This document shows, piece after piece, positions 1 to 50,018 of a stretch of 50,018 nt of DNA. Within the stretch, counting starts at the first letter, position 1, and each line of letters starts with the position of its first letter. Below the pieces are notes generated by a model. It saw only the letters and a program-made list of their open reading frames with translations. It did not search any database and was not told the origin of the DNA. Origin of the DNA: a virus; IMG/VR virus record IMGVR_UViG_3300030419_007586, positions 7,480 to 57,497 of that record. One strand, written 5' to 3'. The position numbers were made by a program, and so were the translations under genes.

Positions 1-520
1 GATTACACTGAAAGGATGCTATTCTCTTGCCGTTCATTGATTCACACAAGTCAACCGTGCGATGATTTTTTATAATTTCCCTATCTGGCCACGGAAGATC
101 TTGCATTGGAGGCTTTGTGCCCATAATAATTGCATCCGTCTTGCCATTAACAATATCCAAGAACGGCTCTTCTCCTTCCCCAATCACGACTTGGTCAACC
201 TCATCATGATTTATGCACTCTTGAGGAAGAGCAGAAGGATGAAAGCCTCCAAAAACAGTTCTTGTTTGTGGGCTTTTTTCTTTAATTGCCGCAGCTAATC
301 TTAAGGCATGAGGCCACGCCGGCGATGTGCAAGAAAAGCCTACAACATCTGCCCCAATAGATGCCTCAATTATAGTTTCATCAGTGTCAAAATTGCCCTG
401 AAAACATTGTAAATCCAATTCTCCTACAAAATGTTTTTTAAGATAACCCGCTATGAAACCTAGGCCAATAGGCTCCCAGATGTTTTCATAATAAGGCTGC
501 ACTAGTATTACTTTTGTCAT
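1..520 (-). CDS. Cobalamin-binding radical SAM family protein, N-terminal part (cut by window edge)
   Basis: The frame is open from an ATG at 520 down to the window edge, so only about 173 N-terminal residues are seen. It begins MTKVILVQPYYENIWEPIG and contains VGFSCTSPAWPHALRLA, GGFHPSALP and IGEGEEPFLDIV. These are the hallmarks of the B12-binding Rossmann domain that precedes a radical SAM domain in BchE/PhpK-type enzymes. The CxxxCxxC cluster motif would lie beyond the edge and cannot be checked. It is the last visible gene of the sugar operon and starts directly after the stop of a DegT gene, so a sugar or lipid methyltransferase or rearrangement role is possible. That role is inference. 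Confidence 0.75.
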   Translation of the reverse strand, partial: MTKVILVQPYYENIWEPIGLGFIAGYLKKHFVGELDLQCFQGNFDTDETIIEASIGADVVGFSCTSPAWPHALRLAAAIKEKSPQTRTVFGGFHPSALPQECINHDEVDQVVIGEGEEPFLDIVNGKTDAIIMGTKPPMQDLPWPDREIIKNHRTVDLCESMNGKRIASFQCN

Positions 521-1153
521 TTATCTGTTCGACTCCGTATACACTTTGTAAATAGATAAATCTTGATATTCAATCTCCAAATCTTCATTATAATCTGTAA
601 TGCCAAGCATCAAAACAGCACCTTTTGCTGCGATTTCTGGGAGCATATAATAGTTCCATCCAAGCATATCGAACTTTTCTACTAGATGATCAACAGGTCG
701 TCGGCCAAAATACACGGCTCGCTTAAGCCATTTATAAGCTTCCTCATCATCAGTCAGTATCATACCCCCTTTGCCACATTTTAAATATTTATGAGGACCA
801 CTAAAAGACAGGCATTGAAACTGTCCTGGTATGTACATATTTTTCCGAAAAGTCAAAGCACTATCCCATACCGGGAAAGGTTCTAATTTATATTGACCTT
901 TTAGTTTCTTTCCCACCATAGCAGGATGATTTTGATCAAATTTGACTTTATTACCTGCCTGTATAATGGCACAAGGTACGGACATAAAAGTGCGAGCGGG
1001 AATAGTAATCTCCTCATCTTCTATTTTAAGATACTTCATACATAAAAACAATGCATTAGTGGCGTTATCAACAGCTATAGCATATGGTGCGCCGCAATAT
1101 TCAGCCACGTTTTCTTCAAATATATTTATAATTTCATATGGATTGTGTTTCAT
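521..1153 (-). CDS. Short DegT/DnrJ/EryC1-like aminotransferase
   Basis: This 210-aa protein resembles the N-terminal large domain of PLP sugar aminotransferases. APYAIAVDNATNAL matches the cofactor-phosphate region. SFSGPHKYLKCGKGGMI fits the segment with the Schiff-base lysine followed by a Gly-rich turn. Family members are normally about 370 aa, so the C-terminal small domain is missing. A full-length paralogue lies at 6120-7244. The ATG overlaps the previous stop as ATGA. It could be a minimal aminotransferase or dehydratase-like enzyme, or a decayed copy. The reading frame is intact and the operon spacing is normal, so it is probably expressed. Confidence 0.72.
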   Translation of the reverse strand: MKHNPYEIINIFEENVAEYCGAPYAIAVDNATNALFLCMKYLKIEDEEITIPARTFMSVPCAIIQAGNKVKFDQNHPAMVGKKLKGQYKLEPFPVWDSALTFRKNMYIPGQFQCLSFSGPHKYLKCGKGGMILTDDEEAYKWLKRAVYFGRRPVDHLVEKFDMLGWNYYMLPEIAAKGAVLMLGITDYNEDLEIEYQDLSIYKVYTESNR

Positions 1154-1803
1154 GAGTTTATCTTCTTGTAGATTAATTCTGCAACCATAAAATCAAATTC
1201 AGTATCGATGTCGACAGACTCTATTTCATCAAGTACATAAAAATAAGGCTTTTTGGTAACCACATTAGCATATTTTACCATATCTTTTTTTGATATTAAA
1301 CACACTCCATAAGTAATCTTATATATATCAGGTAAATCTTGACTGTTTGGGGACTTGTCAATGTCATAATTTAATGGCTTCCCATCAAGCCACATATGAT
1401 GTTTAACAGGAGCAACAGTAACAAGATTCTCGACTTTTTCATCTTGATAGCGCTTAATGCATTCTTGATAGGTTTCTGACGACACCAAAGGACAAGTAAC
1501 CGGAGAATACATTAAATGATCTCCGTCAATACTTTCACCTAGATTTCTAAAAAATTCAGAATTATCAGCTTCAGAACTGGCGAAATAGCTTTCACGCCCA
1601 TGGGTGTCAACTCCTAATTTAGCTGCTGTTTTTAGCATCTCGTCACAATCAGAACTTACTACAATTTTATCAATAGAGGGTATTTGTTTGAGTTGTTCTA
1701 TTTTTATTTTTAATAAATTTGCACCAGCAAAAGGCTTTGTATTCTTATTCTTAACGCGCACTGAACCTTTTCTAACCGGAATAATAGCGGTAATCTTTTT
1801 CAC
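1150..1803 (-). CDS. NeuA-like acylneuraminate/nonulosonate cytidylyltransferase
   Basis: The sequence starts KKITAIIPVRKGSVRVKNKN, a variant of the IPARxGSKxxxxKN motif of CMP-sialic acid, pseudaminate and legionaminate synthetases. Later segments IDKIVVSSDCDEML and ESVDIDTEFDFMVAE are also typical of the family. The product would activate a nonulosonic or KDO-like sugar as the CMP derivative. I chose the GTG at 1803 because it overlaps the upstream stop (TAGTG) and has GGGAGAG five bases upstream. A TTG at 1830 would give nine extra residues. The neighbouring DegT gene and GT42/DUF115-like gene fit a sialic-acid-like branch, but no NeuB synthase is visible here. Confidence 0.85.
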   Translation of the reverse strand: MKKITAIIPVRKGSVRVKNKNTKPFAGANLLKIKIEQLKQIPSIDKIVVSSDCDEMLKTAAKLGVDTHGRESYFASSEADNSEFFRNLGESIDGDHLMYSPVTCPLVSSETYQECIKRYQDEKVENLVTVAPVKHHMWLDGKPLNYDIDKSPNSQDLPDIYKITYGVCLISKKDMVKYANVVTKKPYFYVLDEIESVDIDTEFDFMVAELIYKKINS

Positions 1804-2192
1804 TACAACTCTCCCAATATTTCTTGCCAATTATTTTCAAATCTTATAGCTTTATCATCAATGTAAAATTGTGCGCGCGGCTTTTCGTGAGTTATGTCAT
1901 CGACATATTGCATAACATCATGTCTTTCTAGCCACTCTTGAACCAATTCTTTACCTGTTTTGCCGTCAACCAAAGGCCTATCAGGGCGCACCTTTGCTGA
2001 AAAAATGATAATATTGTATCGTTTTGATAGAAATCTTATTGCATCTAAAGAGCCTTCGATTGGCTCTCCGTAACAAGTGCCATCGTGCCATCCTTTATCA
2101 AAGGTATGCACCACTCCATCAAAATCAATTGCAATATTGTGCAATTCTTGTTCGAAACCAGGTGGAACGTTCTTGTTAAAAATCTTACTCAT
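1803..2192 (-). CDS. Small HAD-superfamily phosphatase
   Basis: This 129-aa protein has the HAD nucleophile motif as IAIDFDGVVHTFD. A serine/threonine-type motif II region follows as IIIFSAKVRP, and a late acidic motif as FYIDDKAIRF. No large cap domain fits, so it is a capless HAD hydrolase of the kind common in phages. The ATG overlaps the stop of the upstream SIS gene (ATGA) with a strong GGGGGAGG site. Next to a GmhA-like isomerase it could dephosphorylate a heptose or nonulosonate phosphate. The substrate is not shown by the sequence. Confidence 0.7.
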   Translation of the reverse strand: MSKIFNKNVPPGFEQELHNIAIDFDGVVHTFDKGWHDGTCYGEPIEGSLDAIRFLSKRYNIIIFSAKVRPDRPLVDGKTGKELVQEWLERHDVMQYVDDITHEKPRAQFYIDDKAIRFENNWQEILGEL

Positions 2193-2800
2193 TTAACCTC
2201 CCCCGAATCTACTTCAGATACAATTCCTAACTTTTCAAATTTTCTGTCCCTAGCTTTTTTGAAAACCGAAGGGCACTCAAAACCTGCCGAATGAGTTAAT
2301 TGGTAAGTCAAAGCCAGTGATAATATTTCTGATGTGTGATATAAAGTAACATCTTGTGAAATAACTATAATTTCTTCACTCAAGTCTGTCTTTGGCTGCG
2401 CAGTGATTAGAGCGCCTGAAATGCCTTGATCAATAGCATATTCTAATGCATTCACTGTTGCTCTAGAGCTGGTTCCACTTGTTGAGCAAGAAAAGCCCAT
2501 TACCAAGCACTGTGAAGGGTCGATTCCTCTTAATCTATACTTTAGCCACGTTGTAAACCAAGATTCTGCATCCTTATCTCCAATGATAGAGGTCGATGTA
2601 ATGCCTGATCCTGGTGAAATTGCATTTTTATCTGTTAATCGAGAAATGTCAATAGCTGCGTGGTCAGCAATTGCCAAATTGCCTCCGTTTCCAAAAAGAA
2701 AGATATTTGTTGCTTTTCCAAATTCACTCTCTAATTTTTGCCATGGCTGTGAATGGACTATTGTTTCAAACTTTCTATCAAAATTTTCTATATTTAGCAT
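2189..2800 (-). CDS. SIS-domain sugar isomerase, GmhA-like
   Basis: This 203-aa protein has a single SIS domain. FLFGNGGNLAIADHAAID corresponds to the first phosphosugar-binding turn of GmhA (sedoheptulose-7-phosphate isomerase). VMGFSCSTSGTSSRATVNAL is the second SIS Ser/Thr-rich loop. Length matches GmhA (about 195 aa). The acidic residue in the GmhA FAEELxG helix is not obviously kept here (AAIDISRLT), so catalysis should be confirmed. Other ADP-heptose genes are 7-10 kb away in the same operon, which supports a heptose role. It starts with ATG after a GGAAG site. Confidence 0.65.
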   Translation of the reverse strand: MLNIENFDRKFETIVHSQPWQKLESEFGKATNIFLFGNGGNLAIADHAAIDISRLTDKNAISPGSGITSTSIIGDKDAESWFTTWLKYRLRGIDPSQCLVMGFSCSTSGTSSRATVNALEYAIDQGISGALITAQPKTDLSEEIIVISQDVTLYHTSEILSLALTYQLTHSAGFECPSVFKKARDRKFEKLGIVSEVDSGEVK

Positions 2801-2818
2801 ATTTCTTCCTCTATATTA

Positions 2819-3538
2819 TTATTTAAATTTTACAATTTCAGGGAATATATCCAAAGCAACAGGATTTATCGAAAACAGTTTTACATCAGGATAGTTTTTG
2901 CTAATCCAATCCTTTACTATTTTCCAATATCTCAAAATATAATAATCAGCTTGTTGTTGCTTGCCGATCATTATTTTAGCAAAAGTGCCATTTGAATAAT
3001 CACAATCATGGCCAACTAAAAATATATTTTTAACCCCGCAAAATAAAATAAATTGCAACACTTCAAAGCTTATAGAAGCAACGGCGACCAAATTTTCTAG
3101 AGATATATCTTTTCGAAAAAGACAGCTAGAAGGATTTCCACCACTATCGCAAATATAATATTTAGAATTTTTTAAATTTAAAGGCAATTGTCCATTTCTA
3201 GGCACTTCGCCCCAATTAGGCACGGATATCTTTCTATCATCCTTCCAGTTACAATATCTAACGAATTTTTGTTTTTTAGGACTATAATCATCATATTCCT
3301 GAAACCTATCGTAAAATTTTGATGGCACTTGGGGCATCGCGTCTCCCATAAACCAATAATCTAAATCTATTCCTTCTAGAAATATTTGGTCATTTGTGCC
3401 AAACCTTAAAAACTCATCTGGAATTGTAGCAAAATCAAACTGCAAAATGGATGGACCTGATCCGAAAAACACAGCAGATTGACCGCTGTGCTTATTCATA
3501 TATGGCCCAAAAGGATTTTCGAAAACATCTTCAACCAT
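2819..3538 (-). CDS. DUF115/GT42-like glycosyltransferase candidate
   Basis: The N-terminal segment SAVFFGSGPSILQFDFATIP followed by RFGTNDQIF and DYWFMGDAMP resembles the nucleotide-binding start shared by GT42 sialyltransferases and DUF115 proteins (GNGPSL then a cysteine or threonine plus N at the donor site). Late IFLVGHDCDYS is also compatible. Length is 239 aa from the ATG at 3538, which overlaps the previous stop (TGATG). The in-frame TTG one codon upstream is less likely. With a CMP-sugar synthetase nearby it may transfer a nonulosonate. The family assignment is tentative and made from motif memory. Confidence 0.5.
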   Translation of the reverse strand: MVEDVFENPFGPYMNKHSGQSAVFFGSGPSILQFDFATIPDEFLRFGTNDQIFLEGIDLDYWFMGDAMPQVPSKFYDRFQEYDDYSPKKQKFVRYCNWKDDRKISVPNWGEVPRNGQLPLNLKNSKYYICDSGGNPSSCLFRKDISLENLVAVASISFEVLQFILFCGVKNIFLVGHDCDYSNGTFAKIMIGKQQQADYYILRYWKIVKDWISKNYPDVKLFSINPVALDIFPEIVKFK

Positions 3539-4143
3539 CAAGCAGATTTACCTATATACACCGGAATTCCGCCTAACTTTGAAGCTCCTAGTAGTTTTTG
3601 ATTTAGAAGCTCTTCGCCGTTATTAAATTTTTTAAACCAACTTTTAAGAGTATCTTCAAAGCCAGGATCACTTGGATCGCCCCCGTAATCTATTACAAAA
3701 CAAGACTTTACTGATAGATTATTTAAAATATCTGTGTAGTAATATCTTGGCGTTTCAGACAAGCAATGCGTAGCCACGAGCAAATCCCATTCTTCATTGA
3801 ATATTTTCTCATACTCACTTGATTTGATATATTTTACGCCTGTATTGCCAGCCAATGTCTCTTCTATATACTGAAAGTTCCTTTCGATATCCAGTATAGT
3901 ATATTCAACATTGTTATTTTTATTTAAAATGTTTTTGGCTAGAAAGCCCGTGCCGGCGCCAATTTCCAGTATCTTGCCGGAAAAATCAGAAAAATGAGTT
4001 TCCCATAAATTTAAATATTCAGGATCACCGCCAATATCTGGAAATACATCCGCTGCCGTCGCTGTTCGGACGTGGCCGCGATGTCGCACCCAAGTTGATT
4101 TTAAATTCTCATTATTTATACTGCTAAAATCTATATTTGACAT
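3538..4143 (-). CDS. SAM-dependent methyltransferase, putative sugar O-methyltransferase
   Basis: The 201-aa protein has a class I methyltransferase motif I as KILEIGAGTGFLAKNI, a motif II acidic end as YTILDIER, and a motif IV-like DLLVATHCLSE. Its size and the short C-terminus resemble the putative sugar O-methyltransferases found in capsule and O-antigen loci. It starts with ATG after an AAAAGGAG site and overlaps the downstream gene by one base. The methyl acceptor is unknown. Confidence 0.72.
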   Translation of the reverse strand: MSNIDFSSINNENLKSTWVRHRGHVRTATAADVFPDIGGDPEYLNLWETHFSDFSGKILEIGAGTGFLAKNILNKNNNVEYTILDIERNFQYIEETLAGNTGVKYIKSSEYEKIFNEEWDLLVATHCLSETPRYYYTDILNNLSVKSCFVIDYGGDPSDPGFEDTLKSWFKKFNNGEELLNQKLLGASKLGGIPVYIGKSA

Positions 4144-4156
4144 GTTCAGACTCCTT

Positions 4157-5110
4157 TTAAAACATACGCTTCACATTAACATAAGGATCTCTGAAATCCA
4201 CAACATTAAGGGCTTCAACAATTTCATCAATACCTTCTTCGATATCTATGGTTGTCTCAAATCCCAGATCGTTAATCTTTTTATAACTTACTATATAATT
4301 TCTCTTATCGGCATCTTCGCCAATATCGGCATAATGTATGTATGCGCCTGTTTTATTGGCTATAAATTCACAAATCTCTTCTTTGCTGTAATTCATATTA
4401 CTGCTGCCGACATTAAATACATTATCTTTTATTTCTTTAAAATTTTTAATACCAAAAAGAAAAGATGCTCCCATATCAGAAACGTGGATAAAAGTTCTCA
4501 TAAAGTGTTTTTCATAGACTACCAAATAGCCGTCGCGAAGGCACTTATTTGTGAAATCATTGACTAACAAATCCAATCTCAAACGAGGCGAGACTCCAAA
4601 AGCTGTGGCAAATCTATACGCCACCACATTTCCTCTTTCTAAAAGCATCTTCTCTGCTTCAGTCTTTGTAGAGCCATAAAGACTTAAAGGATTAAGAGGG
4701 GTTTCTTCGGTGCATATTTCGGTAACTTTACCGTAGTTGCTTCCCGTTGAGCCGTATAATATTTGTTGCGACTTGTCTGTGACTTCTATTAGGTTTCTTG
4801 TCCCCTCAACATTTACATTCACTGCTAATTCAGGATTGTTTTTACAAGCTGGAAAACCGACGATCGCTGCTAGGTGAACTATGACATCTTGATCTTTTAC
4901 AGCTTTGGCCAAGTCTTCTTTTACTGTTATATCCCCTTTAATAAAGTGAAAATTTTTATTCCGAAAAAACGGCAAAAGCTGATTGCCGCCCTGCATTAAA
5001 TTATCAAACACTGTCACTTCATAGCCCTCTTTTAATAGCTTGGGCAACAATGATGTACCTACGTAGCCAGCTCCACCAGTAACTAATATTTTTTTTCGCC
5101 AATTTACCAT
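4157..5110 (-). CDS. NAD-dependent sugar-nucleotide epimerase/dehydratase (extended SDR)
   Basis: The 317-aa protein begins KILVTGGAGYVGTSLLPKLL, the GxxGxxG dinucleotide site of extended SDRs. DVIVHLAAIVGFPACKNNP follows, and then the catalytic region with ILYGSTGSNYGK and SLYGSTKTEAEK (Y..xK pair). The length is normal for UDP-sugar or GDP-sugar epimerases and dehydratases. The VGFPAC segment is typical of bacterial surface-polysaccharide epimerases of unassigned specificity. The start is ATG after GGAGAA and overlaps the preceding stop by seven bases. Confidence 0.85.
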   Translation of the reverse strand: MVNWRKKILVTGGAGYVGTSLLPKLLKEGYEVTVFDNLMQGGNQLLPFFRNKNFHFIKGDITVKEDLAKAVKDQDVIVHLAAIVGFPACKNNPELAVNVNVEGTRNLIEVTDKSQQILYGSTGSNYGKVTEICTEETPLNPLSLYGSTKTEAEKMLLERGNVVAYRFATAFGVSPRLRLDLLVNDFTNKCLRDGYLVVYEKHFMRTFIHVSDMGASFLFGIKNFKEIKDNVFNVGSSNMNYSKEEICEFIANKTGAYIHYADIGEDADKRNYIVSYKKINDLGFETTIDIEEGIDEIVEALNVVDFRDPYVNVKRMF

Positions 5111-5394
5111 TTTATTCTCCTGATTAATATATCCTTTAACATTACCCAGTCACACAATTTTGCCCAAAGTGGCTTTGACCAAGCTGCAGGTTTATTTTTT
5201 TCAAAAAACATATGCCCACTCCAAGCAAATGGATAAACAACAAAAGGCGCTAGCACAAGAAACAACCACGCTGATTTACTAACGCATAAAACGATAAACA
5301 TAACAGTTGCCAACTGACCTAAAACGTGGAGGCGGCGATTCCATTTATTTTGATGTAATGTTAAATAATATTGATAATATTCTTTAAAACTCAT
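5104..5394 (-). CDS. DUF962/Mpo1-like integral membrane protein
   Basis: This 96-aa protein has YYLTLHQNKWNRRLHVLGQL, a histidine-rich start matching the DUF962 pattern H(x)4-5NR(x)LHxxG. Two hydrophobic segments (about residues 30-45 and 47-58) follow, then WSGHMFFEKNKPAAWSKP, another family hallmark. Yeast Mpo1 of this family is an iron-dependent dioxygenase acting on 2-hydroxy fatty acids. Bacterial members are uncharacterised. Finding it between two sugar SDR genes is unusual, and a role in lipid A or membrane lipid change is only inference. It overlaps the following SDR gene by seven bases. Confidence 0.78.
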   Translation of the reverse strand: MSFKEYYQYYLTLHQNKWNRRLHVLGQLATVMFIVLCVSKSAWLFLVLAPFVVYPFAWSGHMFFEKNKPAAWSKPLWAKLCDWVMLKDILIRRIKW

Positions 5395-6116
5395 AATGGT
5401 ATTTTTCCTTTTAAATAATCTTTTAGATCAGCCATAGTCTTGTCAATCGAATATATATATTGTCCATCTTGACCCCATAAATGAGCATATTGTGTAACCA
5501 TATTTTCTTTTACCAATGTTGCATTGTCCAGGTCCAATTTTTCTAATTTAAACAACTTTAAAACATCGCAAAATGGCACAGGAGCAGGGCTTATATTCAT
5601 AACGGAGATATCATTTTTTAATACTATTTGAATATCTTCCCATATGTTGTTCAAGTAATAATATTGAAAATGGCTTTTCGGGTTGGGCAAATACTCATAA
5701 TTTTCGTTAATCATATCATATATTGCATTTTTTTTAAGTCCTTCCCCAAAAAGAGCTGGTAGGCGCACTATTGTAAGGTTTTGATATCTACTTTGCAACG
5801 CAGTTTCTAGATACAAGCGATTGCGGCCATACGCATTATCTGCAGGATTTTCATACACTGCAATTGTCGAAATTAACACAAATTTCTTACACTCAACCTT
5901 GCTTAAGTGATGCAATAGCTTGTTTATTTGATAAAGATCATCTGCTGGCTTTTTGTTTGCTTTCCACTTGGTGCCGCGTGCTCCAGCACAAACTATTAAA
6001 TCAAAAGATCTACCTTCTATTTCTCTAATATTTTTAGAATTATAACAAAAATCAAATTCTGTTTGCCTATTGATATTAGAGCCTACAAATCCTGTATGTC
6101 CTATCAGTGCTTTCAA
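5391..6116 (-). CDS. NAD-dependent epimerase/reductase-like SDR
   Basis: The 241-aa protein starts KALIGHTGFVGSNINRQ, an extended-SDR dinucleotide site. The typical ISTIAVYENPADNAYGRNRL segment follows with the Y..xxR/K catalytic area, where the usual lysine appears to be arginine. The C-terminal substrate domain is short. The only sensible start is a TTG at 6116, since the Rossmann glycine motif begins within a few residues of it. The gene follows the DegT aminotransferase by three bases. It may be a dTDP- or GDP-sugar reductase; specificity is not readable. Confidence 0.7.
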   Translation of the reverse strand: MKALIGHTGFVGSNINRQTEFDFCYNSKNIREIEGRSFDLIVCAGARGTKWKANKKPADDLYQINKLLHHLSKVECKKFVLISTIAVYENPADNAYGRNRLYLETALQSRYQNLTIVRLPALFGEGLKKNAIYDMINENYEYLPNPKSHFQYYYLNNIWEDIQIVLKNDISVMNISPAPVPFCDVLKLFKLEKLDLDNATLVKENMVTQYAHLWGQDGQYIYSIDKTMADLKDYLKGKIPL

Positions 6117-6119
6117 TCT

Positions 6120-7244
6120 TTAAAAACTCTTTACTGCTTTGACAATCCTTTCAACATCTTTATCCATTAAATCATTGTGCAGAGGTATCAAAATAACATC
6201 TTCATCAGCCCTTTTGGTATTAGGAAGATCACACAACCCGCCAAAAATATCATATGTATCATTCCTGCGATTGTTAACGTTAACTTGAATACCTTGTTTC
6301 CACATATATTCAGCAAATTCCAGCCTATTTTCTACGTGTACTGGGAATATCTGATAGTTGGGTTTCCAATAATCCTTATATTCAATAAGTTTAATCTTTT
6401 CCAGATCAGCAAATTCCTTTCTATATAGATCTCCTATTTTTCTGCGGCGCTCTAGAGGCACGTCGATATAATCAATGGCGACACAGGCCAATGTAGCAGT
6501 AATATCGTTCATATTTGACTTAAAACCTACCCCATCTGGCGTTGAAGGCAGTGGATCGAGCTTATCTGTCTTTTTAGCTTCTCTGTCGATTCCATACCAC
6601 GTTTGTTTCTTAAGTTTTTTATATATTTCTTCATTAGTGGTGGTTACAACACCTCCATCTCCGCACGTAACAATTTTTACGCACTGAAAAGAAAAAGTAG
6701 CAATATCACCAGTTGAGCCAATTGGATTGCCTTTATATTCACTAGTCATTGCATGAGCACTATCTTCAATTATAGGAAGATTGTGCCTTTTGGCCACAGC
6801 TCGAAGCTCATCCAAATCAACTGGATTACCAGCATAATGCACGCACATAATTGCTTTTGTTTTATCTGTTATCTTCTCCTCGACACTTTTAGGATCAATA
6901 TTTAAAGTTTCATACTGAATGTCAGCAAAAACAGGCTTAGCGCCTACTTCCAATATTGCTGTATTCGTTGCTATAAAAGTAAAAGGAGTGCTTACAACTT
7001 CATCGCCTGGGCCGACGTCCAGAGCCCTTAAGGCAATTTTTAAGGCCGCTGTGCCGCTCATACAAGCTATGGCATATGGGGCTTTAAACCTGTTACAAAT
7101 CTTTTCTCTAAACTCTTTTTCTTTCTTTCCAGTATTAATCCAGGTTGATTTAAGCGTTTTAGCTACTTCTTCTGCGGCATTATCTGGAATACATACGCCC
7201 CAACAACGTATTTCTTCTCCCATTTCAAAATCTTTTTTAGCCAT
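6120..7244 (-). CDS. DegT/DnrJ/EryC1 family PLP-dependent sugar aminotransferase
   Basis: Full-length (374 aa) fold-type I aminotransferase. APYAIACMSGTAALKIAL binds the cofactor phosphate. VVSTPFTFIATNTAIL and PIIEDSAHAMTSEYKG carry the ring-stacking and Asp contacts. FSFQCVKIVTCGDGGVV contains the expected Schiff-base lysine, with DGG in place of the more usual EGG. It would aminate a 3- or 4-keto nucleotide sugar such as those made by the neighbouring SDR proteins. The ATG overlaps the upstream stop (TAATG) and has an AAGGAG site. Confidence 0.88.
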   Translation of the reverse strand: MAKKDFEMGEEIRCWGVCIPDNAAEEVAKTLKSTWINTGKKEKEFREKICNRFKAPYAIACMSGTAALKIALRALDVGPGDEVVSTPFTFIATNTAILEVGAKPVFADIQYETLNIDPKSVEEKITDKTKAIMCVHYAGNPVDLDELRAVAKRHNLPIIEDSAHAMTSEYKGNPIGSTGDIATFSFQCVKIVTCGDGGVVTTTNEEIYKKLKKQTWYGIDREAKKTDKLDPLPSTPDGVGFKSNMNDITATLACVAIDYIDVPLERRRKIGDLYRKEFADLEKIKLIEYKDYWKPNYQIFPVHVENRLEFAEYMWKQGIQVNVNNRRNDTYDIFGGLCDLPNTKRADEDVILIPLHNDLMDKDVERIVKAVKSF

Positions 7245-8164
7245 TATAGCATCTCCTTGTAATAGTCTACCGTTTGTTTCACTCCTTCTTCGTGATCATA
7301 AAATCGATAACCCTCAAAAACTTGCACAAACCTTCTATTTCCTAAAATCTTTATTGCCGCCCCATCTTGATATTTGGTGTTAAAAACCAGGTCACCATCA
7401 TATCCAACTGATTTAGCAATACAGCCAGCCGTTTCGGCAATTGAAAATCCCTTTCCTTGTGCGATGTTAACAGGCTCGATAACACTTTCCTTTAGTTTTA
7501 AAGCATTTAACATAATCGCACATACATCATCAATGTAAATCCACTCTCTGATTGGCCTGCCTGTGCCCCAAATTTCAAATTCAGGATCACCATTTTTAAT
7601 AGTGTCTAGCATACGTATAATCATTCCATTTAAAGCATGCACTTTATTTGGGTCTGTGCTGTCGCCGGGGCCATATATGCCGGGGAACATAAGATTGATA
7701 CTTTTTACTCCATATTGCATATTGTAACATCTAGAGACATAGTATAGAACTCTCTTAAAATTTCCAAAAGAAAAAACAGAATGATGTACTTCGCCTTTAA
7801 GCCAATTTTGCTCTTCTTGAATAGTGTTCCCATCTGCATAACAACAATTAGACAAAGGATTAACAACAGTTGCATCTGGGTAGTATTTTAAAACTGCTTT
7901 ATACAAGTTAACAGCCATCAAAGTATTGTCAGTTATGACCTCGGCAGCTTTTTCTGTAACGTAATGCACGCTTCCAACATTAGCTGCACAATTAAAAATA
8001 GCATCTACTTGTCCTATTTCTTCTAAAATTTTACATAGCCCCTCATAATCTCTTAAATCGCATTCTTTCCTTGATATTCCAAACACCTGATGTCCCCGGT
8101 CGATCAAGAACTGTTTTAAATTTTTTCCTACAAAACCAGTATGTCCTAAAATTAGATACTTCAT
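7244..8164 (-). CDS. GDP-fucose synthase-like SDR (epimerase/reductase)
   Basis: The 306-aa protein starts YLILGHTGFVGKNLKQFL. It then shows KECDLRDYEG, NCAANVGSVHY, NPLSNCCYADG, FPGIYGPGDS and EWIYIDDV, in the order found in GDP-L-fucose synthase and related enzymes. The catalytic YxxxK position reads F-G-N-F-K (SVFSFGNFKR), so the tyrosine is replaced by phenylalanine. The rest of the fold is intact, so either another residue serves as acid or the activity differs. It starts with ATG and overlaps the downstream aminotransferase by one base (TAATG). Confidence 0.78.
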   Translation of the reverse strand: MKYLILGHTGFVGKNLKQFLIDRGHQVFGISRKECDLRDYEGLCKILEEIGQVDAIFNCAANVGSVHYVTEKAAEVITDNTLMAVNLYKAVLKYYPDATVVNPLSNCCYADGNTIQEEQNWLKGEVHHSVFSFGNFKRVLYYVSRCYNMQYGVKSINLMFPGIYGPGDSTDPNKVHALNGMIIRMLDTIKNGDPEFEIWGTGRPIREWIYIDDVCAIMLNALKLKESVIEPVNIAQGKGFSIAETAGCIAKSVGYDGDLVFNTKYQDGAAIKILGNRRFVQVFEGYRFYDHEEGVKQTVDYYKEML

Positions 8165-8166
8165 TA

Positions 8167-8916
8167 TTATAATCCCATTTTTTCATTAATATTATATTGA
8201 TATATTTGATCCCAAATATACTTTATATCGCCCCTTTTAAAGAAACGCTTAGATGGTTGATTTGTTAGTACATTGCCATAACTGTTAATAGTCACAGTGC
8301 CTTTAGTGTATAACTCCAAATATGAATAAAGATGCGGATACTCTGGGTAATTATAAGCAAAATTGATTATTTTTGCCTTATCCTGTTTTGCTTCGCCATT
8401 GTTCTTTAATTCGAAATCCCAAGAAGTCATATCTGGCTTTAAATATTTTAAAAAATATTTTTTTGACCATATGGCCGGATGAAGAGATGTTCTATAGTCC
8501 ACTTCTTGATTAAATAATAAAAGATCACTTGAATATGGCGTTGTCTGGGTCATATCAATACCTCCACCGATCATCGCCTTGTCGACATTGTGATTTATAA
8601 ATTCATTCTCAATGATTCTAATTTTCCCCTCATCAACCCTGTTTAGAAGAATATGATCATCAAGTATCAGGGTGAAGTAATCTTCTGGTATGTTTTTGAA
8701 AAACGGAATTAATCCATTTGTCCACATAGATCCAAAATCTGATTGCTTTCCTAAAGATACCGTACTAACATTTGGCGCCATATTGCCCAACTTTAATACG
8801 TCTTCATATCCTACTATAGTTATATCTAGGTTATCCCAATATTTGTTCAAAAAATGCACATTTATTGGACACAATTTTCTTGTATACTTGTTTGATGTGA
8901 TCAGATATAATTTCAA
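8167..8916 (-). CDS. Probable GT-A type glycosyltransferase
   Basis: The 249-aa protein has ITIVGYEDVLKLG early and PEDYFTLILDDHILLNR in the middle, where the DDH resembles the DxD metal and nucleotide-sugar site of GT-A enzymes. Aromatic-rich segments follow (PEYPHLYSYLELY), common in glycosyltransferases of phage and capsule loci. The start is a TTG at 8916 that overlaps the previous TGA (TTGA), with a GGAG site eight bases upstream. Donor and acceptor are unknown. Lower certainty comes from the lack of a closer family match. Confidence 0.55.
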   Translation of the reverse strand: MKLYLITSNKYTRKLCPINVHFLNKYWDNLDITIVGYEDVLKLGNMAPNVSTVSLGKQSDFGSMWTNGLIPFFKNIPEDYFTLILDDHILLNRVDEGKIRIIENEFINHNVDKAMIGGGIDMTQTTPYSSDLLLFNQEVDYRTSLHPAIWSKKYFLKYLKPDMTSWDFELKNNGEAKQDKAKIINFAYNYPEYPHLYSYLELYTKGTVTINSYGNVLTNQPSKRFFKRGDIKYIWDQIYQYNINEKMGL

Positions 8917-9608
8917 TTACATTCTCCGCATCGTCCAGTTAAATTAAAGCCAGTTTCTTCCCAACCTTTATGGCAATTATGCCAAACATTTCTTGTAAAA
9001 GGATCATAATTGCTGCCAATGTCAATAAAAGTAACATCAGGCATTCTATTAAACCATTCCTGCACTAAAACTCTTGCTGTAGGGCCTAAAGACACGCAAA
9101 CAACATCATTTGGCTCAAATGTCTTTGGAAACGTTTCAAGCACGTGCTTGTAGTATTTCCAACTGTTTTTTCTAGGCACGAGTCCCTTTTTGGCCACTTC
9201 TAATCCAAATTGCTTTAAATTATCAACATTTTGATCATCGCCGCCAACCCATAATATACGGCGATCTTTAACGGCATTTGGGAAATGATCAACAAAGTGC
9301 TTCCAATTTTTATTTGTCAACACAACAGCGCTTGTTAAAAAATCATATTCTCCGACTAGCTTTTTGGCATATGTATTAAATTGAGGATAACAAAGCGAAC
9401 AAGGAATCCCAATATAATAATTTTTCTGTTTATGACACAAAGACTTTTTCAATGATTCACTCAAGTCTTCATTAACATATTGATCCCCGCGAGCCACAAC
9501 GGAGCCAACCTGGGCGATTCCCATCATTTCGCCGTCATTAAATCTGGAAAACCCAAATTGTACGTTGTTTGATAAGTTGTCATAAAACCAATTATGATTA
9601 TCTATCAT
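8913..9608 (-). CDS. GT-D fold glycosyltransferase (DUF1792-like)
   Basis: The sequence FGFSRFNDGEMMGIA near the N-terminus matches the R-x-(G/N)-DGE nucleotide-sugar motif of GT-D glycosyltransferases such as streptococcal DUF1792 enzymes. VCVSLGPTARVLVQEW and FIDIGSNYDPF are the later conserved segments. From the ATG at 9608 it is 231 aa. This start has AAAGGAGA eight bases upstream and directly follows the cupin stop. An upstream in-frame ATG at 9668 would overlap the cupin gene and is rejected. GT-D enzymes transfer hexoses to existing glycans; the acceptor here is unknown. Confidence 0.72.
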   Translation of the reverse strand: MIDNHNWFYDNLSNNVQFGFSRFNDGEMMGIAQVGSVVARGDQYVNEDLSESLKKSLCHKQKNYYIGIPCSLCYPQFNTYAKKLVGEYDFLTSAVVLTNKNWKHFVDHFPNAVKDRRILWVGGDDQNVDNLKQFGLEVAKKGLVPRKNSWKYYKHVLETFPKTFEPNDVVCVSLGPTARVLVQEWFNRMPDVTFIDIGSNYDPFTRNVWHNCHKGWEETGFNLTGRCGECN

Positions 9609-9609
9609 T

Positions 9610-9951
9610 TTAATCTCCTTTAAAGATTCTATAACTATCAGAATCAAAATGTTGTGTTGAAAACTCAAACAGTTCTGTATCTTCCAAGGCTATCATTTGA
9701 TGCCGCAAACCACGATATACGTGAAACGTTTCGCCTTTTCCTAATATCACCGAAGCTGCTTTCTTCAAATCGTCGTCTTTAGAATACATAACCTTAATCC
9801 TTCCAGACTGAACGTAAAACACTTCGTCTTTTAATTTATGGTAGTGCCAGGAGCACCTTTTATCCTTAACAAAATAAAGCAGCTTACCGCAGTATTCCTC
9901 CTTATTAACGATCCATTTTTCAAAGCCCCAGCCTTTAGAAACAAACTTCAT
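9610..9951 (-). CDS. Cupin-fold protein, sugar-phosphate isomerase type
   Basis: This 113-aa single cupin shows CSWHYHKLKDEVFYVQSGRI (motif 1, with HxH and a downstream Glu) and GETFHVYRGLRHQMIAL (motif 2, with the second-shell His). It resembles the isolated phosphomannose-isomerase-type cupin domains often found in capsule operons. It could isomerise or epimerise a sugar phosphate or sugar nucleotide, or be a metal-binding accessory. Its stop is followed directly by the GT-D gene. Confidence 0.72.
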   Translation of the reverse strand: MKFVSKGWGFEKWIVNKEEYCGKLLYFVKDKRCSWHYHKLKDEVFYVQSGRIKVMYSKDDDLKKAASVILGKGETFHVYRGLRHQMIALEDTELFEFSTQHFDSDSYRIFKGD

Positions 9952-10241
9952 TATATCTCTTCAATCCTTTTAGTTTTGTCACAAATCAATAAATCATAAT
10001 GAGGCTTATCATTCATAATTAATTCGTGATATTTAGCCTTCCAGTCACTTAATTGCGCAGCTGTAACATCTGTCCAATCAATGCCAGAAACGGCTCCTCT
10101 TGCTGTCCAATATACTATTGTATGACCAGAATCATATAATTTGTTTATTTTTTCTATATTTTCCATAATTGGTTCAGCTTCATCGTATATGCCAAATGAA
10201 TCTTTGCATATAGTTCCGTCTATATCAACATAAATTAACAT
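9951..10241 (-). CDS. EcbF/BcbF-like HAD phosphatase
   Basis: This protein (96 aa from the preferred ATG at 10241) has the HAD motif as LIYVDIDGTICKD, then IVYWTARGAVSGIDW and LLICDKTKRIEEI. That order matches the small capsule-biosynthesis phosphatases of the EcbF/BcbF type. The GAGG site sits nine bases before the ATG at 10241 and directly abuts an ATG at 10250, so the downstream ATG is chosen. Adjacent HldE kinase and transferase genes make it a candidate for the heptose 1,7-bisphosphate phosphatase (GmhB) step. That is inference from position. Confidence 0.7.
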   Translation of the reverse strand: MLIYVDIDGTICKDSFGIYDEAEPIMENIEKINKLYDSGHTIVYWTARGAVSGIDWTDVTAAQLSDWKAKYHELIMNDKPHYDLLICDKTKRIEEI

Positions 10242-11019
10242 ACTCGACATCCTCTTTGTTTAAAGCGTATACTCCGCTTTTTGTCACCGTTATTCTAGCA
10301 CATTTATTGGCATATTTAATGGATAGCGATAAATCACGACTTAATATAAATTTATATATTAAAGCAGCAAAAAATGTATCGCCTGCGCCGCAAACATCAT
10401 AAACTTCTACTGGTTCTGATTCGTGCAAAATATTATTATAATAAGCGCCGTTTTCGCCATCGGTCATTATAAGTTCATAATTATCCGGATAATGCTCGAC
10501 CTTTGAAGCTTCAAGGGCATTGATCTTTATAATTGAATTGCTGAAAATGGATAGATCACTTTTCTTGCTATCAACAAAAAGAGGCACATTGTGCCTGTAA
10601 CACTGCAAAGATATGTATTCAGCAATTGATTTATCAATAAAGCCTTTATTATAATCAACTATCGATACAGCATCGTATGAATCAAATTGCACATCTTTCA
10701 CCTTTTCAGCGGAAATTGGCTGCAGCTTGTTAATTTCACCGGTGTCGCAACGTAACAAGTGACTTTTGGTTCTAATATCTATGTATCGCTCTTTTGTTAT
10801 TACTTCCTGGTTGGTTAAAATATCTACTTTTATATTAAATGATTCTAGATTATTCTTTACATTAAATGCCATTCCATCTTTTTGTTCAGTATAAGAAAGT
10901 TTTAATATTGGAACTGGAGCTTCTGGGCTCAATCGATTGCATACACCATAGTGATATATGTCTACGCAACTATCACCTATTGTCAATACTCTCAATGATT
11001 CTTGTTGTTGAATATCCAT
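10225..11019 (-). CDS. hldE: PfkB-type heptose-7-phosphate kinase (HldE kinase domain as a separate gene)
   Basis: The protein shows LTIGDSCVDIYHYGVCNRLSPEAPVP, the HldE/RfaE-I N-terminal signature, and the ribokinase-family C-terminal motif VYDVCGAGDTFFAALIY with the GAGD anion hole and catalytic Asp. At about 264 aa it is somewhat shorter than the roughly 310-aa kinase half of bacterial HldE. It would phosphorylate D-glycero-D-manno-heptose 7-phosphate at C1. The ATG at 11019 overlaps the upstream nucleotidyltransferase gene by 47 bases, an unusually long overlap. A TTG two codons earlier is also possible. Confidence 0.85.
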   Translation of the reverse strand: MDIQQQESLRVLTIGDSCVDIYHYGVCNRLSPEAPVPILKLSYTEQKDGMAFNVKNNLESFNIKVDILTNQEVITKERYIDIRTKSHLLRCDTGEINKLQPISAEKVKDVQFDSYDAVSIVDYNKGFIDKSIAEYISLQCYRHNVPLFVDSKKSDLSIFSNSIIKINALEASKVEHYPDNYELIMTDGENGAYYNNILHESEPVEVYDVCGAGDTFFAALIYKFILSRDLSLSIKYANKCARITVTKSGVYALNKEDVEYVNLC

Positions 11020-11362
11020 TAACAAAACTAAAAATTTTTACATCAGCCAAATCAGCGCCAACAACTGATGATGCGTCATAATCGCCGCCTTTGACTATTA
11101 TATCAGGTTTGATTTGTTTAATTAAATTATAGGGTGTCGATTCATCAAATAATCTAACCTCATCTACATATTGCAGAGAATTCAATAAAAATTTTCTATC
11201 GTCTTGAGTGTTTATGGGACGATTGCAGCCCTTAAGTCTTCTAACGCTAGAATCGCTATTCAAGCCAACTATAACATATCCCAAGCTCTTGCAATACTTT
11301 AAAAGTTCTAGGTGTCCTCTATGAATTATGTCGAAACATCCGTTTGTAAAAATCACACACAT
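10973..11362 (-). CDS. hldE: Heptose-1-phosphate nucleotidyltransferase (HldE transferase domain as a separate gene)
   Basis: The 129-aa protein begins VIFTNGCFDIIHRGHLELL, the HxGH nucleotidyltransferase motif of the HldE C-terminal domain. VIVGLNSDSSVRRLKG and PDIIVKGGDY complete the signature. It would couple heptose 1-phosphate to ATP, giving ADP-heptose. The very C-terminal YSTTRIIESI matches the S-T-T/S helix of HldE. In most bacteria this domain is fused after the kinase; here it is a separate gene placed before it. It overlaps the HldD gene by ten bases upstream. Confidence 0.9.
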   Translation of the reverse strand: MCVIFTNGCFDIIHRGHLELLKYCKSLGYVIVGLNSDSSVRRLKGCNRPINTQDDRKFLLNSLQYVDEVRLFDESTPYNLIKQIKPDIIVKGGDYDASSVVGADLADVKIFSFVNGYSTTRIIESIDNR

Positions 11363-12255
11363 TGCTTCTCCAGATAATTCAAATATCGCAACACTCCATC
11401 TTCAAGAGACAAAAAATCTTCTTTATAATGCGCAATCTGACGAAGCTTTGTATTGTCTGATTGTGTATATTTCTGGTAGCGGCTGACTAATTGTTTCGGC
11501 ATTTCTATTTCTTCTATTCTGAAATCATAAACAGTTTTCATTATTTGCGCAATATCAGCAAAGCTTCTAGGAATCGACGTTCCGCAGTTATATATGCCTG
11601 ATAGGCCTTTGTTTTCTAGAAAATGAAGATTTACTTTCACTACGTCATCAACACTTATGAAATCTCTTATATATTTGTCACTATTCTTAAAGATTTTTAT
11701 TTTATTATCTTTCTTAATTTGCTGAAAGAATTGATACACAACGGAAGCCATTTTACCTTTGTTGTGCTCATAAGGCCCAAAGACATTAAAATATCTTAAT
11801 CCAACAAGTTGAGTCGACCAACAATCACGATAACATTTAACATACTCATCAAAAAGATATTTTGATTTCGCATATATATTTTTAGGCTGGCATAGTTCAG
11901 TTTCTTTAAAGGGGCCATCGCCATAAACAGCCGCAGAAGAAGCATATATTAATCTAATATTCTTCTGCATACATATCTTATACAAAGCAACACTATAGTC
12001 AAAGTTCTCTTTCATCATATAATCTACATCATAACACGTCGTGTCAGAGCAAGCCCCTAAATGAAACACCACTTCGATATCGCTTGAAGAAGGCAACACA
12101 TCCTTAATTAAAGTCATTGGATCAATTATATTTTTATCATTATGGTAATTTTGATGATCACAAAGAATAATGTTGTCATATTTTGACACCAAGCTGTTGC
12201 GCAAATTTGTGCCAATGAATCCAGATGCCCCTGTTATAACTGCAATTTTACCCAT
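11353..12255 (-). CDS. hldD: ADP-L-glycero-D-manno-heptose 6-epimerase
   Basis: The 300-aa SDR has AVITGASGFIGTNL, then VVFHLGACSDTTCYDVDYMM and YFNVFGPYEHNKGKMASVVY. These segments are specific to HldD/RfaD rather than to general epimerases. The catalytic pair is in NIYAKSKYLFDEYV (YxxxK). VRDFI-type RDFISVDDVVKVNLHF follows. It converts ADP-D,D-heptose to ADP-L,D-heptose, the donor for inner-core LPS. Length matches E. coli HldD (310 aa). It overlaps both neighbours and so is co-translated with the HldE-like genes. Confidence 0.92.
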   Translation of the reverse strand: MGKIAVITGASGFIGTNLRNSLVSKYDNIILCDHQNYHNDKNIIDPMTLIKDVLPSSSDIEVVFHLGACSDTTCYDVDYMMKENFDYSVALYKICMQKNIRLIYASSAAVYGDGPFKETELCQPKNIYAKSKYLFDEYVKCYRDCWSTQLVGLRYFNVFGPYEHNKGKMASVVYQFFQQIKKDNKIKIFKNSDKYIRDFISVDDVVKVNLHFLENKGLSGIYNCGTSIPRSFADIAQIMKTVYDFRIEEIEMPKQLVSRYQKYTQSDNTKLRQIAHYKEDFLSLEDGVLRYLNYLEKQCV

Positions 12256-13096
12256 TGGGCCCTTCTATCAAGGATGTGAACAGCTTTAAAGCAGAATCAA
12301 CCCTTTTTCGTATTTCACTTATCAATGCATTCCCAGATAAACGATATATGTCTTCTGATGCAAAACCAAGCATTTTAGGTTTAGTTAAAAGCTTACAATT
12401 TAACATTTTCGCTTCAGCTGATATTCGCGAAAATGTTTCAAGAACTTTGGGAAAAAATACAAGACCCGTATAGTAAGATAAAGCCGTAAGCAATTCACGT
12501 TCGGCGCAATATTTGATCAAGCCATACTGAACACTATTTTTATTGCAAAACTCGACAGCTTCAAAGGTATTTTTAATTGGATTTGTAGATTCTATAATGG
12601 CAAACTTTTCGTTTTTATTTTGACTGTTTAGGGTTGCAATAAAGTCCAGCTTCTGTTCCGACCATAAACTGCATCCTATGTTATATATATTGTCAATATG
12701 TAAGGTTTTTTTCATTATTTGTTTGCATATGTCGCTCAACACAACGACAGCAATTGCATTTTGATAGAATGCTTGATTTATTATTTCATTTGGAGGAGCC
12801 AGGAAATTTCTATATTTGCTTGGATCTCTAGATTTAACGTATTTGTGATCGTGCTCATAAATAATGTAATCTTCCTTCTGGAGAAGTGCCTTAAATTCTT
12901 CAGAAAGTGAAATAAAGTTTCCTATAATAAAAAAATTATTTTGTCCTAGATCGTCTAAATTAACTTCAACGCAGCGTTTGGTTTGCACTTGATAGCCACG
13001 TGCGATTAAATGATTAATCAAAACGTCATCATTGCATTCCCCGCCGCCCAAAAAATCTTTTCTAAAGATATCCGCAACAAAAACAACACGTCTCAT
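12248..13096 (-). CDS. GT-B type glycosyltransferase-like protein
   Basis: The 282-aa protein starts VVFVADIFRKDFLGGGECND, like the acceptor-domain start of GT4 enzymes with a glycine-rich loop. It keeps a C-terminal region GLVFFPKVLETFSRISAEAKML that matches the E(x)6-7E donor-site motif in reduced form. It is shorter than the 350-420 aa of its GT4 neighbours. It sits directly before hldD and could use ADP-heptose, but donor specificity is not readable. Confidence 0.62.
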   Translation of the reverse strand: MRRVVFVADIFRKDFLGGGECNDDVLINHLIARGYQVQTKRCVEVNLDDLGQNNFFIIGNFISLSEEFKALLQKEDYIIYEHDHKYVKSRDPSKYRNFLAPPNEIINQAFYQNAIAVVVLSDICKQIMKKTLHIDNIYNIGCSLWSEQKLDFIATLNSQNKNEKFAIIESTNPIKNTFEAVEFCNKNSVQYGLIKYCAERELLTALSYYTGLVFFPKVLETFSRISAEAKMLNCKLLTKPKMLGFASEDIYRLSGNALISEIRKRVDSALKLFTSLIEGPNG

Positions 13097-13097
13097 T

Positions 13098-14360
13098 TTA
13101 TATCATTTCAATATCAGAAAGATTTTTTTGCCACTCTAGATCTTCTTCTGTAGGTAAATATTCCTTAACACAATTAACAAAAGCCTCATACTGTTGATCT
13201 TCTGAAAAATTCTCCAAAATCCAAGTTTGAAGTTTCTTTGCTTGAGACTGAAAGCGGCCATAATCTTTATACATTTCACGCAATTTCATCTTATATGAAC
13301 CTTGCTGTGGATAAGCCCACATAGAGTCTGCCTGTATTACGCCATTCCATACTGCCTGTTTTTGCACTGGCTGTAAATCATAATCAACTCTAGCGAAATG
13401 TGGCCGTAGCTTCTCTTTTCCTTTTTTGTCTTGAACAGGTTTATAAAGAAAATCCAAATGGCCACTCCAATCAGTTGCTAATACAGGCAAGCCAGAATAT
13501 GCTGCTTCAAAAAGAGGCAATCCAAAACCCTCGCCATGTGTGAGAGAAATAAGACAATGAACGTCTTTATGATTGTAAAGAGAGTGCATTTCTTGGTCTG
13601 TTAAATCTCCGTGAAGAAGATGAACCTTGCATTTCCTGTTTTCATATTTCTTGAGAATATTTGAAAGCCCCTTCCGCGCTTCATCTCTATCAATGAGAGA
13701 ACCGCCTTTTGCATATGTCTTTACTATCAAGCTTACGTCTGGGTTGTCGACAAATTCTTCAACAAACCAAGCGACAGTATTGAAAATATTTTTACGAGGA
13801 CCCCATTGAGCTACGGTGAGGAAATTAAATTTTGTTGATAAATCTAGATTCATATCAACCAGTTCATAATCTTTGACGGGATAATGAACGACGTCTACGT
13901 CTTTTGTACATTTAAGGTAGCCTTTTTGACCAGTGTTTTGATTGACCCCTTCATAGACAGTGTTCAGGAATGATTGTTTAGAGTGTTCTGAAATGGTAAT
14001 TACCTTGTCCATTTCATTAACCTTTTGAATCCAAACAGGAGAAACTTTTGTTGTTTCTATGCCGGCAGTTACTCCAATATTAACAGGCGCTAAACGTTCC
14101 CATTCATTAGGAATAGTCACTTGAATGCTCATATCATATTGACCTTTTTGTTGGCCGTGCATAGCCGTCTTCTTTACGATCCGATCAATCCAACGCCTTT
14201 CTTCACTATCTTCCCATACCCAATTTGACTGGCCCCAATTGAGAGGTATGAAATATAAATCTATTAAGTCTTCTAGAGTGCGCAAAGATCTCAAGACAAA
14301 ACGACAATGCTCACCGTATCCTGTTCTAGTAAGGCCCGGGCCTCTAACTAATATTTTCAT
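13098..14360 (-). CDS. GT4 family glycosyltransferase
   Basis: The 420-aa protein opens with VRGPGLTRTGYGEHCRFVLR, the glycine loop of GT-B retaining enzymes. FLTVAQWGPRKNIFNTVAWF is the start of the C-terminal Rossmann domain. LTHGEGFGLPLFEAAYSGLP is the canonical GT4 EGFGLPxxEA donor motif, followed by VLATDWSGHLDFL. It is a soluble or peripheral enzyme that adds a sugar from a nucleotide donor. Its gene overlaps the upstream GT4 gene (ATGA). Confidence 0.88.
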   Translation of the reverse strand: MKILVRGPGLTRTGYGEHCRFVLRSLRTLEDLIDLYFIPLNWGQSNWVWEDSEERRWIDRIVKKTAMHGQQKGQYDMSIQVTIPNEWERLAPVNIGVTAGIETTKVSPVWIQKVNEMDKVITISEHSKQSFLNTVYEGVNQNTGQKGYLKCTKDVDVVHYPVKDYELVDMNLDLSTKFNFLTVAQWGPRKNIFNTVAWFVEEFVDNPDVSLIVKTYAKGGSLIDRDEARKGLSNILKKYENRKCKVHLLHGDLTDQEMHSLYNHKDVHCLISLTHGEGFGLPLFEAAYSGLPVLATDWSGHLDFLYKPVQDKKGKEKLRPHFARVDYDLQPVQKQAVWNGVIQADSMWAYPQQGSYKMKLREMYKDYGRFQSQAKKLQTWILENFSEDQQYEAFVNCVKEYLPTEEDLEWQKNLSDIEMI

Positions 14361-15628
14361 AGCGCAATCTCCTCAATTACCCAACGTTGAGTTTCCTTTC
14401 TTGTTTCCCAAGATCCTTCTTCTTCGTGAATATTAGTAAGCAAATCAACCCAAGTTTTATTAAAACTTTCAAAATTATAATTATCCATTACGTGCTTTCG
14501 ACCATCTAAACCGAGCTTTGTTCGCTCATCCTTGTCCATGTGATATAAAGTTTCCATAGCTTTAACTACATCATCTCCATTTAAGCGATCTTCATAAATC
14601 CAAGGAATCTGTTGAGAACCGATAATTGCCTTTGATGAAGGATCCAAGCCAACACCAAAAACAGTTTCGCCATCAGTAATTTGCTCCTGCAAGCCTCCTG
14701 TCTTGTTAACAATAATCGGCGTCCCGCAAGAAAGCGATTCTAACGTAGCAAGTCCAAATCCTTCTGCATCGGATATGTTAATTGTGCAATCAGAAATGTT
14801 ATACATCACAGCCAGTCGTTTTAAATCAACTTTAGTTTGGCTAAACAAAACTTCACCATTAGTTAACCCAAGTTCTTCAATTATTGCTTGTAAATCTTGG
14901 CCATTCGGATCCTTAACTTCAGTATGCATAATCAAAGAAGCTTTATCTTTTCCTACTTTTTTGAGAAATTCATTAAACCAAAAAATCAATGAGCCGCTTT
15001 GCTTTCTTCTTGCATTGCGATTGTTCCAGAAAAAGATAAAGCGATCTGGATCATAATAATCACCAAAGGCGCTTTTCTTGAATTCTTCTAAAATTTCAGT
15101 ATTTTCAATTGGTTTAAAAATATCGCTATCCACAGCGTGCGGAACATATTGTGATTTTACATCCGGTGAAACAGTCTTTACAATATCATCAGTAACTTTA
15201 GAAATAGTAGCAATAAAATCATTAGAATCATAGAATTTTTTATTAAAGGTTGGATACGGATAATTATCCCATACGTGATAATACACCATTGGCAAAAGAG
15301 GCCTAATTTCGTTCTCCATTTCCCACAACCAACCCCAAAAACGTGGGTCTGTCATAAACCAAAGAATATCTGGCTTTTCCTGACGGATAATTGAACGAAG
15401 CATTTCGGGATTTCCATATCCATCAACTGGGAACATAATCCAGTCATCTCCCCACTCTTCAGTCTTAATTGGGTTATAATTTGGATGCTTAATTGCACCT
15501 CCAAAAGAGCGAATAGTAAATTTGCCACTTTTTAAAAGGGCCTCGCACATATATTTTGTCTGTGTGCCGACACCGCTTGGTGATAAAGGCATATCACTAA
15601 TAGTTAAAACTTTAATTTTTTTGTCCAT
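14357..15628 (-). CDS. GT4 family glycosyltransferase
   Basis: The 423-aa GT-B protein has DMPLSPSGVGTQTKYMCEAL at the start, FIFFWNNRNARRKQSGSLIF at the domain boundary, and SDAEGFGLATLESLSCGTP as donor-site motif. IVNKTGGLQEQI follows. It is related to the adjacent 420-aa GT4 but not a recent duplicate. It is the first gene of the glycan cluster in transcription order, ten bases after a PD-(D/E)XK nuclease gene. Confidence 0.88.
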   Translation of the reverse strand: MDKKIKVLTISDMPLSPSGVGTQTKYMCEALLKSGKFTIRSFGGAIKHPNYNPIKTEEWGDDWIMFPVDGYGNPEMLRSIIRQEKPDILWFMTDPRFWGWLWEMENEIRPLLPMVYYHVWDNYPYPTFNKKFYDSNDFIATISKVTDDIVKTVSPDVKSQYVPHAVDSDIFKPIENTEILEEFKKSAFGDYYDPDRFIFFWNNRNARRKQSGSLIFWFNEFLKKVGKDKASLIMHTEVKDPNGQDLQAIIEELGLTNGEVLFSQTKVDLKRLAVMYNISDCTINISDAEGFGLATLESLSCGTPIIVNKTGGLQEQITDGETVFGVGLDPSSKAIIGSQQIPWIYEDRLNGDDVVKAMETLYHMDKDERTKLGLDGRKHVMDNYNFESFNKTWVDLLTNIHEEEGSWETRKETQRWVIEEIAL

Positions 15629-15637
15629 TTAGACCTC

Positions 15638-16447
15638 TTATTTACAATGTTGTGACTTGTGATACTCGCATACACCAAACTTTCCATAACAAGAAAGTTT
15701 GTTTTTAATATAATTCTTTTTATCGATATTATAATTGGCTTTGTATAATAATTTAAGAGCATTATTGATTTTTTTTGATCCATTCGAAACTTTAAATATT
15801 TCAACGTGATCTTTTTTAGCCGTTCGTTTAAGAAGGGCAAAGTGAGTTAATACGTCACTATAGTTTTTGCCGTGTTTTTGACACCAAAAATGCTTATATA
15901 AAGTTAATTGATAGGTAGTCATTTTTTCGGTCTTTCTTCTGCTGTCCCAGCCCCAACTACAGCTTTTCCAATCTATAATGTGGTATTTGCCGTCGTGAGG
16001 GGTATGCAAAATTAAATCAATAAAGCCTTTAAAATTTTTATCCTGATCTTGGATTAATTCATACAAAGCTTCTTCAGCGGCAACCAGTTTAAAATTTCCA
16101 AAGGTCCTCTGTAAAGCTGGTAGGATATATTGTGTAAGGTATTTGCCTTGTTCGCGCATATCATTGACTAGTTTTGAATTGAATTCAAAGTCTGGAGTTC
16201 CTGTTTTAAGTTTTTGTAAGTTAATCAAAAATTCAGATTCAAAATGCTCTTCTGCATTATAAGAAGACCAATCAAAAACTTCCTTATCGTCGTTAATTAC
16301 AATTGTCTCACAAACAGTGTGAAGCGCGGTTCCAAATGCAGTATATTCATTCCCTTTAAATTGCTTAATTTTATCTATATAGCTAAGCTTGTGCTTCCAA
16401 GGACAAACTGCCCACTCTTTTAGCTCTGAAAATGAAATGTGGGACAT
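15638..16447 (-). CDS. PD-(D/E)XK nuclease (Cas4/RecB-like)
   Basis: The 269-aa protein begins ISFSELKEWAVCPWKHKLSY, the RecB-nuclease SxxxxxxxCPxxY-type start. It then shows FGTALHTVCE (motif I His/Glu), NFKGFIDLILHTP (active-site Asp), HIIDWKSCSWGW (DxK) and YQLTLYKHFW (QxxxY). The C-terminal Cys residues (LSCYGKFGVCEYHKSQHC) together with the N-terminal Cys could hold an iron-sulfur cluster as in AddB/Cas4 nucleases. Likely a DNA exonuclease for phage recombination or replication. Confidence 0.85.
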   Translation of the reverse strand: MSHISFSELKEWAVCPWKHKLSYIDKIKQFKGNEYTAFGTALHTVCETIVINDDKEVFDWSSYNAEEHFESEFLINLQKLKTGTPDFEFNSKLVNDMREQGKYLTQYILPALQRTFGNFKLVAAEEALYELIQDQDKNFKGFIDLILHTPHDGKYHIIDWKSCSWGWDSRRKTEKMTTYQLTLYKHFWCQKHGKNYSDVLTHFALLKRTAKKDHVEIFKVSNGSKKINNALKLLYKANYNIDKKNYIKNKLSCYGKFGVCEYHKSQHCK

Positions 16448-16807
16448 TTATACCTCGCGCGTTATTGTCTTTTTTCTTTTGCGAGATGTCTTGGATTTAC
16501 TCTGCTTTGAAGTGTTTTTTGACACAAGCTTCAAATCAGATTCTACAACATCAGCTGTGTTAGTTCTGGCTTGATGTGTGGGCTTTGTGAAAACATATGT
16601 ACCAGTGCTATTGTTGTTAAAATTAGATATAGATTTAGAGCTGTCTTCCGCGCTAAAAACAAAACCTTCTAGATTATATTTTTCTCTCAATACGGCTACG
16701 ACATCTGAAGCTTTATGTTTTACTCTATCAGATGGCTTTCTATAATGGGGTTCAATGGATACTGTGAACGTTGTCTTACTTTTCTCTTCTTTGGTTGTGA
16801 TTTTCAT
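16448..16807 (-). CDS. Hypothetical protein with Ser/Lys-rich tail
   Basis: Function is not recognised. The 119-aa protein has a folded-looking N-terminal half (TFTVSIEPHYRKPSDRV, VVAVLREKYNL) and a low-complexity C-terminus rich in Ser, Lys and Arg (SKQSKSKTSRKRKKTI). The basic tail suggests nucleic-acid contact. It sits between a nuclease gene and a zinc-peptidase-like gene with no intergenic space, so co-expression is clear. Confidence 0.65.
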   Translation of the reverse strand: MKITTKEEKSKTTFTVSIEPHYRKPSDRVKHKASDVVAVLREKYNLEGFVFSAEDSSKSISNFNNNSTGTYVFTKPTHQARTNTADVVESDLKLVSKNTSKQSKSKTSRKRKKTITREV

Positions 16808-17488
16808 TTAATATTCCTCATTTAAATCCAATAGTTCTGTAACTTTAATATATAAAGCTGGGCTTATGTCTTTAAGAATTCTTCTGTCTCCTAATAAATA
16901 ATTTTCAAACCCGTTAGCCCAATATTCCCTTAAAGACGTAATAGCGTAAGGAGAATAAAAAAGTTCTGCAGACGTAATTCTCAACTTATCATATCCAACA
17001 TCTTTATACATATGATCATCAAACTTATAATCATAGTCAGTGTTAGTGTAGTATACCATATCCAACGTTGGCTTGTCAATTAAATAATATAATCTACGTC
17101 TTTTGGCTATAAATTCCCTCTCAATTGAACCATCTCCATATATAAAGTCGCCATACTGCCCTTCTAATGAATGAGCAATTTCGTGAATGATATCGTCTAG
17201 CAAATCTCTTTCGTTATCTTGATCTGGTGAAATATATATTGCACCATCGGTATACATTGCATTGAAATGGCGGCCGTCTTTGGTCAATTCTTCAAAGTTT
17301 CCAACGTAAAATGCGTCAATATTGTTCATAAGCATTCGAGGCACCATATACTCAACTTGCTCAATTACAGATGCAAAATTAAGCTTATTGGTGAAAGGTT
17401 GCAGAACTAGTATTGGCTTGTTATGTATATATGATTGCCTAATTTTATCATTTGCTTCATTAACGCTATCTAAAATGTAATCTTTCAT
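16808..17488 (-). CDS. Zinc metallopeptidase-like protein (HEXXH)
   Basis: The 226-aa protein contains DIIHEIAHSLEGQYGD, an HEXXH zinc-binding helix. About 70 residues on, SPYAITSLREYWANGFENYL supplies a glutamate helix suited as third ligand. This layout resembles the anthrax-lethal-factor-like (ATLF) gluzincin domain. FNAMYTDGAIYISPDQD before the helix is also like that domain. No signal peptide is visible, so it should act in the infected cell or in the virion. The substrate is unknown. Confidence 0.7.
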   Translation of the reverse strand: MKDYILDSVNEANDKIRQSYIHNKPILVLQPFTNKLNFASVIEQVEYMVPRMLMNNIDAFYVGNFEELTKDGRHFNAMYTDGAIYISPDQDNERDLLDDIIHEIAHSLEGQYGDFIYGDGSIEREFIAKRRRLYYLIDKPTLDMVYYTNTDYDYKFDDHMYKDVGYDKLRITSAELFYSPYAITSLREYWANGFENYLLGDRRILKDISPALYIKVTELLDLNEEY

Positions 17489-17740
17489 TTATTGTGTGCC
17501 AAATGTCTTTTTAGCCATATCAACATCTGACATAGCCTGACGGTATCCTCTAATAAAATTTTCTTCTGCTATCACTAATAATGCTTCTGGAAATTCCTCG
17601 GCCATCACTTGAATAATCATTTCTACAGTCACTTCATCATTTTCTGGCTGTAGTTTTTCACCAACATAGTTGACTAGTAACTGTTTAAGTGGATTTTCCA
17701 TAGTTACAACTTTCAACAGATCTGGATTCTCATTAGCCAT
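17489..17740 (-). CDS. Small acidic protein of unknown function
   Basis: This 83-aa protein is not recognised. It is acidic and predicted helical (VEMIIQVMAEEFPEALLVIA, NFIRGYRQAMSDVDMAKK). The ATG has an AAAAGGAG site ten bases upstream and the stop is followed immediately by the zinc-peptidase gene. Similar short helical proteins are frequent in large marine phages (memory, not checked). Confidence 0.65.
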   Translation of the reverse strand: MANENPDLLKVVTMENPLKQLLVNYVGEKLQPENDEVTVEMIIQVMAEEFPEALLVIAEENFIRGYRQAMSDVDMAKKTFGTQ

Positions 17741-17782
17741 AGTATACTCCTTTTTATAATATTATCATATAATTATATTTTT

Positions 17783-20341
17783 TTAAAATATTTTTGCGGC
17801 AAGAGTTGCAACTTTTGAACGCTCACCCTTTATTAACGTTATATGGCCCGCCATATCATAGATTTTAAATTTTTCTACAGCATGAGTTAGTCCGTTTGAT
17901 GTCTCGTCAATATACATATTGTCTATTTGCTCTATGTCGCCAGTTAAAACGATCTTGGTGTTTTCGCCAACACGTGTAATGATTGTTTTAAGCTCATGAG
18001 TCGTGAGATTTTGTGCTTCATCAATAATAATAAATGCATTAGACACTGATCGTCCTCTTATATAAGTTAGAGCTTCTACTTCAATTGTTCCCTTATCGAT
18101 ATACAATTGTAGCGTTTCTTTGTCATTTCCCATTAAAAATTTCAAATTATCTTGAATTGGTGCGACCCATGGTGCCATTTTTTCTTCCATAGTTCCGGGT
18201 AAAAATCCGATATCACGGCCCATTGGCTGAATTGGTCTAGATATGACCAATCTTCTGTAATCTCCTGTTTCAATTACTTGATGGAGACCGGTTGCTATAG
18301 CTAAAAGAGTATTATGAGTTACAATGAGGTCATCGGTAACATACAAATGCTCTTCATCATCAATATATATGCATTGTGTCATCTTTTGGCCAACATATTC
18401 TACAGTGTCTATATATTTTCGTAAATTCACAGATTTATTTGGTTTCCACCGTTTAGCTTTTCTTGCAAGAAGAAAAGGATTAAACCCATCACCCAAAGAA
18501 ATTCTCACCCTGTAGCTTTTTCGGCCATTTCGTTTCTTTCCATTATAGGGATAGTTTGTGATTCTACTAGAAATAACAGCTTTGCCGCCAAAAGATCTTA
18601 CCAGAAAGGCTACATCGTAAGCTAATTTTTTTGAAACAGAACAAAACGATGTCTGCTTGCCGTTTTTACTAACAAATCCGTCTGCATCCATCAAACCTCT
18701 TAATATATTCAAGCGGTTTTCTACTGATGAGAATTTGTATTTTTCTGGTATTTCCTTCTCGTGGGACCTTTTGCCCCACAAGCCTTCTTTTAATAAAATA
18801 TTTTTTATTGGATTATTGGATTCTTTATCCTCATCTAGTCGTTCCCAAAGAAAGCCTTTGTATTGTTTTTGTTTTCCAGAGAAAACTCTCCAAACGTTTG
18901 TATAATCATATCCGCTTTGCTTAACTTCTTTAGCGGAATTATAAATTTTTTCTTGGCCATTGGCTATGTTAACCGATCGAATGCGACGGGATATGCCTCC
19001 TCCGTGCGAAGTATTTTTAGCTTTATTAATTATACGATAATCACAATTGCTGTTTGGTATTTTATTTATTTCACAATCATAGCTATCCAATATGCTTTGC
19101 AAAAGAATAATTGTTGTTTCATCTTTAGTGCTGAATGTTGGAATTCCAACAGAAATACATCCATCGCCTAATAAACTACCCAAAAGATAGGGATCTAACA
19201 GTAACTTTTCTTTGCTTTCAAATTCAATTGGGTGTACAACTGGGATGGAATGATTCCTCTTGTTTTGCTTTCCAATACGAAGAGAATTAATGATATCTTC
19301 TAGAGATTTTACACTTCCTTCTCTGCCTAGATCTCTATTTTTTTGTGTTCTGGTTAGCCAAAGATGTTCTTTACAAGCTTCTGTGCTAGTTCCGTCAGAA
19401 AATGACACCTTATAAACATCTTTTTTTCCTTGCGGAAATACACCAGCTACAATTGAGGACTTGCCTAGTCGATTAATGATCATATCGCCAACAGAAATTT
19501 CACCCATTTTTTTCCAGCCTGTCGGAGTTAGAATTTTAGAATCTAGTGGCTGGGCCTTGCCACTTCCTGCTTTGCCGACAAGAGTCACAACATCGACATT
19601 TTTATCCTTTAAAAGATCCAAAGCAAACACTTGCTCTTTATTTCTGGGTTTCACTCCCCACAGGCCATTTTTATGCTGTCCATTGATTCTTTTTAGAGGT
19701 TTTGCGTAAGAATAAAATCTTGCAAGAGCTGTTTTCTTTTCGTTTTGATTTGAAACTAATAAAATAAATTGATTGGGGTGTAGTTTTAGCTCATCCTCTT
19801 CTATATAAATTTCTTCACCAGCATAAAACCTGTCTATTGCAGGCTCATCAATTAAATGATTTATGAAACCTGTATACATATAGCTTGTATCTTGTACTAC
19901 GTGATTAGACTGATAATCTTCAGTTATGAGACCTAAAGCATCACATTTAACTCTCATATTGATGTCGCGAGTAACAACGATTACTTTTCTTTTGGGATTG
20001 ACCGCCTTTTGATTTAAAGCAACTCCTATAATTTCATTATCTGGTATGCTCAAATCTATGTTTTCAGGAATATCTTCCCCATTGCAAAGCTTAACGTAGA
20101 TTATTCCTTTACCTTTTCCAAGCCGTACACCTTTATACAGGCTTCCTTTCTCTCGTAATGCGTCTAGCTTTCTTATTATCTCGCGAGCATTAATACCTAC
20201 ACTGTCTTGTCTTTTTTTGTGGTTGTCTATTTCTTCTAGAACTTTCAGCGGAAGGATAATGTCATTATTTGCAAAAGAAAGAATCGAACTAGCATCAGTT
20301 AGGCAAACACTAGTGTCCAAAACATATATTTTTTTTGCCAT
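17783..20341 (-). CDS. phoH: PhoH-family ATPase with N-terminal PIN domain, interrupted by an intein
   Basis: The precursor is 852 aa from the ATG at 20341 (an in-frame TTG at 20353 is less likely). Residues 1-150 form a PIN-type ribonuclease domain (IYVLDTSVCLTD, VIVVTRDINMRVKC). The PhoH P-loop ATPase follows, with Walker A (TLVGKAGSGK|T) and Walker B (AFIIIDEAQN) and RPIQPMGRDIGFLPG. An intein of 415 aa splits Walker A between its Lys and Thr. After splicing the protein would be about 437 aa, the normal size of the PIN-PhoH (PhoH2-like) proteins. PhoH is widespread in marine phages; its role in infection is not settled. Confidence 0.93.
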   Translation of the reverse strand: MAKKIYVLDTSVCLTDASSILSFANNDIILPLKVLEEIDNHKKRQDSVGINAREIIRKLDALREKGSLYKGVRLGKGKGIIYVKLCNGEDIPENIDLSIPDNEIIGVALNQKAVNPKRKVIVVTRDINMRVKCDALGLITEDYQSNHVVQDTSYMYTGFINHLIDEPAIDRFYAGEEIYIEEDELKLHPNQFILLVSNQNEKKTALARFYSYAKPLKRINGQHKNGLWGVKPRNKEQVFALDLLKDKNVDVVTLVGKAGSGKAQPLDSKILTPTGWKKMGEISVGDMIINRLGKSSIVAGVFPQGKKDVYKVSFSDGTSTEACKEHLWLTRTQKNRDLGREGSVKSLEDIINSLRIGKQNKRNHSIPVVHPIEFESKEKLLLDPYLLGSLLGDGCISVGIPTFSTKDETTIILLQSILDSYDCEINKIPNSNCDYRIINKAKNTSHGGGISRRIRSVNIANGQEKIYNSAKEVKQSGYDYTNVWRVFSGKQKQYKGFLWERLDEDKESNNPIKNILLKEGLWGKRSHEKEIPEKYKFSSVENRLNILRGLMDADGFVSKNGKQTSFCSVSKKLAYDVAFLVRSFGGKAVISSRITNYPYNGKKRNGRKSYRVRISLGDGFNPFLLARKAKRWKPNKSVNLRKYIDTVEYVGQKMTQCIYIDDEEHLYVTDDLIVTHNTLLAIATGLHQVIETGDYRRLVISRPIQPMGRDIGFLPGTMEEKMAPWVAPIQDNLKFLMGNDKETLQLYIDKGTIEVEALTYIRGRSVSNAFIIIDEAQNLTTHELKTIITRVGENTKIVLTGDIEQIDNMYIDETSNGLTHAVEKFKIYDMAGHITLIKGERSKVATLAAKIF
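18311..19555 (-). other. Class 3-like intein with LAGLIDADG endonuclease inside phoH
   Basis: This 415-aa intein starts with Ala (AQPLDSKILTPTGW) and ends VTHN before Thr+1. A first-residue Ala rules out the class 1 nucleophile. A Trp in block B (CKEHLWLTR), a Cys in block F (MTQCIYIDDEEHLYVTDD) and Thr+1 make the W-C-T triad that defines class 3 inteins. Two dodecapeptides, LLGSLLGDGCI and LRGLMDADGF, mark a LAGLIDADG homing endonuclease. Between them IANGQEKIYNSAKEV and a repeat-like FLWERL resemble a NUMOD1/IENR DNA-binding module. Insertion in the conserved P-loop is typical of intein sites. Confidence 0.92.
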
Positions 20342-20375
20342 AAAAACTCTCAATATTCAGCACAGTTAAGTACCG

Positions 20376-20389
20376 TACAATAATTAGTC
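20376..20389 (-). promoter_or_regulatory. Candidate phage promoter element upstream of phoH
   Basis: On the coding strand this reads GACTAATTATTGTA, 35-48 bases before the phoH ATG. It matches the ACTA(T/A)TTAT(T/A) element found before several other genes in this window on both strands. There is no clear sigma-70 pair here. Confidence 0.45.
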
Positions 20390-20448
20390 TCTCATTTTTA
20401 TTTAAACTTTAACGAACATTTGTTTTATTTGGCTTATTTATATTATGA

Positions 20449-20470
20449 AAGCCAATTGATTACTTGGCTT
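20449..20470 (+). promoter_or_regulatory. Inverted repeat (AAGCCAA/TTGGCTT) before the trypsin-like lipoprotein gene
   Basis: A perfect 7-bp inverted repeat with an 8-base spacer lies just 5' of the AGGAGGT ribosome site (20476-20482). It could be an operator or a leader hairpin controlling translation of the plus-strand protease gene. The AT-rich CTTATTTATATTATG stretch just upstream (20433-20447) is a candidate promoter resembling the other ACTATTTAT elements. Confidence 0.4.
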
Positions 20471-20491
20471 CGTATAGGAGGTAAAAAAATA

Positions 20492-21259
20492 ATGTTAAGA
20501 GCAATATGTCTCTTTATTGTAACAGGGTTCATGGTATCTTGCAGCACTTTAAGTAATAAGTCAGCCAATGAAATTCTTCCACGAAAAGGATATATCTATA
20601 TTAAGAAAACTGTTGACTTAAAGATTTGCGCAGATGATATCTGCACTCAAGGCCGAATGGCATCTGCTGGTTCAGGCTTTGTTGTGAAAAAAACCTATAA
20701 GGGTTCTTTTATTGTAACAGCTTCGCACGTATGTAGCACAGAAAAAGAGGATCTACCAGAAAATGTAAAATTCACTGACACTTTACACGTTGAAACTTTA
20801 GGTGGTGATACCTTTAAAGCAGTCGTAGTCAGTAAAAAACCAGAAATTGATGTATGTATGATTTTTGCTGAAGACCTAGTCGACGGAGTCGAAGAAGTCA
20901 AACTAGCACCAAATGCACCAAAAGAAGGAGACAAAGTTTTTAATATTGCTTCTCCATATGGTATACATTATGAGAATGTTGTTCCAATATTTGAAGGAAG
21001 ATACATAGGAAGTAAAGATTTTGCCGGATTCTTTACTTTTGATGCTGGTCCAGGTTCAAGTGGATCAATGATACTGAACGATAAGGGTGAATTAGTTGGA
21101 GTGTTGCATTCTGTTTTTGCGAGAATGCATTCTGTTGTAGTTGCTGTGGAATATCACGCTTTAAGGCAGTTTATTAAGCGTTCTTTAATAGAGTCTGCGA
21201 CTCCACACGCCCAACAAGCTGAAGAATATTATAGATTAATGCGCCCACCTTACATATAG
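20492..21259 (+). CDS. Trypsin-like serine protease lipoprotein
   Basis: From the ATG at 20492 (AGGAGGT site ten bases upstream) the protein is 255 aa. A lipoprotein signal peptide, LRAICLFIVTGFMVSCSTLS, puts the lipobox Cys at about residue 17. The chymotrypsin-fold triad is visible as VTASHVC (His), KPEIDVCMIF (Asp) and DAGPGSSGSMI (Ser in GxGSSG). It should be anchored to a membrane facing the periplasm or outside. It is one of only two confident plus-strand genes and has its own leader. A phage-borne lipidated protease could protect the infected cell or process envelope proteins; that role is inference. Confidence 0.85.
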   Translation: MLRAICLFIVTGFMVSCSTLSNKSANEILPRKGYIYIKKTVDLKICADDICTQGRMASAGSGFVVKKTYKGSFIVTASHVCSTEKEDLPENVKFTDTLHVETLGGDTFKAVVVSKKPEIDVCMIFAEDLVDGVEEVKLAPNAPKEGDKVFNIASPYGIHYENVVPIFEGRYIGSKDFAGFFTFDAGPGSSGSMILNDKGELVGVLHSVFARMHSVVVAVEYHALRQFIKRSLIESATPHAQQAEEYYRLMRPPYI

Positions 21260-21264
21260 AATAT

Positions 21265-21591
21265 TTATTTTCTTACAAATATCTTTATACCTAGTTTATT
21301 TCTAACAGTCTTCAAGTCACTATAAAACTGTATACCTTGACGAGTCTCATCTAGAAAGGTGTTTTTGAAACTGGTTCTATCTCTGTTGAATATTCGTTCT
21401 AAGCATTGTTTTACTGCTTCATCAAATTCTGTTCGATTTTTTGGAGTCATTTTCATAAAGTGACTTGTTTGCAGAGACAAGTTATTATCATCATAAAATG
21501 AGATCTCTAGGCCTCCAACTTGTTGTCCATTACGAGGCATTAATCTATATTCTGCTTTAATGCTGAAATTGGCAGGGGAGCAAACATACCC
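21265..21591 (-). CDS. Hypothetical protein
   Basis: Not recognised. It is about 108 aa from the ATG at 21591 (a TTG at 21621 would add ten residues but overlaps the upstream gene). The sequence has alternating strand and helix character (AEYRLMPRNGQQVGGLEISF, EFDEAVKQCLERIFNRD). The stop lies five bases from the end of the convergent protease gene. Confidence 0.55.
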   Translation of the reverse strand, partial: GYVCSPANFSIKAEYRLMPRNGQQVGGLEISFYDDNNLSLQTSHFMKMTPKNRTEFDEAVKQCLERIFNRDRTSFKNTFLDETRQGIQFYSDLKTVRNKLGIKIFVRK

Positions 21592-21598
21592 CATTTCT

Positions 21599-21820
21599 TT
21601 AATATACGGCTTTTTCTTCAATTAGCGTTACCTCTTTAGGATTAATATATCTCATTTTCTTTATTTTATCATTAGGAGCTATTAGAGTTAGATATTGATT
21701 TCTATTCCAGGTAAGAGTTTCTATCGCTTGCAAAATCCACACTCTATGTTTATAGAGTACTTTAGATCCTTCGTGAATTCTTCTCTCATTGGCATCAATT
21801 GCGAACTTTTTTGTTTGCAT
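21599..21820 (-). CDS. Hypothetical small protein
   Basis: Not recognised. The 73-aa basic protein has a small beta-barrel look (GSKVLYKHRVWILQAIETL, YLTLIAPNDKIKKMRYI), reminiscent of SH3-like phage proteins. It overlaps the upstream ORF by 26 bases and is part of the three-gene unit ahead of the RNA cluster's 3' end. Confidence 0.55.
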   Translation of the reverse strand: MQTKKFAIDANERRIHEGSKVLYKHRVWILQAIETLTWNRNQYLTLIAPNDKIKKMRYINPKEVTLIEEKAVY

Positions 21821-22049
21821 TTTTCTTACTCTTTTTACTTTTCTTTTCTTCTGGCTTGCTCCAAACTTTAAGCTTATACCAACCTTCCTTGCTTTTTTCT
21901 CTTACTCTTTTAATCTTATATGACTCAAATTCATCTTTTAAGTCATTAATTTTATTTTTTGCTTCATCGTAATGTTTAAAAAAACCATAATTAATCCAGG
22001 TCTTTTCTGCTTTTTCTTGATCAGACATCGATTCCTCTTTGCGATTCAT
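21795..22049 (-). CDS. Hypothetical basic protein
   Basis: Not recognised. The 84-aa protein has a globular first part (KTWINYGFFKHYDEAKNKIN, GWYKLKVWSK), loosely like a SPOR/ferredoxin repeat, and a lysine-rich tail (KKSKKSKKNANKK). The ATG at 22049 has an AAGGAG site. A second in-frame ATG seven codons later also has an AGAGG site. The gene starts 20 bases after the tmRNA 3' end, so it may be co-transcribed with the RNAs. Confidence 0.55.
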   Translation of the reverse strand: MNRKEESMSDQEKAEKTWINYGFFKHYDEAKNKINDLKDEFESYKIKRVREKSKEGWYKLKVWSKPEEKKSKKSKKNANKKVRN

Positions 22050-22068
22050 ATATGCTCCTTAAATTGGC

Positions 22069-22378
22069 TGGAGATGTTGGGAGTCGAACCCAAATCCAAA
22101 AAATATCAAAAATAACGTCATTCACAAGATTAGTCAGTTATTTGTACTCTGACAAACCAAGTCCTACTTGCGCGTACCACTTGTTTTTGAAACTTGAAAA
22201 ACAAGAAAACTGCCTAGCTTCTTTAATAAAGTGCTAGGAACTTCAGATTACGCAGCTAAGGCGTAATCAAACTCAACGTTATCGTTGGCGTTTAAAAAGT
22301 TTGAGCATTTTGGCTGCATTACTCACACAGTCTTGCACGTTTATTTTATCCTTTCTCTGTCGAAACCATTTCATCCCC
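22069..22378 (-). ncRNA. ssrA: Transfer-messenger RNA (tmRNA), tag ANDNVEFDYALAA
   Basis: The 5' end GGGGATGAAATGGTTTCGAC and the 3' end GGGTTCGACTCCCAACATCTCC form the tRNA-like domain. The acceptor stem pairs GGGGATG with CATCTCC, the T-arm loop is TTCGACT, and the discriminator is A. CCA is not encoded (the next bases are GCC). The tag frame runs from GCC at 22289 to TAA at 22248 and encodes ANDNVEFDYALAA. This shares the AND start and the YALAA degron of bacterial tags (AANDENYALAA). Total length is 310 nt, within the bacterial range. It rescues stalled ribosomes and tags proteins for ClpXP-type proteases. It lies directly after two tRNA genes, and a ClpX gene is encoded 13 kb away. Confidence 0.95.
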
Positions 22379-22385
22379 ATAATCT

Positions 22386-22457
22386 AGCCTTCGATCAGAT
22401 TCGAACTGATGACCTACGCATTACTAGTGCGTAGCTCTGCCACTGAGCTACGAAGGC
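22386..22457 (-). tRNA. tRNA-Thr (anticodon AGT)
   Basis: A full cloverleaf can be drawn. The acceptor GCCTTCG pairs with CGAAGGC, the D-arm is GCTC/GAGC, the anticodon stem is ACGCA/TGCGT with loop CTAGTAA, and the T-arm is ATCAG/CTGAT with loop TTCGAAT. The central loop triplet is AGT, which reads threonine ACU. A34 is unusual for a bacterial Thr tRNA (GGT, TGT and CGT are usual). The discriminator is T and CCA is not encoded. It lies between tRNA-Asn and tmRNA. Confidence 0.88.
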
Positions 22458-22462
22458 CTAGG

Positions 22463-22534
22463 CTGCGCAGGTTGGATTCGAACCAACAACCGATCAGTTA
22501 ACAGCCGATCGCACTGCCATTGTGCTACTGCGCA
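22463..22534 (-). tRNA. tRNA-Asn (anticodon GTT)
   Basis: The acceptor TGCGCAG pairs with CTGCGCA. The D-arm is GCAC/GTGC, the anticodon stem ATCGG/CTGAT has loop CTGTTAA giving GTT, and the T-arm GTTGG/CCAAC has loop TTCGAAT. The discriminator is G, as expected for Asn. The 3' CCA is not encoded (CCT follows). It is six bases downstream of the HTH-protein gene, so the three RNAs are probably processed from one transcript. Confidence 0.95.
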
Positions 22535-22540
22535 ATATAT

Positions 22541-22906
22541 TTAATCATTATTTTCAAAATAAGGTATTATATCATACTTCTTTATATATCTATTAAATTC
22601 CATATAATCAATACCAAGAAACCTTGCCGCTTCTTTTTTAGTTCTTGCTATACTTAAAGCAGTTTTTAAAAGAGCATTCGTTACAGTATGTCTAGTTATT
22701 CTCCAAAGAGGCATACCATAAAACTTACCGCACAAATACCTAGTTGAAATTTCTAATTTAATAGCTATTAGATCTTCTAAAGGTATATTATTAATATCAT
22801 TTAAAGTTGAATTAGTAATCTTCTTTTCAGATTTAAGTTTATTAATAATACTATAGCTTTCAAATTTAGTTACTTTCTTTTTTCTTTTTCTATTTTTCCA
22901 AGTCAT
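22541..22906 (-). CDS. Small basic protein with Fis-type helix-turn-helix
   Basis: The 121-aa protein is strongly basic at its start (TWKNRKRKKKVTKFES). The C-terminal part, ALLKTALSIARTKKEAARFL then GIDYMEFNRYIKKYDI, matches the Fis/NtrC-type HTH pattern (AL..A.xN..xAA..LGI...x(L/F)..x(L/I)). It is probably a DNA-binding regulator or nucleoid-like protein. An inverted repeat lies just upstream of its start. Its stop is close to the tRNA-Asn gene. Confidence 0.68.
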   Translation of the reverse strand: MTWKNRKRKKKVTKFESYSIINKLKSEKKITNSTLNDINNIPLEDLIAIKLEISTRYLCGKFYGMPLWRITRHTVTNALLKTALSIARTKKEAARFLGIDYMEFNRYIKKYDIIPYFENND

Positions 22907-22912
22907 TTTATT

Positions 22913-22934
22913 ATATGATTTGATTATATCATAT
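22913..22934. promoter_or_regulatory. Inverted repeat ATATGAT-N8-ATCATAT upstream of the HTH gene
   Basis: A 7-bp perfect inverted repeat with an 8-base spacer sits 7-28 bases before the ATG of the Fis-like HTH gene. The position fits an operator, possibly self-regulation. AT-richness makes chance occurrence possible. Confidence 0.35.
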
Positions 22935-22970
22935 TTTTTGGAATAGTTTAAGGGATATTAATTAATTGAA

Positions 22971-23897
22971 TTAGAATTCTTCGTCTGGAATATTGAATTG
23001 ATCAGCGTCTTCTACAGGTAGTAATTCTGGAGCGGTTTCGATACCAAATGTCTCCAAATCTGCTTCAGCGTATTGAAAGTGACCAGTAAGGGGTTTGATA
23101 TCTGGATCTCCTTCAAAACCAGCTAATTTTGTGCCCAACATATTAATAAAGAACCATTTATAGAAATCTTCAGCATCTTGACCACTTAATTGATCAAATT
23201 CACCCAAGACTTGTGTTCTAGTCGCATTATAAAGTTTTGCAGCTGCTCGGGGTCCAGCTCGATCAACATCATCTAAAGATGTAATTAATTCTGAAACTTT
23301 AAATTCGTGCTCTTCTTCCTCTGTTGGTTCTTTGATTTCTTCTTCAGGCTCTAATGCTTGAAGTTTTGGATCTGTAACCTTCATTGTGAATTCTTCACCT
23401 TCTTCGTCTTCTTCGACCTCTTCTTGTTCGAATATTAATTTACTAGAGTTTATTACTTCCGCTAGCGCCTCAAATCCATTTTTATCAATTCTTTCTGTGG
23501 CTGCTTCAACTGCTTTTCGTAATTTCATATCTTTCGAAAAGGCAGCTTTAAAAAGCCATTTCCAAGTTGCAATAAAAGCTTTTCTTTGATCTGGATTAGT
23601 AGTTAGACGCTTATAGGCTGTCTTCGAGGTTTCCTTTATCGCTTCGAGTATTGCTCTTAATTCATTAATTCCAGTCGACGCATGCGGAGTGTCTTCGTTT
23701 TTTTCATTTAAAAGTTCAGTTTTACTTTCTTTGATTAAAGCGCGGATAATTTTACGAATTCTTTGTTCTTCCGATAATATTTCACTTAAGTGATGTTGTT
23801 TCTTTTCTTTTAAGTAGCTTTCTAAAAGTTTACGTAAGACTTTGCGGAACCTTTGTTCTTCTTTTAGCTCTGTTAAGAATTCATCGCGATTGATCAT
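22971..23897 (-). CDS. Hypothetical acidic protein with repeated basic helix at N-terminus
   Basis: Not recognised. The 308-aa protein has two copies of an amphipathic helix near its start (EEQRFRKVLRKLLESYLKE and EEQRIRKIIRALIKES). The centre is very acidic (EEVEEDEEGEEF, EPEEEIKEPTEEEEHEF) and the C-terminus is globular (DAEDFYKWFFINMLGTKLAG). The helices resemble the IIKEEL leaders of the array at 42-49 kb, though here they are not at the first residue. An acidic, helix-rich make-up fits a scaffold, core or packaged protein. It lies three bases after the 1133-aa gene. Confidence 0.6.
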   Translation of the reverse strand: MINRDEFLTELKEEQRFRKVLRKLLESYLKEKKQHHLSEILSEEQRIRKIIRALIKESKTELLNEKNEDTPHASTGINELRAILEAIKETSKTAYKRLTTNPDQRKAFIATWKWLFKAAFSKDMKLRKAVEAATERIDKNGFEALAEVINSSKLIFEQEEVEEDEEGEEFTMKVTDPKLQALEPEEEIKEPTEEEEHEFKVSELITSLDDVDRAGPRAAAKLYNATRTQVLGEFDQLSGQDAEDFYKWFFINMLGTKLAGFEGDPDIKPLTGHFQYAEADLETFGIETAPELLPVEDADQFNIPDEEF

Positions 23898-23900
23898 TAG

Positions 23901-26900
23901 TTATACTCCAAGTTTCTGCAATAAATAGTTTAATGCTTCGTTAACTTCTTGTTCTTTTATTTTTCTGCGTCTAGGCCTTCCAATTGGTCCAGCATAGCCG
24001 GCCAGACCATGCTCTTCTAATTCTTCCTCTTCTTCTAAATGCATTGCTGCTCTGGCTTCATCGCAATCATCATAACAGGCTTTTTGTTTGCCTGTTTTAT
24101 GACTAACTACTGCGCAATTGCCGGTTTTGTCCCCTTTTGTTTTTGACTTCTTTTTACATGGCCGTTTAACATATTTCTCTGCTAGAGATATTTGACCAGT
24201 TTCATCAGCAACGCTTAAAGCGCCTTCTTCGCCTTTTGGAGTTGCCAAGCTTAAGCCGCCACCATATCTTGCGCCTGCTCCTTTAATCCAACTATTAAAC
24301 TTACCCGATATTACAACCTTTAAAGGCATCGGCAAAGGAAGTGCTTTATGTACTACATTTTCAAGATGATCTTTTCTGGCGTTTTTGCTTTTTTCAGATT
24401 CAACAAGTTTGTCGTTTATTATCTCTACTGCTGGGGGATAATTATTGAGGGCTACAAATTCTTGCCATGTTTTTACTTTAGCGAGTTCGTTTTTATATAG
24501 TTCATCCGATGCACGTCGTATGCGCGACCCGGGTTCTTCCTCGGCGCCGTTATCGGCCTCGCTGGAGTCACCAGCCACAGCCACGCTATCTTTCTCAATA
24601 ATATCCTTAAGTTTCAATCCGAGTGATTTATAGTAGTTCACCGCATCGATATCGACCAGAGCGCCACCGATGTAGCGCGCCGCTTGCGGGGCACGCTCGC
24701 GCGGGAAAAATACAATCGGTGACATCGGCTCCTTCGAGATGAGATTCGCACGTGCGTCCCAAAGTTCTTTTCCTGCTTGCATTCTCTCTTCAACACGAAT
24801 TTTAGTAAATATCGAATTCGAATGATATGGGTCTTTGATTGTTTGAGACGGTACAGAATAGTATATACGATTAATACCGTTTTTTTGCTTAAGCTCTCCA
24901 TAATACATTAATGTAAATATCTGATTAATCATCGTGGATGTAGCGCCTAACTCGATCCATTGACGCACTCTTTTCACATCAGGGTTCAGCTCCCGCCCTT
25001 TTCTTAGATGAGGTGGTTTAGTCCAATTCGACTGCAGTGTTAAATTAAAATCTTTCTGCACCTTGTCGAGCACTCTTTCTTTTTTGGATTTAAAAAATCC
25101 TTCTTCCAAAAGAACTTCATCAGTTAATTCGCGGAAGATATCTAAAAATTGAGTGTTCTCTGATAATATCTGTTTAGAAAGCACATCTTTAATCATTTCA
25201 TATACTTCGGGGTTTTTAAATCCCATAATCGCTTCAAACTCTTCTTCAGTGGCATCTTTTAAGGCTAATCTACACGTAGTTCCACACATCTCACCATATT
25301 CAGGTATTTCTATGGAAACGTGTGGCGCAACTTCTATACTCCAATCAAATCCTTCTTTAGTTGTGCCTTCGGTTTTTGCAAATCTAGGATTTTCTGCCAT
25401 ATCTTTAGCGCCGACTAAATAAACCACTCTATAAGTTTCAGGATCATAGTTATTAGTTATTTCTTTGGCGTAGTAAGGATTTTTAACTTTAAATATCACA
25501 TTAGGATCAATTCCGTGCGCTTCTATAATTTTTTTCTTTTGTGCGAAAGTAAATGGCGAATTCGGTTTGATTTTTGCGTCCGATGTCGCAATAAAAGAAT
25601 TATCTTTGCCATATATATCTTGAATGCCGGGTACCTCGCCATCGCCTGTAAACACTTTAGCGTGATGCTTGCCCATTGGCTGGAATCTACCTGGATAAAT
25701 TGCTATGATTTCTTTGTTAAGGGATTTGTTAAGAAAGCGATTTTTCCATCCTTCAGCATATTGCGGTGCATACTCCATAAGCCAATCATAATGAGTGCGA
25801 CCAAGCCATAGTTCTTCTATTGAAGGTTTAAACCAGGCAGCTGCTTTTTCTGGCGACCTTTTTCTAGCTAGTTTTTCATACATTTTTAACGTAGAGATGA
25901 GATTGCCCATCCAATGTTGCACATCTACATCAGCTTCTGTGTCATATGTGTTATATACTGGGGTCAAGTAAGTAAGCAAGTCAATGATAAATTCTAGGTC
26001 CGTTTTTTCCTCATTATCGGCTTCGTTTTGCTCTAGAACTGCTTCTTTGAGCATCGGAGGTATATTGCCTCGCCCAAAACGAAATAAACCCAAAAGTTGG
26101 TTCATTGGGGCAAAGTTTCCTGTAAACTTATACATCTGATCATCATATTCAAAAACAAAGCCTTCTACAACAGTATCGATATTGTCGTGATGCTTCAACT
26201 TGGTGATTTGTTTGGCTAAAATATTATGTGCCTTATCATAATCCAAATCGCGATAGTCTCTGATTGTTTCAATCGCTCTTTTAGTCTCAAGCTTTAATCT
26301 TTTGATTTCTGCTGCGTTATCGCGTATATAGGCGCTCTTAAGTTCTTTTAAAAGCTTAACAGAGAAGTTATGAATAGCCAATTCGATGGGCTCCATCATT
26401 TTTTGGATAGCCAATGGGCTAGATTTTAGCACATATGCGGATATTTCCTCTTTTTCTTCCTTTAAAAGACCCTTTGAGATTTGTATTAGCGATTGAGCAT
26501 TATCCTTCTTAAGGATCCTGTTGACCAACGCTTGTCGCATATTTTCGTCTAAATTGGCGAATTTTTGATCAATAATGGGCTTAAATTGGCTTTCTAGGTA
26601 GTCATCGATGGTCATATCTCCGGAATAACCGGTATTTTTGATTGTATTTAGGATATTTTCCACAAATGTATCATCTGTGAGCTTATTTAGCTCCAAAAGG
26701 GCAGTGCGCTTGATTTTAAAGCTCTCATTGAGTGTTATTTCGTCAAATCGAGCGATTAGCTCGTCTAAAAAGGCAGATTGTTCAACAGTATTAACGATTT
26801 CTAGCTTATTTGTGGCTTTATTGTATTTTTTATGACCTACTCTGTGTATATTGAGGATATTTTCGTCATAATTAACGACATTAAGAGGCACAAACACCTC

Positions 26901-27302
26901 TTTTCCGTCTTTTAGAATCCTTCTTTGGCCCTGAATTTCGGAATTATAAAATATTTCTCCTGCAGGCCCAAAAATCTGGGCTCTTTCTTTAATTGAAAGC
27001 GAATTAACGGCCTTTTCATAAGATTTAAAAGAGTTTATGAATACTTCTTTAGCGCTATCGCCTCCTTTAAAGACGCGAGCAGATAGTTCATTAATAGTCA
27101 TTCCGCCGGCAGCCATATCGCCCTTATTGCGCGCAAATCTCGCTTTACCGTCGACAAAACCTAAATAAATATTAAATCCATCAGTCTTTTCCGCTCCAAT
27201 AAGTTCGCCTTGAGCTGCTTTTTGGAGAATTTCCGCCATTTTATTGTAAGTTAGATTGCGATTGTCATATAAATGCGATAAATGTCCTGCTACTCCACCC
27301 AT
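23901..27302 (-). CDS. Large protein with ligase-like N-terminus and NMN-adenylyltransferase-like centre
   Basis: The 1133-aa protein starts GGVAGHLSHLYDN and has LIGAEKTDGFNIYLGF around Lys39, followed by RFARNKGDMAAGGMT and IFGPAGEIFYNSEIQ. This order fits the KxDG nucleotidyl-lysine motif of ATP-dependent nucleic acid ligases. Around residues 533-545 KEIIAIYPGRFQPMGKHH matches the GRFQPxHxGH motif of NadM-type nucleotidyltransferases, with VVYLVGAKDMAEN after it. Around 1045-1090 a Cys-containing module (KKKSKTKGDKTGNC, ACYDDCDEARAAM) resembles short phage modules. Large size and low-complexity C-terminus suggest a virion-associated enzyme. Base composition is GC-richer near 24500-24760. 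Confidence 0.75.
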   Translation of the reverse strand: MGGVAGHLSHLYDNRNLTYNKMAEILQKAAQGELIGAEKTDGFNIYLGFVDGKARFARNKGDMAAGGMTINELSARVFKGGDSAKEVFINSFKSYEKAVNSLSIKERAQIFGPAGEIFYNSEIQGQRRILKDGKEVFVPLNVVNYDENILNIHRVGHKKYNKATNKLEIVNTVEQSAFLDELIARFDEITLNESFKIKRTALLELNKLTDDTFVENILNTIKNTGYSGDMTIDDYLESQFKPIIDQKFANLDENMRQALVNRILKKDNAQSLIQISKGLLKEEKEEISAYVLKSSPLAIQKMMEPIELAIHNFSVKLLKELKSAYIRDNAAEIKRLKLETKRAIETIRDYRDLDYDKAHNILAKQITKLKHHDNIDTVVEGFVFEYDDQMYKFTGNFAPMNQLLGLFRFGRGNIPPMLKEAVLEQNEADNEEKTDLEFIIDLLTYLTPVYNTYDTEADVDVQHWMGNLISTLKMYEKLARKRSPEKAAAWFKPSIEELWLGRTHYDWLMEYAPQYAEGWKNRFLNKSLNKEIIAIYPGRFQPMGKHHAKVFTGDGEVPGIQDIYGKDNSFIATSDAKIKPNSPFTFAQKKKIIEAHGIDPNVIFKVKNPYYAKEITNNYDPETYRVVYLVGAKDMAENPRFAKTEGTTKEGFDWSIEVAPHVSIEIPEYGEMCGTTCRLALKDATEEEFEAIMGFKNPEVYEMIKDVLSKQILSENTQFLDIFRELTDEVLLEEGFFKSKKERVLDKVQKDFNLTLQSNWTKPPHLRKGRELNPDVKRVRQWIELGATSTMINQIFTLMYYGELKQKNGINRIYYSVPSQTIKDPYHSNSIFTKIRVEERMQAGKELWDARANLISKEPMSPIVFFPRERAPQAARYIGGALVDIDAVNYYKSLGLKLKDIIEKDSVAVAGDSSEADNGAEEEPGSRIRRASDELYKNELAKVKTWQEFVALNNYPPAVEIINDKLVESEKSKNARKDHLENVVHKALPLPMPLKVVISGKFNSWIKGAGARYGGGLSLATPKGEEGALSVADETGQISLAEKYVKRPCKKKSKTKGDKTGNCAVVSHKTGKQKACYDDCDEARAAMHLEEEEELEEHGLAGYAGPIGRPRRRKIKEQEVNEALNYLLQKLGV

Positions 27303-27360
27303 TCTATATTTTCTCCATCGTGTTAAATAAGTTTAGGTTCATATGTCTTCTTGTGCCTCT

Positions 27361-27388
27361 ATTCTAACATTTATGCCTTATAAGTCAA
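27361..27388 (-). promoter_or_regulatory. Sigma-70-like promoter upstream of the 1133-aa gene
   Basis: On the minus strand TTGACT (27388-27383) and TAGAAT (27366-27361) are separated by 16 bases, with an extended minus-10 TGT just before. The leader to the ATG at 27302 is about 50 nt. This is one of the clearest host-type promoters in the window. Confidence 0.6.
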
Positions 27389-27415
27389 AGCTTTTATTCA
27401 GAGATTTGTAAAATT

Positions 27416-27667
27416 TTACTTTCCTTCTTCTAATATCTTGACTTGTTCTTCTAGAAGTGATATTCTTTCTTCAAGTTTTCTGTTTAATCGCTTTATTTCT
27501 TGGAGATGCTGCCTGGCTACACTCAATTGCCTATTTTCACGTTGAGATTTCGGACGTATTCCATCTATAATACGCACAACAGATTCAACATAAGCACGAA
27601 CAGAAGGTTTTTGTTTGCCTTCACCCAACAAAAAACGTCTTGTTAGATTATTTAAATCCAACTTCAT
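27416..27667 (-). CDS. Small coiled-coil protein
   Basis: Not recognised by family. The 83-aa protein has a C-terminal coiled coil (LQEIKRLNRKLEERISLLEE then QVKILEEGK, heptad-like). Its N-terminus MKLDLNNLTRRFLLGEGKQ ends in a short helix plus E/G that resembles the packaging leaders further right. It starts one base after the HEXXH gene's stop. Possibly a virion or scaffold component. Confidence 0.6.
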   Translation of the reverse strand: MKLDLNNLTRRFLLGEGKQKPSVRAYVESVVRIIDGIRPKSQRENRQLSVARQHLQEIKRLNRKLEERISLLEEQVKILEEGK

Positions 27668-27668
27668 A

Positions 27669-28592
27669 TTAAACCAGTTCTTTGATGATACTTCTAATGG
27701 TTTCGCGAAGTTTAAGTTCTTTATGCTCGCGAGTAAGTTTTACGGGCTTTTTAAACTTGGCGGCGCGCGCCATCTTGTCTTCTTTCGCTTTTCTCTCCGC
27801 CTCCCGCTCCGCCCTGGCCGCCGCCAATTGTTCCTTGGTTGGAGGATCCATATACAACAACTCCATCGTTTCTTCTTGACTTAGTTCTCCCGGCTTCGAG
27901 ACGGGTTGTGCTTCTTGTAGGTCTTCTTTCTCTTCTAAAGCTTTAGTTTTTGCTTCTGTAGAGTGAGGATTAGTCTCCTCTTCTTCAAGTTTCTCTTCTT
28001 CTTCAAGTTCTTCCGGTGTCTCTTCTAACTGACCAGTAGCGTAATCAGCGTCTGATAAATCATAAGTGGCCATACCTTCAGTCAAAAATGAGCCTTTTTT
28101 TGGCTTGAAGCCCCATTTTTCCATTAACATATCGTTAAGTTCGCTATTTTTCCATTCTTTAATAGACATTTTAGCATCTCCTTTTCGTGCTGTCGTTTTA
28201 TAATTAGTTTCTTGAAGTTGTTTTAGTCTGTCTTCCCAATCTCTAAAACACATATTGCCTTTTTCATAGGCTTCGCGCTCCATTTCTCGCATATGATTGT
28301 CTTTTTGAGCATAACCCTGTTCTGTAGACCCACAACCGTCTAAATCCCCTCTTTCATACTGCATATGATGAACTAGTTCGTGAGCCAAAGAGCGTAAACA
28401 GTCTTTAATATGTCGTCCTGTAGTAAAAATAGCTATTGATTGTTCTGCTGGACTATAATGAGCAGTTTTTCCAAGAGGATTTTGACTATTCTTAACATCA
28501 TCTTGGAAATATACTTGTGGTTTGTTTTGCAACTTGTATCTCTGATGAAAAAACTCTATCAAATCATTTGCATAAGTGCGAATATTCTTCAT
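27669..28592 (-). CDS. Zinc metalloprotease-like protein with acidic tail
   Basis: The 307-aa protein has SLAHELVHHMQYERGDLDG, an HEXXH helix, and REMEREAYEKGN about 30 residues on as possible third-ligand glutamate. A TAHYSPAEQSIAIFTTGR stretch precedes it, as in small phage zinc proteases. From about residue 190 it turns acidic and charged (EETPEELEEEEKLEEEE), then basic, and it ends LRETIRSIIKELV, a helix like the IIKEEL leaders. It could be a virion protease or an injected effector. The substrate is unknown. Confidence 0.7.
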   Translation of the reverse strand: MKNIRTYANDLIEFFHQRYKLQNKPQVYFQDDVKNSQNPLGKTAHYSPAEQSIAIFTTGRHIKDCLRSLAHELVHHMQYERGDLDGCGSTEQGYAQKDNHMREMEREAYEKGNMCFRDWEDRLKQLQETNYKTTARKGDAKMSIKEWKNSELNDMLMEKWGFKPKKGSFLTEGMATYDLSDADYATGQLEETPEELEEEEKLEEEETNPHSTEAKTKALEEKEDLQEAQPVSKPGELSQEETMELLYMDPPTKEQLAAARAEREAERKAKEDKMARAAKFKKPVKLTREHKELKLRETIRSIIKELV

Positions 28593-28627
28593 AAAGATAA
28601 TTAGTGTTTTACTTTATTAAAGTTATA

Positions 28628-29635
28628 TCAAATTGAATGGGGAGTTTCAGAGAAATGAATTTGTTTGATTTGGTTGCTACGGTTATCGGTCATTGTATGT
28701 TTGACTATATAATCTTTGAAAGCACCTTGTTCCTCAAAATTAAATTTAAAACCATTTTTGTATAAGGACCAACTTTCTACTTTTTGCAAAATATCCATTT
28801 TATTGATAACAAGATGTGTTACGCCATTAATATTGAGTGCTTTTTTCAAAAAATTTAAATTCATCCAATTGACTTGACGTTTTCGGCCTGTTGTTGCGCC
28901 AAATTCTTCACCAGCCTCTTGAATTGTGTTATAAATTTCGCCTTGTGGTTGAAACCGTTTGGCGCCAACATAAGTTTCATATGCTTTTGCCACTCCCCAA
29001 ACATTTCTTACAGCTTGTGGAGGCACCCCGTTCATTAGAGCTGCAGCGGAAATACAATTTGACGAAGTTACATAAGGATAGTCGCCCCAATCAATATCTA
29101 AACCAAAACCTTGCGCTCCTTCGAATAAGATTTTAGGATTTGAGTATTTTTCGTGAAGTTCTTCGTAAAGATCAATGAGATAGGGCTTTAACTCCGGAAT
29201 ATCTTTAGCCCTTACGCCTGTTCTTCCAAACTTATCGCGATAAGCCGGCCCATTTCCTCGTTTTGTAGTGCCTATTGTAGTATCTTGGCGATCTTCTTTT
29301 AAGTGTTCTTCTGTGATGATGTGGGCGTTTTCTGCGATGTAGATGAGTCCTTCTGCAGATATTCCTCCAGCTTCGAGTTCCTGTATTTCTCTAAAAAATT
29401 GTTCAATAGAAACGACGCACCCAGGCCCAATAACAGACTTAATACCGAAAAACACACCAGCAGGAATGTGATGTGTGACGAATTTCCTTCCATTATGATA
29501 GATTGTATGTCCTGCATTGCAGCCTCCATTATATCTAATTACGTGAGTGTATTTTTCATTCTTGCATAAACTATGTGTTACTTTACCTTTTCCGCAATCT
29601 CCATATTGAAGATCGACAACAATATCGGCAATCAT
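28628..29635 (-). CDS. purA: Adenylosuccinate synthetase family (PurA/PurZ-like)
   Basis: From the ATG at 29635 (GGAGG site five bases upstream) it is 335 aa. MIADIVVDLQYGDCGKGKVT is the P-loop-like GDxGKGK of PurA. NGGCNAGHTIYHNGRKFVTH carries the IMP-site NAGHT. DTTIGTTKRGNGPAYRDKFG matches the T-loop with IGTTKRGIGPAY. ILFEGAQGFGLDIDWGDYPY and GATTGRKRQVNW also fit. It keeps the catalytic Asp in GDCGKGK, which phage PurZ enzymes (diaminopurine synthesis) change to Ser. So an adenylosuccinate synthetase is favoured, though the short length is closer to archaeal PurA/PurZ than to the 430-aa bacterial enzyme. Confidence 0.88.
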   Translation of the reverse strand: MIADIVVDLQYGDCGKGKVTHSLCKNEKYTHVIRYNGGCNAGHTIYHNGRKFVTHHIPAGVFFGIKSVIGPGCVVSIEQFFREIQELEAGGISAEGLIYIAENAHIITEEHLKEDRQDTTIGTTKRGNGPAYRDKFGRTGVRAKDIPELKPYLIDLYEELHEKYSNPKILFEGAQGFGLDIDWGDYPYVTSSNCISAAALMNGVPPQAVRNVWGVAKAYETYVGAKRFQPQGEIYNTIQEAGEEFGATTGRKRQVNWMNLNFLKKALNINGVTHLVINKMDILQKVESWSLYKNGFKFNFEEQGAFKDYIVKHTMTDNRSNQIKQIHFSETPHSI

Positions 29636-29677
29636 AAAAACCTCCAAATAGGCTTTTACTCTAACATATTAAAATGA

Positions 29678-29767
29678 TTATTTTAATAAATAATGACCGA
29701 TCAGAAAAGTTATCGCTATAACGGATATCCCGCCGAAAAAACCTAAAACACAAAAAAGCAGGCCCAT
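29678..29767 (-). CDS. 29-residue single-span membrane peptide
   Basis: The ATG follows the TAA of the vWA lipoprotein gene directly (GAATAAATG) and is preceded by an AGGGGA site. The peptide starts MGLLFCVLGFFGGISVIA and ends IGHYLLK, so nearly all of it is one hydrophobic span with a short basic end. The translational coupling to the lipoprotein suggests the two act together in a membrane. Function is unknown. Confidence 0.5.
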   Translation of the reverse strand: MGLLFCVLGFFGGISVIAITFLIGHYLLK

Positions 29768-31846
29768 TTATTCCCCTGCGCAGGCCGTTTCATTAAGAAT
29801 TTCTAAAAGATTAGCATACATTGTGACTGCACTAGAAGTCAATTCATAGAGCTTACCTACTGCACCAGCCAGAGTTAATGCTTCATAGTTATTGTTTCCT
29901 ACCGACCAGTCCGTTATCCATTTTGATGTAAAAGCATAGACAGCTAAATCATCAGCAGCATTAATCATATCTACTAAAATGGTCTCTGTGATTTGCGGGG
30001 TCAAAAACGTTTGGCCAATTTCGTCAGAAAATAAAATAACTACGTGCTTTGCATCATCTCGCCAACTAATATCCCAATCTACCGCCGGCGGAATTGACTC
30101 TGTTGTACTTGACCAACCAGGTACTTTCCATTCCAGATCTGATAACGGATAAGGCAACATAGCCGCACTTACTAGGTTGTGAATTGATAGGTAAAGTGCA
30201 TCATAGTTTTGCTCATCACCGCCACTTAAATTAAGAGTAGTACCAGCAAAAATAGTCATAAAGGTTTCGAAATCAACAAGATCAGTTTGTAGTACTACTT
30301 TTTCGTCATTAGGATATAAACCGAATCCTGAAGCCGCAGTGAAAACCAGACCCCATTTGATCACTTCAGAATCACTATAATATGTAGCAAACTGATTTAA
30401 AGCAGTTGTTACTGCGTTAATCTCCTCAATCATTGAACCTGATAAGTCGATAATAAAAAGGATATCTGTTGGCTCTAGTTTTTTGTCTTCGTCTATTACA
30501 CCGTCACAATTAGTATCTGTTCCGTTACAAATATCTTCAGGCTCCGGAGTAACTTCTCCTAAACAAAGCTTCTTAATAAAGTCTCCATTATCATCATAAT
30601 TGCCCCACGCACCTTCAAAACACATTATTTCACCGGGCAGACAAATGCCAACATACATTGTTTCCGGCGCCGCACTATAGCACAATGCGGTTAAATCTTC
30701 ATCAACCAAATCATTACAATTATCATCGTGATTATTGCATTCTTCTGGTTTAATTTCGCCTAAAAACTTATCACAAGTTGAACCTGGTGGCACTATTTGT
30801 GGAAGCCAATGACAGACAGCAAAACATTCGCTTAATTGTATGTCCGTGCAGTCTTCATCAATACATTCACAAGTTTTAAATCCTTCTCCACATTTTAATG
30901 GATCTTCTTTGCAAGGTATTAATTTCCCAATATCGTTTATGGTACACAAGCAGTCTAGATTTTCATCAATTTGACCATCACAATCGTCATCAAGACCATT
31001 ACATATTTCGGCTTGTGGTAATTTTGCTGTACATATCCAGCTTCCACCTACACAAAATTGAAGATTCTGCTCACAATCAGTAGAACAAACATCAATCAAG
31101 TTTTCATCTATTTTGCCATTACAATCATTATCAATACCGTCACAAACTTCGTCAGCTAAAGGACCGCATACGCCGCAAGCATTTAGCTGCCCTTCGTCAA
31201 TTTGGCCATCACAATTGTCATCAAGACCGTTACATATTTCATCAGGAATCTTCTCGCAATCACCGCAAGCATTAGCTACCCCTTCGTCTATTTCGCCATC
31301 GCAATCATTGTCAATGTAATCGCAAATTTCTTCAATTTCACCGCACGTTCCACATTCATTTGTAACTCCTTCATCTATCTCACCATCGCAGTCGTTGTCT
31401 TTCCCGTCGCAAACCTCCTCTTGGCAAGGATTGCATTTGCCATACTCATAAAAGCCCTTATAACAATACACGTTTTGGAACCCATTTACTCCATTTTCGT
31501 CAACGCACTCCACAACATCTACAACACCGTTTGTTGGAATACACTCTAAAACTTCTTCACAATCATTAATGGATACCACTGTATTATCTTTACAAATGTC
31601 TATAAAGGCCTTTGCGCGATGAATCTCGGTTAGCGGAGGACAATAATAGTATACTTCTCTGATACAGTCTTTTTGATACTTGAGGTCTTTATTTGTATTG
31701 ATGATGTCTATTAATTTATCGACATATTCTGGATTGACTATGTCGTATGCTGGTTGAGTTGAGGTATTACCATCGGTGCCATCGTCATTAGTGGAGCAGC
31801 TAGCAAATAACACTAATATTGCTATGTATAGTTTTCTGTGGAACAC
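29768..31846 (-). CDS. Lipoprotein with MopE-like metal-binding repeats and vWA domain
   Basis: The 692-aa protein starts at a GTG (AGGGG site). It has a lipoprotein signal peptide, MFHRKLYIAILVLFASCSTN, with the lipobox Cys at residue 17. Residues about 145-450 contain seven units like EVCDGKDNDCDGEIDEGV and EICNGLDDDCDGQIDENL, the putative metal-binding motif seen in MopE-like proteins of Myxococcota. From about residue 455 a von Willebrand A domain follows, with ILFIIDLSGSMIEEINAVTT (DxSxS metal site). Many cysteines imply an oxidising, extracytoplasmic location. It looks like a host-derived surface protein, and such a protein in a phage is unusual. Confidence 0.85.
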   Translation of the reverse strand: MFHRKLYIAILVLFASCSTNDDGTDGNTSTQPAYDIVNPEYVDKLIDIINTNKDLKYQKDCIREVYYYCPPLTEIHRAKAFIDICKDNTVVSINDCEEVLECIPTNGVVDVVECVDENGVNGFQNVYCYKGFYEYGKCNPCQEEVCDGKDNDCDGEIDEGVTNECGTCGEIEEICDYIDNDCDGEIDEGVANACGDCEKIPDEICNGLDDNCDGQIDEGQLNACGVCGPLADEVCDGIDNDCNGKIDENLIDVCSTDCEQNLQFCVGGSWICTAKLPQAEICNGLDDDCDGQIDENLDCLCTINDIGKLIPCKEDPLKCGEGFKTCECIDEDCTDIQLSECFAVCHWLPQIVPPGSTCDKFLGEIKPEECNNHDDNCNDLVDEDLTALCYSAAPETMYVGICLPGEIMCFEGAWGNYDDNGDFIKKLCLGEVTPEPEDICNGTDTNCDGVIDEDKKLEPTDILFIIDLSGSMIEEINAVTTALNQFATYYSDSEVIKWGLVFTAASGFGLYPNDEKVVLQTDLVDFETFMTIFAGTTLNLSGGDEQNYDALYLSIHNLVSAAMLPYPLSDLEWKVPGWSSTTESIPPAVDWDISWRDDAKHVVILFSDEIGQTFLTPQITETILVDMINAADDLAVYAFTSKWITDWSVGNNNYEALTLAGAVGKLYELTSSAVTMYANLLEILNETACAGE

Positions 31847-31909
31847 TTTCTTCCCCTATAATAACTATAAGGTAGCACACCAAAACTCCTTTATTAACAA
31901 TATTTTTTG

Positions 31910-32266
31910 TTATGTGTAAAGCTGATCGATTTTTTCAGGCCGTTTAGACATTATAACAGATAGGATACGATTACCTTTGCTGTCTCTTAAAGTAGATACG
32001 TACCTTTTAAATGCTTCAATATATCGCTCACGATGTTCAGGGCCGATATAAAAACGAACTGACAAGATCATACGTTTGTTGTTGTGAGGATCTCGTTCGA
32101 TCTTTTCTGTTGAACGGATTACTGTTATACCTTGATATCCTCTAATGGCTTCAAATATTTTGCCATATAAAGCTGTTCCTTCCTCGGCTACAATTTCAAG
32201 CTCCATAGTATAAATGCTTTTTGCTTCTACTAGAAAATGCTTAAAGTTTTCCATTATATCTTTCAT
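31910..32266 (-). CDS. Hypothetical protein with T4 internal-protein-like leader
   Basis: The 118-aa protein starts MKDIMENFKHFLVEAKSIY. The second Met gives MENFKHFLVEA, strikingly like the T4 capsid-targeting leader MKTYQEFIAEA, with a prohead-protease-type site LVE|A. The body is a mixed alpha/beta domain (YTMELEIVAEEGTALYGKIF, MILSVRFYIGPEHRERYIEA), possibly ferredoxin-like. The ATG at 32266 follows the upstream TAA with no gap. Function is unknown; capsid targeting is inferred from the leader. Confidence 0.62.
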   Translation of the reverse strand: MKDIMENFKHFLVEAKSIYTMELEIVAEEGTALYGKIFEAIRGYQGITVIRSTEKIERDPHNNKRMILSVRFYIGPEHRERYIEAFKRYVSTLRDSKGNRILSVIMSKRPEKIDQLYT

Positions 32267-32950
32267 TTATGGTGTCGTCTCCGCTGTTTCTTCTTTTTGC
32301 CAAGCGCTTGGAAGTATTCTGTCTCCAATGAATGATATTGCGAGAGGGGCTAAAATACTTCCACCAGGCAAAGCGAAAATAGCCGCTAAAGTGGTTCCCT
32401 TTGCTAAATCTCCAACTTGTGTCCAAAATGTTTTTTTATCTTCGTCGGTTAACTTCTCTTTAAAAGCTTTTTTGAAGATTTCATATGCTTCTTTGGTTTC
32501 TGTTATTTCCCGGGAAATCTTATCCCACGCACTATCTTTGTCTGATTTTATCATTTCTACTCTTAAATTTTTTATTGCTTTGTTCATCTTCCATTCAGAA
32601 GAACCAGGAATATAAGCTGCCAAGCCTTCTTCCAAAGAGCCACCAAAGCCAGGAGGAGCACTTTTAGATCTCTCATAAGAAGGCTTTTTCATTTTGCCGC
32701 CGATATTATAAGTATTGCCGCCTTTGCCAATAAGTCTTATTTTCATTTTGCGATGGCCTTTTTTGACTGCTTTTTGAAAAGGTTCTGTTTGCTCTGTTGC
32801 TAGTGTTTCGCGATCATCATCAAGCTCAACTTCTTCACAGCCGTCAGGATTTACAATTGTTACTGTAACATCCGTATTGCCTCTAAAACCGGGCACAGAA
32901 TATTTACTAGGATTATTTAAGCCTACTTCTTTAATGATGCGTATTTTCAT
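32267..32950 (-). CDS. Hypothetical protein with MKIRIIKE leader and hydrophobic C-terminus
   Basis: From the ATG at 32950 (overlapping the previous stop as TAATG) it is 227 aa; an ATG-less extension to 32977 is less likely. The start MKIRIIKEVGLNNPSKY recalls the IIKEE leaders. Middle segments PSYERSKSAPPGFGGSLEEG are phage-like low complexity. The C-terminal part TTLAAIFALPGGSILAPLAI is hydrophobic enough for one membrane span. Function is unknown. Confidence 0.58.
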   Translation of the reverse strand: MKIRIIKEVGLNNPSKYSVPGFRGNTDVTVTIVNPDGCEEVELDDDRETLATEQTEPFQKAVKKGHRKMKIRLIGKGGNTYNIGGKMKKPSYERSKSAPPGFGGSLEEGLAAYIPGSSEWKMNKAIKNLRVEMIKSDKDSAWDKISREITETKEAYEIFKKAFKEKLTDEDKKTFWTQVGDLAKGTTLAAIFALPGGSILAPLAISFIGDRILPSAWQKEETAETTP

Positions 32951-33366
32951 TAACCAATACCGGCAGAGCCAGACCAATTTGTACCTGAAGGGGAAATGTT
33001 ATTAATACGTGCTACATCAATCCCGGTAAGACCGGCTACAATATCAACAGTTGCAGCAACACTTGAAGAAAGATATAGTTCAGTACATTTTAGTTCTAAT
33101 GATGGCAGGTTTTGTCCACCAGCGGTGTTAACTTTGAAATAATTCACACCATCATTGTCAAAATCAGCCCCCAAGTCGGACATTCCTACTTTTACTGCCG
33201 CACTAGAGGAAATATAAATCCAGCGCGTAACAGTCGGAAAGCTTACGGCGACAGGGCTTGCGGCCTTTGTTATAGCAATTCCACCAGATAAAAATGGCTT
33301 TCCGCTAACTTGATATGAACCGACATTGCTTAATCCGCTGCCATACTTATAGTTTGGATGTGACAT
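32950..33366 (-). CDS. Probable virion decoration/fibre-type structural protein
   Basis: The 138-aa protein starts SHPNYKYGSGLSNVGSYQVS and is rich in Ser, Gly, Ala and beta-branched residues (VTRWIYISSSAAVKVGMSDL, LELKCTELYLSSSVAATVDI). This is the make-up of small phage virion proteins that decorate capsids or tails; I recall very similar starts in marine myophages, from memory only. It has an AAGGAG site and an ACTATTTAT-type element upstream. Confidence 0.7.
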   Translation of the reverse strand: MSHPNYKYGSGLSNVGSYQVSGKPFLSGGIAITKAASPVAVSFPTVTRWIYISSSAAVKVGMSDLGADFDNDGVNYFKVNTAGGQNLPSLELKCTELYLSSSVAATVDIVAGLTGIDVARINNISPSGTNWSGSAGIG

Positions 33367-33396
33367 ATTATACTCCTTGTTTACGAAGTAATTAGT

Positions 33397-33418
33397 TGCT
33401 TTGTTTTATAAATAACTA
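33397..33418 (-). promoter_or_regulatory. ACTATTTAT-type promoter element (variant TAGTTATTTATAAAAC)
   Basis: On the minus strand the sequence reads TAGTTATTTATAAAACAAAGCA, 31-52 bases before the ATG of the virion-type gene. It is one of several matches to the recurrent element in this window, and lies in the 80-base gap between the thermonuclease-like gene and the virion-type gene. Confidence 0.4.
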
Positions 33419-33446
33419 AATGTTTTAAGGTGAGGCAAATAGCAGG

Positions 33447-33782
33447 CTAATCATCGTATTCTGTGGCGTGTCCTTCTTTTAGCAAGAGCTGGTTTACATT
33501 CGTATCATCAATGAATATTTCTCCTAAACATCTCCCATATTTCCCAACACCGCGAGAAAGTAAAATAAATTCATAGTTATTTTTTTCTAACGTAAGTCTA
33601 AGAAAACCTTTGGCGGCGATGCCTTTTTGTTTTTCCTCTAAATTTTTTGTTCTTATTTCTGGTGTGTTTATTCCGAAAAGACGGATTCTTTTTCGCGTCC
33701 ATAAATCGAATCCGAGATCAATAAAGGCCTCAATAGTATCGCCATCAATAATTTTTACGCATAGGGCACGATATTCATACAT
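33447..33782 (-). CDS. Thermonuclease (staphylococcal nuclease-like) protein
   Basis: The 111-aa protein shows VKIIDGDTIEAFIDLGFD (Ca-binding Asp), RKRIRLFGINTPEIRT (catalytic Arg and Glu region) and LLSRGVGKYGRCLGEIFID (second Arg). These are the three active-site segments of SNase-fold nucleases. No signal peptide is seen, so it would act on nucleic acids in the cell or virion. It overlaps the nucleotidyltransferase gene by one base. Confidence 0.88.
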   Translation of the reverse strand: MYEYRALCVKIIDGDTIEAFIDLGFDLWTRKRIRLFGINTPEIRTKNLEEKQKGIAAKGFLRLTLEKNNYEFILLSRGVGKYGRCLGEIFIDDTNVNQLLLKEGHATEYDD

Positions 33783-34582
33783 TATTTTTTATAAGTAATG
33801 AATTCTTTATCTCCCTCAAACAAGGACATAGAAGCATCATATGCCAATGTTTGTATGCTGGAAAGCTTTTTAAGATATCCGCTTCTACGAAGAACTTTAA
33901 AAACCAAGTTTTCAACTGAATATATTCCACCTGTTTCCAATCCACCTTTGCGATATCGTTTAATTTTTTCCATTAATGCATCGGCTGTTTCTTTAGCTAG
34001 TAAATAATCTTTTTCGGCATAAAGATCGTATGCATCATCAATATCTTCCATTAATTTAGCAGCCTTTTCTTTTACCAAGCTATAATTTATATCTAAACGA
34101 TATTCAACTGGTCGCTTAAGCCAACGATTCTCCATTAATGAATATACGCCGCTGGAAACGTGCTTTTCGTTAGAATCTTGTATATATATTTCAACTTCAT
34201 ACCCTTTTATAAGAATACTGTGAGTATTGTTCCAGTTTCTAATCTTTTCTTTGAAGTAGTCTTCAAGAATCTCGCGATCTTGTAGCTGATTGAAATCTAA
34301 AAGAATGTGCAAATCAAAATCGGACAATTCAGACCAATTATAACTGGCTAAAGAGCCAGTTAAAGTGATGTCTTTGATTTGCACATTGTCTAAGTTTAAT
34401 TTGTTAAAGAAATCGTTAGCAATACGCAGCGCAGCTTGAAGCACGTCTGGCTTAAGTTGATCTCTTTTCCAAAGCTCCGGAGGAAGAGTTTTTTTAGAAA
34501 TAATTGAAGAAGTATCAACAAATTGAGGATCTGCTAATTCTTCAAGATAGGTTTTCCAAGCATCCCAATTATTTGAATCCAT
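33782..34582 (-). CDS. Pol-beta-type nucleotidyltransferase with packaging-like leader
   Basis: The 266-aa protein has ITLTGSLASYNWSELSDFDL then HILLDF, the GSxxxx(n)DxD catalytic motif of the nucleotidyltransferase (MNT-like) superfamily. The third acidic residue may be in YEVEIYIQD. It starts MDSNNWDAWKTYLEELADP, which resembles the array leader FENWRKYLKEI in spacing of W, Y/L and E. The enzyme could AMPylate a protein or modify a tRNA or small molecule. The leader similarity suggests it travels in the capsid; that is inference. Confidence 0.72.
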   Translation of the reverse strand: MDSNNWDAWKTYLEELADPQFVDTSSIISKKTLPPELWKRDQLKPDVLQAALRIANDFFNKLNLDNVQIKDITLTGSLASYNWSELSDFDLHILLDFNQLQDREILEDYFKEKIRNWNNTHSILIKGYEVEIYIQDSNEKHVSSGVYSLMENRWLKRPVEYRLDINYSLVKEKAAKLMEDIDDAYDLYAEKDYLLAKETADALMEKIKRYRKGGLETGGIYSVENLVFKVLRRSGYLKKLSSIQTLAYDASMSLFEGDKEFITYKK

Positions 34583-34585
34583 ATA

Positions 34586-34804
34586 TTAATTAGTCAAACC
34601 TGATAAGAATAACTCATTAATGTTGCCACAATCATTGCATCTGAATATTTGAAGCGGAATCATAGTGTCTTTGCCGCTTGGTGCCATCAAAGCGTGAATA
34701 TGCTTAATAACGAATGTGGGTACAAAAAATTCACAATCGCATTCTTCGCACTTTATATTGGGCATCGTTGATAAATCAACGTTTATGTTTGAATTTGGTG
34801 TCAT
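34586..34804 (-). CDS. Zinc-ribbon protein
   Basis: The 72-aa protein has NIKCEECDCEFFVPTF and LQIFRCNDCGNINELF, two CxxC pairs forming a zinc ribbon. No ribosome site is clear at the ATG at 34804; the next ATG is 13 codons in and also lacks one. It could be an RNA- or DNA-associated accessory factor. Its stop is three bases from the nucleotidyltransferase start, implying co-translation. Confidence 0.62.
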   Translation of the reverse strand: MTPNSNINVDLSTMPNIKCEECDCEFFVPTFVIKHIHALMAPSGKDTMIPLQIFRCNDCGNINELFLSGLTN

Positions 34805-34855
34805 AATAATAAAAATTTCTTAACATTATCAATTAGATTAGAGAAAATGGATCTT

Positions 34856-35038
34856 TTAGCCGGCACGAAACCTATTGTGAATCACTTCAAGCCTCTCTGA
34901 TACTTCTTTAACCAATGTTGTATAATTGTTTTTTAGTACCAACATTTCATCACGTAATTCCGAATTAGATGCTTGCAATCTTGCAACGCGCTCATTCAAA
35001 TTAACAATTTTTACTTGCAATTCTTTATTTGTAGCCAT
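34856..35038 (-). CDS. Small coiled-coil protein
   Basis: The 60-aa protein is almost all coiled coil (KELQVKIVNLNERVARLQAS, ELRDEMLVLKNNYTTLVKEV). The ATG has a GGGAGG site. No function can be assigned. Confidence 0.6.
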   Translation of the reverse strand: MATNKELQVKIVNLNERVARLQASNSELRDEMLVLKNNYTTLVKEVSERLEVIHNRFRAG

Positions 35039-35107
35039 AAATAACCTCCCAATGTACTGTAATATGTTACTACAATAGTAATTGTATTTTAAATAATTTT
35101 TTAAATT

Positions 35108-35296
35108 TTAATCCCTGTTGATTAAATTAATTAACTGCTGTTCCAGTTCCGCGATGACAGCCTCCAATCGTGGGATTATGTCTTCTGGGATTTCTCTTCC
35201 CTCGCTCATCATTGTCCTGGCTCTTATTAAAGCTGCATTTGCATTTTTCAATTCCATTTTTAGTCTAATTTCGTTTAAACAAATGATTTCGCCCAT
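35108..35296 (-). CDS. Small helical protein
   Basis: From the ATG at 35296 (AAAGGAG site) the protein is 62 aa and mostly helical (LKMELKNANAALIRARTMMS, IPRLEAVIAELEQQLINLIN). A longer frame starting at 35386 lacks a ribosome site and would run into the clpX leader. An element CTAATTATAGCA lies just upstream. Function is unknown. Confidence 0.58.
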   Translation of the reverse strand: MGEIICLNEIRLKMELKNANAALIRARTMMSEGREIPEDIIPRLEAVIAELEQQLINLINRD

Positions 35297-35383
35297 TAGT
35301 GGCTCCTTTAAATGCCTGCTATAATTAGTAAAATATATTATATTTTTATTGTATTCTGGATGTCTTCTATAACGCGCCCGCCT

Positions 35384-35400
35384 CACTATTTATTTTGTGA
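35384..35400 (+). promoter_or_regulatory. ACTATTTAT promoter element upstream of clpX (plus strand)
   Basis: The plus strand reads CACTATTTATTTTGTGA, 28-44 bases before the clpX ATG. It has the same orientation relative to its gene as the minus-strand copies have to theirs, which argues for a directional promoter element rather than chance AT-rich sequence. Confidence 0.5.
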
Positions 35401-35427
35401 AGGTGATGTTATAAACAGGAGTTTAAT

Positions 35428-36717
35428 ATGAGTGATTTAAGCGGAGGCGTTCCCCCATTTGGTATAGACCTTATTTGTTCTTTTTGTGGGAAAAGTCGAC
35501 AAGAAGTTAGTAAAATAATCACAGGGCTAACCAGTATGAATAACATATGCAATGAATGTGTTTATTTATGTTATGATGTTTTACGAACCGCCGCCAACAC
35601 CGAGAAAGAGATTTCAAAAAAACTAGCAGAAGAGCAATTTTTAGACTTGCCTGTTCCGCACGAGATAAATGAATTGTTAAATCGCGTGATCATTGGACAA
35701 GAGCAGGCAAAAAAAGTCTTATCAGTTGCCGTATACAATCACTATAAACGAATATCAGATATAACAGTTGAAAAATGTTCAGCAAAAATAAAAAAGAGCA
35801 ATATATTATTGATTGGCCCAACAGGAACAGGAAAGACACTGTTAGCTCAAACTTTAGCCAATTTATTAGATGTTCCCTTTGCTATGGCCGATGCGACATC
35901 TTTAACAGAAGCTGGCTATGTTGGAGAAGATGTAGAAGGCATACTGCACAGACTTTGGGTAAATGCTGATGGCATAACTGAAGAGACGGAGCGAGGTATT
36001 GTTTATTTAGATGAGGTAGATAAAATTGCTTTACGATCCGGTAGACAAGGTGCAACGAGGGATATATCAGGAGAGGGAGTGCAGCAAGCGCTTCTGAAGT
36101 TAATCGAAGGATCAGTAATAAACGTTCCAAAAGAAAGAAGCAAAATGAACAAAGAAACAATCCCAATTGACACCAGTAATATTTTATTTATTCTGGGCGG
36201 CGCCTTTGTAGGACTAGAAGATATAGTCAAAAACAGAACAAAATCAAAAATGCCTCAATTGGGCTTTGGCACTAAAACAGTGGCTAACTCTATTGATGAT
36301 AACTTTGATTTAGGGGAAAAATTAATATCTGAAGATTTAATACAATTTGGCTTGATTCCTGAATTGATTGGTCGAGTGCCGATAAATGCAACTTTACAAG
36401 AATTAGATCAAGATGCATTAGTTCAAATATTGACCGAACCTGAAGATTGTTTAGTTGAGCAATATAAAAAAATATTTAAAATAGATGGCGTCGACTTACG
36501 CTTTAGTCACCAAGCTTTAATTAAAATAGCCGAAAAGGCAATTGAATTGCAAACTGGAGCGCGAGGGCTCCGGTCTATAATGGAAAATATTTTATTGGAT
36601 CCAATGTACGATGTACCTAAAGACACGCGCATTACATCCGTCACAATTGATGAAAATGTTGTTAACGGACGTGGAAAACCAGTTTATGCTTATGATAAAG
36701 ATGATGATTGTGACTAA
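35428..36717 (+). CDS. clpX: ClpX, ATP-dependent unfoldase
   Basis: The 429-aa protein is full-length. It has the zinc-binding domain (C17, C20, C41, C44), Walker A GPTGTGKT at 130-137, the pore loop GYVGEDVE at 163-170, Walker B IVYLDEVDKI at 191-200, sensor region GARGLRSI near the C-terminus, and a ClpP-docking loop as LGF (E. coli IGF) at 278-280. The RKH loop that reads ssrA tags in E. coli ClpX is replaced by S-K-M at about 238-240. It is on the plus strand with its own leader and an AGGAG site. The host or a distant phage ClpP would be the partner; no ClpP is in the window. Confidence 0.96.
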   Translation: MSDLSGGVPPFGIDLICSFCGKSRQEVSKIITGLTSMNNICNECVYLCYDVLRTAANTEKEISKKLAEEQFLDLPVPHEINELLNRVIIGQEQAKKVLSVAVYNHYKRISDITVEKCSAKIKKSNILLIGPTGTGKTLLAQTLANLLDVPFAMADATSLTEAGYVGEDVEGILHRLWVNADGITEETERGIVYLDEVDKIALRSGRQGATRDISGEGVQQALLKLIEGSVINVPKERSKMNKETIPIDTSNILFILGGAFVGLEDIVKNRTKSKMPQLGFGTKTVANSIDDNFDLGEKLISEDLIQFGLIPELIGRVPINATLQELDQDALVQILTEPEDCLVEQYKKIFKIDGVDLRFSHQALIKIAEKAIELQTGARGLRSIMENILLDPMYDVPKDTRITSVTIDENVVNGRGKPVYAYDKDDDCD

Positions 36718-37697
36718 ACAGTCAGCAATTCTTTCAAAGTGGGAATGTATTTTCTATCAGCCACTCGCGAATAACCGATATCAATAATAACAACCTGACT
36801 GTCTTTTTCCATTATATTGCCAGTTTTTAAATCTGAAAAAGTAATTCCGTGATCACGTAGCCACGTCAATCCTTTGGCTAGTTGATTTAAGTAATCTGTT
36901 TTAGGGTTACTTAATATTTCACGCACGTGTTCCAAAACATTGCTTATACCAGCCAAGCTATCATTATATTCGCCCTTATCAAAAGTCCAAATTGTCTTAA
37001 ATAAGTTCTTTTGTTCTTCATTAAAGCCAGCCAAATCGGCCAATTCTAAAAGCTTTGGAACAAGCGATCTTCCAAGAAATTGGCCTGGCTTTATGTCTTC
37101 TATGGCTTCTGGATTTGATTTAATATATTCCAAAAATGTGAGCAACAAATGTCGGGCTTCATCCAAGTAGTGATCTCTCCAGTTATAAAATATCTTACTC
37201 TTTTTAGGTGAATCGTCTATTCTGTTTCTTAAATTGTTTGTAACGTCCTTCATTCCGTTATTTGGATAATCTAGCAATTCATAAACAATAATATAAGGAG
37301 CGTGTCTCAATACTTTAAGATCTTCTGGATCTCTGCGGGCAGTTAAATATACTTTATACACATTTGGATGTTCTTTTCCGAGTAGTAAATAAGTCGCAGC
37401 GGCTTCAGATCGATCTGCTGTGATTTTTAGTACCTTGTTTCCAAAACGCCAAGCGGAGCCTTGCGATCCAGAGCCTAGAAAATCAGGCTCACCATATAAG
37501 TTCACCAAGCTTCTTATTTTTTGTAACTCTTTCTCTGATAATGGAAACTGTAAAGATGGGTCTTTTACATCAACCTCTATTAGTTTATTATTAACAAATC
37601 TTTTATTACTGTCTAATGAGTTGATCCTTTCATTAAGAAACTCAATGTTTTTTATTTCTTTTAGATATTTACGCCAATTTTCAAATAGCAACTTCAT
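36714..37697 (-). CDS. Protein kinase-like protein with MKLLFENWR packaging leader
   Basis: From the ATG at 37697 the protein is 327 aa and starts MKLLFENWRKYLKEIKN. Residues about 74-95 form a kinase glycine loop and Lys (FLGSGSQGSAWRFGNKVLKI). Near 285-310 ITFSDLKTGNIMEKDSQ and VVIIDIGYSR give the catalytic Asp-x-Lys-xx-Asn and the metal-binding Asp (DIG for DFG). The protein ends about 20 residues later, so the usual activation segment and C-lobe helices are missing or placed before it. A phage protein kinase with a capsid-targeting-like leader would be an injected effector. It overlaps the end of clpX by four bases. Confidence 0.72.
   Translation of the reverse strand: MKLLFENWRKYLKEIKNIEFLNERINSLDSNKRFVNNKLIEVDVKDPSLQFPLSEKELQKIRSLVNLYGEPDFLGSGSQGSAWRFGNKVLKITADRSEAAATYLLLGKEHPNVYKVYLTARRDPEDLKVLRHAPYIIVYELLDYPNNGMKDVTNNLRNRIDDSPKKSKIFYNWRDHYLDEARHLLLTFLEYIKSNPEAIEDIKPGQFLGRSLVPKLLELADLAGFNEEQKNLFKTIWTFDKGEYNDSLAGISNVLEHVREILSNPKTDYLNQLAKGLTWLRDHGITFSDLKTGNIMEKDSQVVIIDIGYSRVADRKYIPTLKELLTV
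37669..37697 (-). repeat. MKLLFENWR leader repeat, copy 1 of 4 (DNA level)
   Basis: The first 29 bases of four genes are nearly identical (starts at 37697, 39798, 40178 and 42198). On the plus strand they read cgcca(a/g)ttttcaaata followed by a variable triplet and tttcat. The encoded peptide is MKLLFENWR(K/Q)Y. DNA-level conservation only over this leader implies the leader is shuffled between unrelated genes. Confidence 0.8.
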
Positions 37698-38116
37698 TGT
37701 TTTTTCCACCTCAAAAAGTTTATCCTTTTGACACAAAAATTAATTTTTTCTTCTATCCTTTGTTTCAAGCCAAACTGCATAACAATTTGATAATCTTGAA
37801 AGCTGTTTAACTTTGCCTGTTCTAATATTACTTTAGCAGCTTCCAAGCGGCAAACAGCCTGCATAAACTCTATTTTAGCAGATAAATAAAGTTGTTTTTC
37901 AATAAGTTTTTCACCATCTTGAATATAATAAACTGCGGTATTATAATGAGCGACAGCGCACGCCGATTTTGATTTGCTCGTGCAATCGATCATTGGCTTA
38001 CATTTGTTTATGGAGCTTGTTTCTTTAAGGTTATATTCGTTTGGGCGTGTATTGGCATTGTTTACAAATTGAGAACTACAGCCAGCCACTAAAAACAAAA
38101 CCAATAACGATTTCAT
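37694..38116 (-). CDS. Lipoprotein of unknown function
   Basis: The 140-aa protein has a textbook lipoprotein signal peptide, MKSLLVLFLVAGCSSQFVNN, with lipobox LVAGC and Cys at residue 13. The mature part is helical with several Cys (KCKPMIDCTSKSKSACAVAH) and a repeat-like helix pair. A TPR/SlyB-like accessory function is possible but not shown. The gene overlaps both leader-bearing neighbours by four bases. Confidence 0.68.
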   Translation of the reverse strand: MKSLLVLFLVAGCSSQFVNNANTRPNEYNLKETSSINKCKPMIDCTSKSKSACAVAHYNTAVYYIQDGEKLIEKQLYLSAKIEFMQAVCRLEAAKVILEQAKLNSFQDYQIVMQFGLKQRIEEKINFCVKRINFLRWKKQ

Positions 38117-39798
38117 TTTTTAACCCTTATTCTCATTTTACATTCTTTAACGAAATATTTAGAACTAGCTTTTGCTTCCGGATCAAATCGGCCGAGAATA
38201 TGTTCGACTGCCCTATCAGTTGAAAACTCTGGATCAAGATATAGTGTAACTGAGTCATATAGGTTATTAAACTTACCAGTAGGCATTTGAATAACATTGT
38301 TCATAACGTAATGAGCATTTAAATCTTGATATTGTGGGTCTTGGAAAGGTTTCATTTCTTTTGGCTTTTTTGGTTTTTTTTCTTTTTTTGCGCCTTTTGG
38401 TTTAGCAATCTTTTCAGGGGCTGGAAAGTATTGAAACATTGAGCCTTTTTTTCCACTTGCGGTAATGCTTCTAATTCCTGGTGTAACTATTTTACCTTTT
38501 TCGTTTTTTATTCCTAAAAGATATTTTGAGGCTTCTTCAAAACCTTTTTCGTCAATTGTATTAATAATGGTACCAAGCCAATCATTCTCTTCCAAATCTC
38601 TTAATGTTTTTAGATCATTATTAATCTCCGCAATGTTTGTAATCGATTCGCGGATCTGATCAAACGCAAACTGCGTTGTTACACCTAAGCCTGCTTCGCC
38701 AGTTTGACGGATTTGTGAAGCAACCCAAATCAAAGCTTGAAGTTCGTGAGGCAACAAGTTTAAATTTTTAGCTTCTTTGGCGACTAGTCTGGCCATATAT
38801 CGATAAGAGACGACATTAGACATTAATTTACCTTTAATACCATCCCATTCTTTCGCTGTAGAGGCTTTTCTTAGCGAGGGATAAAAAGCATCAATCATCC
38901 AAGTATCAATTGTAGAATTCCATTCATAAAGATCATTAGACACTACATTTCCAAACTCATCTCTTTCACCAGCCAAATTTGGAGCAACAAGATTAAGAGC
39001 GAAGTTGGGAACTTTATGTGCTTTTGTAAATCCTCTAGATTCACCGGGCTGTCTCTTTTCAGAGCCAGGAAACGTTTCAAGATATCTCTTAAGGCTTTCT
39101 GGATTTTCTTCTGCATCTCTCTGCACAGCTTTATACATAAACACAGCTTCAGCGAGATTTAAAGCGAACTTTGCGCGCGGAGAATAAGTAGCAATCAAAA
39201 GGCCTAACAACGCGCTGTCTCGATCATCCGCAGTTTCTCTATCAAGTAGGCCACGAATATTATGATACCAATCTCTTGCTTCTTCATAAAGCCCATCAGT
39301 TTCTTTTGTGCTTTCTACTAATTGTCTGAAATCAGATAAGACGCTTTCAGGAACTTTAATAACATACCCGGTCTCTTCAAACTCTTCAGCGGACATTTGA
39401 CCAAGACCTTTTTCTAAATTTCTAACGGCTTTCGGTCCACGTTTTTTTAGTTCGCCTTCTGGTCCATAATGTTGTTTTCTTAAGGCCATTTGTTCCGGAC
39501 TGGCTTGTGATGCTTGATAAGGTGTAAGACCAAGTTCTTCATCTGTCTGTTCAGCAACCATTTTTAATGGCTCTGCTAGTTCAACCTTTTCTAAAGAGTT
39601 TGGATCGAAATATGGGATTTTACCTTCGCCGCCGAGCACTTGTTTTGCTTCTTCTACGATTTTAGCAATGGCGCCATTAAGAGCGCTGAACTCATCTGCG
39701 TTGAGAACAAATTCTTTTTCATTACTTTTGCGACGAGATGCTATATCAACAACATCTTCTTTCACATACTTTCGCCAGTTTTCAAATAGTAGTTTCAT
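38113..39798 (-). CDS. Leader-bearing large protein with glycosylase-like core
   Basis: From the ATG at 39798 it is 561 aa and starts MKLLFENWRKYVKEDVV. The core has DWYHNIRGLLDRE, LLGLLIATYSPRAKFALNLA and STIDTWMIDAFYPS. This is a pattern (Tyr/Ser-Pro-x-x-x-x-x-Asn...x...Asp-x-W) I associate with uncharacterised phage proteins that resemble helix-hairpin-helix DNA glycosylases; this is tentative. The end YFVKECKMRIRVKK shares a basic C-terminal strand with the 678-aa gene. A Lys/Pro linker (EKKPKKPKEMKP) precedes the final domain. Probably packaged in the capsid. Confidence 0.6.
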   Translation of the reverse strand: MKLLFENWRKYVKEDVVDIASRRKSNEKEFVLNADEFSALNGAIAKIVEEAKQVLGGEGKIPYFDPNSLEKVELAEPLKMVAEQTDEELGLTPYQASQASPEQMALRKQHYGPEGELKKRGPKAVRNLEKGLGQMSAEEFEETGYVIKVPESVLSDFRQLVESTKETDGLYEEARDWYHNIRGLLDRETADDRDSALLGLLIATYSPRAKFALNLAEAVFMYKAVQRDAEENPESLKRYLETFPGSEKRQPGESRGFTKAHKVPNFALNLVAPNLAGERDEFGNVVSNDLYEWNSTIDTWMIDAFYPSLRKASTAKEWDGIKGKLMSNVVSYRYMARLVAKEAKNLNLLPHELQALIWVASQIRQTGEAGLGVTTQFAFDQIRESITNIAEINNDLKTLRDLEENDWLGTIINTIDEKGFEEASKYLLGIKNEKGKIVTPGIRSITASGKKGSMFQYFPAPEKIAKPKGAKKEKKPKKPKEMKPFQDPQYQDLNAHYVMNNVIQMPTGKFNNLYDSVTLYLDPEFSTDRAVEHILGRFDPEAKASSKYFVKECKMRIRVKK

Positions 39799-40178
39799 AC
39801 GTTTTCCTCTTCGGGCCAATTTTTCGAAGGCCCCGTTAAAAGCATTCCGAATTCAATCAACGCGGCCGACCAATCGTCCTCCAATTCATCTACAATATTA
39901 TTTATAATCTCCGGAGCCTCCCAATCCATTAAGGGGTGTCTGATAATGTTGCCCTCTTTATCCTGCTCCTGCTTTATTGCGCTCCGATATAAAGCCCAGA
40001 GCCCATCAATAAAAGCTTTTTTTTGTCTCGGTTCAAACTTACCAATTAAATCATATATACCTTGTTTAAAATTTCCTGCGGCACCCTCAAAATTTGCGCG
40101 ATTTGATGGGGGTGGGTGGCTGGTTGGCTTATCTGTTTCATTTACATACTGTCGCCAATTTTCAAATAGGAGTTTCAT
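39795..40178 (-). CDS. Leader-bearing hypothetical protein
   Basis: The 127-aa protein starts MKLLFENWRQYVNETDK, then a Pro/Ser linker (PTSHPPPSNRA) and a helical body (KKAFIDGLWALYRSAIKQEQ, APEIINNIVDELEDD). No family is recognised. It shares only the leader with its neighbours. It overlaps the next gene by four bases and the 678-aa gene by 17. Confidence 0.65.
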   Translation of the reverse strand: MKLLFENWRQYVNETDKPTSHPPPSNRANFEGAAGNFKQGIYDLIGKFEPRQKKAFIDGLWALYRSAIKQEQDKEGNIIRHPLMDWEAPEIINNIVDELEDDWSAALIEFGMLLTGPSKNWPEEENV

Positions 40179-42198
40179 TTTTTTTCTTCACCTTTATTCT
40201 GATTTTTCTTTCTGCTAATGATTGTCGCTTGCGGTCTTCTCCCGTCCGTCGAAGATGACCGCCGGAATCTCTTATGCTGCCGGCAGCCCAGTCATTGAGA
40301 GTGTCCTGGTCAATACCTAAATAGTCAATAGCCATAGTAGCAAGAGCGACACTTTTGGATGGGGGCCTAAAGCCTGTACCAACCCGCTTTGGCTGTGCTG
40401 CCGCCATAATCCAAGCTGGATTTGTTTCCGCAGCTGCTCGTAATGCCGTTTTTAACTGATAAATTGAAATACGAGCATCCGGACGTGGCCCTGTTACAAT
40501 AATTCTTGGTGTAGGGCCACCAGGAGTGTATTCTGTTTCCCCAAACTCAAGCGCACCCTCTACAATGTTTTCTAAAGCGTTTTTTGCAAAAGTATTATAG
40601 TTGCGCGTCAGCATACGTTTATCTTTACCCCACGAAATAACATCCAATAACATATCAAAAGGTGTGTTATGGTTTCTTGCTATTTCAAAAAGCCCGAGTT
40701 GCAACGCATCGTCAATCCATCCACCCTCTTTCTTTTTATAATCATCTGGCGCGCCAACCTTCCATTGATCGAGCCCAGGCGTCTCTGGCTCGACGCCGGC
40801 TATCATCCTTATAAGGTCGGGCGAGGCTACTTGGCTATGAGTTATTCTTTCTAATGCGCCTAGTGTTATTTTTGCTGTCCTTGCATATTTCTCTAACACG
40901 TCGGACGTCATATTGTCATGGTGTATAAGTTGGTCTATAATATTTAGTTCTTTCGGTGGCACAACTGAAAGCATCAATCCTAAAGCTTCTGATGGCGTGG
41001 CTGTATTCTTTGAAAGATCCTTGAACCCATCGTAGATATCATTAGAAGTTTTACGATTTAACCCGCTTGACCGGGCCATCGCCCATAATCGTTTGGTTAA
41101 CGCTAATAGCTCTTCGGGGTCTTCTGAAACCCTAGCTTGTATTCCTGATGCGTCTATAACGTTCTTATATTTTTCTGAAGCTGCTGTTTGCATAAGCATA
41201 TTATGAAGCTTTTTTAAAAGTTCATCGCCTACTTCATAATTTGCAGCATTCTTGAATTCTGGCGTGCCGTAATGAAATTGAAACTTTTCATCGGTTTTCT
41301 CATTCTCAAAAATAAATAATGGATCACTTGGTTGATATATGTCTTTGAAATAGCCTCCACCTGGTGCGGTTGTACACCAATCAGAAACACCATGAAAACA
41401 GGCAGCTGCCTTATTGTGGATTTCCATAATAACCCAACCATCTTTGCCAACTGTTTCAAGAGCTTCTTGTTGACGTTGCCTTCTGATTGCTTTAGCTTTA
41501 TCAGCGGAGAGATTTTCCATTTCAGATTTAGGTAGCTCAACAAACTTTTTATAAGCTTTTTCGTCTACACCATTTTTCATAAAATCGTATTTCCAGTCAC
41601 CTCTTAAGAATGTTGTCCCTTCTGCAATCACTTTAGGTGATTTAAGTCTTGATTGCCTGAATTCTTCAACCGCCTCTTTAGTATCTTCTACTATTTGTTT
41701 CAATTCTTGAATTGACTCAATTTTCATTAGATCTGCTTTTCCTTGAGGCATAAGATGGTTATGCTGAAAAAAGTGTTCAAACGCATTCGCAAGTCTCCAA
41801 TCGCCTCCTCCGATAAAGTGATCTATGAAGCTGAAGTCTTTTAAGATAAGCTTGCGAATCCACATAAGGATAAGACCTTGCCTAATATCAGTCTCTTTTG
41901 CTTTCTTTTTTGGATCATCTCCCGCTCTTATACCTGCTAAATCGTCTGGAATAGAATCCCATACCCATTTGTTAAATTCACTGGCAAGTTTTTTTATTTT
42001 ATCTGGATGTGGAACATACTTTTGATAATCTGGATCGTCGCGATAATATTGCCACGGACCTATTTCTTGGTCTGCTAAATATTTTATATATGCCTGGCGC
42101 ATTTTTTTATTTTCAGGACTTAAAGCAGCCATACCTTCGGCTTTAGAAAAGCGCTCCATCAAAAGATACTGTCGCCAGTTTTCAAATAATAGTTTCAT
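40162..42198 (-). CDS. Leader-bearing large protein with a W-C motif domain
   Basis: The 678-aa protein starts MKLLFENWRQYLLMERF. Around residues 255-320 it has GWVIMEIHNKAAACFHGVSD followed by WCTTAPGGGYFKDI and PLFIFENEKTDEKFQFHYGT. This is like a domain I recall in many myophages (a (K/D)WC(T/S) motif followed by aromatic strands) whose function is unknown. The C-terminal half has helical repeats (ELNIIDQLIHHDNMTSDVLE), perhaps HEAT-like. The end AERKIRIKVKKKNETPI shares a basic strand with the 561-aa neighbour. Likely a packaged protein. Confidence 0.62.
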   Translation of the reverse strand: MKLLFENWRQYLLMERFSKAEGMAALSPENKKMRQAYIKYLADQEIGPWQYYRDDPDYQKYVPHPDKIKKLASEFNKWVWDSIPDDLAGIRAGDDPKKKAKETDIRQGLILMWIRKLILKDFSFIDHFIGGGDWRLANAFEHFFQHNHLMPQGKADLMKIESIQELKQIVEDTKEAVEEFRQSRLKSPKVIAEGTTFLRGDWKYDFMKNGVDEKAYKKFVELPKSEMENLSADKAKAIRRQRQQEALETVGKDGWVIMEIHNKAAACFHGVSDWCTTAPGGGYFKDIYQPSDPLFIFENEKTDEKFQFHYGTPEFKNAANYEVGDELLKKLHNMLMQTAASEKYKNVIDASGIQARVSEDPEELLALTKRLWAMARSSGLNRKTSNDIYDGFKDLSKNTATPSEALGLMLSVVPPKELNIIDQLIHHDNMTSDVLEKYARTAKITLGALERITHSQVASPDLIRMIAGVEPETPGLDQWKVGAPDDYKKKEGGWIDDALQLGLFEIARNHNTPFDMLLDVISWGKDKRMLTRNYNTFAKNALENIVEGALEFGETEYTPGGPTPRIIVTGPRPDARISIYQLKTALRAAAETNPAWIMAAAQPKRVGTGFRPPSKSVALATMAIDYLGIDQDTLNDWAAGSIRDSGGHLRRTGEDRKRQSLAERKIRIKVKKKNETPI

Positions 42199-42384
42199 TT
42201 AATCTCCAAATCCAATCGATTCCCAGTATTCTTCTAATTGTCGTTCTAGGTAGTCATCATATAGTTTGTTGTATACTTCATTGTAATGCTTTTCGCCTAC
42301 TTGTTGTCTCATTTCTTGAATGTTTCGCATAGCTTCATTAGTAGTGAGTTTTTGCTTTGCATATTCCACACACACCAAACACAT
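42199..42384 (-). CDS. Hypothetical small protein
   Basis: Not recognised. The 61-aa protein is acidic, helical and tyrosine-rich (HYNEVYNKLYDDYLERQLEE then YWESIGFGD), and starts MCLVCVEYAKQKL. The ATG has an AAGGAG site. The stop is directly before the next leader-bearing gene. Confidence 0.6.
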   Translation of the reverse strand: MCLVCVEYAKQKLTTNEAMRNIQEMRQQVGEKHYNEVYNKLYDDYLERQLEEYWESIGFGD

Positions 42385-42413
42385 AATTAAACTCCTTATA
42401 TCTTATATCTTAA

Positions 42414-42587
42414 TTAGTTTACTATAGTTAAAGCTTCACTTAAACACCATTCTTTTATTTTAGTATTGCACCATAAAACTAATGCGTTAGTTGGCGAGGG
42501 GTTAATTTTAGTTACATAAAAAATATCTATAACAAGTCCAAGGCGGTTTTTGTCTTCTAAATAAACAAGATCGCCTATAGACACCAT
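42414..42587 (-). CDS. Small SH3-like protein
   Basis: The 57-aa reading frame encodes MVSIGDLVYLEDKNRLGLVI with alternating strands (ALVLWCNTKIKEWCLSEALT). This pattern (GDLV...GLVxDI...VLW...) is common among tiny phage proteins with an SH3-like fold. No strong ribosome site is seen. It fills what would otherwise be a 226-base gap. Confidence 0.55.
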   Translation of the reverse strand: MVSIGDLVYLEDKNRLGLVIDIFYVTKINPSPTNALVLWCNTKIKEWCLSEALTIVN

Positions 42588-42610
42588 ATTTTAATTAGGG
42601 TATATTGATA

Positions 42611-42877
42611 TTAAAAAGGAGTAGGATCCGGCTCTAGCGGAGCGCCGAGCGATTGAAGATCAGCTTCAATCCGGTGTTTTCTTGCCACAATTCGCTCCAG
42701 CTCTTGGTGTAGCTTGCTTATTCTTTCTTGGCGCATTTCTTCTGTATCAGGCTCAACATCCACTGCTACTTGATCTCCGCGCGGATCAGGACCAACGTCC
42801 GATGCGCCGTCCATCTCTTCGATTTGCGATAGTTCTTCTTTAATAATTTGTTTTAGTCTTGATTTTGTTAGTTTCAT
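42611..42877 (-). CDS. IIKEEL-leader acidic protein
   Basis: The 88-aa protein starts MKLTKSRLKQIIKEELSQI, followed by a glycine/acid linker (GASDVGPDPRGDQVAVDVEP) and a coiled coil (RISKLHQELERIVARKHRIE). No function can be assigned. The leader is shared with seven other genes. It overlaps the cupin gene by four bases. Confidence 0.68.
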   Translation of the reverse strand: MKLTKSRLKQIIKEELSQIEEMDGASDVGPDPRGDQVAVDVEPDTEEMRQERISKLHQELERIVARKHRIEADLQSLGAPLEPDPTPF

Positions 42878-43149
42878 TTCTTAATAATCTCCACAATCAA
42901 TTTCTTCTTACCAATAAGTAGTCTGTGCCAAGTATAAGCAGGAATAAAATAAGTTTGACCTTTCTCTAACTTCACTGGTATCTCGTTTTCCAGTTGTAAA
43001 TGCCAATCTTTTGATTTTTCTACTGTTACTTCGCGGTCTTCGCGGTCTTGATGCCAGATTAACTCTTCTTGATTTGTGTCTTCTGAATCAAACACACGAA
43101 TAACTTTGTTTTCAGCTAACTTTATTTCTTTAAATGGGAATTCCCGCAC
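42874..43149 (-). CDS. Small cupin-like protein
   Basis: From the GTG at 43149 (overlapping the previous stop as TAGTG) it is 91 aa; a TTG two codons earlier is possible. The ELIWHQDREDREVTVEKS and GQTYFIPAYTWHRLLIG segments are the two cupin histidine motifs in a form I have seen in many marine phages. It may bind a metal or a small sugar. It is translationally coupled to both leader-bearing neighbours but has no leader itself. Confidence 0.66.
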   Translation of the reverse strand: MREFPFKEIKLAENKVIRVFDSEDTNQEELIWHQDREDREVTVEKSKDWHLQLENEIPVKLEKGQTYFIPAYTWHRLLIGKKKLIVEIIKK

Positions 43150-43730
43150 TACCAAAACCTACCGGGAACATTTTTACCAAAGTATTTATGCGCCCGACAG
43201 CTCCACCAACCTGCTTTGGTTTTATCTTTCTTTTCAGCGCATTTATGTCGCTTTGCGAAGGAAGCACGTGCTTCTGGGTCATTCCAGTTGCCTTTTAGAC
43301 CGCCTTTCTTGTCTCCAAAAGTCACCTTCTTTACATTTCCAGTTTTTTTATCACGAACAAAAACCTTCCACTTCTTTCCGCCACCGGTATTTACGCTTGG
43401 CTTGTTAAGGGGAGGGTCTTTTTTCTTTTTTTTCTTTTCCTCAAGAGGCATTGGAAAATCAAGAGGTACTCTTTCACCTTCAAAAATAACAAACTCACCG
43501 ATATCGGTTTCATTTATCCAATATTTTTCTTCTTCATTGAGTTTATAAAGTCCGCCTTGGGACAACTTGCGAACTTCAGCAAACAACTCAAAGTATTTGG
43601 TTGATCCTGGTCTAAAAATGTTCTCATCAATAGAGATTTTATTGGTTAAGTGAAATTTCAATCCTTCAGAAAGTAAATTATTTATTTCCTCTTCAATGAT
43701 TGATTTTAATTTACTTTCTGTGATTTTCAT
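43149..43730 (-). CDS. IIEEEI-leader protein with basic Cys/Trp C-terminal module
   Basis: The 193-aa protein starts MKITESKLKSIIEEEINNL. After a lysine run (EEKKKKKKDPP) comes a C-terminal module KWKVFVRDKKTGNVKKVTFG followed by NWNDPEARASFAKRHKC and GWWSCRAHKYFGKNVPGRFW. This module recurs in marine phage virion and prohead proteins (memory) and looks like a small metal- or nucleic-acid-binding fold. The product is predicted to be packaged. It overlaps the previous gene by four bases. Confidence 0.68.
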   Translation of the reverse strand: MKITESKLKSIIEEEINNLLSEGLKFHLTNKISIDENIFRPGSTKYFELFAEVRKLSQGGLYKLNEEEKYWINETDIGEFVIFEGERVPLDFPMPLEEKKKKKKDPPLNKPSVNTGGGKKWKVFVRDKKTGNVKKVTFGDKKGGLKGNWNDPEARASFAKRHKCAEKKDKTKAGWWSCRAHKYFGKNVPGRFW

Positions 43731-43969
43731 TTCTTTTTGCCTCTTTCTTCGTCATCGTCATCTCTTTTTGGATGATTATGACCTTCCTCTAGTGTTGATT
43801 CGATATCTTCAGCGAGAAGATTGCGAACAATAGTGTTTCCAAACTTCATATCATACACACTAATCTCACCATTCTCATTTAAAGAATGCCAAAGAACGGT
43901 ACCTTTAGCATCTTCTTCTGAAATACCGTATCTTTCCATTAAAGCTGAACTCAGCTTGCCTTCTTTCAT
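43727..43969 (-). CDS. Downstream half of a split leader protein
   Basis: The 80-aa frame starts MKEGKLSSALMERYGISEED, almost identical to residues 28-45 of the 464-aa neighbour (MNEGKLSSVLMERYGISEE). It continues VRNLLAEDIESTLEEGHNHP and an acidic/basic end. It is in frame with the 42-aa leader ORF at 43970-44098, separated only by a TGA where the paralogue has GGA. It is either translated by reinitiation at the adjoining ATG (TGAATG) or is a broken gene. Confidence 0.5.
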   Translation of the reverse strand: MKEGKLSSALMERYGISEEDAKGTVLWHSLNENGEISVYDMKFGNTIVRNLLAEDIESTLEEGHNHPKRDDDDEERGKKK

Positions 43970-43971
43970 TC
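43911..43971 (-). repeat. Near-identical 61-bp duplication, copy A (other copy 45353-45413)
   Basis: The 61 bases here and at 45353-45413 differ at two positions by my count. Both encode the KLSS(A/V)LMERYGISEE segment after an IIKEE leader. The identity is much higher than elsewhere in the two genes, so a recent duplication or gene conversion of the 5' part is likely. Confidence 0.8.
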
Positions 43972-44098
43972 ACTGATGTTCAACTTTCTCAACGGCATCT
44001 TCAACGTCTTTTTTAAGTTGAGATTTAAGTTTACTTAAATCTGATTTTTTAATTTCCTCTTTGATAAGAGTTTTTAGCATTTGTTTGGTTAGTTTCAT
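43970..44098 (-). CDS. 42-residue leader-only ORF (MKLTK..LIKEEI)
   Basis: The ATG at 44098 starts MKLTKQMLKTLIKEEIKKSD and the frame ends after DAVEKVEHQ at a TGA, followed at once by the ATG of the next ORF. In the paralogue at 44098-45492 the same leader continues without a stop. So this is the 5' half of a gene split by a single codon change (GGA to TGA). If translated alone it would be a free leader peptide. It overlaps the upstream stop as TAATG. Confidence 0.55.
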   Translation of the reverse strand: MKLTKQMLKTLIKEEIKKSDLSKLKSQLKKDVEDAVEKVEHQ

Positions 44099-45492
44099 TA
44101 CTTTTTCTCCTTTGCTGATTTTTTACCCCAAGACTTACCCTTACCCTTTTCATCACAAGCCGCCGGGGTTGGACGGCAAGCAGGATATTTCGATCTTTTT
44201 TCGCCCTTTTGCCTTCCGCAAGACTTACAAGTTTTACGACCGGTCTTTTTATCTTTACGGCAGGTATTACAATCAACCCAACCTTTAGATTTGCCTTTGC
44301 CGCCTTTGCGACCAAACCAATCTCTCAATGAGGATTCTTTACTTGACTCAGTTCCTGCTTTTTTCTTTTTCTTTTTCTTTTTCTTTTCCTTTTTCTTTTC
44401 TTGTAAGTCAATATTAATGATATAGCCATCAACTTGTTCTTGTTCGCCTTCTTTTAGTCCTTTCCAGATTTTACCTTGACGACACCTTACAACAGCACCA
44501 GAGGCATATGCAGAGGGCCAAACATCATATTTTCTTTTCGCAATACGAGTGCATCTATCACCTTTTTTCTTCTTCTTTTTCTTCTTCTTTTTCTTCTTCT
44601 TTTTCTTTTTTTCTGATAATGTTTGTTCTTCTTTGAACCATTCAGGAACTATTCCATCAATAATGTGTCTTTCATATTCTTTTTTAGCGTCTTTTGGGTC
44701 AATCTCCCCCTCAACTAGCTTCTGTACAAAACCTAAAGTTATGGCATTTGCAACAATATCAGCACATCGTGCCGTCACTTTATTTTTAAGTTGATCTACA
44801 ATAATGCTTTCACTTGCTTCAGCTATTGGCTCCATCAGATCCTGTGGGACATCAATTGTCATAGTAGAATAAACATAATCGCGATGCGGCTTGGGGCAAC
44901 AATGCTCGATAGATTCATCCAATACATATGTTTTGTCAAATTTTGATATGCCCTCTTCCCACAAAACCATTTTGTCAGTTACTACATCAGGTTCTCCGTA
45001 TTTTTCAATTAGCTCTAGAGCATACTTTTGTGCATCTTCGTGGATCCAGTTTTTAATAGAATCATCTGCTTTCTTTTCTTGTAAGCCATCTGTCTCAATA
45101 TAGTCGCCTTTTTTGTGCTGTTTTACGTTTGGCATTAGTTTTAATGTTAGTTTGATTTCTTTTTTCGAAGCACCAGTTCCTTTTACAAGCGGTTCCAAAC
45201 CTGCTGCTCCACCTTCGTCGTCCAATATTTTTTTAAGAACCTTTGGATCCACGTGCGTGTATCCTTTTTTTGCCAACTCAACGTGATCTTCGTGCTTTTT
45301 AGACATTTTCTTTTCACCGGTTTTTGGATTATACATCATATGAGGAGTAAACTCTTCTTCTGAAATACCGTATCTTTCCATTAAAACTGAACTCAGCTTG
45401 CCTTCATTCATTCCTTGATGTTTAAGATCTTTTAATTCAGCTTTAAGTTCTTCTTTGATGATTTGTTTTAGTCTAGTTTTGGTCAGTTTCAC
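44098..45492 (-). CDS. IIKEEL-leader protein with poly-lysine linkers and two Cys modules
   Basis: From the GTG at 45492 (AAGG site; the longer GTG start at 45516 has none) it is 464 aa and starts MKLTKTRLKQIIKEELKAEL. A central helical domain (WIHEDAQKYALELIEKYGEP, VQKLVEGEIDPKDAKKEYER) is followed by 17 lysines in a row. Then comes CTRIAKRKYDVWPSAYASGA and VVRCRQGKIWKG, a further Lys-rich linker, and a cysteine module (GWVDCNTCRKDKKTGRKTCK then YPACRPTPAACDEKG). The last two modules recur in marine phage proteins (memory; DUF5872-like for the last). Likely DNA-associated and packaged. Confidence 0.7.
   Translation of the reverse strand: MKLTKTRLKQIIKEELKAELKDLKHQGMNEGKLSSVLMERYGISEEEFTPHMMYNPKTGEKKMSKKHEDHVELAKKGYTHVDPKVLKKILDDEGGAAGLEPLVKGTGASKKEIKLTLKLMPNVKQHKKGDYIETDGLQEKKADDSIKNWIHEDAQKYALELIEKYGEPDVVTDKMVLWEEGISKFDKTYVLDESIEHCCPKPHRDYVYSTMTIDVPQDLMEPIAEASESIIVDQLKNKVTARCADIVANAITLGFVQKLVEGEIDPKDAKKEYERHIIDGIVPEWFKEEQTLSEKKKKKKKKKKKKKKKKGDRCTRIAKRKYDVWPSAYASGAVVRCRQGKIWKGLKEGEQEQVDGYIINIDLQEKKKEKKKKKKKKKAGTESSKESSLRDWFGRKGGKGKSKGWVDCNTCRKDKKTGRKTCKSCGRQKGEKRSKYPACRPTPAACDEKGKGKSWGKKSAKEKK
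45353..45413 (-). repeat. Near-identical 61-bp duplication, copy B
   Basis: This is the partner of 43911-43971. Here the reading frame is intact: the codon corresponding to the TGA of copy A is GGA (CATCAAGGAATG against CATCAGTGAATG on the coding strand). Confidence 0.8.
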
Positions 45493-45494
45493 AA

Positions 45495-45575
45495 TTAACC
45501 TTCGCAGCAGCCGCACTTACAACAACAGTGCAGCGGATTAAGCCAATTAAGAACGCGGTGTAGTAAAAGTTTCAT
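45495..45575 (-). CDS. 26-residue cysteine-rich peptide
   Basis: The ATG at 45575 has an AGGAG site eight bases upstream and an ACTATTTAT element before that. The peptide starts MKLLLHRVLNWLNPLH and ends CCCKCGCCEG, with six cysteines in the last ten residues. Its stop is two bases before the GTG of the 464-aa leader gene, so the two are coupled. It could be a metal-binding (for example copper or zinc) or disulfide-linked micropeptide, or a leader peptide for the next gene. Function is unknown. Confidence 0.55.
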   Translation of the reverse strand: MKLLLHRVLNWLNPLHCCCKCGCCEG

Positions 45576-45594
45576 ATTAACAACTCCTAAAATG

Positions 45595-45612
45595 TGTGTA
45601 ATAAATAGTCAA
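45595..45612 (-). promoter_or_regulatory. ACTATTTAT promoter element before the Cys-rich peptide
   Basis: The minus strand reads TTGACTATTTATTACACA, 20-37 bases before the ATG at 45575. A second copy, CTATTTATAGACA, lies 20-35 bases further upstream (45631-45644), directly after the stop of the 131-aa gene. Confidence 0.5.
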
Positions 45613-45644
45613 ATTGCCCTTAAAAATACTTGTCTATAAATAGA

Positions 45645-46040
45645 TTAATCATCATATACTGGAATGCCATCGATTATGCCATTTTGATCTTCAAAAAAAC
45701 AGTATTCAGTTTCCAATGTGATTGTTTCCGAAAAAGAAGGAACTGAAACTATCGTATCTCTATCATCTGTATATATTTCTTGAGTATCGTTTGGGTCCCA
45801 ATCTAGCCATTGAAGCATATTGAGGAATTTACGCCACTCTTCTTTGCCGATTATTGTTATGTTTTTATCGGCACCAAAGCTTATGGTATAATGTGCTTGA
45901 GGTTGGTTGTCTTCTTTCGAGTAGAATATCTCAATCTCGCCAATTGCTACTTCAACTTTAGATGGTTTATTCTTATTTAAGATTATCTTTTTTTGTATTC
46001 TTAATTCGTTTTTTTTGATTCCCGGTGATGTTTGACGCAA
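45645..46040 (-). CDS. Hypothetical protein
   Basis: Not recognised. The 131-aa protein has beta-rich character (KVEVAIGEIEIFYSKEDNQP, HYTISFGADKNITIIGKEEW, FLNMLQWLDWDPNDTQEIYT). The likely start is a TTG at 46040, since no ATG occurs before residue 80; an AGGAAG site lies 11 bases upstream. The sequence TAGTTATTATATAGG upstream resembles the recurrent promoter element. Confidence 0.55.
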   Translation of the reverse strand: MRQTSPGIKKNELRIQKKIILNKNKPSKVEVAIGEIEIFYSKEDNQPQAHYTISFGADKNITIIGKEEWRKFLNMLQWLDWDPNDTQEIYTDDRDTIVSVPSFSETITLETEYCFFEDQNGIIDGIPVYDD

Positions 46041-46127
46041 GACTTATCTAACTTCCTATATAATAACTACGTATTAATCACGAAAATTGATAGTTTTATG
46101 TGATTTTATATCACTTGGTGAGTTGAT

Positions 46128-46439
46128 TTACTTTTCAGAAGCTGTCCAGATCAATGCATCGCCTAAATCATTCATTAACTTAAGCATTCTTTCATATCGT
46201 TCTTTGTTAGTCAGAGTTTTGGCGGCCTTAAGAAATTCGAGAACATCTTCATCAGCTCTGTTCAACGCTTCTAGTTTATCTGCTTCTAATGTAGCATCTG
46301 GATGTCCCGGGCTATAAGTGGTTTTAATATAATCTTCTTTGGAAGGGGTAGTTTTCTTGCGAGAAAATAAGCCTTCTTGTTGCATTGTATCTATTTCTTC
46401 TTGGATTAGCTGCTTAAGTTGGGATTTGGTTAGTTTCAT
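46128..46439 (-). CDS. IIKEE-type leader protein (MKLTKSQLKQLIQEEI)
   Basis: The 103-aa protein starts MKLTKSQLKQLIQEEIDTM, continues with a basic linker (LFSRKKTTPSKEDYIKTTY) and a helical body (ADEDVLEFLKAAKTLTNKER, MLKLMNDLGDALIWTASEK). No function can be assigned. An ACTATTTACAAAGCA element (46460-46477) and an AAGGAACC sequence lie upstream. The 87 bases between its stop and the next gene hold only an AT-rich hairpin-like sequence (GTGAT...ATCAC). Confidence 0.68.
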   Translation of the reverse strand: MKLTKSQLKQLIQEEIDTMQQEGLFSRKKTTPSKEDYIKTTYSPGHPDATLEADKLEALNRADEDVLEFLKAAKTLTNKERYERMLKLMNDLGDALIWTASEK

Positions 46440-46459
46440 TCAATTGGTTCCTTAAGTTA

Positions 46460-46477
46460 TGCTTTGTAAATAGTATC
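46460..46477 (-). promoter_or_regulatory. ACTATTTAC promoter element
   Basis: The minus strand reads GATACTATTTACAAAGCA, 21-38 bases before the ATG at 46439. It is another copy of the recurrent element, in the same relative orientation. Confidence 0.5.
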
Positions 46478-46486
46478 AAAATGTTA

Positions 46487-47569
46487 TTAAAAATCAAAGA
46501 TAATAAACTTATCTGGCTTACCGCCACGTTGCGGCAATACTCCGACATTGCCAAGATGTACATCATAATATCTTGTTGATCCGTGCCTTTTAATTAGAGT
46601 TTGAATAGCATCATAATATTGATTGATTTCCTCATCAGTTAAACCAAACGCTTTAAAGCGCGGCCTTTGTTCGTCGAAAAATTTTATTAGTTCAGTACGA
46701 TAGTCAGGAGATTGTATGATACTATTCAGAGTTGGAAGAAATGGACGTATTCCCTTTTCCCTGTCTTCGAGTCTCATAATATCTCCGTGTATTTTGTCGT
46801 CAAACGTTCTTTGAGTTCTATTAAACCAGTCTTTAAGTGAGATTAATTGCGACATTTCTACAAAATATTGTTTAGTTTTCGGTATACGACCAAAATCATA
46901 TATCGCTGGTCGATCAGCAGAAGCGCCTTGACCTTGTCCCGGCTTGTTCCATTGCTGTTGATAGAGGTCTTTAAAGATTTCTAGCTCTTTGTCGACACCT
47001 TCGGCGCCCCTCATAAAGAATTTCAATACGTGATCGTTGTCTAATAAAAATGCGGTACCGTAGACACCTTCGCCTAATTTTTTTATTATTTTATTTGTTT
47101 GTAATAACGGGAAGTTGTCAATCATCGTTTTGATAGTGTGCATTGCACGATTCCAATCCGTACTCGGCCCTTCCTCTTCCGATCGTTTTCTTCCTCCGTA
47201 TCTTATATAAAATCCGGGCATTGGAAGATGTTCAATTATTTTTTTTGCATTATGTTCAGCGATAGGGTTAGCAAATTTTGCAGGCTCGTCAGATGAGAGC
47301 GCGGCGAGGTATATCTTGCTTGGCGCACGTCTCCCTAGTTGTTGTTTAATTGACTTTTCTGATCTTACATTGCGGAGATTGATGTTCCACTTTTTAAGCA
47401 GCCTGATACTTTCCTTCTCGCTGCCGTAATCGTCTATCATATGATATTTGTCGACAATACTTTTTAAAGTATCCCGACTTGACAAGGTATGTATTGGCCT
47501 GTGTTCTAAAAGCAGCTTGGCAAGCTCTTCTTTAATAATGCGGTTTAGTTTTGATTTAGTTATTTTCAT
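46487..47569 (-). CDS. Protein kinase-like protein with IIKEEL leader
   Basis: The 360-aa protein starts MKITKSKLNRIIKEELAKL. Residues 162-185 form a kinase N-lobe (IKKLGEGVYGTAFLLDNDHV then LKFF, Lys183). QYFVEMSQLISLKDWF near 235-255 fits the hinge. YYDVHLGNVGVLPQRGGKPD at 334-353 is the catalytic loop (Asp336...Asn341), and KFIIFDF at the very end carries the metal-binding Asp359. So the protein stops at DF of DFG. The same truncation pattern is seen in the kinase at 36714-37697, with a different leader. It is likely a capsid-delivered kinase or pseudokinase. Confidence 0.75.
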   Translation of the reverse strand: MKITKSKLNRIIKEELAKLLLEHRPIHTLSSRDTLKSIVDKYHMIDDYGSEKESIRLLKKWNINLRNVRSEKSIKQQLGRRAPSKIYLAALSSDEPAKFANPIAEHNAKKIIEHLPMPGFYIRYGGRKRSEEEGPSTDWNRAMHTIKTMIDNFPLLQTNKIIKKLGEGVYGTAFLLDNDHVLKFFMRGAEGVDKELEIFKDLYQQQWNKPGQGQGASADRPAIYDFGRIPKTKQYFVEMSQLISLKDWFNRTQRTFDDKIHGDIMRLEDREKGIRPFLPTLNSIIQSPDYRTELIKFFDEQRPRFKAFGLTDEEINQYYDAIQTLIKRHGSTRYYDVHLGNVGVLPQRGGKPDKFIIFDF

Positions 47570-47591
47570 TCAAGCAGCTCCAAATATGGAT

Positions 47592-47606
47592 TGCTATAAA
47601 TAGTTC
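47592..47606 (-). promoter_or_regulatory. ACTATTTAT promoter element before the leader kinase
   Basis: The minus strand reads GAACTATTTATAGCA, 23-37 bases before the ATG at 47569. Best full match to ACTATTTATAGCA in the window. Confidence 0.55.
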
Positions 47607-47729
47607 TGCTGCTTTAAAGAAATACAAAAGAATACGTATTTTTTAGCGGCTAGTCAATAGAGAGAGGGGATTGCTTATGTGATCGCTTTAATCGGCGTCA
47701 AAAGCTTAAAACTTATTGTTTATTGGATT

Positions 47730-47779
47730 GGATTAATATCTATTTCGCTTCGCTAGCTGGATTAATATCTATTTCGCTT
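47730..47779. repeat. 21-bp direct repeat
   Basis: Two identical 21-bp copies (ggattaatatctatttcgctt) lie at 47730-47750 and 47759-47779. The second covers the stop codon of the Tyr/Arg/His-rich gene and the first lies 3' of it, so a short tandem duplication of the gene's end is likely. The 190-base gap between this gene and the leader kinase holds no other recognisable gene. Confidence 0.7.
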
Positions 47780-48124
47780 TGTTTTGCTTGCTCGCTTGCT
47801 ATGTTTACGGTGACGCCGCCATTTGCGATAGTTGCGATATCGCTTATAGTGACGACGCATTTTATTATAATATTTGCGATGATAACTGCGGTAGCTACGA
47901 TGATAACTGCTATAGCTACGGTGATAGCGAATATGTCGCATATGATGATATCGTGGATGATATCGTCTAACATATGATGGTGGAGCAATCCAAAGATTCC
48001 ATCCGCTGTCCAAGTGTTGCGTATATACCACATCTTGTGGCACCGCAAGACCATATTCTGAAAAACAAGCGGGCGAGGCATAGCCATAACCGCTATATAG
48101 GATAACTAAAACACACATATTCAT
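47762..48124 (-). CDS. Secreted Tyr/Arg/His-rich basic protein
   Basis: The 120-aa protein has a signal-peptide-like start (MNMCVLVILYSGYGYASPAC) and a short globular part (GLAVPQDVVYTQHLDSGWNL). A long low-complexity tail with alternating Tyr, His, Arg and Ser follows (YHRSYSSYHRSYRSYHRKYY, KRYRNYRKWRRHRKHSKRAS). A perfect AGGAGG site nine bases before the ATG and a sigma-70 promoter upstream show it is a real gene. The very basic tail could bind LPS, nucleic acid or metal. The reading frame on the opposite strand here is a shadow. Confidence 0.72.
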   Translation of the reverse strand: MNMCVLVILYSGYGYASPACFSEYGLAVPQDVVYTQHLDSGWNLWIAPPSYVRRYHPRYHHMRHIRYHRSYSSYHRSYRSYHRKYYNKMRRHYKRYRNYRKWRRHRKHSKRASKTKRNRY

Positions 48125-48201
48125 AATCGATTTCCTCCTAGCTGCGTCCTAACTGCTTATAGTTGCATATTGTATGCCAAGTAGCTGCGATTCGCAAATA
48201 T

Positions 48202-48230
48202 AGTATAATATGTGTTATTTGTTTTGTAAA
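48202..48230 (-). promoter_or_regulatory. Sigma-70 promoter for the Tyr/Arg/His-rich gene
   Basis: On the minus strand TTTACA (48230-48225) and TATACT (48207-48202) are 17 bases apart. The expected start site near 48195 leaves a leader of about 70 nt to the ATG at 48124. Confidence 0.6.
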
Positions 48231-48251
48231 GTGAAAAGTTAGTTAGGTTGG

Positions 48252-48545
48252 TTACGGCAGCTCACTTAAAGCTTGTTTTTTAATTGCAGCTGCATCATCA
48301 TCAGTTATCGAGGAAGCGTAATCCTGATTTAAAGTAAAGAAAATGTTTGGATCTTTTGCAATTGCCACTAATAGCTCCGCGCGACGTGGATGATCATTGA
48401 CTAGTGCTATAGGATTATTCCAGTCTTCGGGATTCGTATCGACAGAGATATCGGCTATTAGCTGTTCTACTGGTTTATTCTCTTGTAATACTTTTTTAAG
48501 CTCTTCCTTGATGATTCGTTTTAGTTTGGTTTTAGTTAGTTTCAT
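48252..48545 (-). CDS. IIKEEL-leader protein
   Basis: The 97-aa protein starts MKLTKTKLKRIIKEELKKVL, continues QENKPVEQLIADISVDTNP and ends in a helical domain (RAELLVAIAKDPNIFFTLNQ, DDDAAAIKKQALSELP). No family is recognised. It overlaps the upstream leader gene by four bases, so the two are expressed together. Confidence 0.68.
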   Translation of the reverse strand: MKLTKTKLKRIIKEELKKVLQENKPVEQLIADISVDTNPEDWNNPIALVNDHPRRAELLVAIAKDPNIFFTLNQDYASSITDDDAAAIKKQALSELP

Positions 48546-48949
48546 TTGGTTCGTCCTTGTAAATATTCGGCCAATCTAGATGCGGCAGCCTCTAGATAGG
48601 GTTTAAGTTCGTCTATTGTTACTTCAGGATAGAAGCCCATATGCGAATCACTGATGCTTGGATAATCCTTTTTTAAAGCATCTATAATATTATGTACATC
48701 CATTTCGCTAAAATTTGGATCCGCACGCCGCGCCGCATACAAATCTTTGCTCACGGCGCGCATTGCTTCTTCAAATATTTCAGCTAGATTTGAGATAGTG
48801 CCCACCTTGCGGCCTGAGCGCCTAGGCGTAAGTCTTTTTACTAAATGGTTATATATCTGTTGTTTTAAGCCGTCAGGATTTTCCTCTTTTAATATTTTAT
48901 CAAGCTCTTCTTTGATTAGTTGTTTTAGCCTTGACTTGGTTAGCTTCAT
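48542..48949 (-). CDS. IIKEEL-leader protein
   Basis: The 135-aa protein starts MKLTKSRLKQLIKEELDKI and continues with a basic region (NHLVKRLTPRRSGRKVGTIS) and a helical body (LAEIFEEAMRAVSKDLYAAR, DVHNIIDALKKDYP). No function can be assigned. It is the first gene of the leader array in transcription order, with an extended minus-10 promoter and an ACTATTTAT element just upstream. Confidence 0.68.
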   Translation of the reverse strand: MKLTKSRLKQLIKEELDKILKEENPDGLKQQIYNHLVKRLTPRRSGRKVGTISNLAEIFEEAMRAVSKDLYAARRADPNFSEMDVHNIIDALKKDYPSISDSHMGFYPEVTIDELKPYLEAAASRLAEYLQGRTK

Positions 48950-48969
48950 TTGGTTGGTTCCTTTGAGAC

Positions 48970-48979
48970 ATTATAACAT
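48970..48979 (-). promoter_or_regulatory. Extended minus-10 element before the first array gene
   Basis: The minus strand reads ATGTTATAAT, a TGnTATAAT extended minus-10. The predicted start site gives a leader of roughly 15-20 nt containing AAAGGAACC before the ATG at 48949. A minus-35 is not obvious; the ACTATTTAT element sits 12 bases upstream. Confidence 0.5.
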
Positions 48980-48990
48980 ATTAATATGTC

Positions 48991-49006
48991 TGCAATAAAT
49001 AGTCAA
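48991..49006 (-). promoter_or_regulatory. ACTATTTAT promoter element
   Basis: The minus strand reads TTGACTATTTATTGCA, 42-57 bases before the ATG at 48949, and combines with the extended minus-10 downstream. Confidence 0.5.
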
Positions 49007-49101
49007 CTGGTTATTAAAAAATCTCAAAAATTGGGCTGCGTTTTGTTTGCGTACTATGCCCGGCCACCTAACTCCCCGTATTTACAGGAGACATACATTC
49101 C

Positions 49102-49132
49102 GGGTATCGGGGGGGTAGGGGGGGGAGGGGGG
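49102..49132 (+). other. G-quadruplex-like motif (four G-runs)
   Basis: The plus strand carries GGG (49102-49104), then G7 (49109-49115), G8 (49118-49125) and G6 (49127-49132) with loops of 4, 2 and 1 bases. This meets the usual G3+N1-7 rule for an intramolecular quadruplex. In an AT-rich phage genome such a run is exceptional. The surrounding segment 48950-49233 has no clear gene and otherwise contains only the promoters described and an AT-rich stretch. Confidence 0.75.
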
Positions 49133-49176
49133 TACCTATATGCTAAATAAAAAAACTCTCTCCCTTATAAGAAAAA

Positions 49177-49187
49177 GTTAATTTAAC
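49177..49187. promoter_or_regulatory. Palindrome GTTAATTTAAC, copy 1
   Basis: An 11-bp palindrome (GTTAA-T-TTAAC). A second copy, GTTAAATTAAC, lies at 49461-49471. Both copies are preceded by an A-run on the plus strand and followed by a similar (C/G)(T/C)ATTG then GGGTTT context, so the two sites flank the small gene at 49234-49437. Confidence 0.45.
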
Positions 49188-49233
49188 GTATTGTTTTTAT
49201 TGGGTTTTCTGAAAACGCTTATTTTCGCTTAAG

Positions 49234-49437
49234 CTAGTTAATGTCTGTTTTATCTTCTGGCGGCGGGGTCATACCATGGTAGCGCAGGGTATACAGAGTT
49301 GTCGCGAGTACCACTGAAGCAGGGCAAGGTGTGGCGCAGTCCTCCGTTTGGAGTAGCCAGCCTAGGCCGAAGGGCATAGTCGACAGTAGAAGCTCGTTGC
49401 TGACGGTTGGTAGGAAGTCTTTTTTGTTAGCGCTCAA
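49234..49437 (-). CDS. Small hypothetical protein
   Basis: The 67-aa frame starts with TTG at 49437, preceded by a strong GAGGAG site eight bases upstream. It has a moderately hydrophobic centre (ELLLSTMPFGLGWLLQTEDC, ASVVLATTLYTLRYHG) and a Pro-rich end (MTPPPEDKTDIN). It could be a small membrane-associated protein. No family match; the good ribosome site is the main support. Confidence 0.5.
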   Translation of the reverse strand: MSANKKDFLPTVSNELLLSTMPFGLGWLLQTEDCATPCPASVVLATTLYTLRYHGMTPPPEDKTDIN

Positions 49438-49460
49438 AGCTTTGTCTCCTCTAAGGGAAA

Positions 49461-49471
49461 GTTAAATTAAC
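49461..49471. promoter_or_regulatory. Palindrome GTTAAATTAAC, copy 2
   Basis: Second copy of the GTTAA-N-TTAAC palindrome, 24 bases upstream of the TTG start of the 67-aa gene. Position suits an operator for that gene. Confidence 0.45.
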
Positions 49472-49625
49472 CCATTGATATCATTAGGGTTTGCAAAAAC
49501 CCTATTTTGGGGTGCGAAGGGGTTGAAAGGGGGGCAAAAAGGGGGTTGAAAAGGGGTAAAATGTGGGCGGATTTGGGGGGCTTTATACGTCCAAATTCCA
49601 CCGCAGTCCCCGCTTTTCGACTCAT
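49467..49625 (-). CDS. Possible 52-aa protein
   Basis: An ATG at 49625 with a GGGAGCAGG site could encode 52 aa (MSRKAGTAVEFGRIKPPKSA, then a Pro/Phe/Leu-rich part). An extended minus-10 promoter (49668-49676) lies about 45 bases upstream. The frame overlaps a G-tract array that has its own structure, and another frame in the same place is also open, so this may be noncoding. Confidence 0.3.
   Translation of the reverse strand: MSRKAGTAVEFGRIKPPKSAHILPLFNPLFAPLSTPSHPKIGFLQTLMISMG
49485..49508 (+). terminator. Hairpin with GCAA loop followed by TTTT
   Basis: TAGGGTTT (49485-49492), GCAA loop, AAACCCTA (49497-49504), then TTTT. An 8-bp stem with a GNRA-type loop and a short T-run resembles an intrinsic terminator for plus-strand transcription. 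No plus-strand gene precedes it here, so the direction of use is unclear. Confidence 0.4.
49509..49580 (+). repeat. Phased G-tract array
   Basis: Runs of 3-6 G start at 49509, 49519, 49529, 49541, 49553, 49564 and 49575, that is, every 10-12 bases, close to one DNA helical turn. The spacers contain partial repeats (gttgaaa, ttgaaaa). This could affect DNA bending or form G-rich secondary structure on the plus strand. Confidence 0.7.
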
Positions 49626-49667
49626 AACCTGCTCCCGCTCGCTTCGTGTTCCTAGTCCCCCGCACCT

Positions 49668-49676
49668 ATTATACCA
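49668..49676 (-). promoter_or_regulatory. Extended minus-10 promoter element TGGTATAAT
   Basis: The minus strand reads TGGTATAAT, a consensus extended minus-10. It points leftwards into the G-tract region and possible 52-aa ORF. A minus-35 at the right spacing is not obvious. Confidence 0.45.
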
Positions 49677-49788
49677 GAACCAAAGCAACATAATGTGCAA
49701 ACAGGAAGCAACCGAAAACCCAACAGCTTGCTGCGACCATTTGCTTTGGTGTGCTTTTGTGTTTCATATTAGTAACTAGTCCTCGCAA

Positions 49789-49992
49789 TCAAGACCAAAC
49801 AGAAGTGATACTATTAATAGTGATGTTCGTTCCGACTCGTCCTTTAATGGTCGCGCTGACCTTCGAAGCATCGGTGCACCAAACAGTAGTGCTCTTGCGT
49901 GTTTCGGTCCATTTAGGCGGACGATGAGCGGGTGCCGTGTTATGCTGAAAGGAATACTCGACTTTAAAGGGTTGTCTTCTGTTTTGGTTCAT
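49789..49992 (-). CDS. Possible small basic protein
   Basis: The 67-aa frame starts MNQNRRQPFKVEYSFQHNTA, with an AAAGG site about ten bases upstream, and ends TKGRVGT-type beta sequence (NITINSITSVWS). The composition looks like a real basic protein, but length and lack of family match keep confidence low. The 100 bases between it and the promoter at 49668 show nothing else. Confidence 0.4.
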   Translation of the reverse strand: MNQNRRQPFKVEYSFQHNTAPAHRPPKWTETRKSTTVWCTDASKVSATIKGRVGTNITINSITSVWS

Positions 49993-50018
49993 CGTGATTT
50001 AACCTTTTTGTTTGTTGT

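Follow-up and report, generated by a model that had tools for sequence, protein, structure and literature searches.

A cupin as the proposed sedoheptulose-7-phosphate isomerase of a phage ADP-heptose module

Phage genes for ADP-heptose synthesis are known, yet they look incomplete, and databases give the name of the missing isomerase to a phosphatase. Which protein, then, could take the first step? The locus that raises this question lies in a window of 50,018 nucleotides (the whole stretch of DNA analysed), part of the viral record IMG/VR IMGVR_UViG_3300030419_007586 (full record, 57,497 bp). A preliminary description had proposed a near-complete ADP-heptose pathway on a phage, with a GmhA-like isomerase, and had asked whether the segment might instead be a host island. 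The genes that it named were present where it had placed them, including two HAD phosphatases, nucleotide-sugar enzymes and glycosyltransferases. Phage-type genes were found on the contig (PhoH, an exonuclease and a weak late-sigma-factor match), no clear capsid or tail gene was recognised on it, and the genes flanking the heptose cluster do not suggest a host island. All features of the window given below are on the minus strand.

Profile searches recovered HldD, HldC and HldA, and the scores were read against NCBI's curated cut-offs. The 300-aa protein at 11353–12255 scored 297.7 bits against TIGR02197, over the cut-off of 274.6, matched E. coli HldD in the PDB at 1.1e-59, and kept the YxxxK motif (YAKSK) and the NKGKMASV lysine; the earlier call of an unmistakable HldD, the ADP-glyceromanno-heptose 6-epimerase, holds. 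HldC, a separate nucleotidyltransferase (adenylyltransferase) at 10973–11362, was assigned from matches to TIGR02199 (2.7e-45; 153.7 bits, under the cut-off of 181.5), phrog_7878 and PDB 5x9q (6.5e-30), with the HxGH motif present as HRGH. The heptose-7-phosphate kinase HldA at 10225–11025 (266 aa, shorter than the kinase domain of E. coli) belonged to the phage family phrog_8133 (3e-76) and matched TIGR02198 at 1.2e-37, its score being far below the cut-off of 345; the family profile aligned with E. coli HldE over 248 columns (hhalign, E=9.6e-30), and RLSPEAPVP (HldE-type RxSPEAPVP) and the PfkB GAGD motif, the latter invariant across 14 phages, were both kept. HldD peptides used as bait among viral sequences gave no match, as they are too variable for exact patterns.

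The HldE-type kinase and nucleotidyltransferase are thus present as HldA and HldC, but the idea of an HldE split into two genes was given up as a novelty: separate HldA and HldC are ordinary in bacteria and known in annotated cyanophages, and the nucleotidyltransferase comes first, the reverse of the order in fused HldE, so nothing is split here. The shortened kinase and the scores of HldA and HldC could also mean that enzymes of drifted specificity make a related, different activated sugar, in line with the transketolase-like and dehydrogenase genes beside the module in phages S-SM2 and P-TIM68. We regard this as unlikely, given the HldD score, the motifs kept in the kinase and in HldC, and the classic GmhB in the archaeal operons described below.

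The short HAD phosphatase at 9951–10250 (99 aa) belonged to phrog_1238, which PHROG names phosphoheptose isomerase. The name was rejected as wrong: the family alignment shows HAD motifs, so it is not an isomerase. The DxD, T, K and D motifs were invariant in 15 phage members, and the match to the GmhB model was weak (2.3e-4, 20.7 bits); a GmhB-type role is predicted.

Together with a cupin at 9613–9951, these genes form a contiguous five-gene set (9613–12255) that is a known, widespread phage module. The same five families (nucleotidyltransferase, kinase, HAD, cupin and epimerase) make up the cyanophage module T4-GC304 to GC308 (P-SSM2 PSSM2_309-313; S-SSM7, S-SM2, P-TIM68, S-CAM1 and S-CAM3), whose proteins are about 33–67% identical to those of the window and whose HAD and cupin bear the public names phosphoheptose isomerase and cysteine dioxygenase. 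In the window hldD stands first in one operon with the other four; in P-SSM2, S-CAM1, S-CAM3 and S-SSM7 it faces them. The cupin was detected in all 31 marine-phage records with this HldA and in 72 of 80 viral contigs with HldA, always at most 3.5 kb from HldA; SIS-specific profiles detected no SIS/GmhA protein on any of the 80 contigs, nor did nine complete, module-bearing cyanophage genomes give any SIS_2 match. Compared with the bacterial ADP-L,D-heptose pathway (GmhA, HldE or HldA/HldC, GmhB, HldD), HldA, HldC and HldD are homologous and the phage HAD would fill the role of GmhB, but the phosphatase is far shorter than GmhB, and the module has a cupin and no GmhA.

The preliminary description had assigned GmhA to the SIS-fold protein at 2189–2800. 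Its model has the GmhA/DiaA fold and matched GmhA structures at a TM of about 0.65–0.69, but it matched the non-catalytic DiaA equally well, and no family match was found in Pfam (including SIS_2) or by PDB sequence search. The metal and catalytic residues of E. coli GmhA are H61, E65, Q172 and H180. Only H61 was conserved, E65 was replaced by Asp, and no His stood at the position of H180; helix register in the model suggests Glu for Q172 and Tyr for H180. The protein has the GmhA fold without the GmhA active site. It forms a trio with a HAD phosphatase at 1803–2192 (129 aa, DFDG motif; synteny in L013–L021) and a CMP-sugar cytidylyltransferase at 1150–1830 (226 aa; PF02348, 3e-14; a weak PseF match; synteny). 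The SIS and HAD genes, often with the CMP transferase, occurred without HldA/HldC and without a clear HldD at L015–L017 and L019–L021, and neither the 80 other HldA contigs nor the nine complete module-bearing cyanophages contained the SIS protein. PF13580 fails to detect even the SIS protein of the window, so divergent SIS proteins could escape it, and SIS-specific profiles were used as well. The data suggest that the SIS protein is probably the isomerase of another, CMP-sugar pathway. That it serves as the GmhA of the heptose pathway while the cupin does something else is improbable, although its gene belongs to the same cluster along one strand and L013 and L014 keep both the SIS trio and the heptose genes; the assignment was downgraded after the synteny and active-site checks.

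The cupin (113 aa) carries the metal-site pattern HxHxxKxE...H, with H36, H38, K41, E43 and H84 invariant. Its model (pLDDT 97.5) is a barrel with the HxH...E...H metal site expected of the D-lyxose/mannose isomerase class. The five best PDB matches by Foldseek were all Thermofilum D-lyxose/D-mannose isomerase, followed closely by KdgF, CapF and oxalate decarboxylases; by sequence, generic cupins scored above D-lyxose isomerase. The D-lyxose/D-mannose isomerases (PDB 7nzo/7nzp, 2y0o) are aldose-ketose isomerases, the class proposed for the cupin, and share with it the cupin fold and a YC-x-K, HxH, K-x-E pattern; identity is only about 20%, and the substrate of the 113-aa cupin is presumed to be phosphorylated. 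The step catalysed by GmhA has its six-carbon counterpart in the interconversion of mannose and fructose. A cupin-type (type II) sugar-phosphate isomerase is known from cyanophage S-SCSM1, a marine phage, but this mannose-6-phosphate isomerase was not among the cupin matches and was read as central carbon metabolism (PMC9602691).

Archaeal genomes pointed to the same slot in the pathway. The archaeal and phage cupins form one family (hhalign 1.9e-39), and Nanoarchaeota/Woesearchaeota operons (L202, L196, L236) combine it with the partners of the phage module, in the order cupin-HldD-HldA-GmhB-HldC and without GmhA, whereas in related genomes (L240) the order is GmhA-HldD-HldA-GmhB-HldC, so that the cupin takes the place of GmhA. 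Unlike the phage module, these operons are cellular, with a full-length kinase, a classic GmhB and another gene order. Among 31 genomes with strong HldA (at least 300 bits; mostly MAGs, not chosen for cupins), 19 had GmhA only, 10 the cupin only, two neither and none both (p=1.5e-6), an exclusivity that owes part to shared ancestry. Mapped onto the HldA tree, the swap requires six changes, of which well-supported branches force three or more. HldA-cupin fusions (L229–L232; all four are one clade) paralleled HldA-GmhA fusions (L233, L234), with the partner at the C-terminus of the kinase, and a GmhB-cupin-HldC fusion occurred in L238. The cupin thus showed the marks of a functional replacement: the same pathway slot, mutual exclusion with GmhA and parallel fusions. 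Of the 19 archaeal genomes in which the cupin was clearly matched, 7 did not have it within 5 kb of HldA, which leaves room for further functions of the family.

A tailoring role, such as that of an epimerase or of an enzyme in a later sugar-modifying step with phosphoheptose coming from a host GmhA, would suit the sugar epimerases and CapF-type domains known among cupins and the cupins of SynMITS9220M01 and Bellamy, which are flanked on one side by a GHMP kinase and on the other by an NTP transferase, that is, lie in another sugar pathway. This explanation predicts neither the strict exclusion with GmhA, nor the operon slot, nor the parallel fusions; cultured carriers of the module infect cyanobacteria, and heptose is reported absent from cyanobacterial LPS (PMC4515613). 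We therefore give it little credence.

Taken with the HldD, HldC and HldA families, the HAD motifs, the cupin fold and metal-site pattern, the gene linkage and the archaeal exclusivity argue that 9613–12255 probably encodes a complete five-step ADP-L,D-heptose pathway with the cupin as a non-orthologous GmhA. The claim of such a pathway on a phage was well supported, but where the preliminary description had it near-complete it is probably complete, and its isomerase is most likely the cupin, not the SIS protein. In the proposed scheme, the cupin would isomerise sedoheptulose-7-phosphate in place of GmhA, HldA would act as kinase, the HAD as GmhB-type phosphatase, HldC as nucleotidyltransferase and HldD as epimerase; the substrate and reaction of the cupin and the substrate of the HAD are predicted, as is everything downstream of ADP-heptose. 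We further lean towards the view that this metal-binding cupin family, common in marine phages and recurring in DPANN archaea, represents an independent sedoheptulose-7-phosphate isomerase, unrelated to GmhA, which it has repeatedly displaced. Phages would then make ADP-heptose from pentose-phosphate intermediates and bring a foreign sugar into hosts such as cyanobacteria, for which heptose-free LPS is reported. The module was already known; the isomerase assignment seems new, and neither cupin with gmhA and heptose nor cupin with sedoheptulose, heptose and isomerase was found in the literature searched, which covered few subscription journals. With the cupin as step one, the pathway would be complete in hundreds of phages, some archaea would make ADP-heptose, and GmhA, which has been studied as a target for antibacterials, would have a non-homologous counterpart; why phages bring heptose to hosts with LPS reported as heptose-free would become testable.

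Phage glycosyltransferases would then transfer the heptose to a glycan. A GT-D fold glycosyltransferase (8913–9668, 251 aa; PF08759, 1.2e-9) lies beside the cupin, and two GT4-type glycosyltransferases (13098–15628; PF00534, phrog_2170) lie upstream of the module, as does a protein at 12248–13096 with no Pfam match, conserved beside HldD in L007 and L013. The region 4157–8164 holds two SDRs, a DegT aminotransferase, a GDP-fucose-synthase-like SDR and an Mpo1-like protein, all nucleotide-sugar enzymes apart from the last. One possible use of the heptose is to decorate the tail fibres of the virion; the other is to remodel the host surface (LPS/O-chain) and so exclude superinfection. We are somewhat doubtful of the first: the module adjoins tail-fibre or neck genes in P-SSM2, S-CAM1, S-CAM3, S-SSM7 and Sf-FS3, but beside the window module a large glycan cluster and no recognisable structural gene was found, and O-chain modification of the host was proposed for pelagimyophages (PMC7029224). 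DNA modification was considered as a use, but the annotated genes included no enzyme for it, and the suggested innate-immunity signal found no support for a marine phage. Outside the window, at record position 3468–4286, a candidate heptosyltransferase showed only partial GT9 similarity.

Five adjoining minus-strand genes of the window form the heptose module: in transcription order, HldD (11353-12255), HldC (10973-11362), HldA (10225-11025), a HAD of 99 aa (9951-10250) and a cupin of 113 aa (9613-9951). HldD scored above its curated NCBIfam cut-off, bearing out the preliminary description. HldC and HldA, which had been read as the nucleotidyltransferase and kinase of a split HldE, were both clear matches with scores below the curated NCBIfam cut-offs; as their order, nucleotidyltransferase first, is opposite to that in fused HldE, they are ordinary HldC and HldA genes. 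The phage kinase family aligned with E. coli HldE over 248 columns (E=9.6e-30) with the N-terminal half partly missing, retained RLSPEAPVP and had an invariant GAGD.

The five-gene module is an already known phage module. Its families are T4-GC304 to GC308 in P-SSM2, S-SSM7 and S-SM2, and P-TIM68, S-CAM1, S-CAM3 and Sf-FS3 have them too; S-T4 and Sf-CH8 carried the set with HldD undetected within the stretch examined. Heptose-related genes or rfaE were already reported in marine phages (PMC7378029; PMC7029224). A profile scan confirmed at least 566 viral stretches. Of the best 80 contigs among the matches listed, 75 had HldC no more than 200 nt from HldA, and 72 had a cupin within 3.5 kb; HldA was close to the contig end in six of the other eight. 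The cupin was present in all 31 marine or cyanophage records having the module's kinase (lists compared by hand). Public names in cyanophage records L010-L012 and L025-L030 are misleading: they give the HAD (phrog_1238) as "phosphoheptose isomerase", and use either "cysteine dioxygenase" or "nucleotidyltransferase" for the cupin.

A SIS/GmhA protein was detectable in none of those best 80 HldA contigs among the matches listed, and SIS_2 matched in none of nine complete module-bearing cyanophage genomes. The PHROG "phosphoheptose isomerase" family was rejected as the isomerase, since it is the HAD (DxD, T, K and D motifs in 15 members). The SIS-fold protein at 2189-2800, previously called GmhA, matched no sequence family, and its AlphaFold model matched GmhA and non-catalytic DiaA about equally. 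Asp aligned with E. coli GmhA E65, and by helix register Glu and Tyr appear to replace Q172 and H180. Its companions are a HAD and a CMP-sugar transferase, without HldA, HldC or clear HldD in viral loci L015-L017 (trio) and L019-L021 (SIS-HAD pair). These data argue against GmhA; the protein is probably an isomerase of another sugar. The SIS-HAD-CMP transferase trio (1150-2800, minus strand; L013-L021) is conserved among viruses, with a SIS active site unlike that of GmhA.

The pattern H36-x-H38-x2-K41-x-E43...H84 was invariant in 40 phage cupins. The excellent structure model (pLDDT 97.5) gave chains of Thermofilum D-lyxose/D-mannose isomerase as its top five PDB matches, followed by KdgF and then B. 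subtilis D-lyxose isomerase; isomerisation between mannose and fructose is the GmhA reaction's six-carbon counterpart. At the sequence level, half of the members matched Lyx_isomer weakly and a quarter MannoseP_isomer. In two cyanophages the neighbours on either side of the cupin are a GHMP kinase and an NTP transferase, so that it is again flanked by a kinase and a nucleotidyltransferase. Besides this set, SynMITS9220M01 (7946-16009) has a separate pair made up of a GHMP kinase and a SIS isomerase, which makes it useful for comparing the two isomerase types.

Run against bacterial and archaeal genomes, the phage cupin profile led to operons of the order cupin-HldD-HldA-GmhB-HldC in Woesearchaeota and Nanoarchaeota. 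Related genomes (L240) pointed to DISPLACEMENT of archaeal GmhA: their order is GmhA-HldD-HldA-GmhB-HldC, with GmhA in the cupin's slot. Phage and archaeal cupins form one family (hhalign E=1.9e-39). Among 194 genomes of the Woesearchaeota/Nanoarchaeota phylum, picked regardless of cupin, 31 had HldA at ≥300 bits: 19 with GmhA, 10 with the cupin, none with both and two with neither (Fisher p=1.5e-6). This exclusivity is partly ancestral, and many archaeal genomes are MAGs. The HldA tree required at least six changes of isomerase type, three forced by well-supported branches; archaeal loci L243 and L246 have sister kinases and different isomerases (support 100/100). In Nanoarchaeota, HldA has a C-terminal fusion partner, the cupin (L229-L232) or GmhA (L233-L234); GmhB-HldC fusions also occurred (L229-L234, L238), and L238 joins GmhB, cupin and HldC in one protein. 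GT9-like glycosyltransferase genes adjoin several of these fusion genes. No paper linking a cupin with gmhA or sedoheptulose isomerisation was found in the literature covered, most subscription titles lying outside it.

Cultured phages with the module infect cyanobacteria, whose LPS reportedly lacks heptose (PMC4515613); a complete phage pathway would therefore be expected. Tail-fibre or neck genes adjoin the module in five cyanophages, and glycan genes in other phages and in the window; a GT9-like protein of partial similarity lies upstream (record 3468-4286). Sugar-nucleotide enzymes and glycosyltransferases make up a minus-strand cluster extending from record ~2,650 to window 15,628. Within it, an Mpo1-like membrane protein (PF06127; 5104-5394, minus strand) is kept in viral loci L013 and L014.

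The IMG/VR virus record totals 57,497 bases (window, 7480-57497). PhoH-like, exonuclease, ClpX-like, tmRNA and tRNA genes are present on it, with a weak late-sigma-factor match. No clear capsid or tail gene was recognised on the record, but there was no sign of the host island considered in the preliminary description. The tmRNA gene (22069-22534, minus strand; tag ANDNVEFDYALAA), uncommon on phage, adjoins tRNA-Thr and tRNA-Asn genes. In the PhoH-like gene (17783-20353, minus strand) an apparent intein, beginning with Ala and containing HNH-like similarity, splits the P-loop (GKAGSGK / AQPLDSK...VTHN / TLLAIATG). The ClpX-like AAA gene (35428-36717, plus strand), with a ClpX zinc finger, is among the few long plus-strand genes and is followed by a protein-kinase-like ORF (36714-37736, minus strand). 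An adenylosuccinate synthetase (28628-29647, minus strand) matching phrog_1211 (PurZ-type label) has the N-terminal motif YGDCGKGK, with Asp kept, and may be either PurA or PurZ. A putative secreted protein (29768-31846, minus strand) has repeated MopE copper-binding motifs (PF11617).
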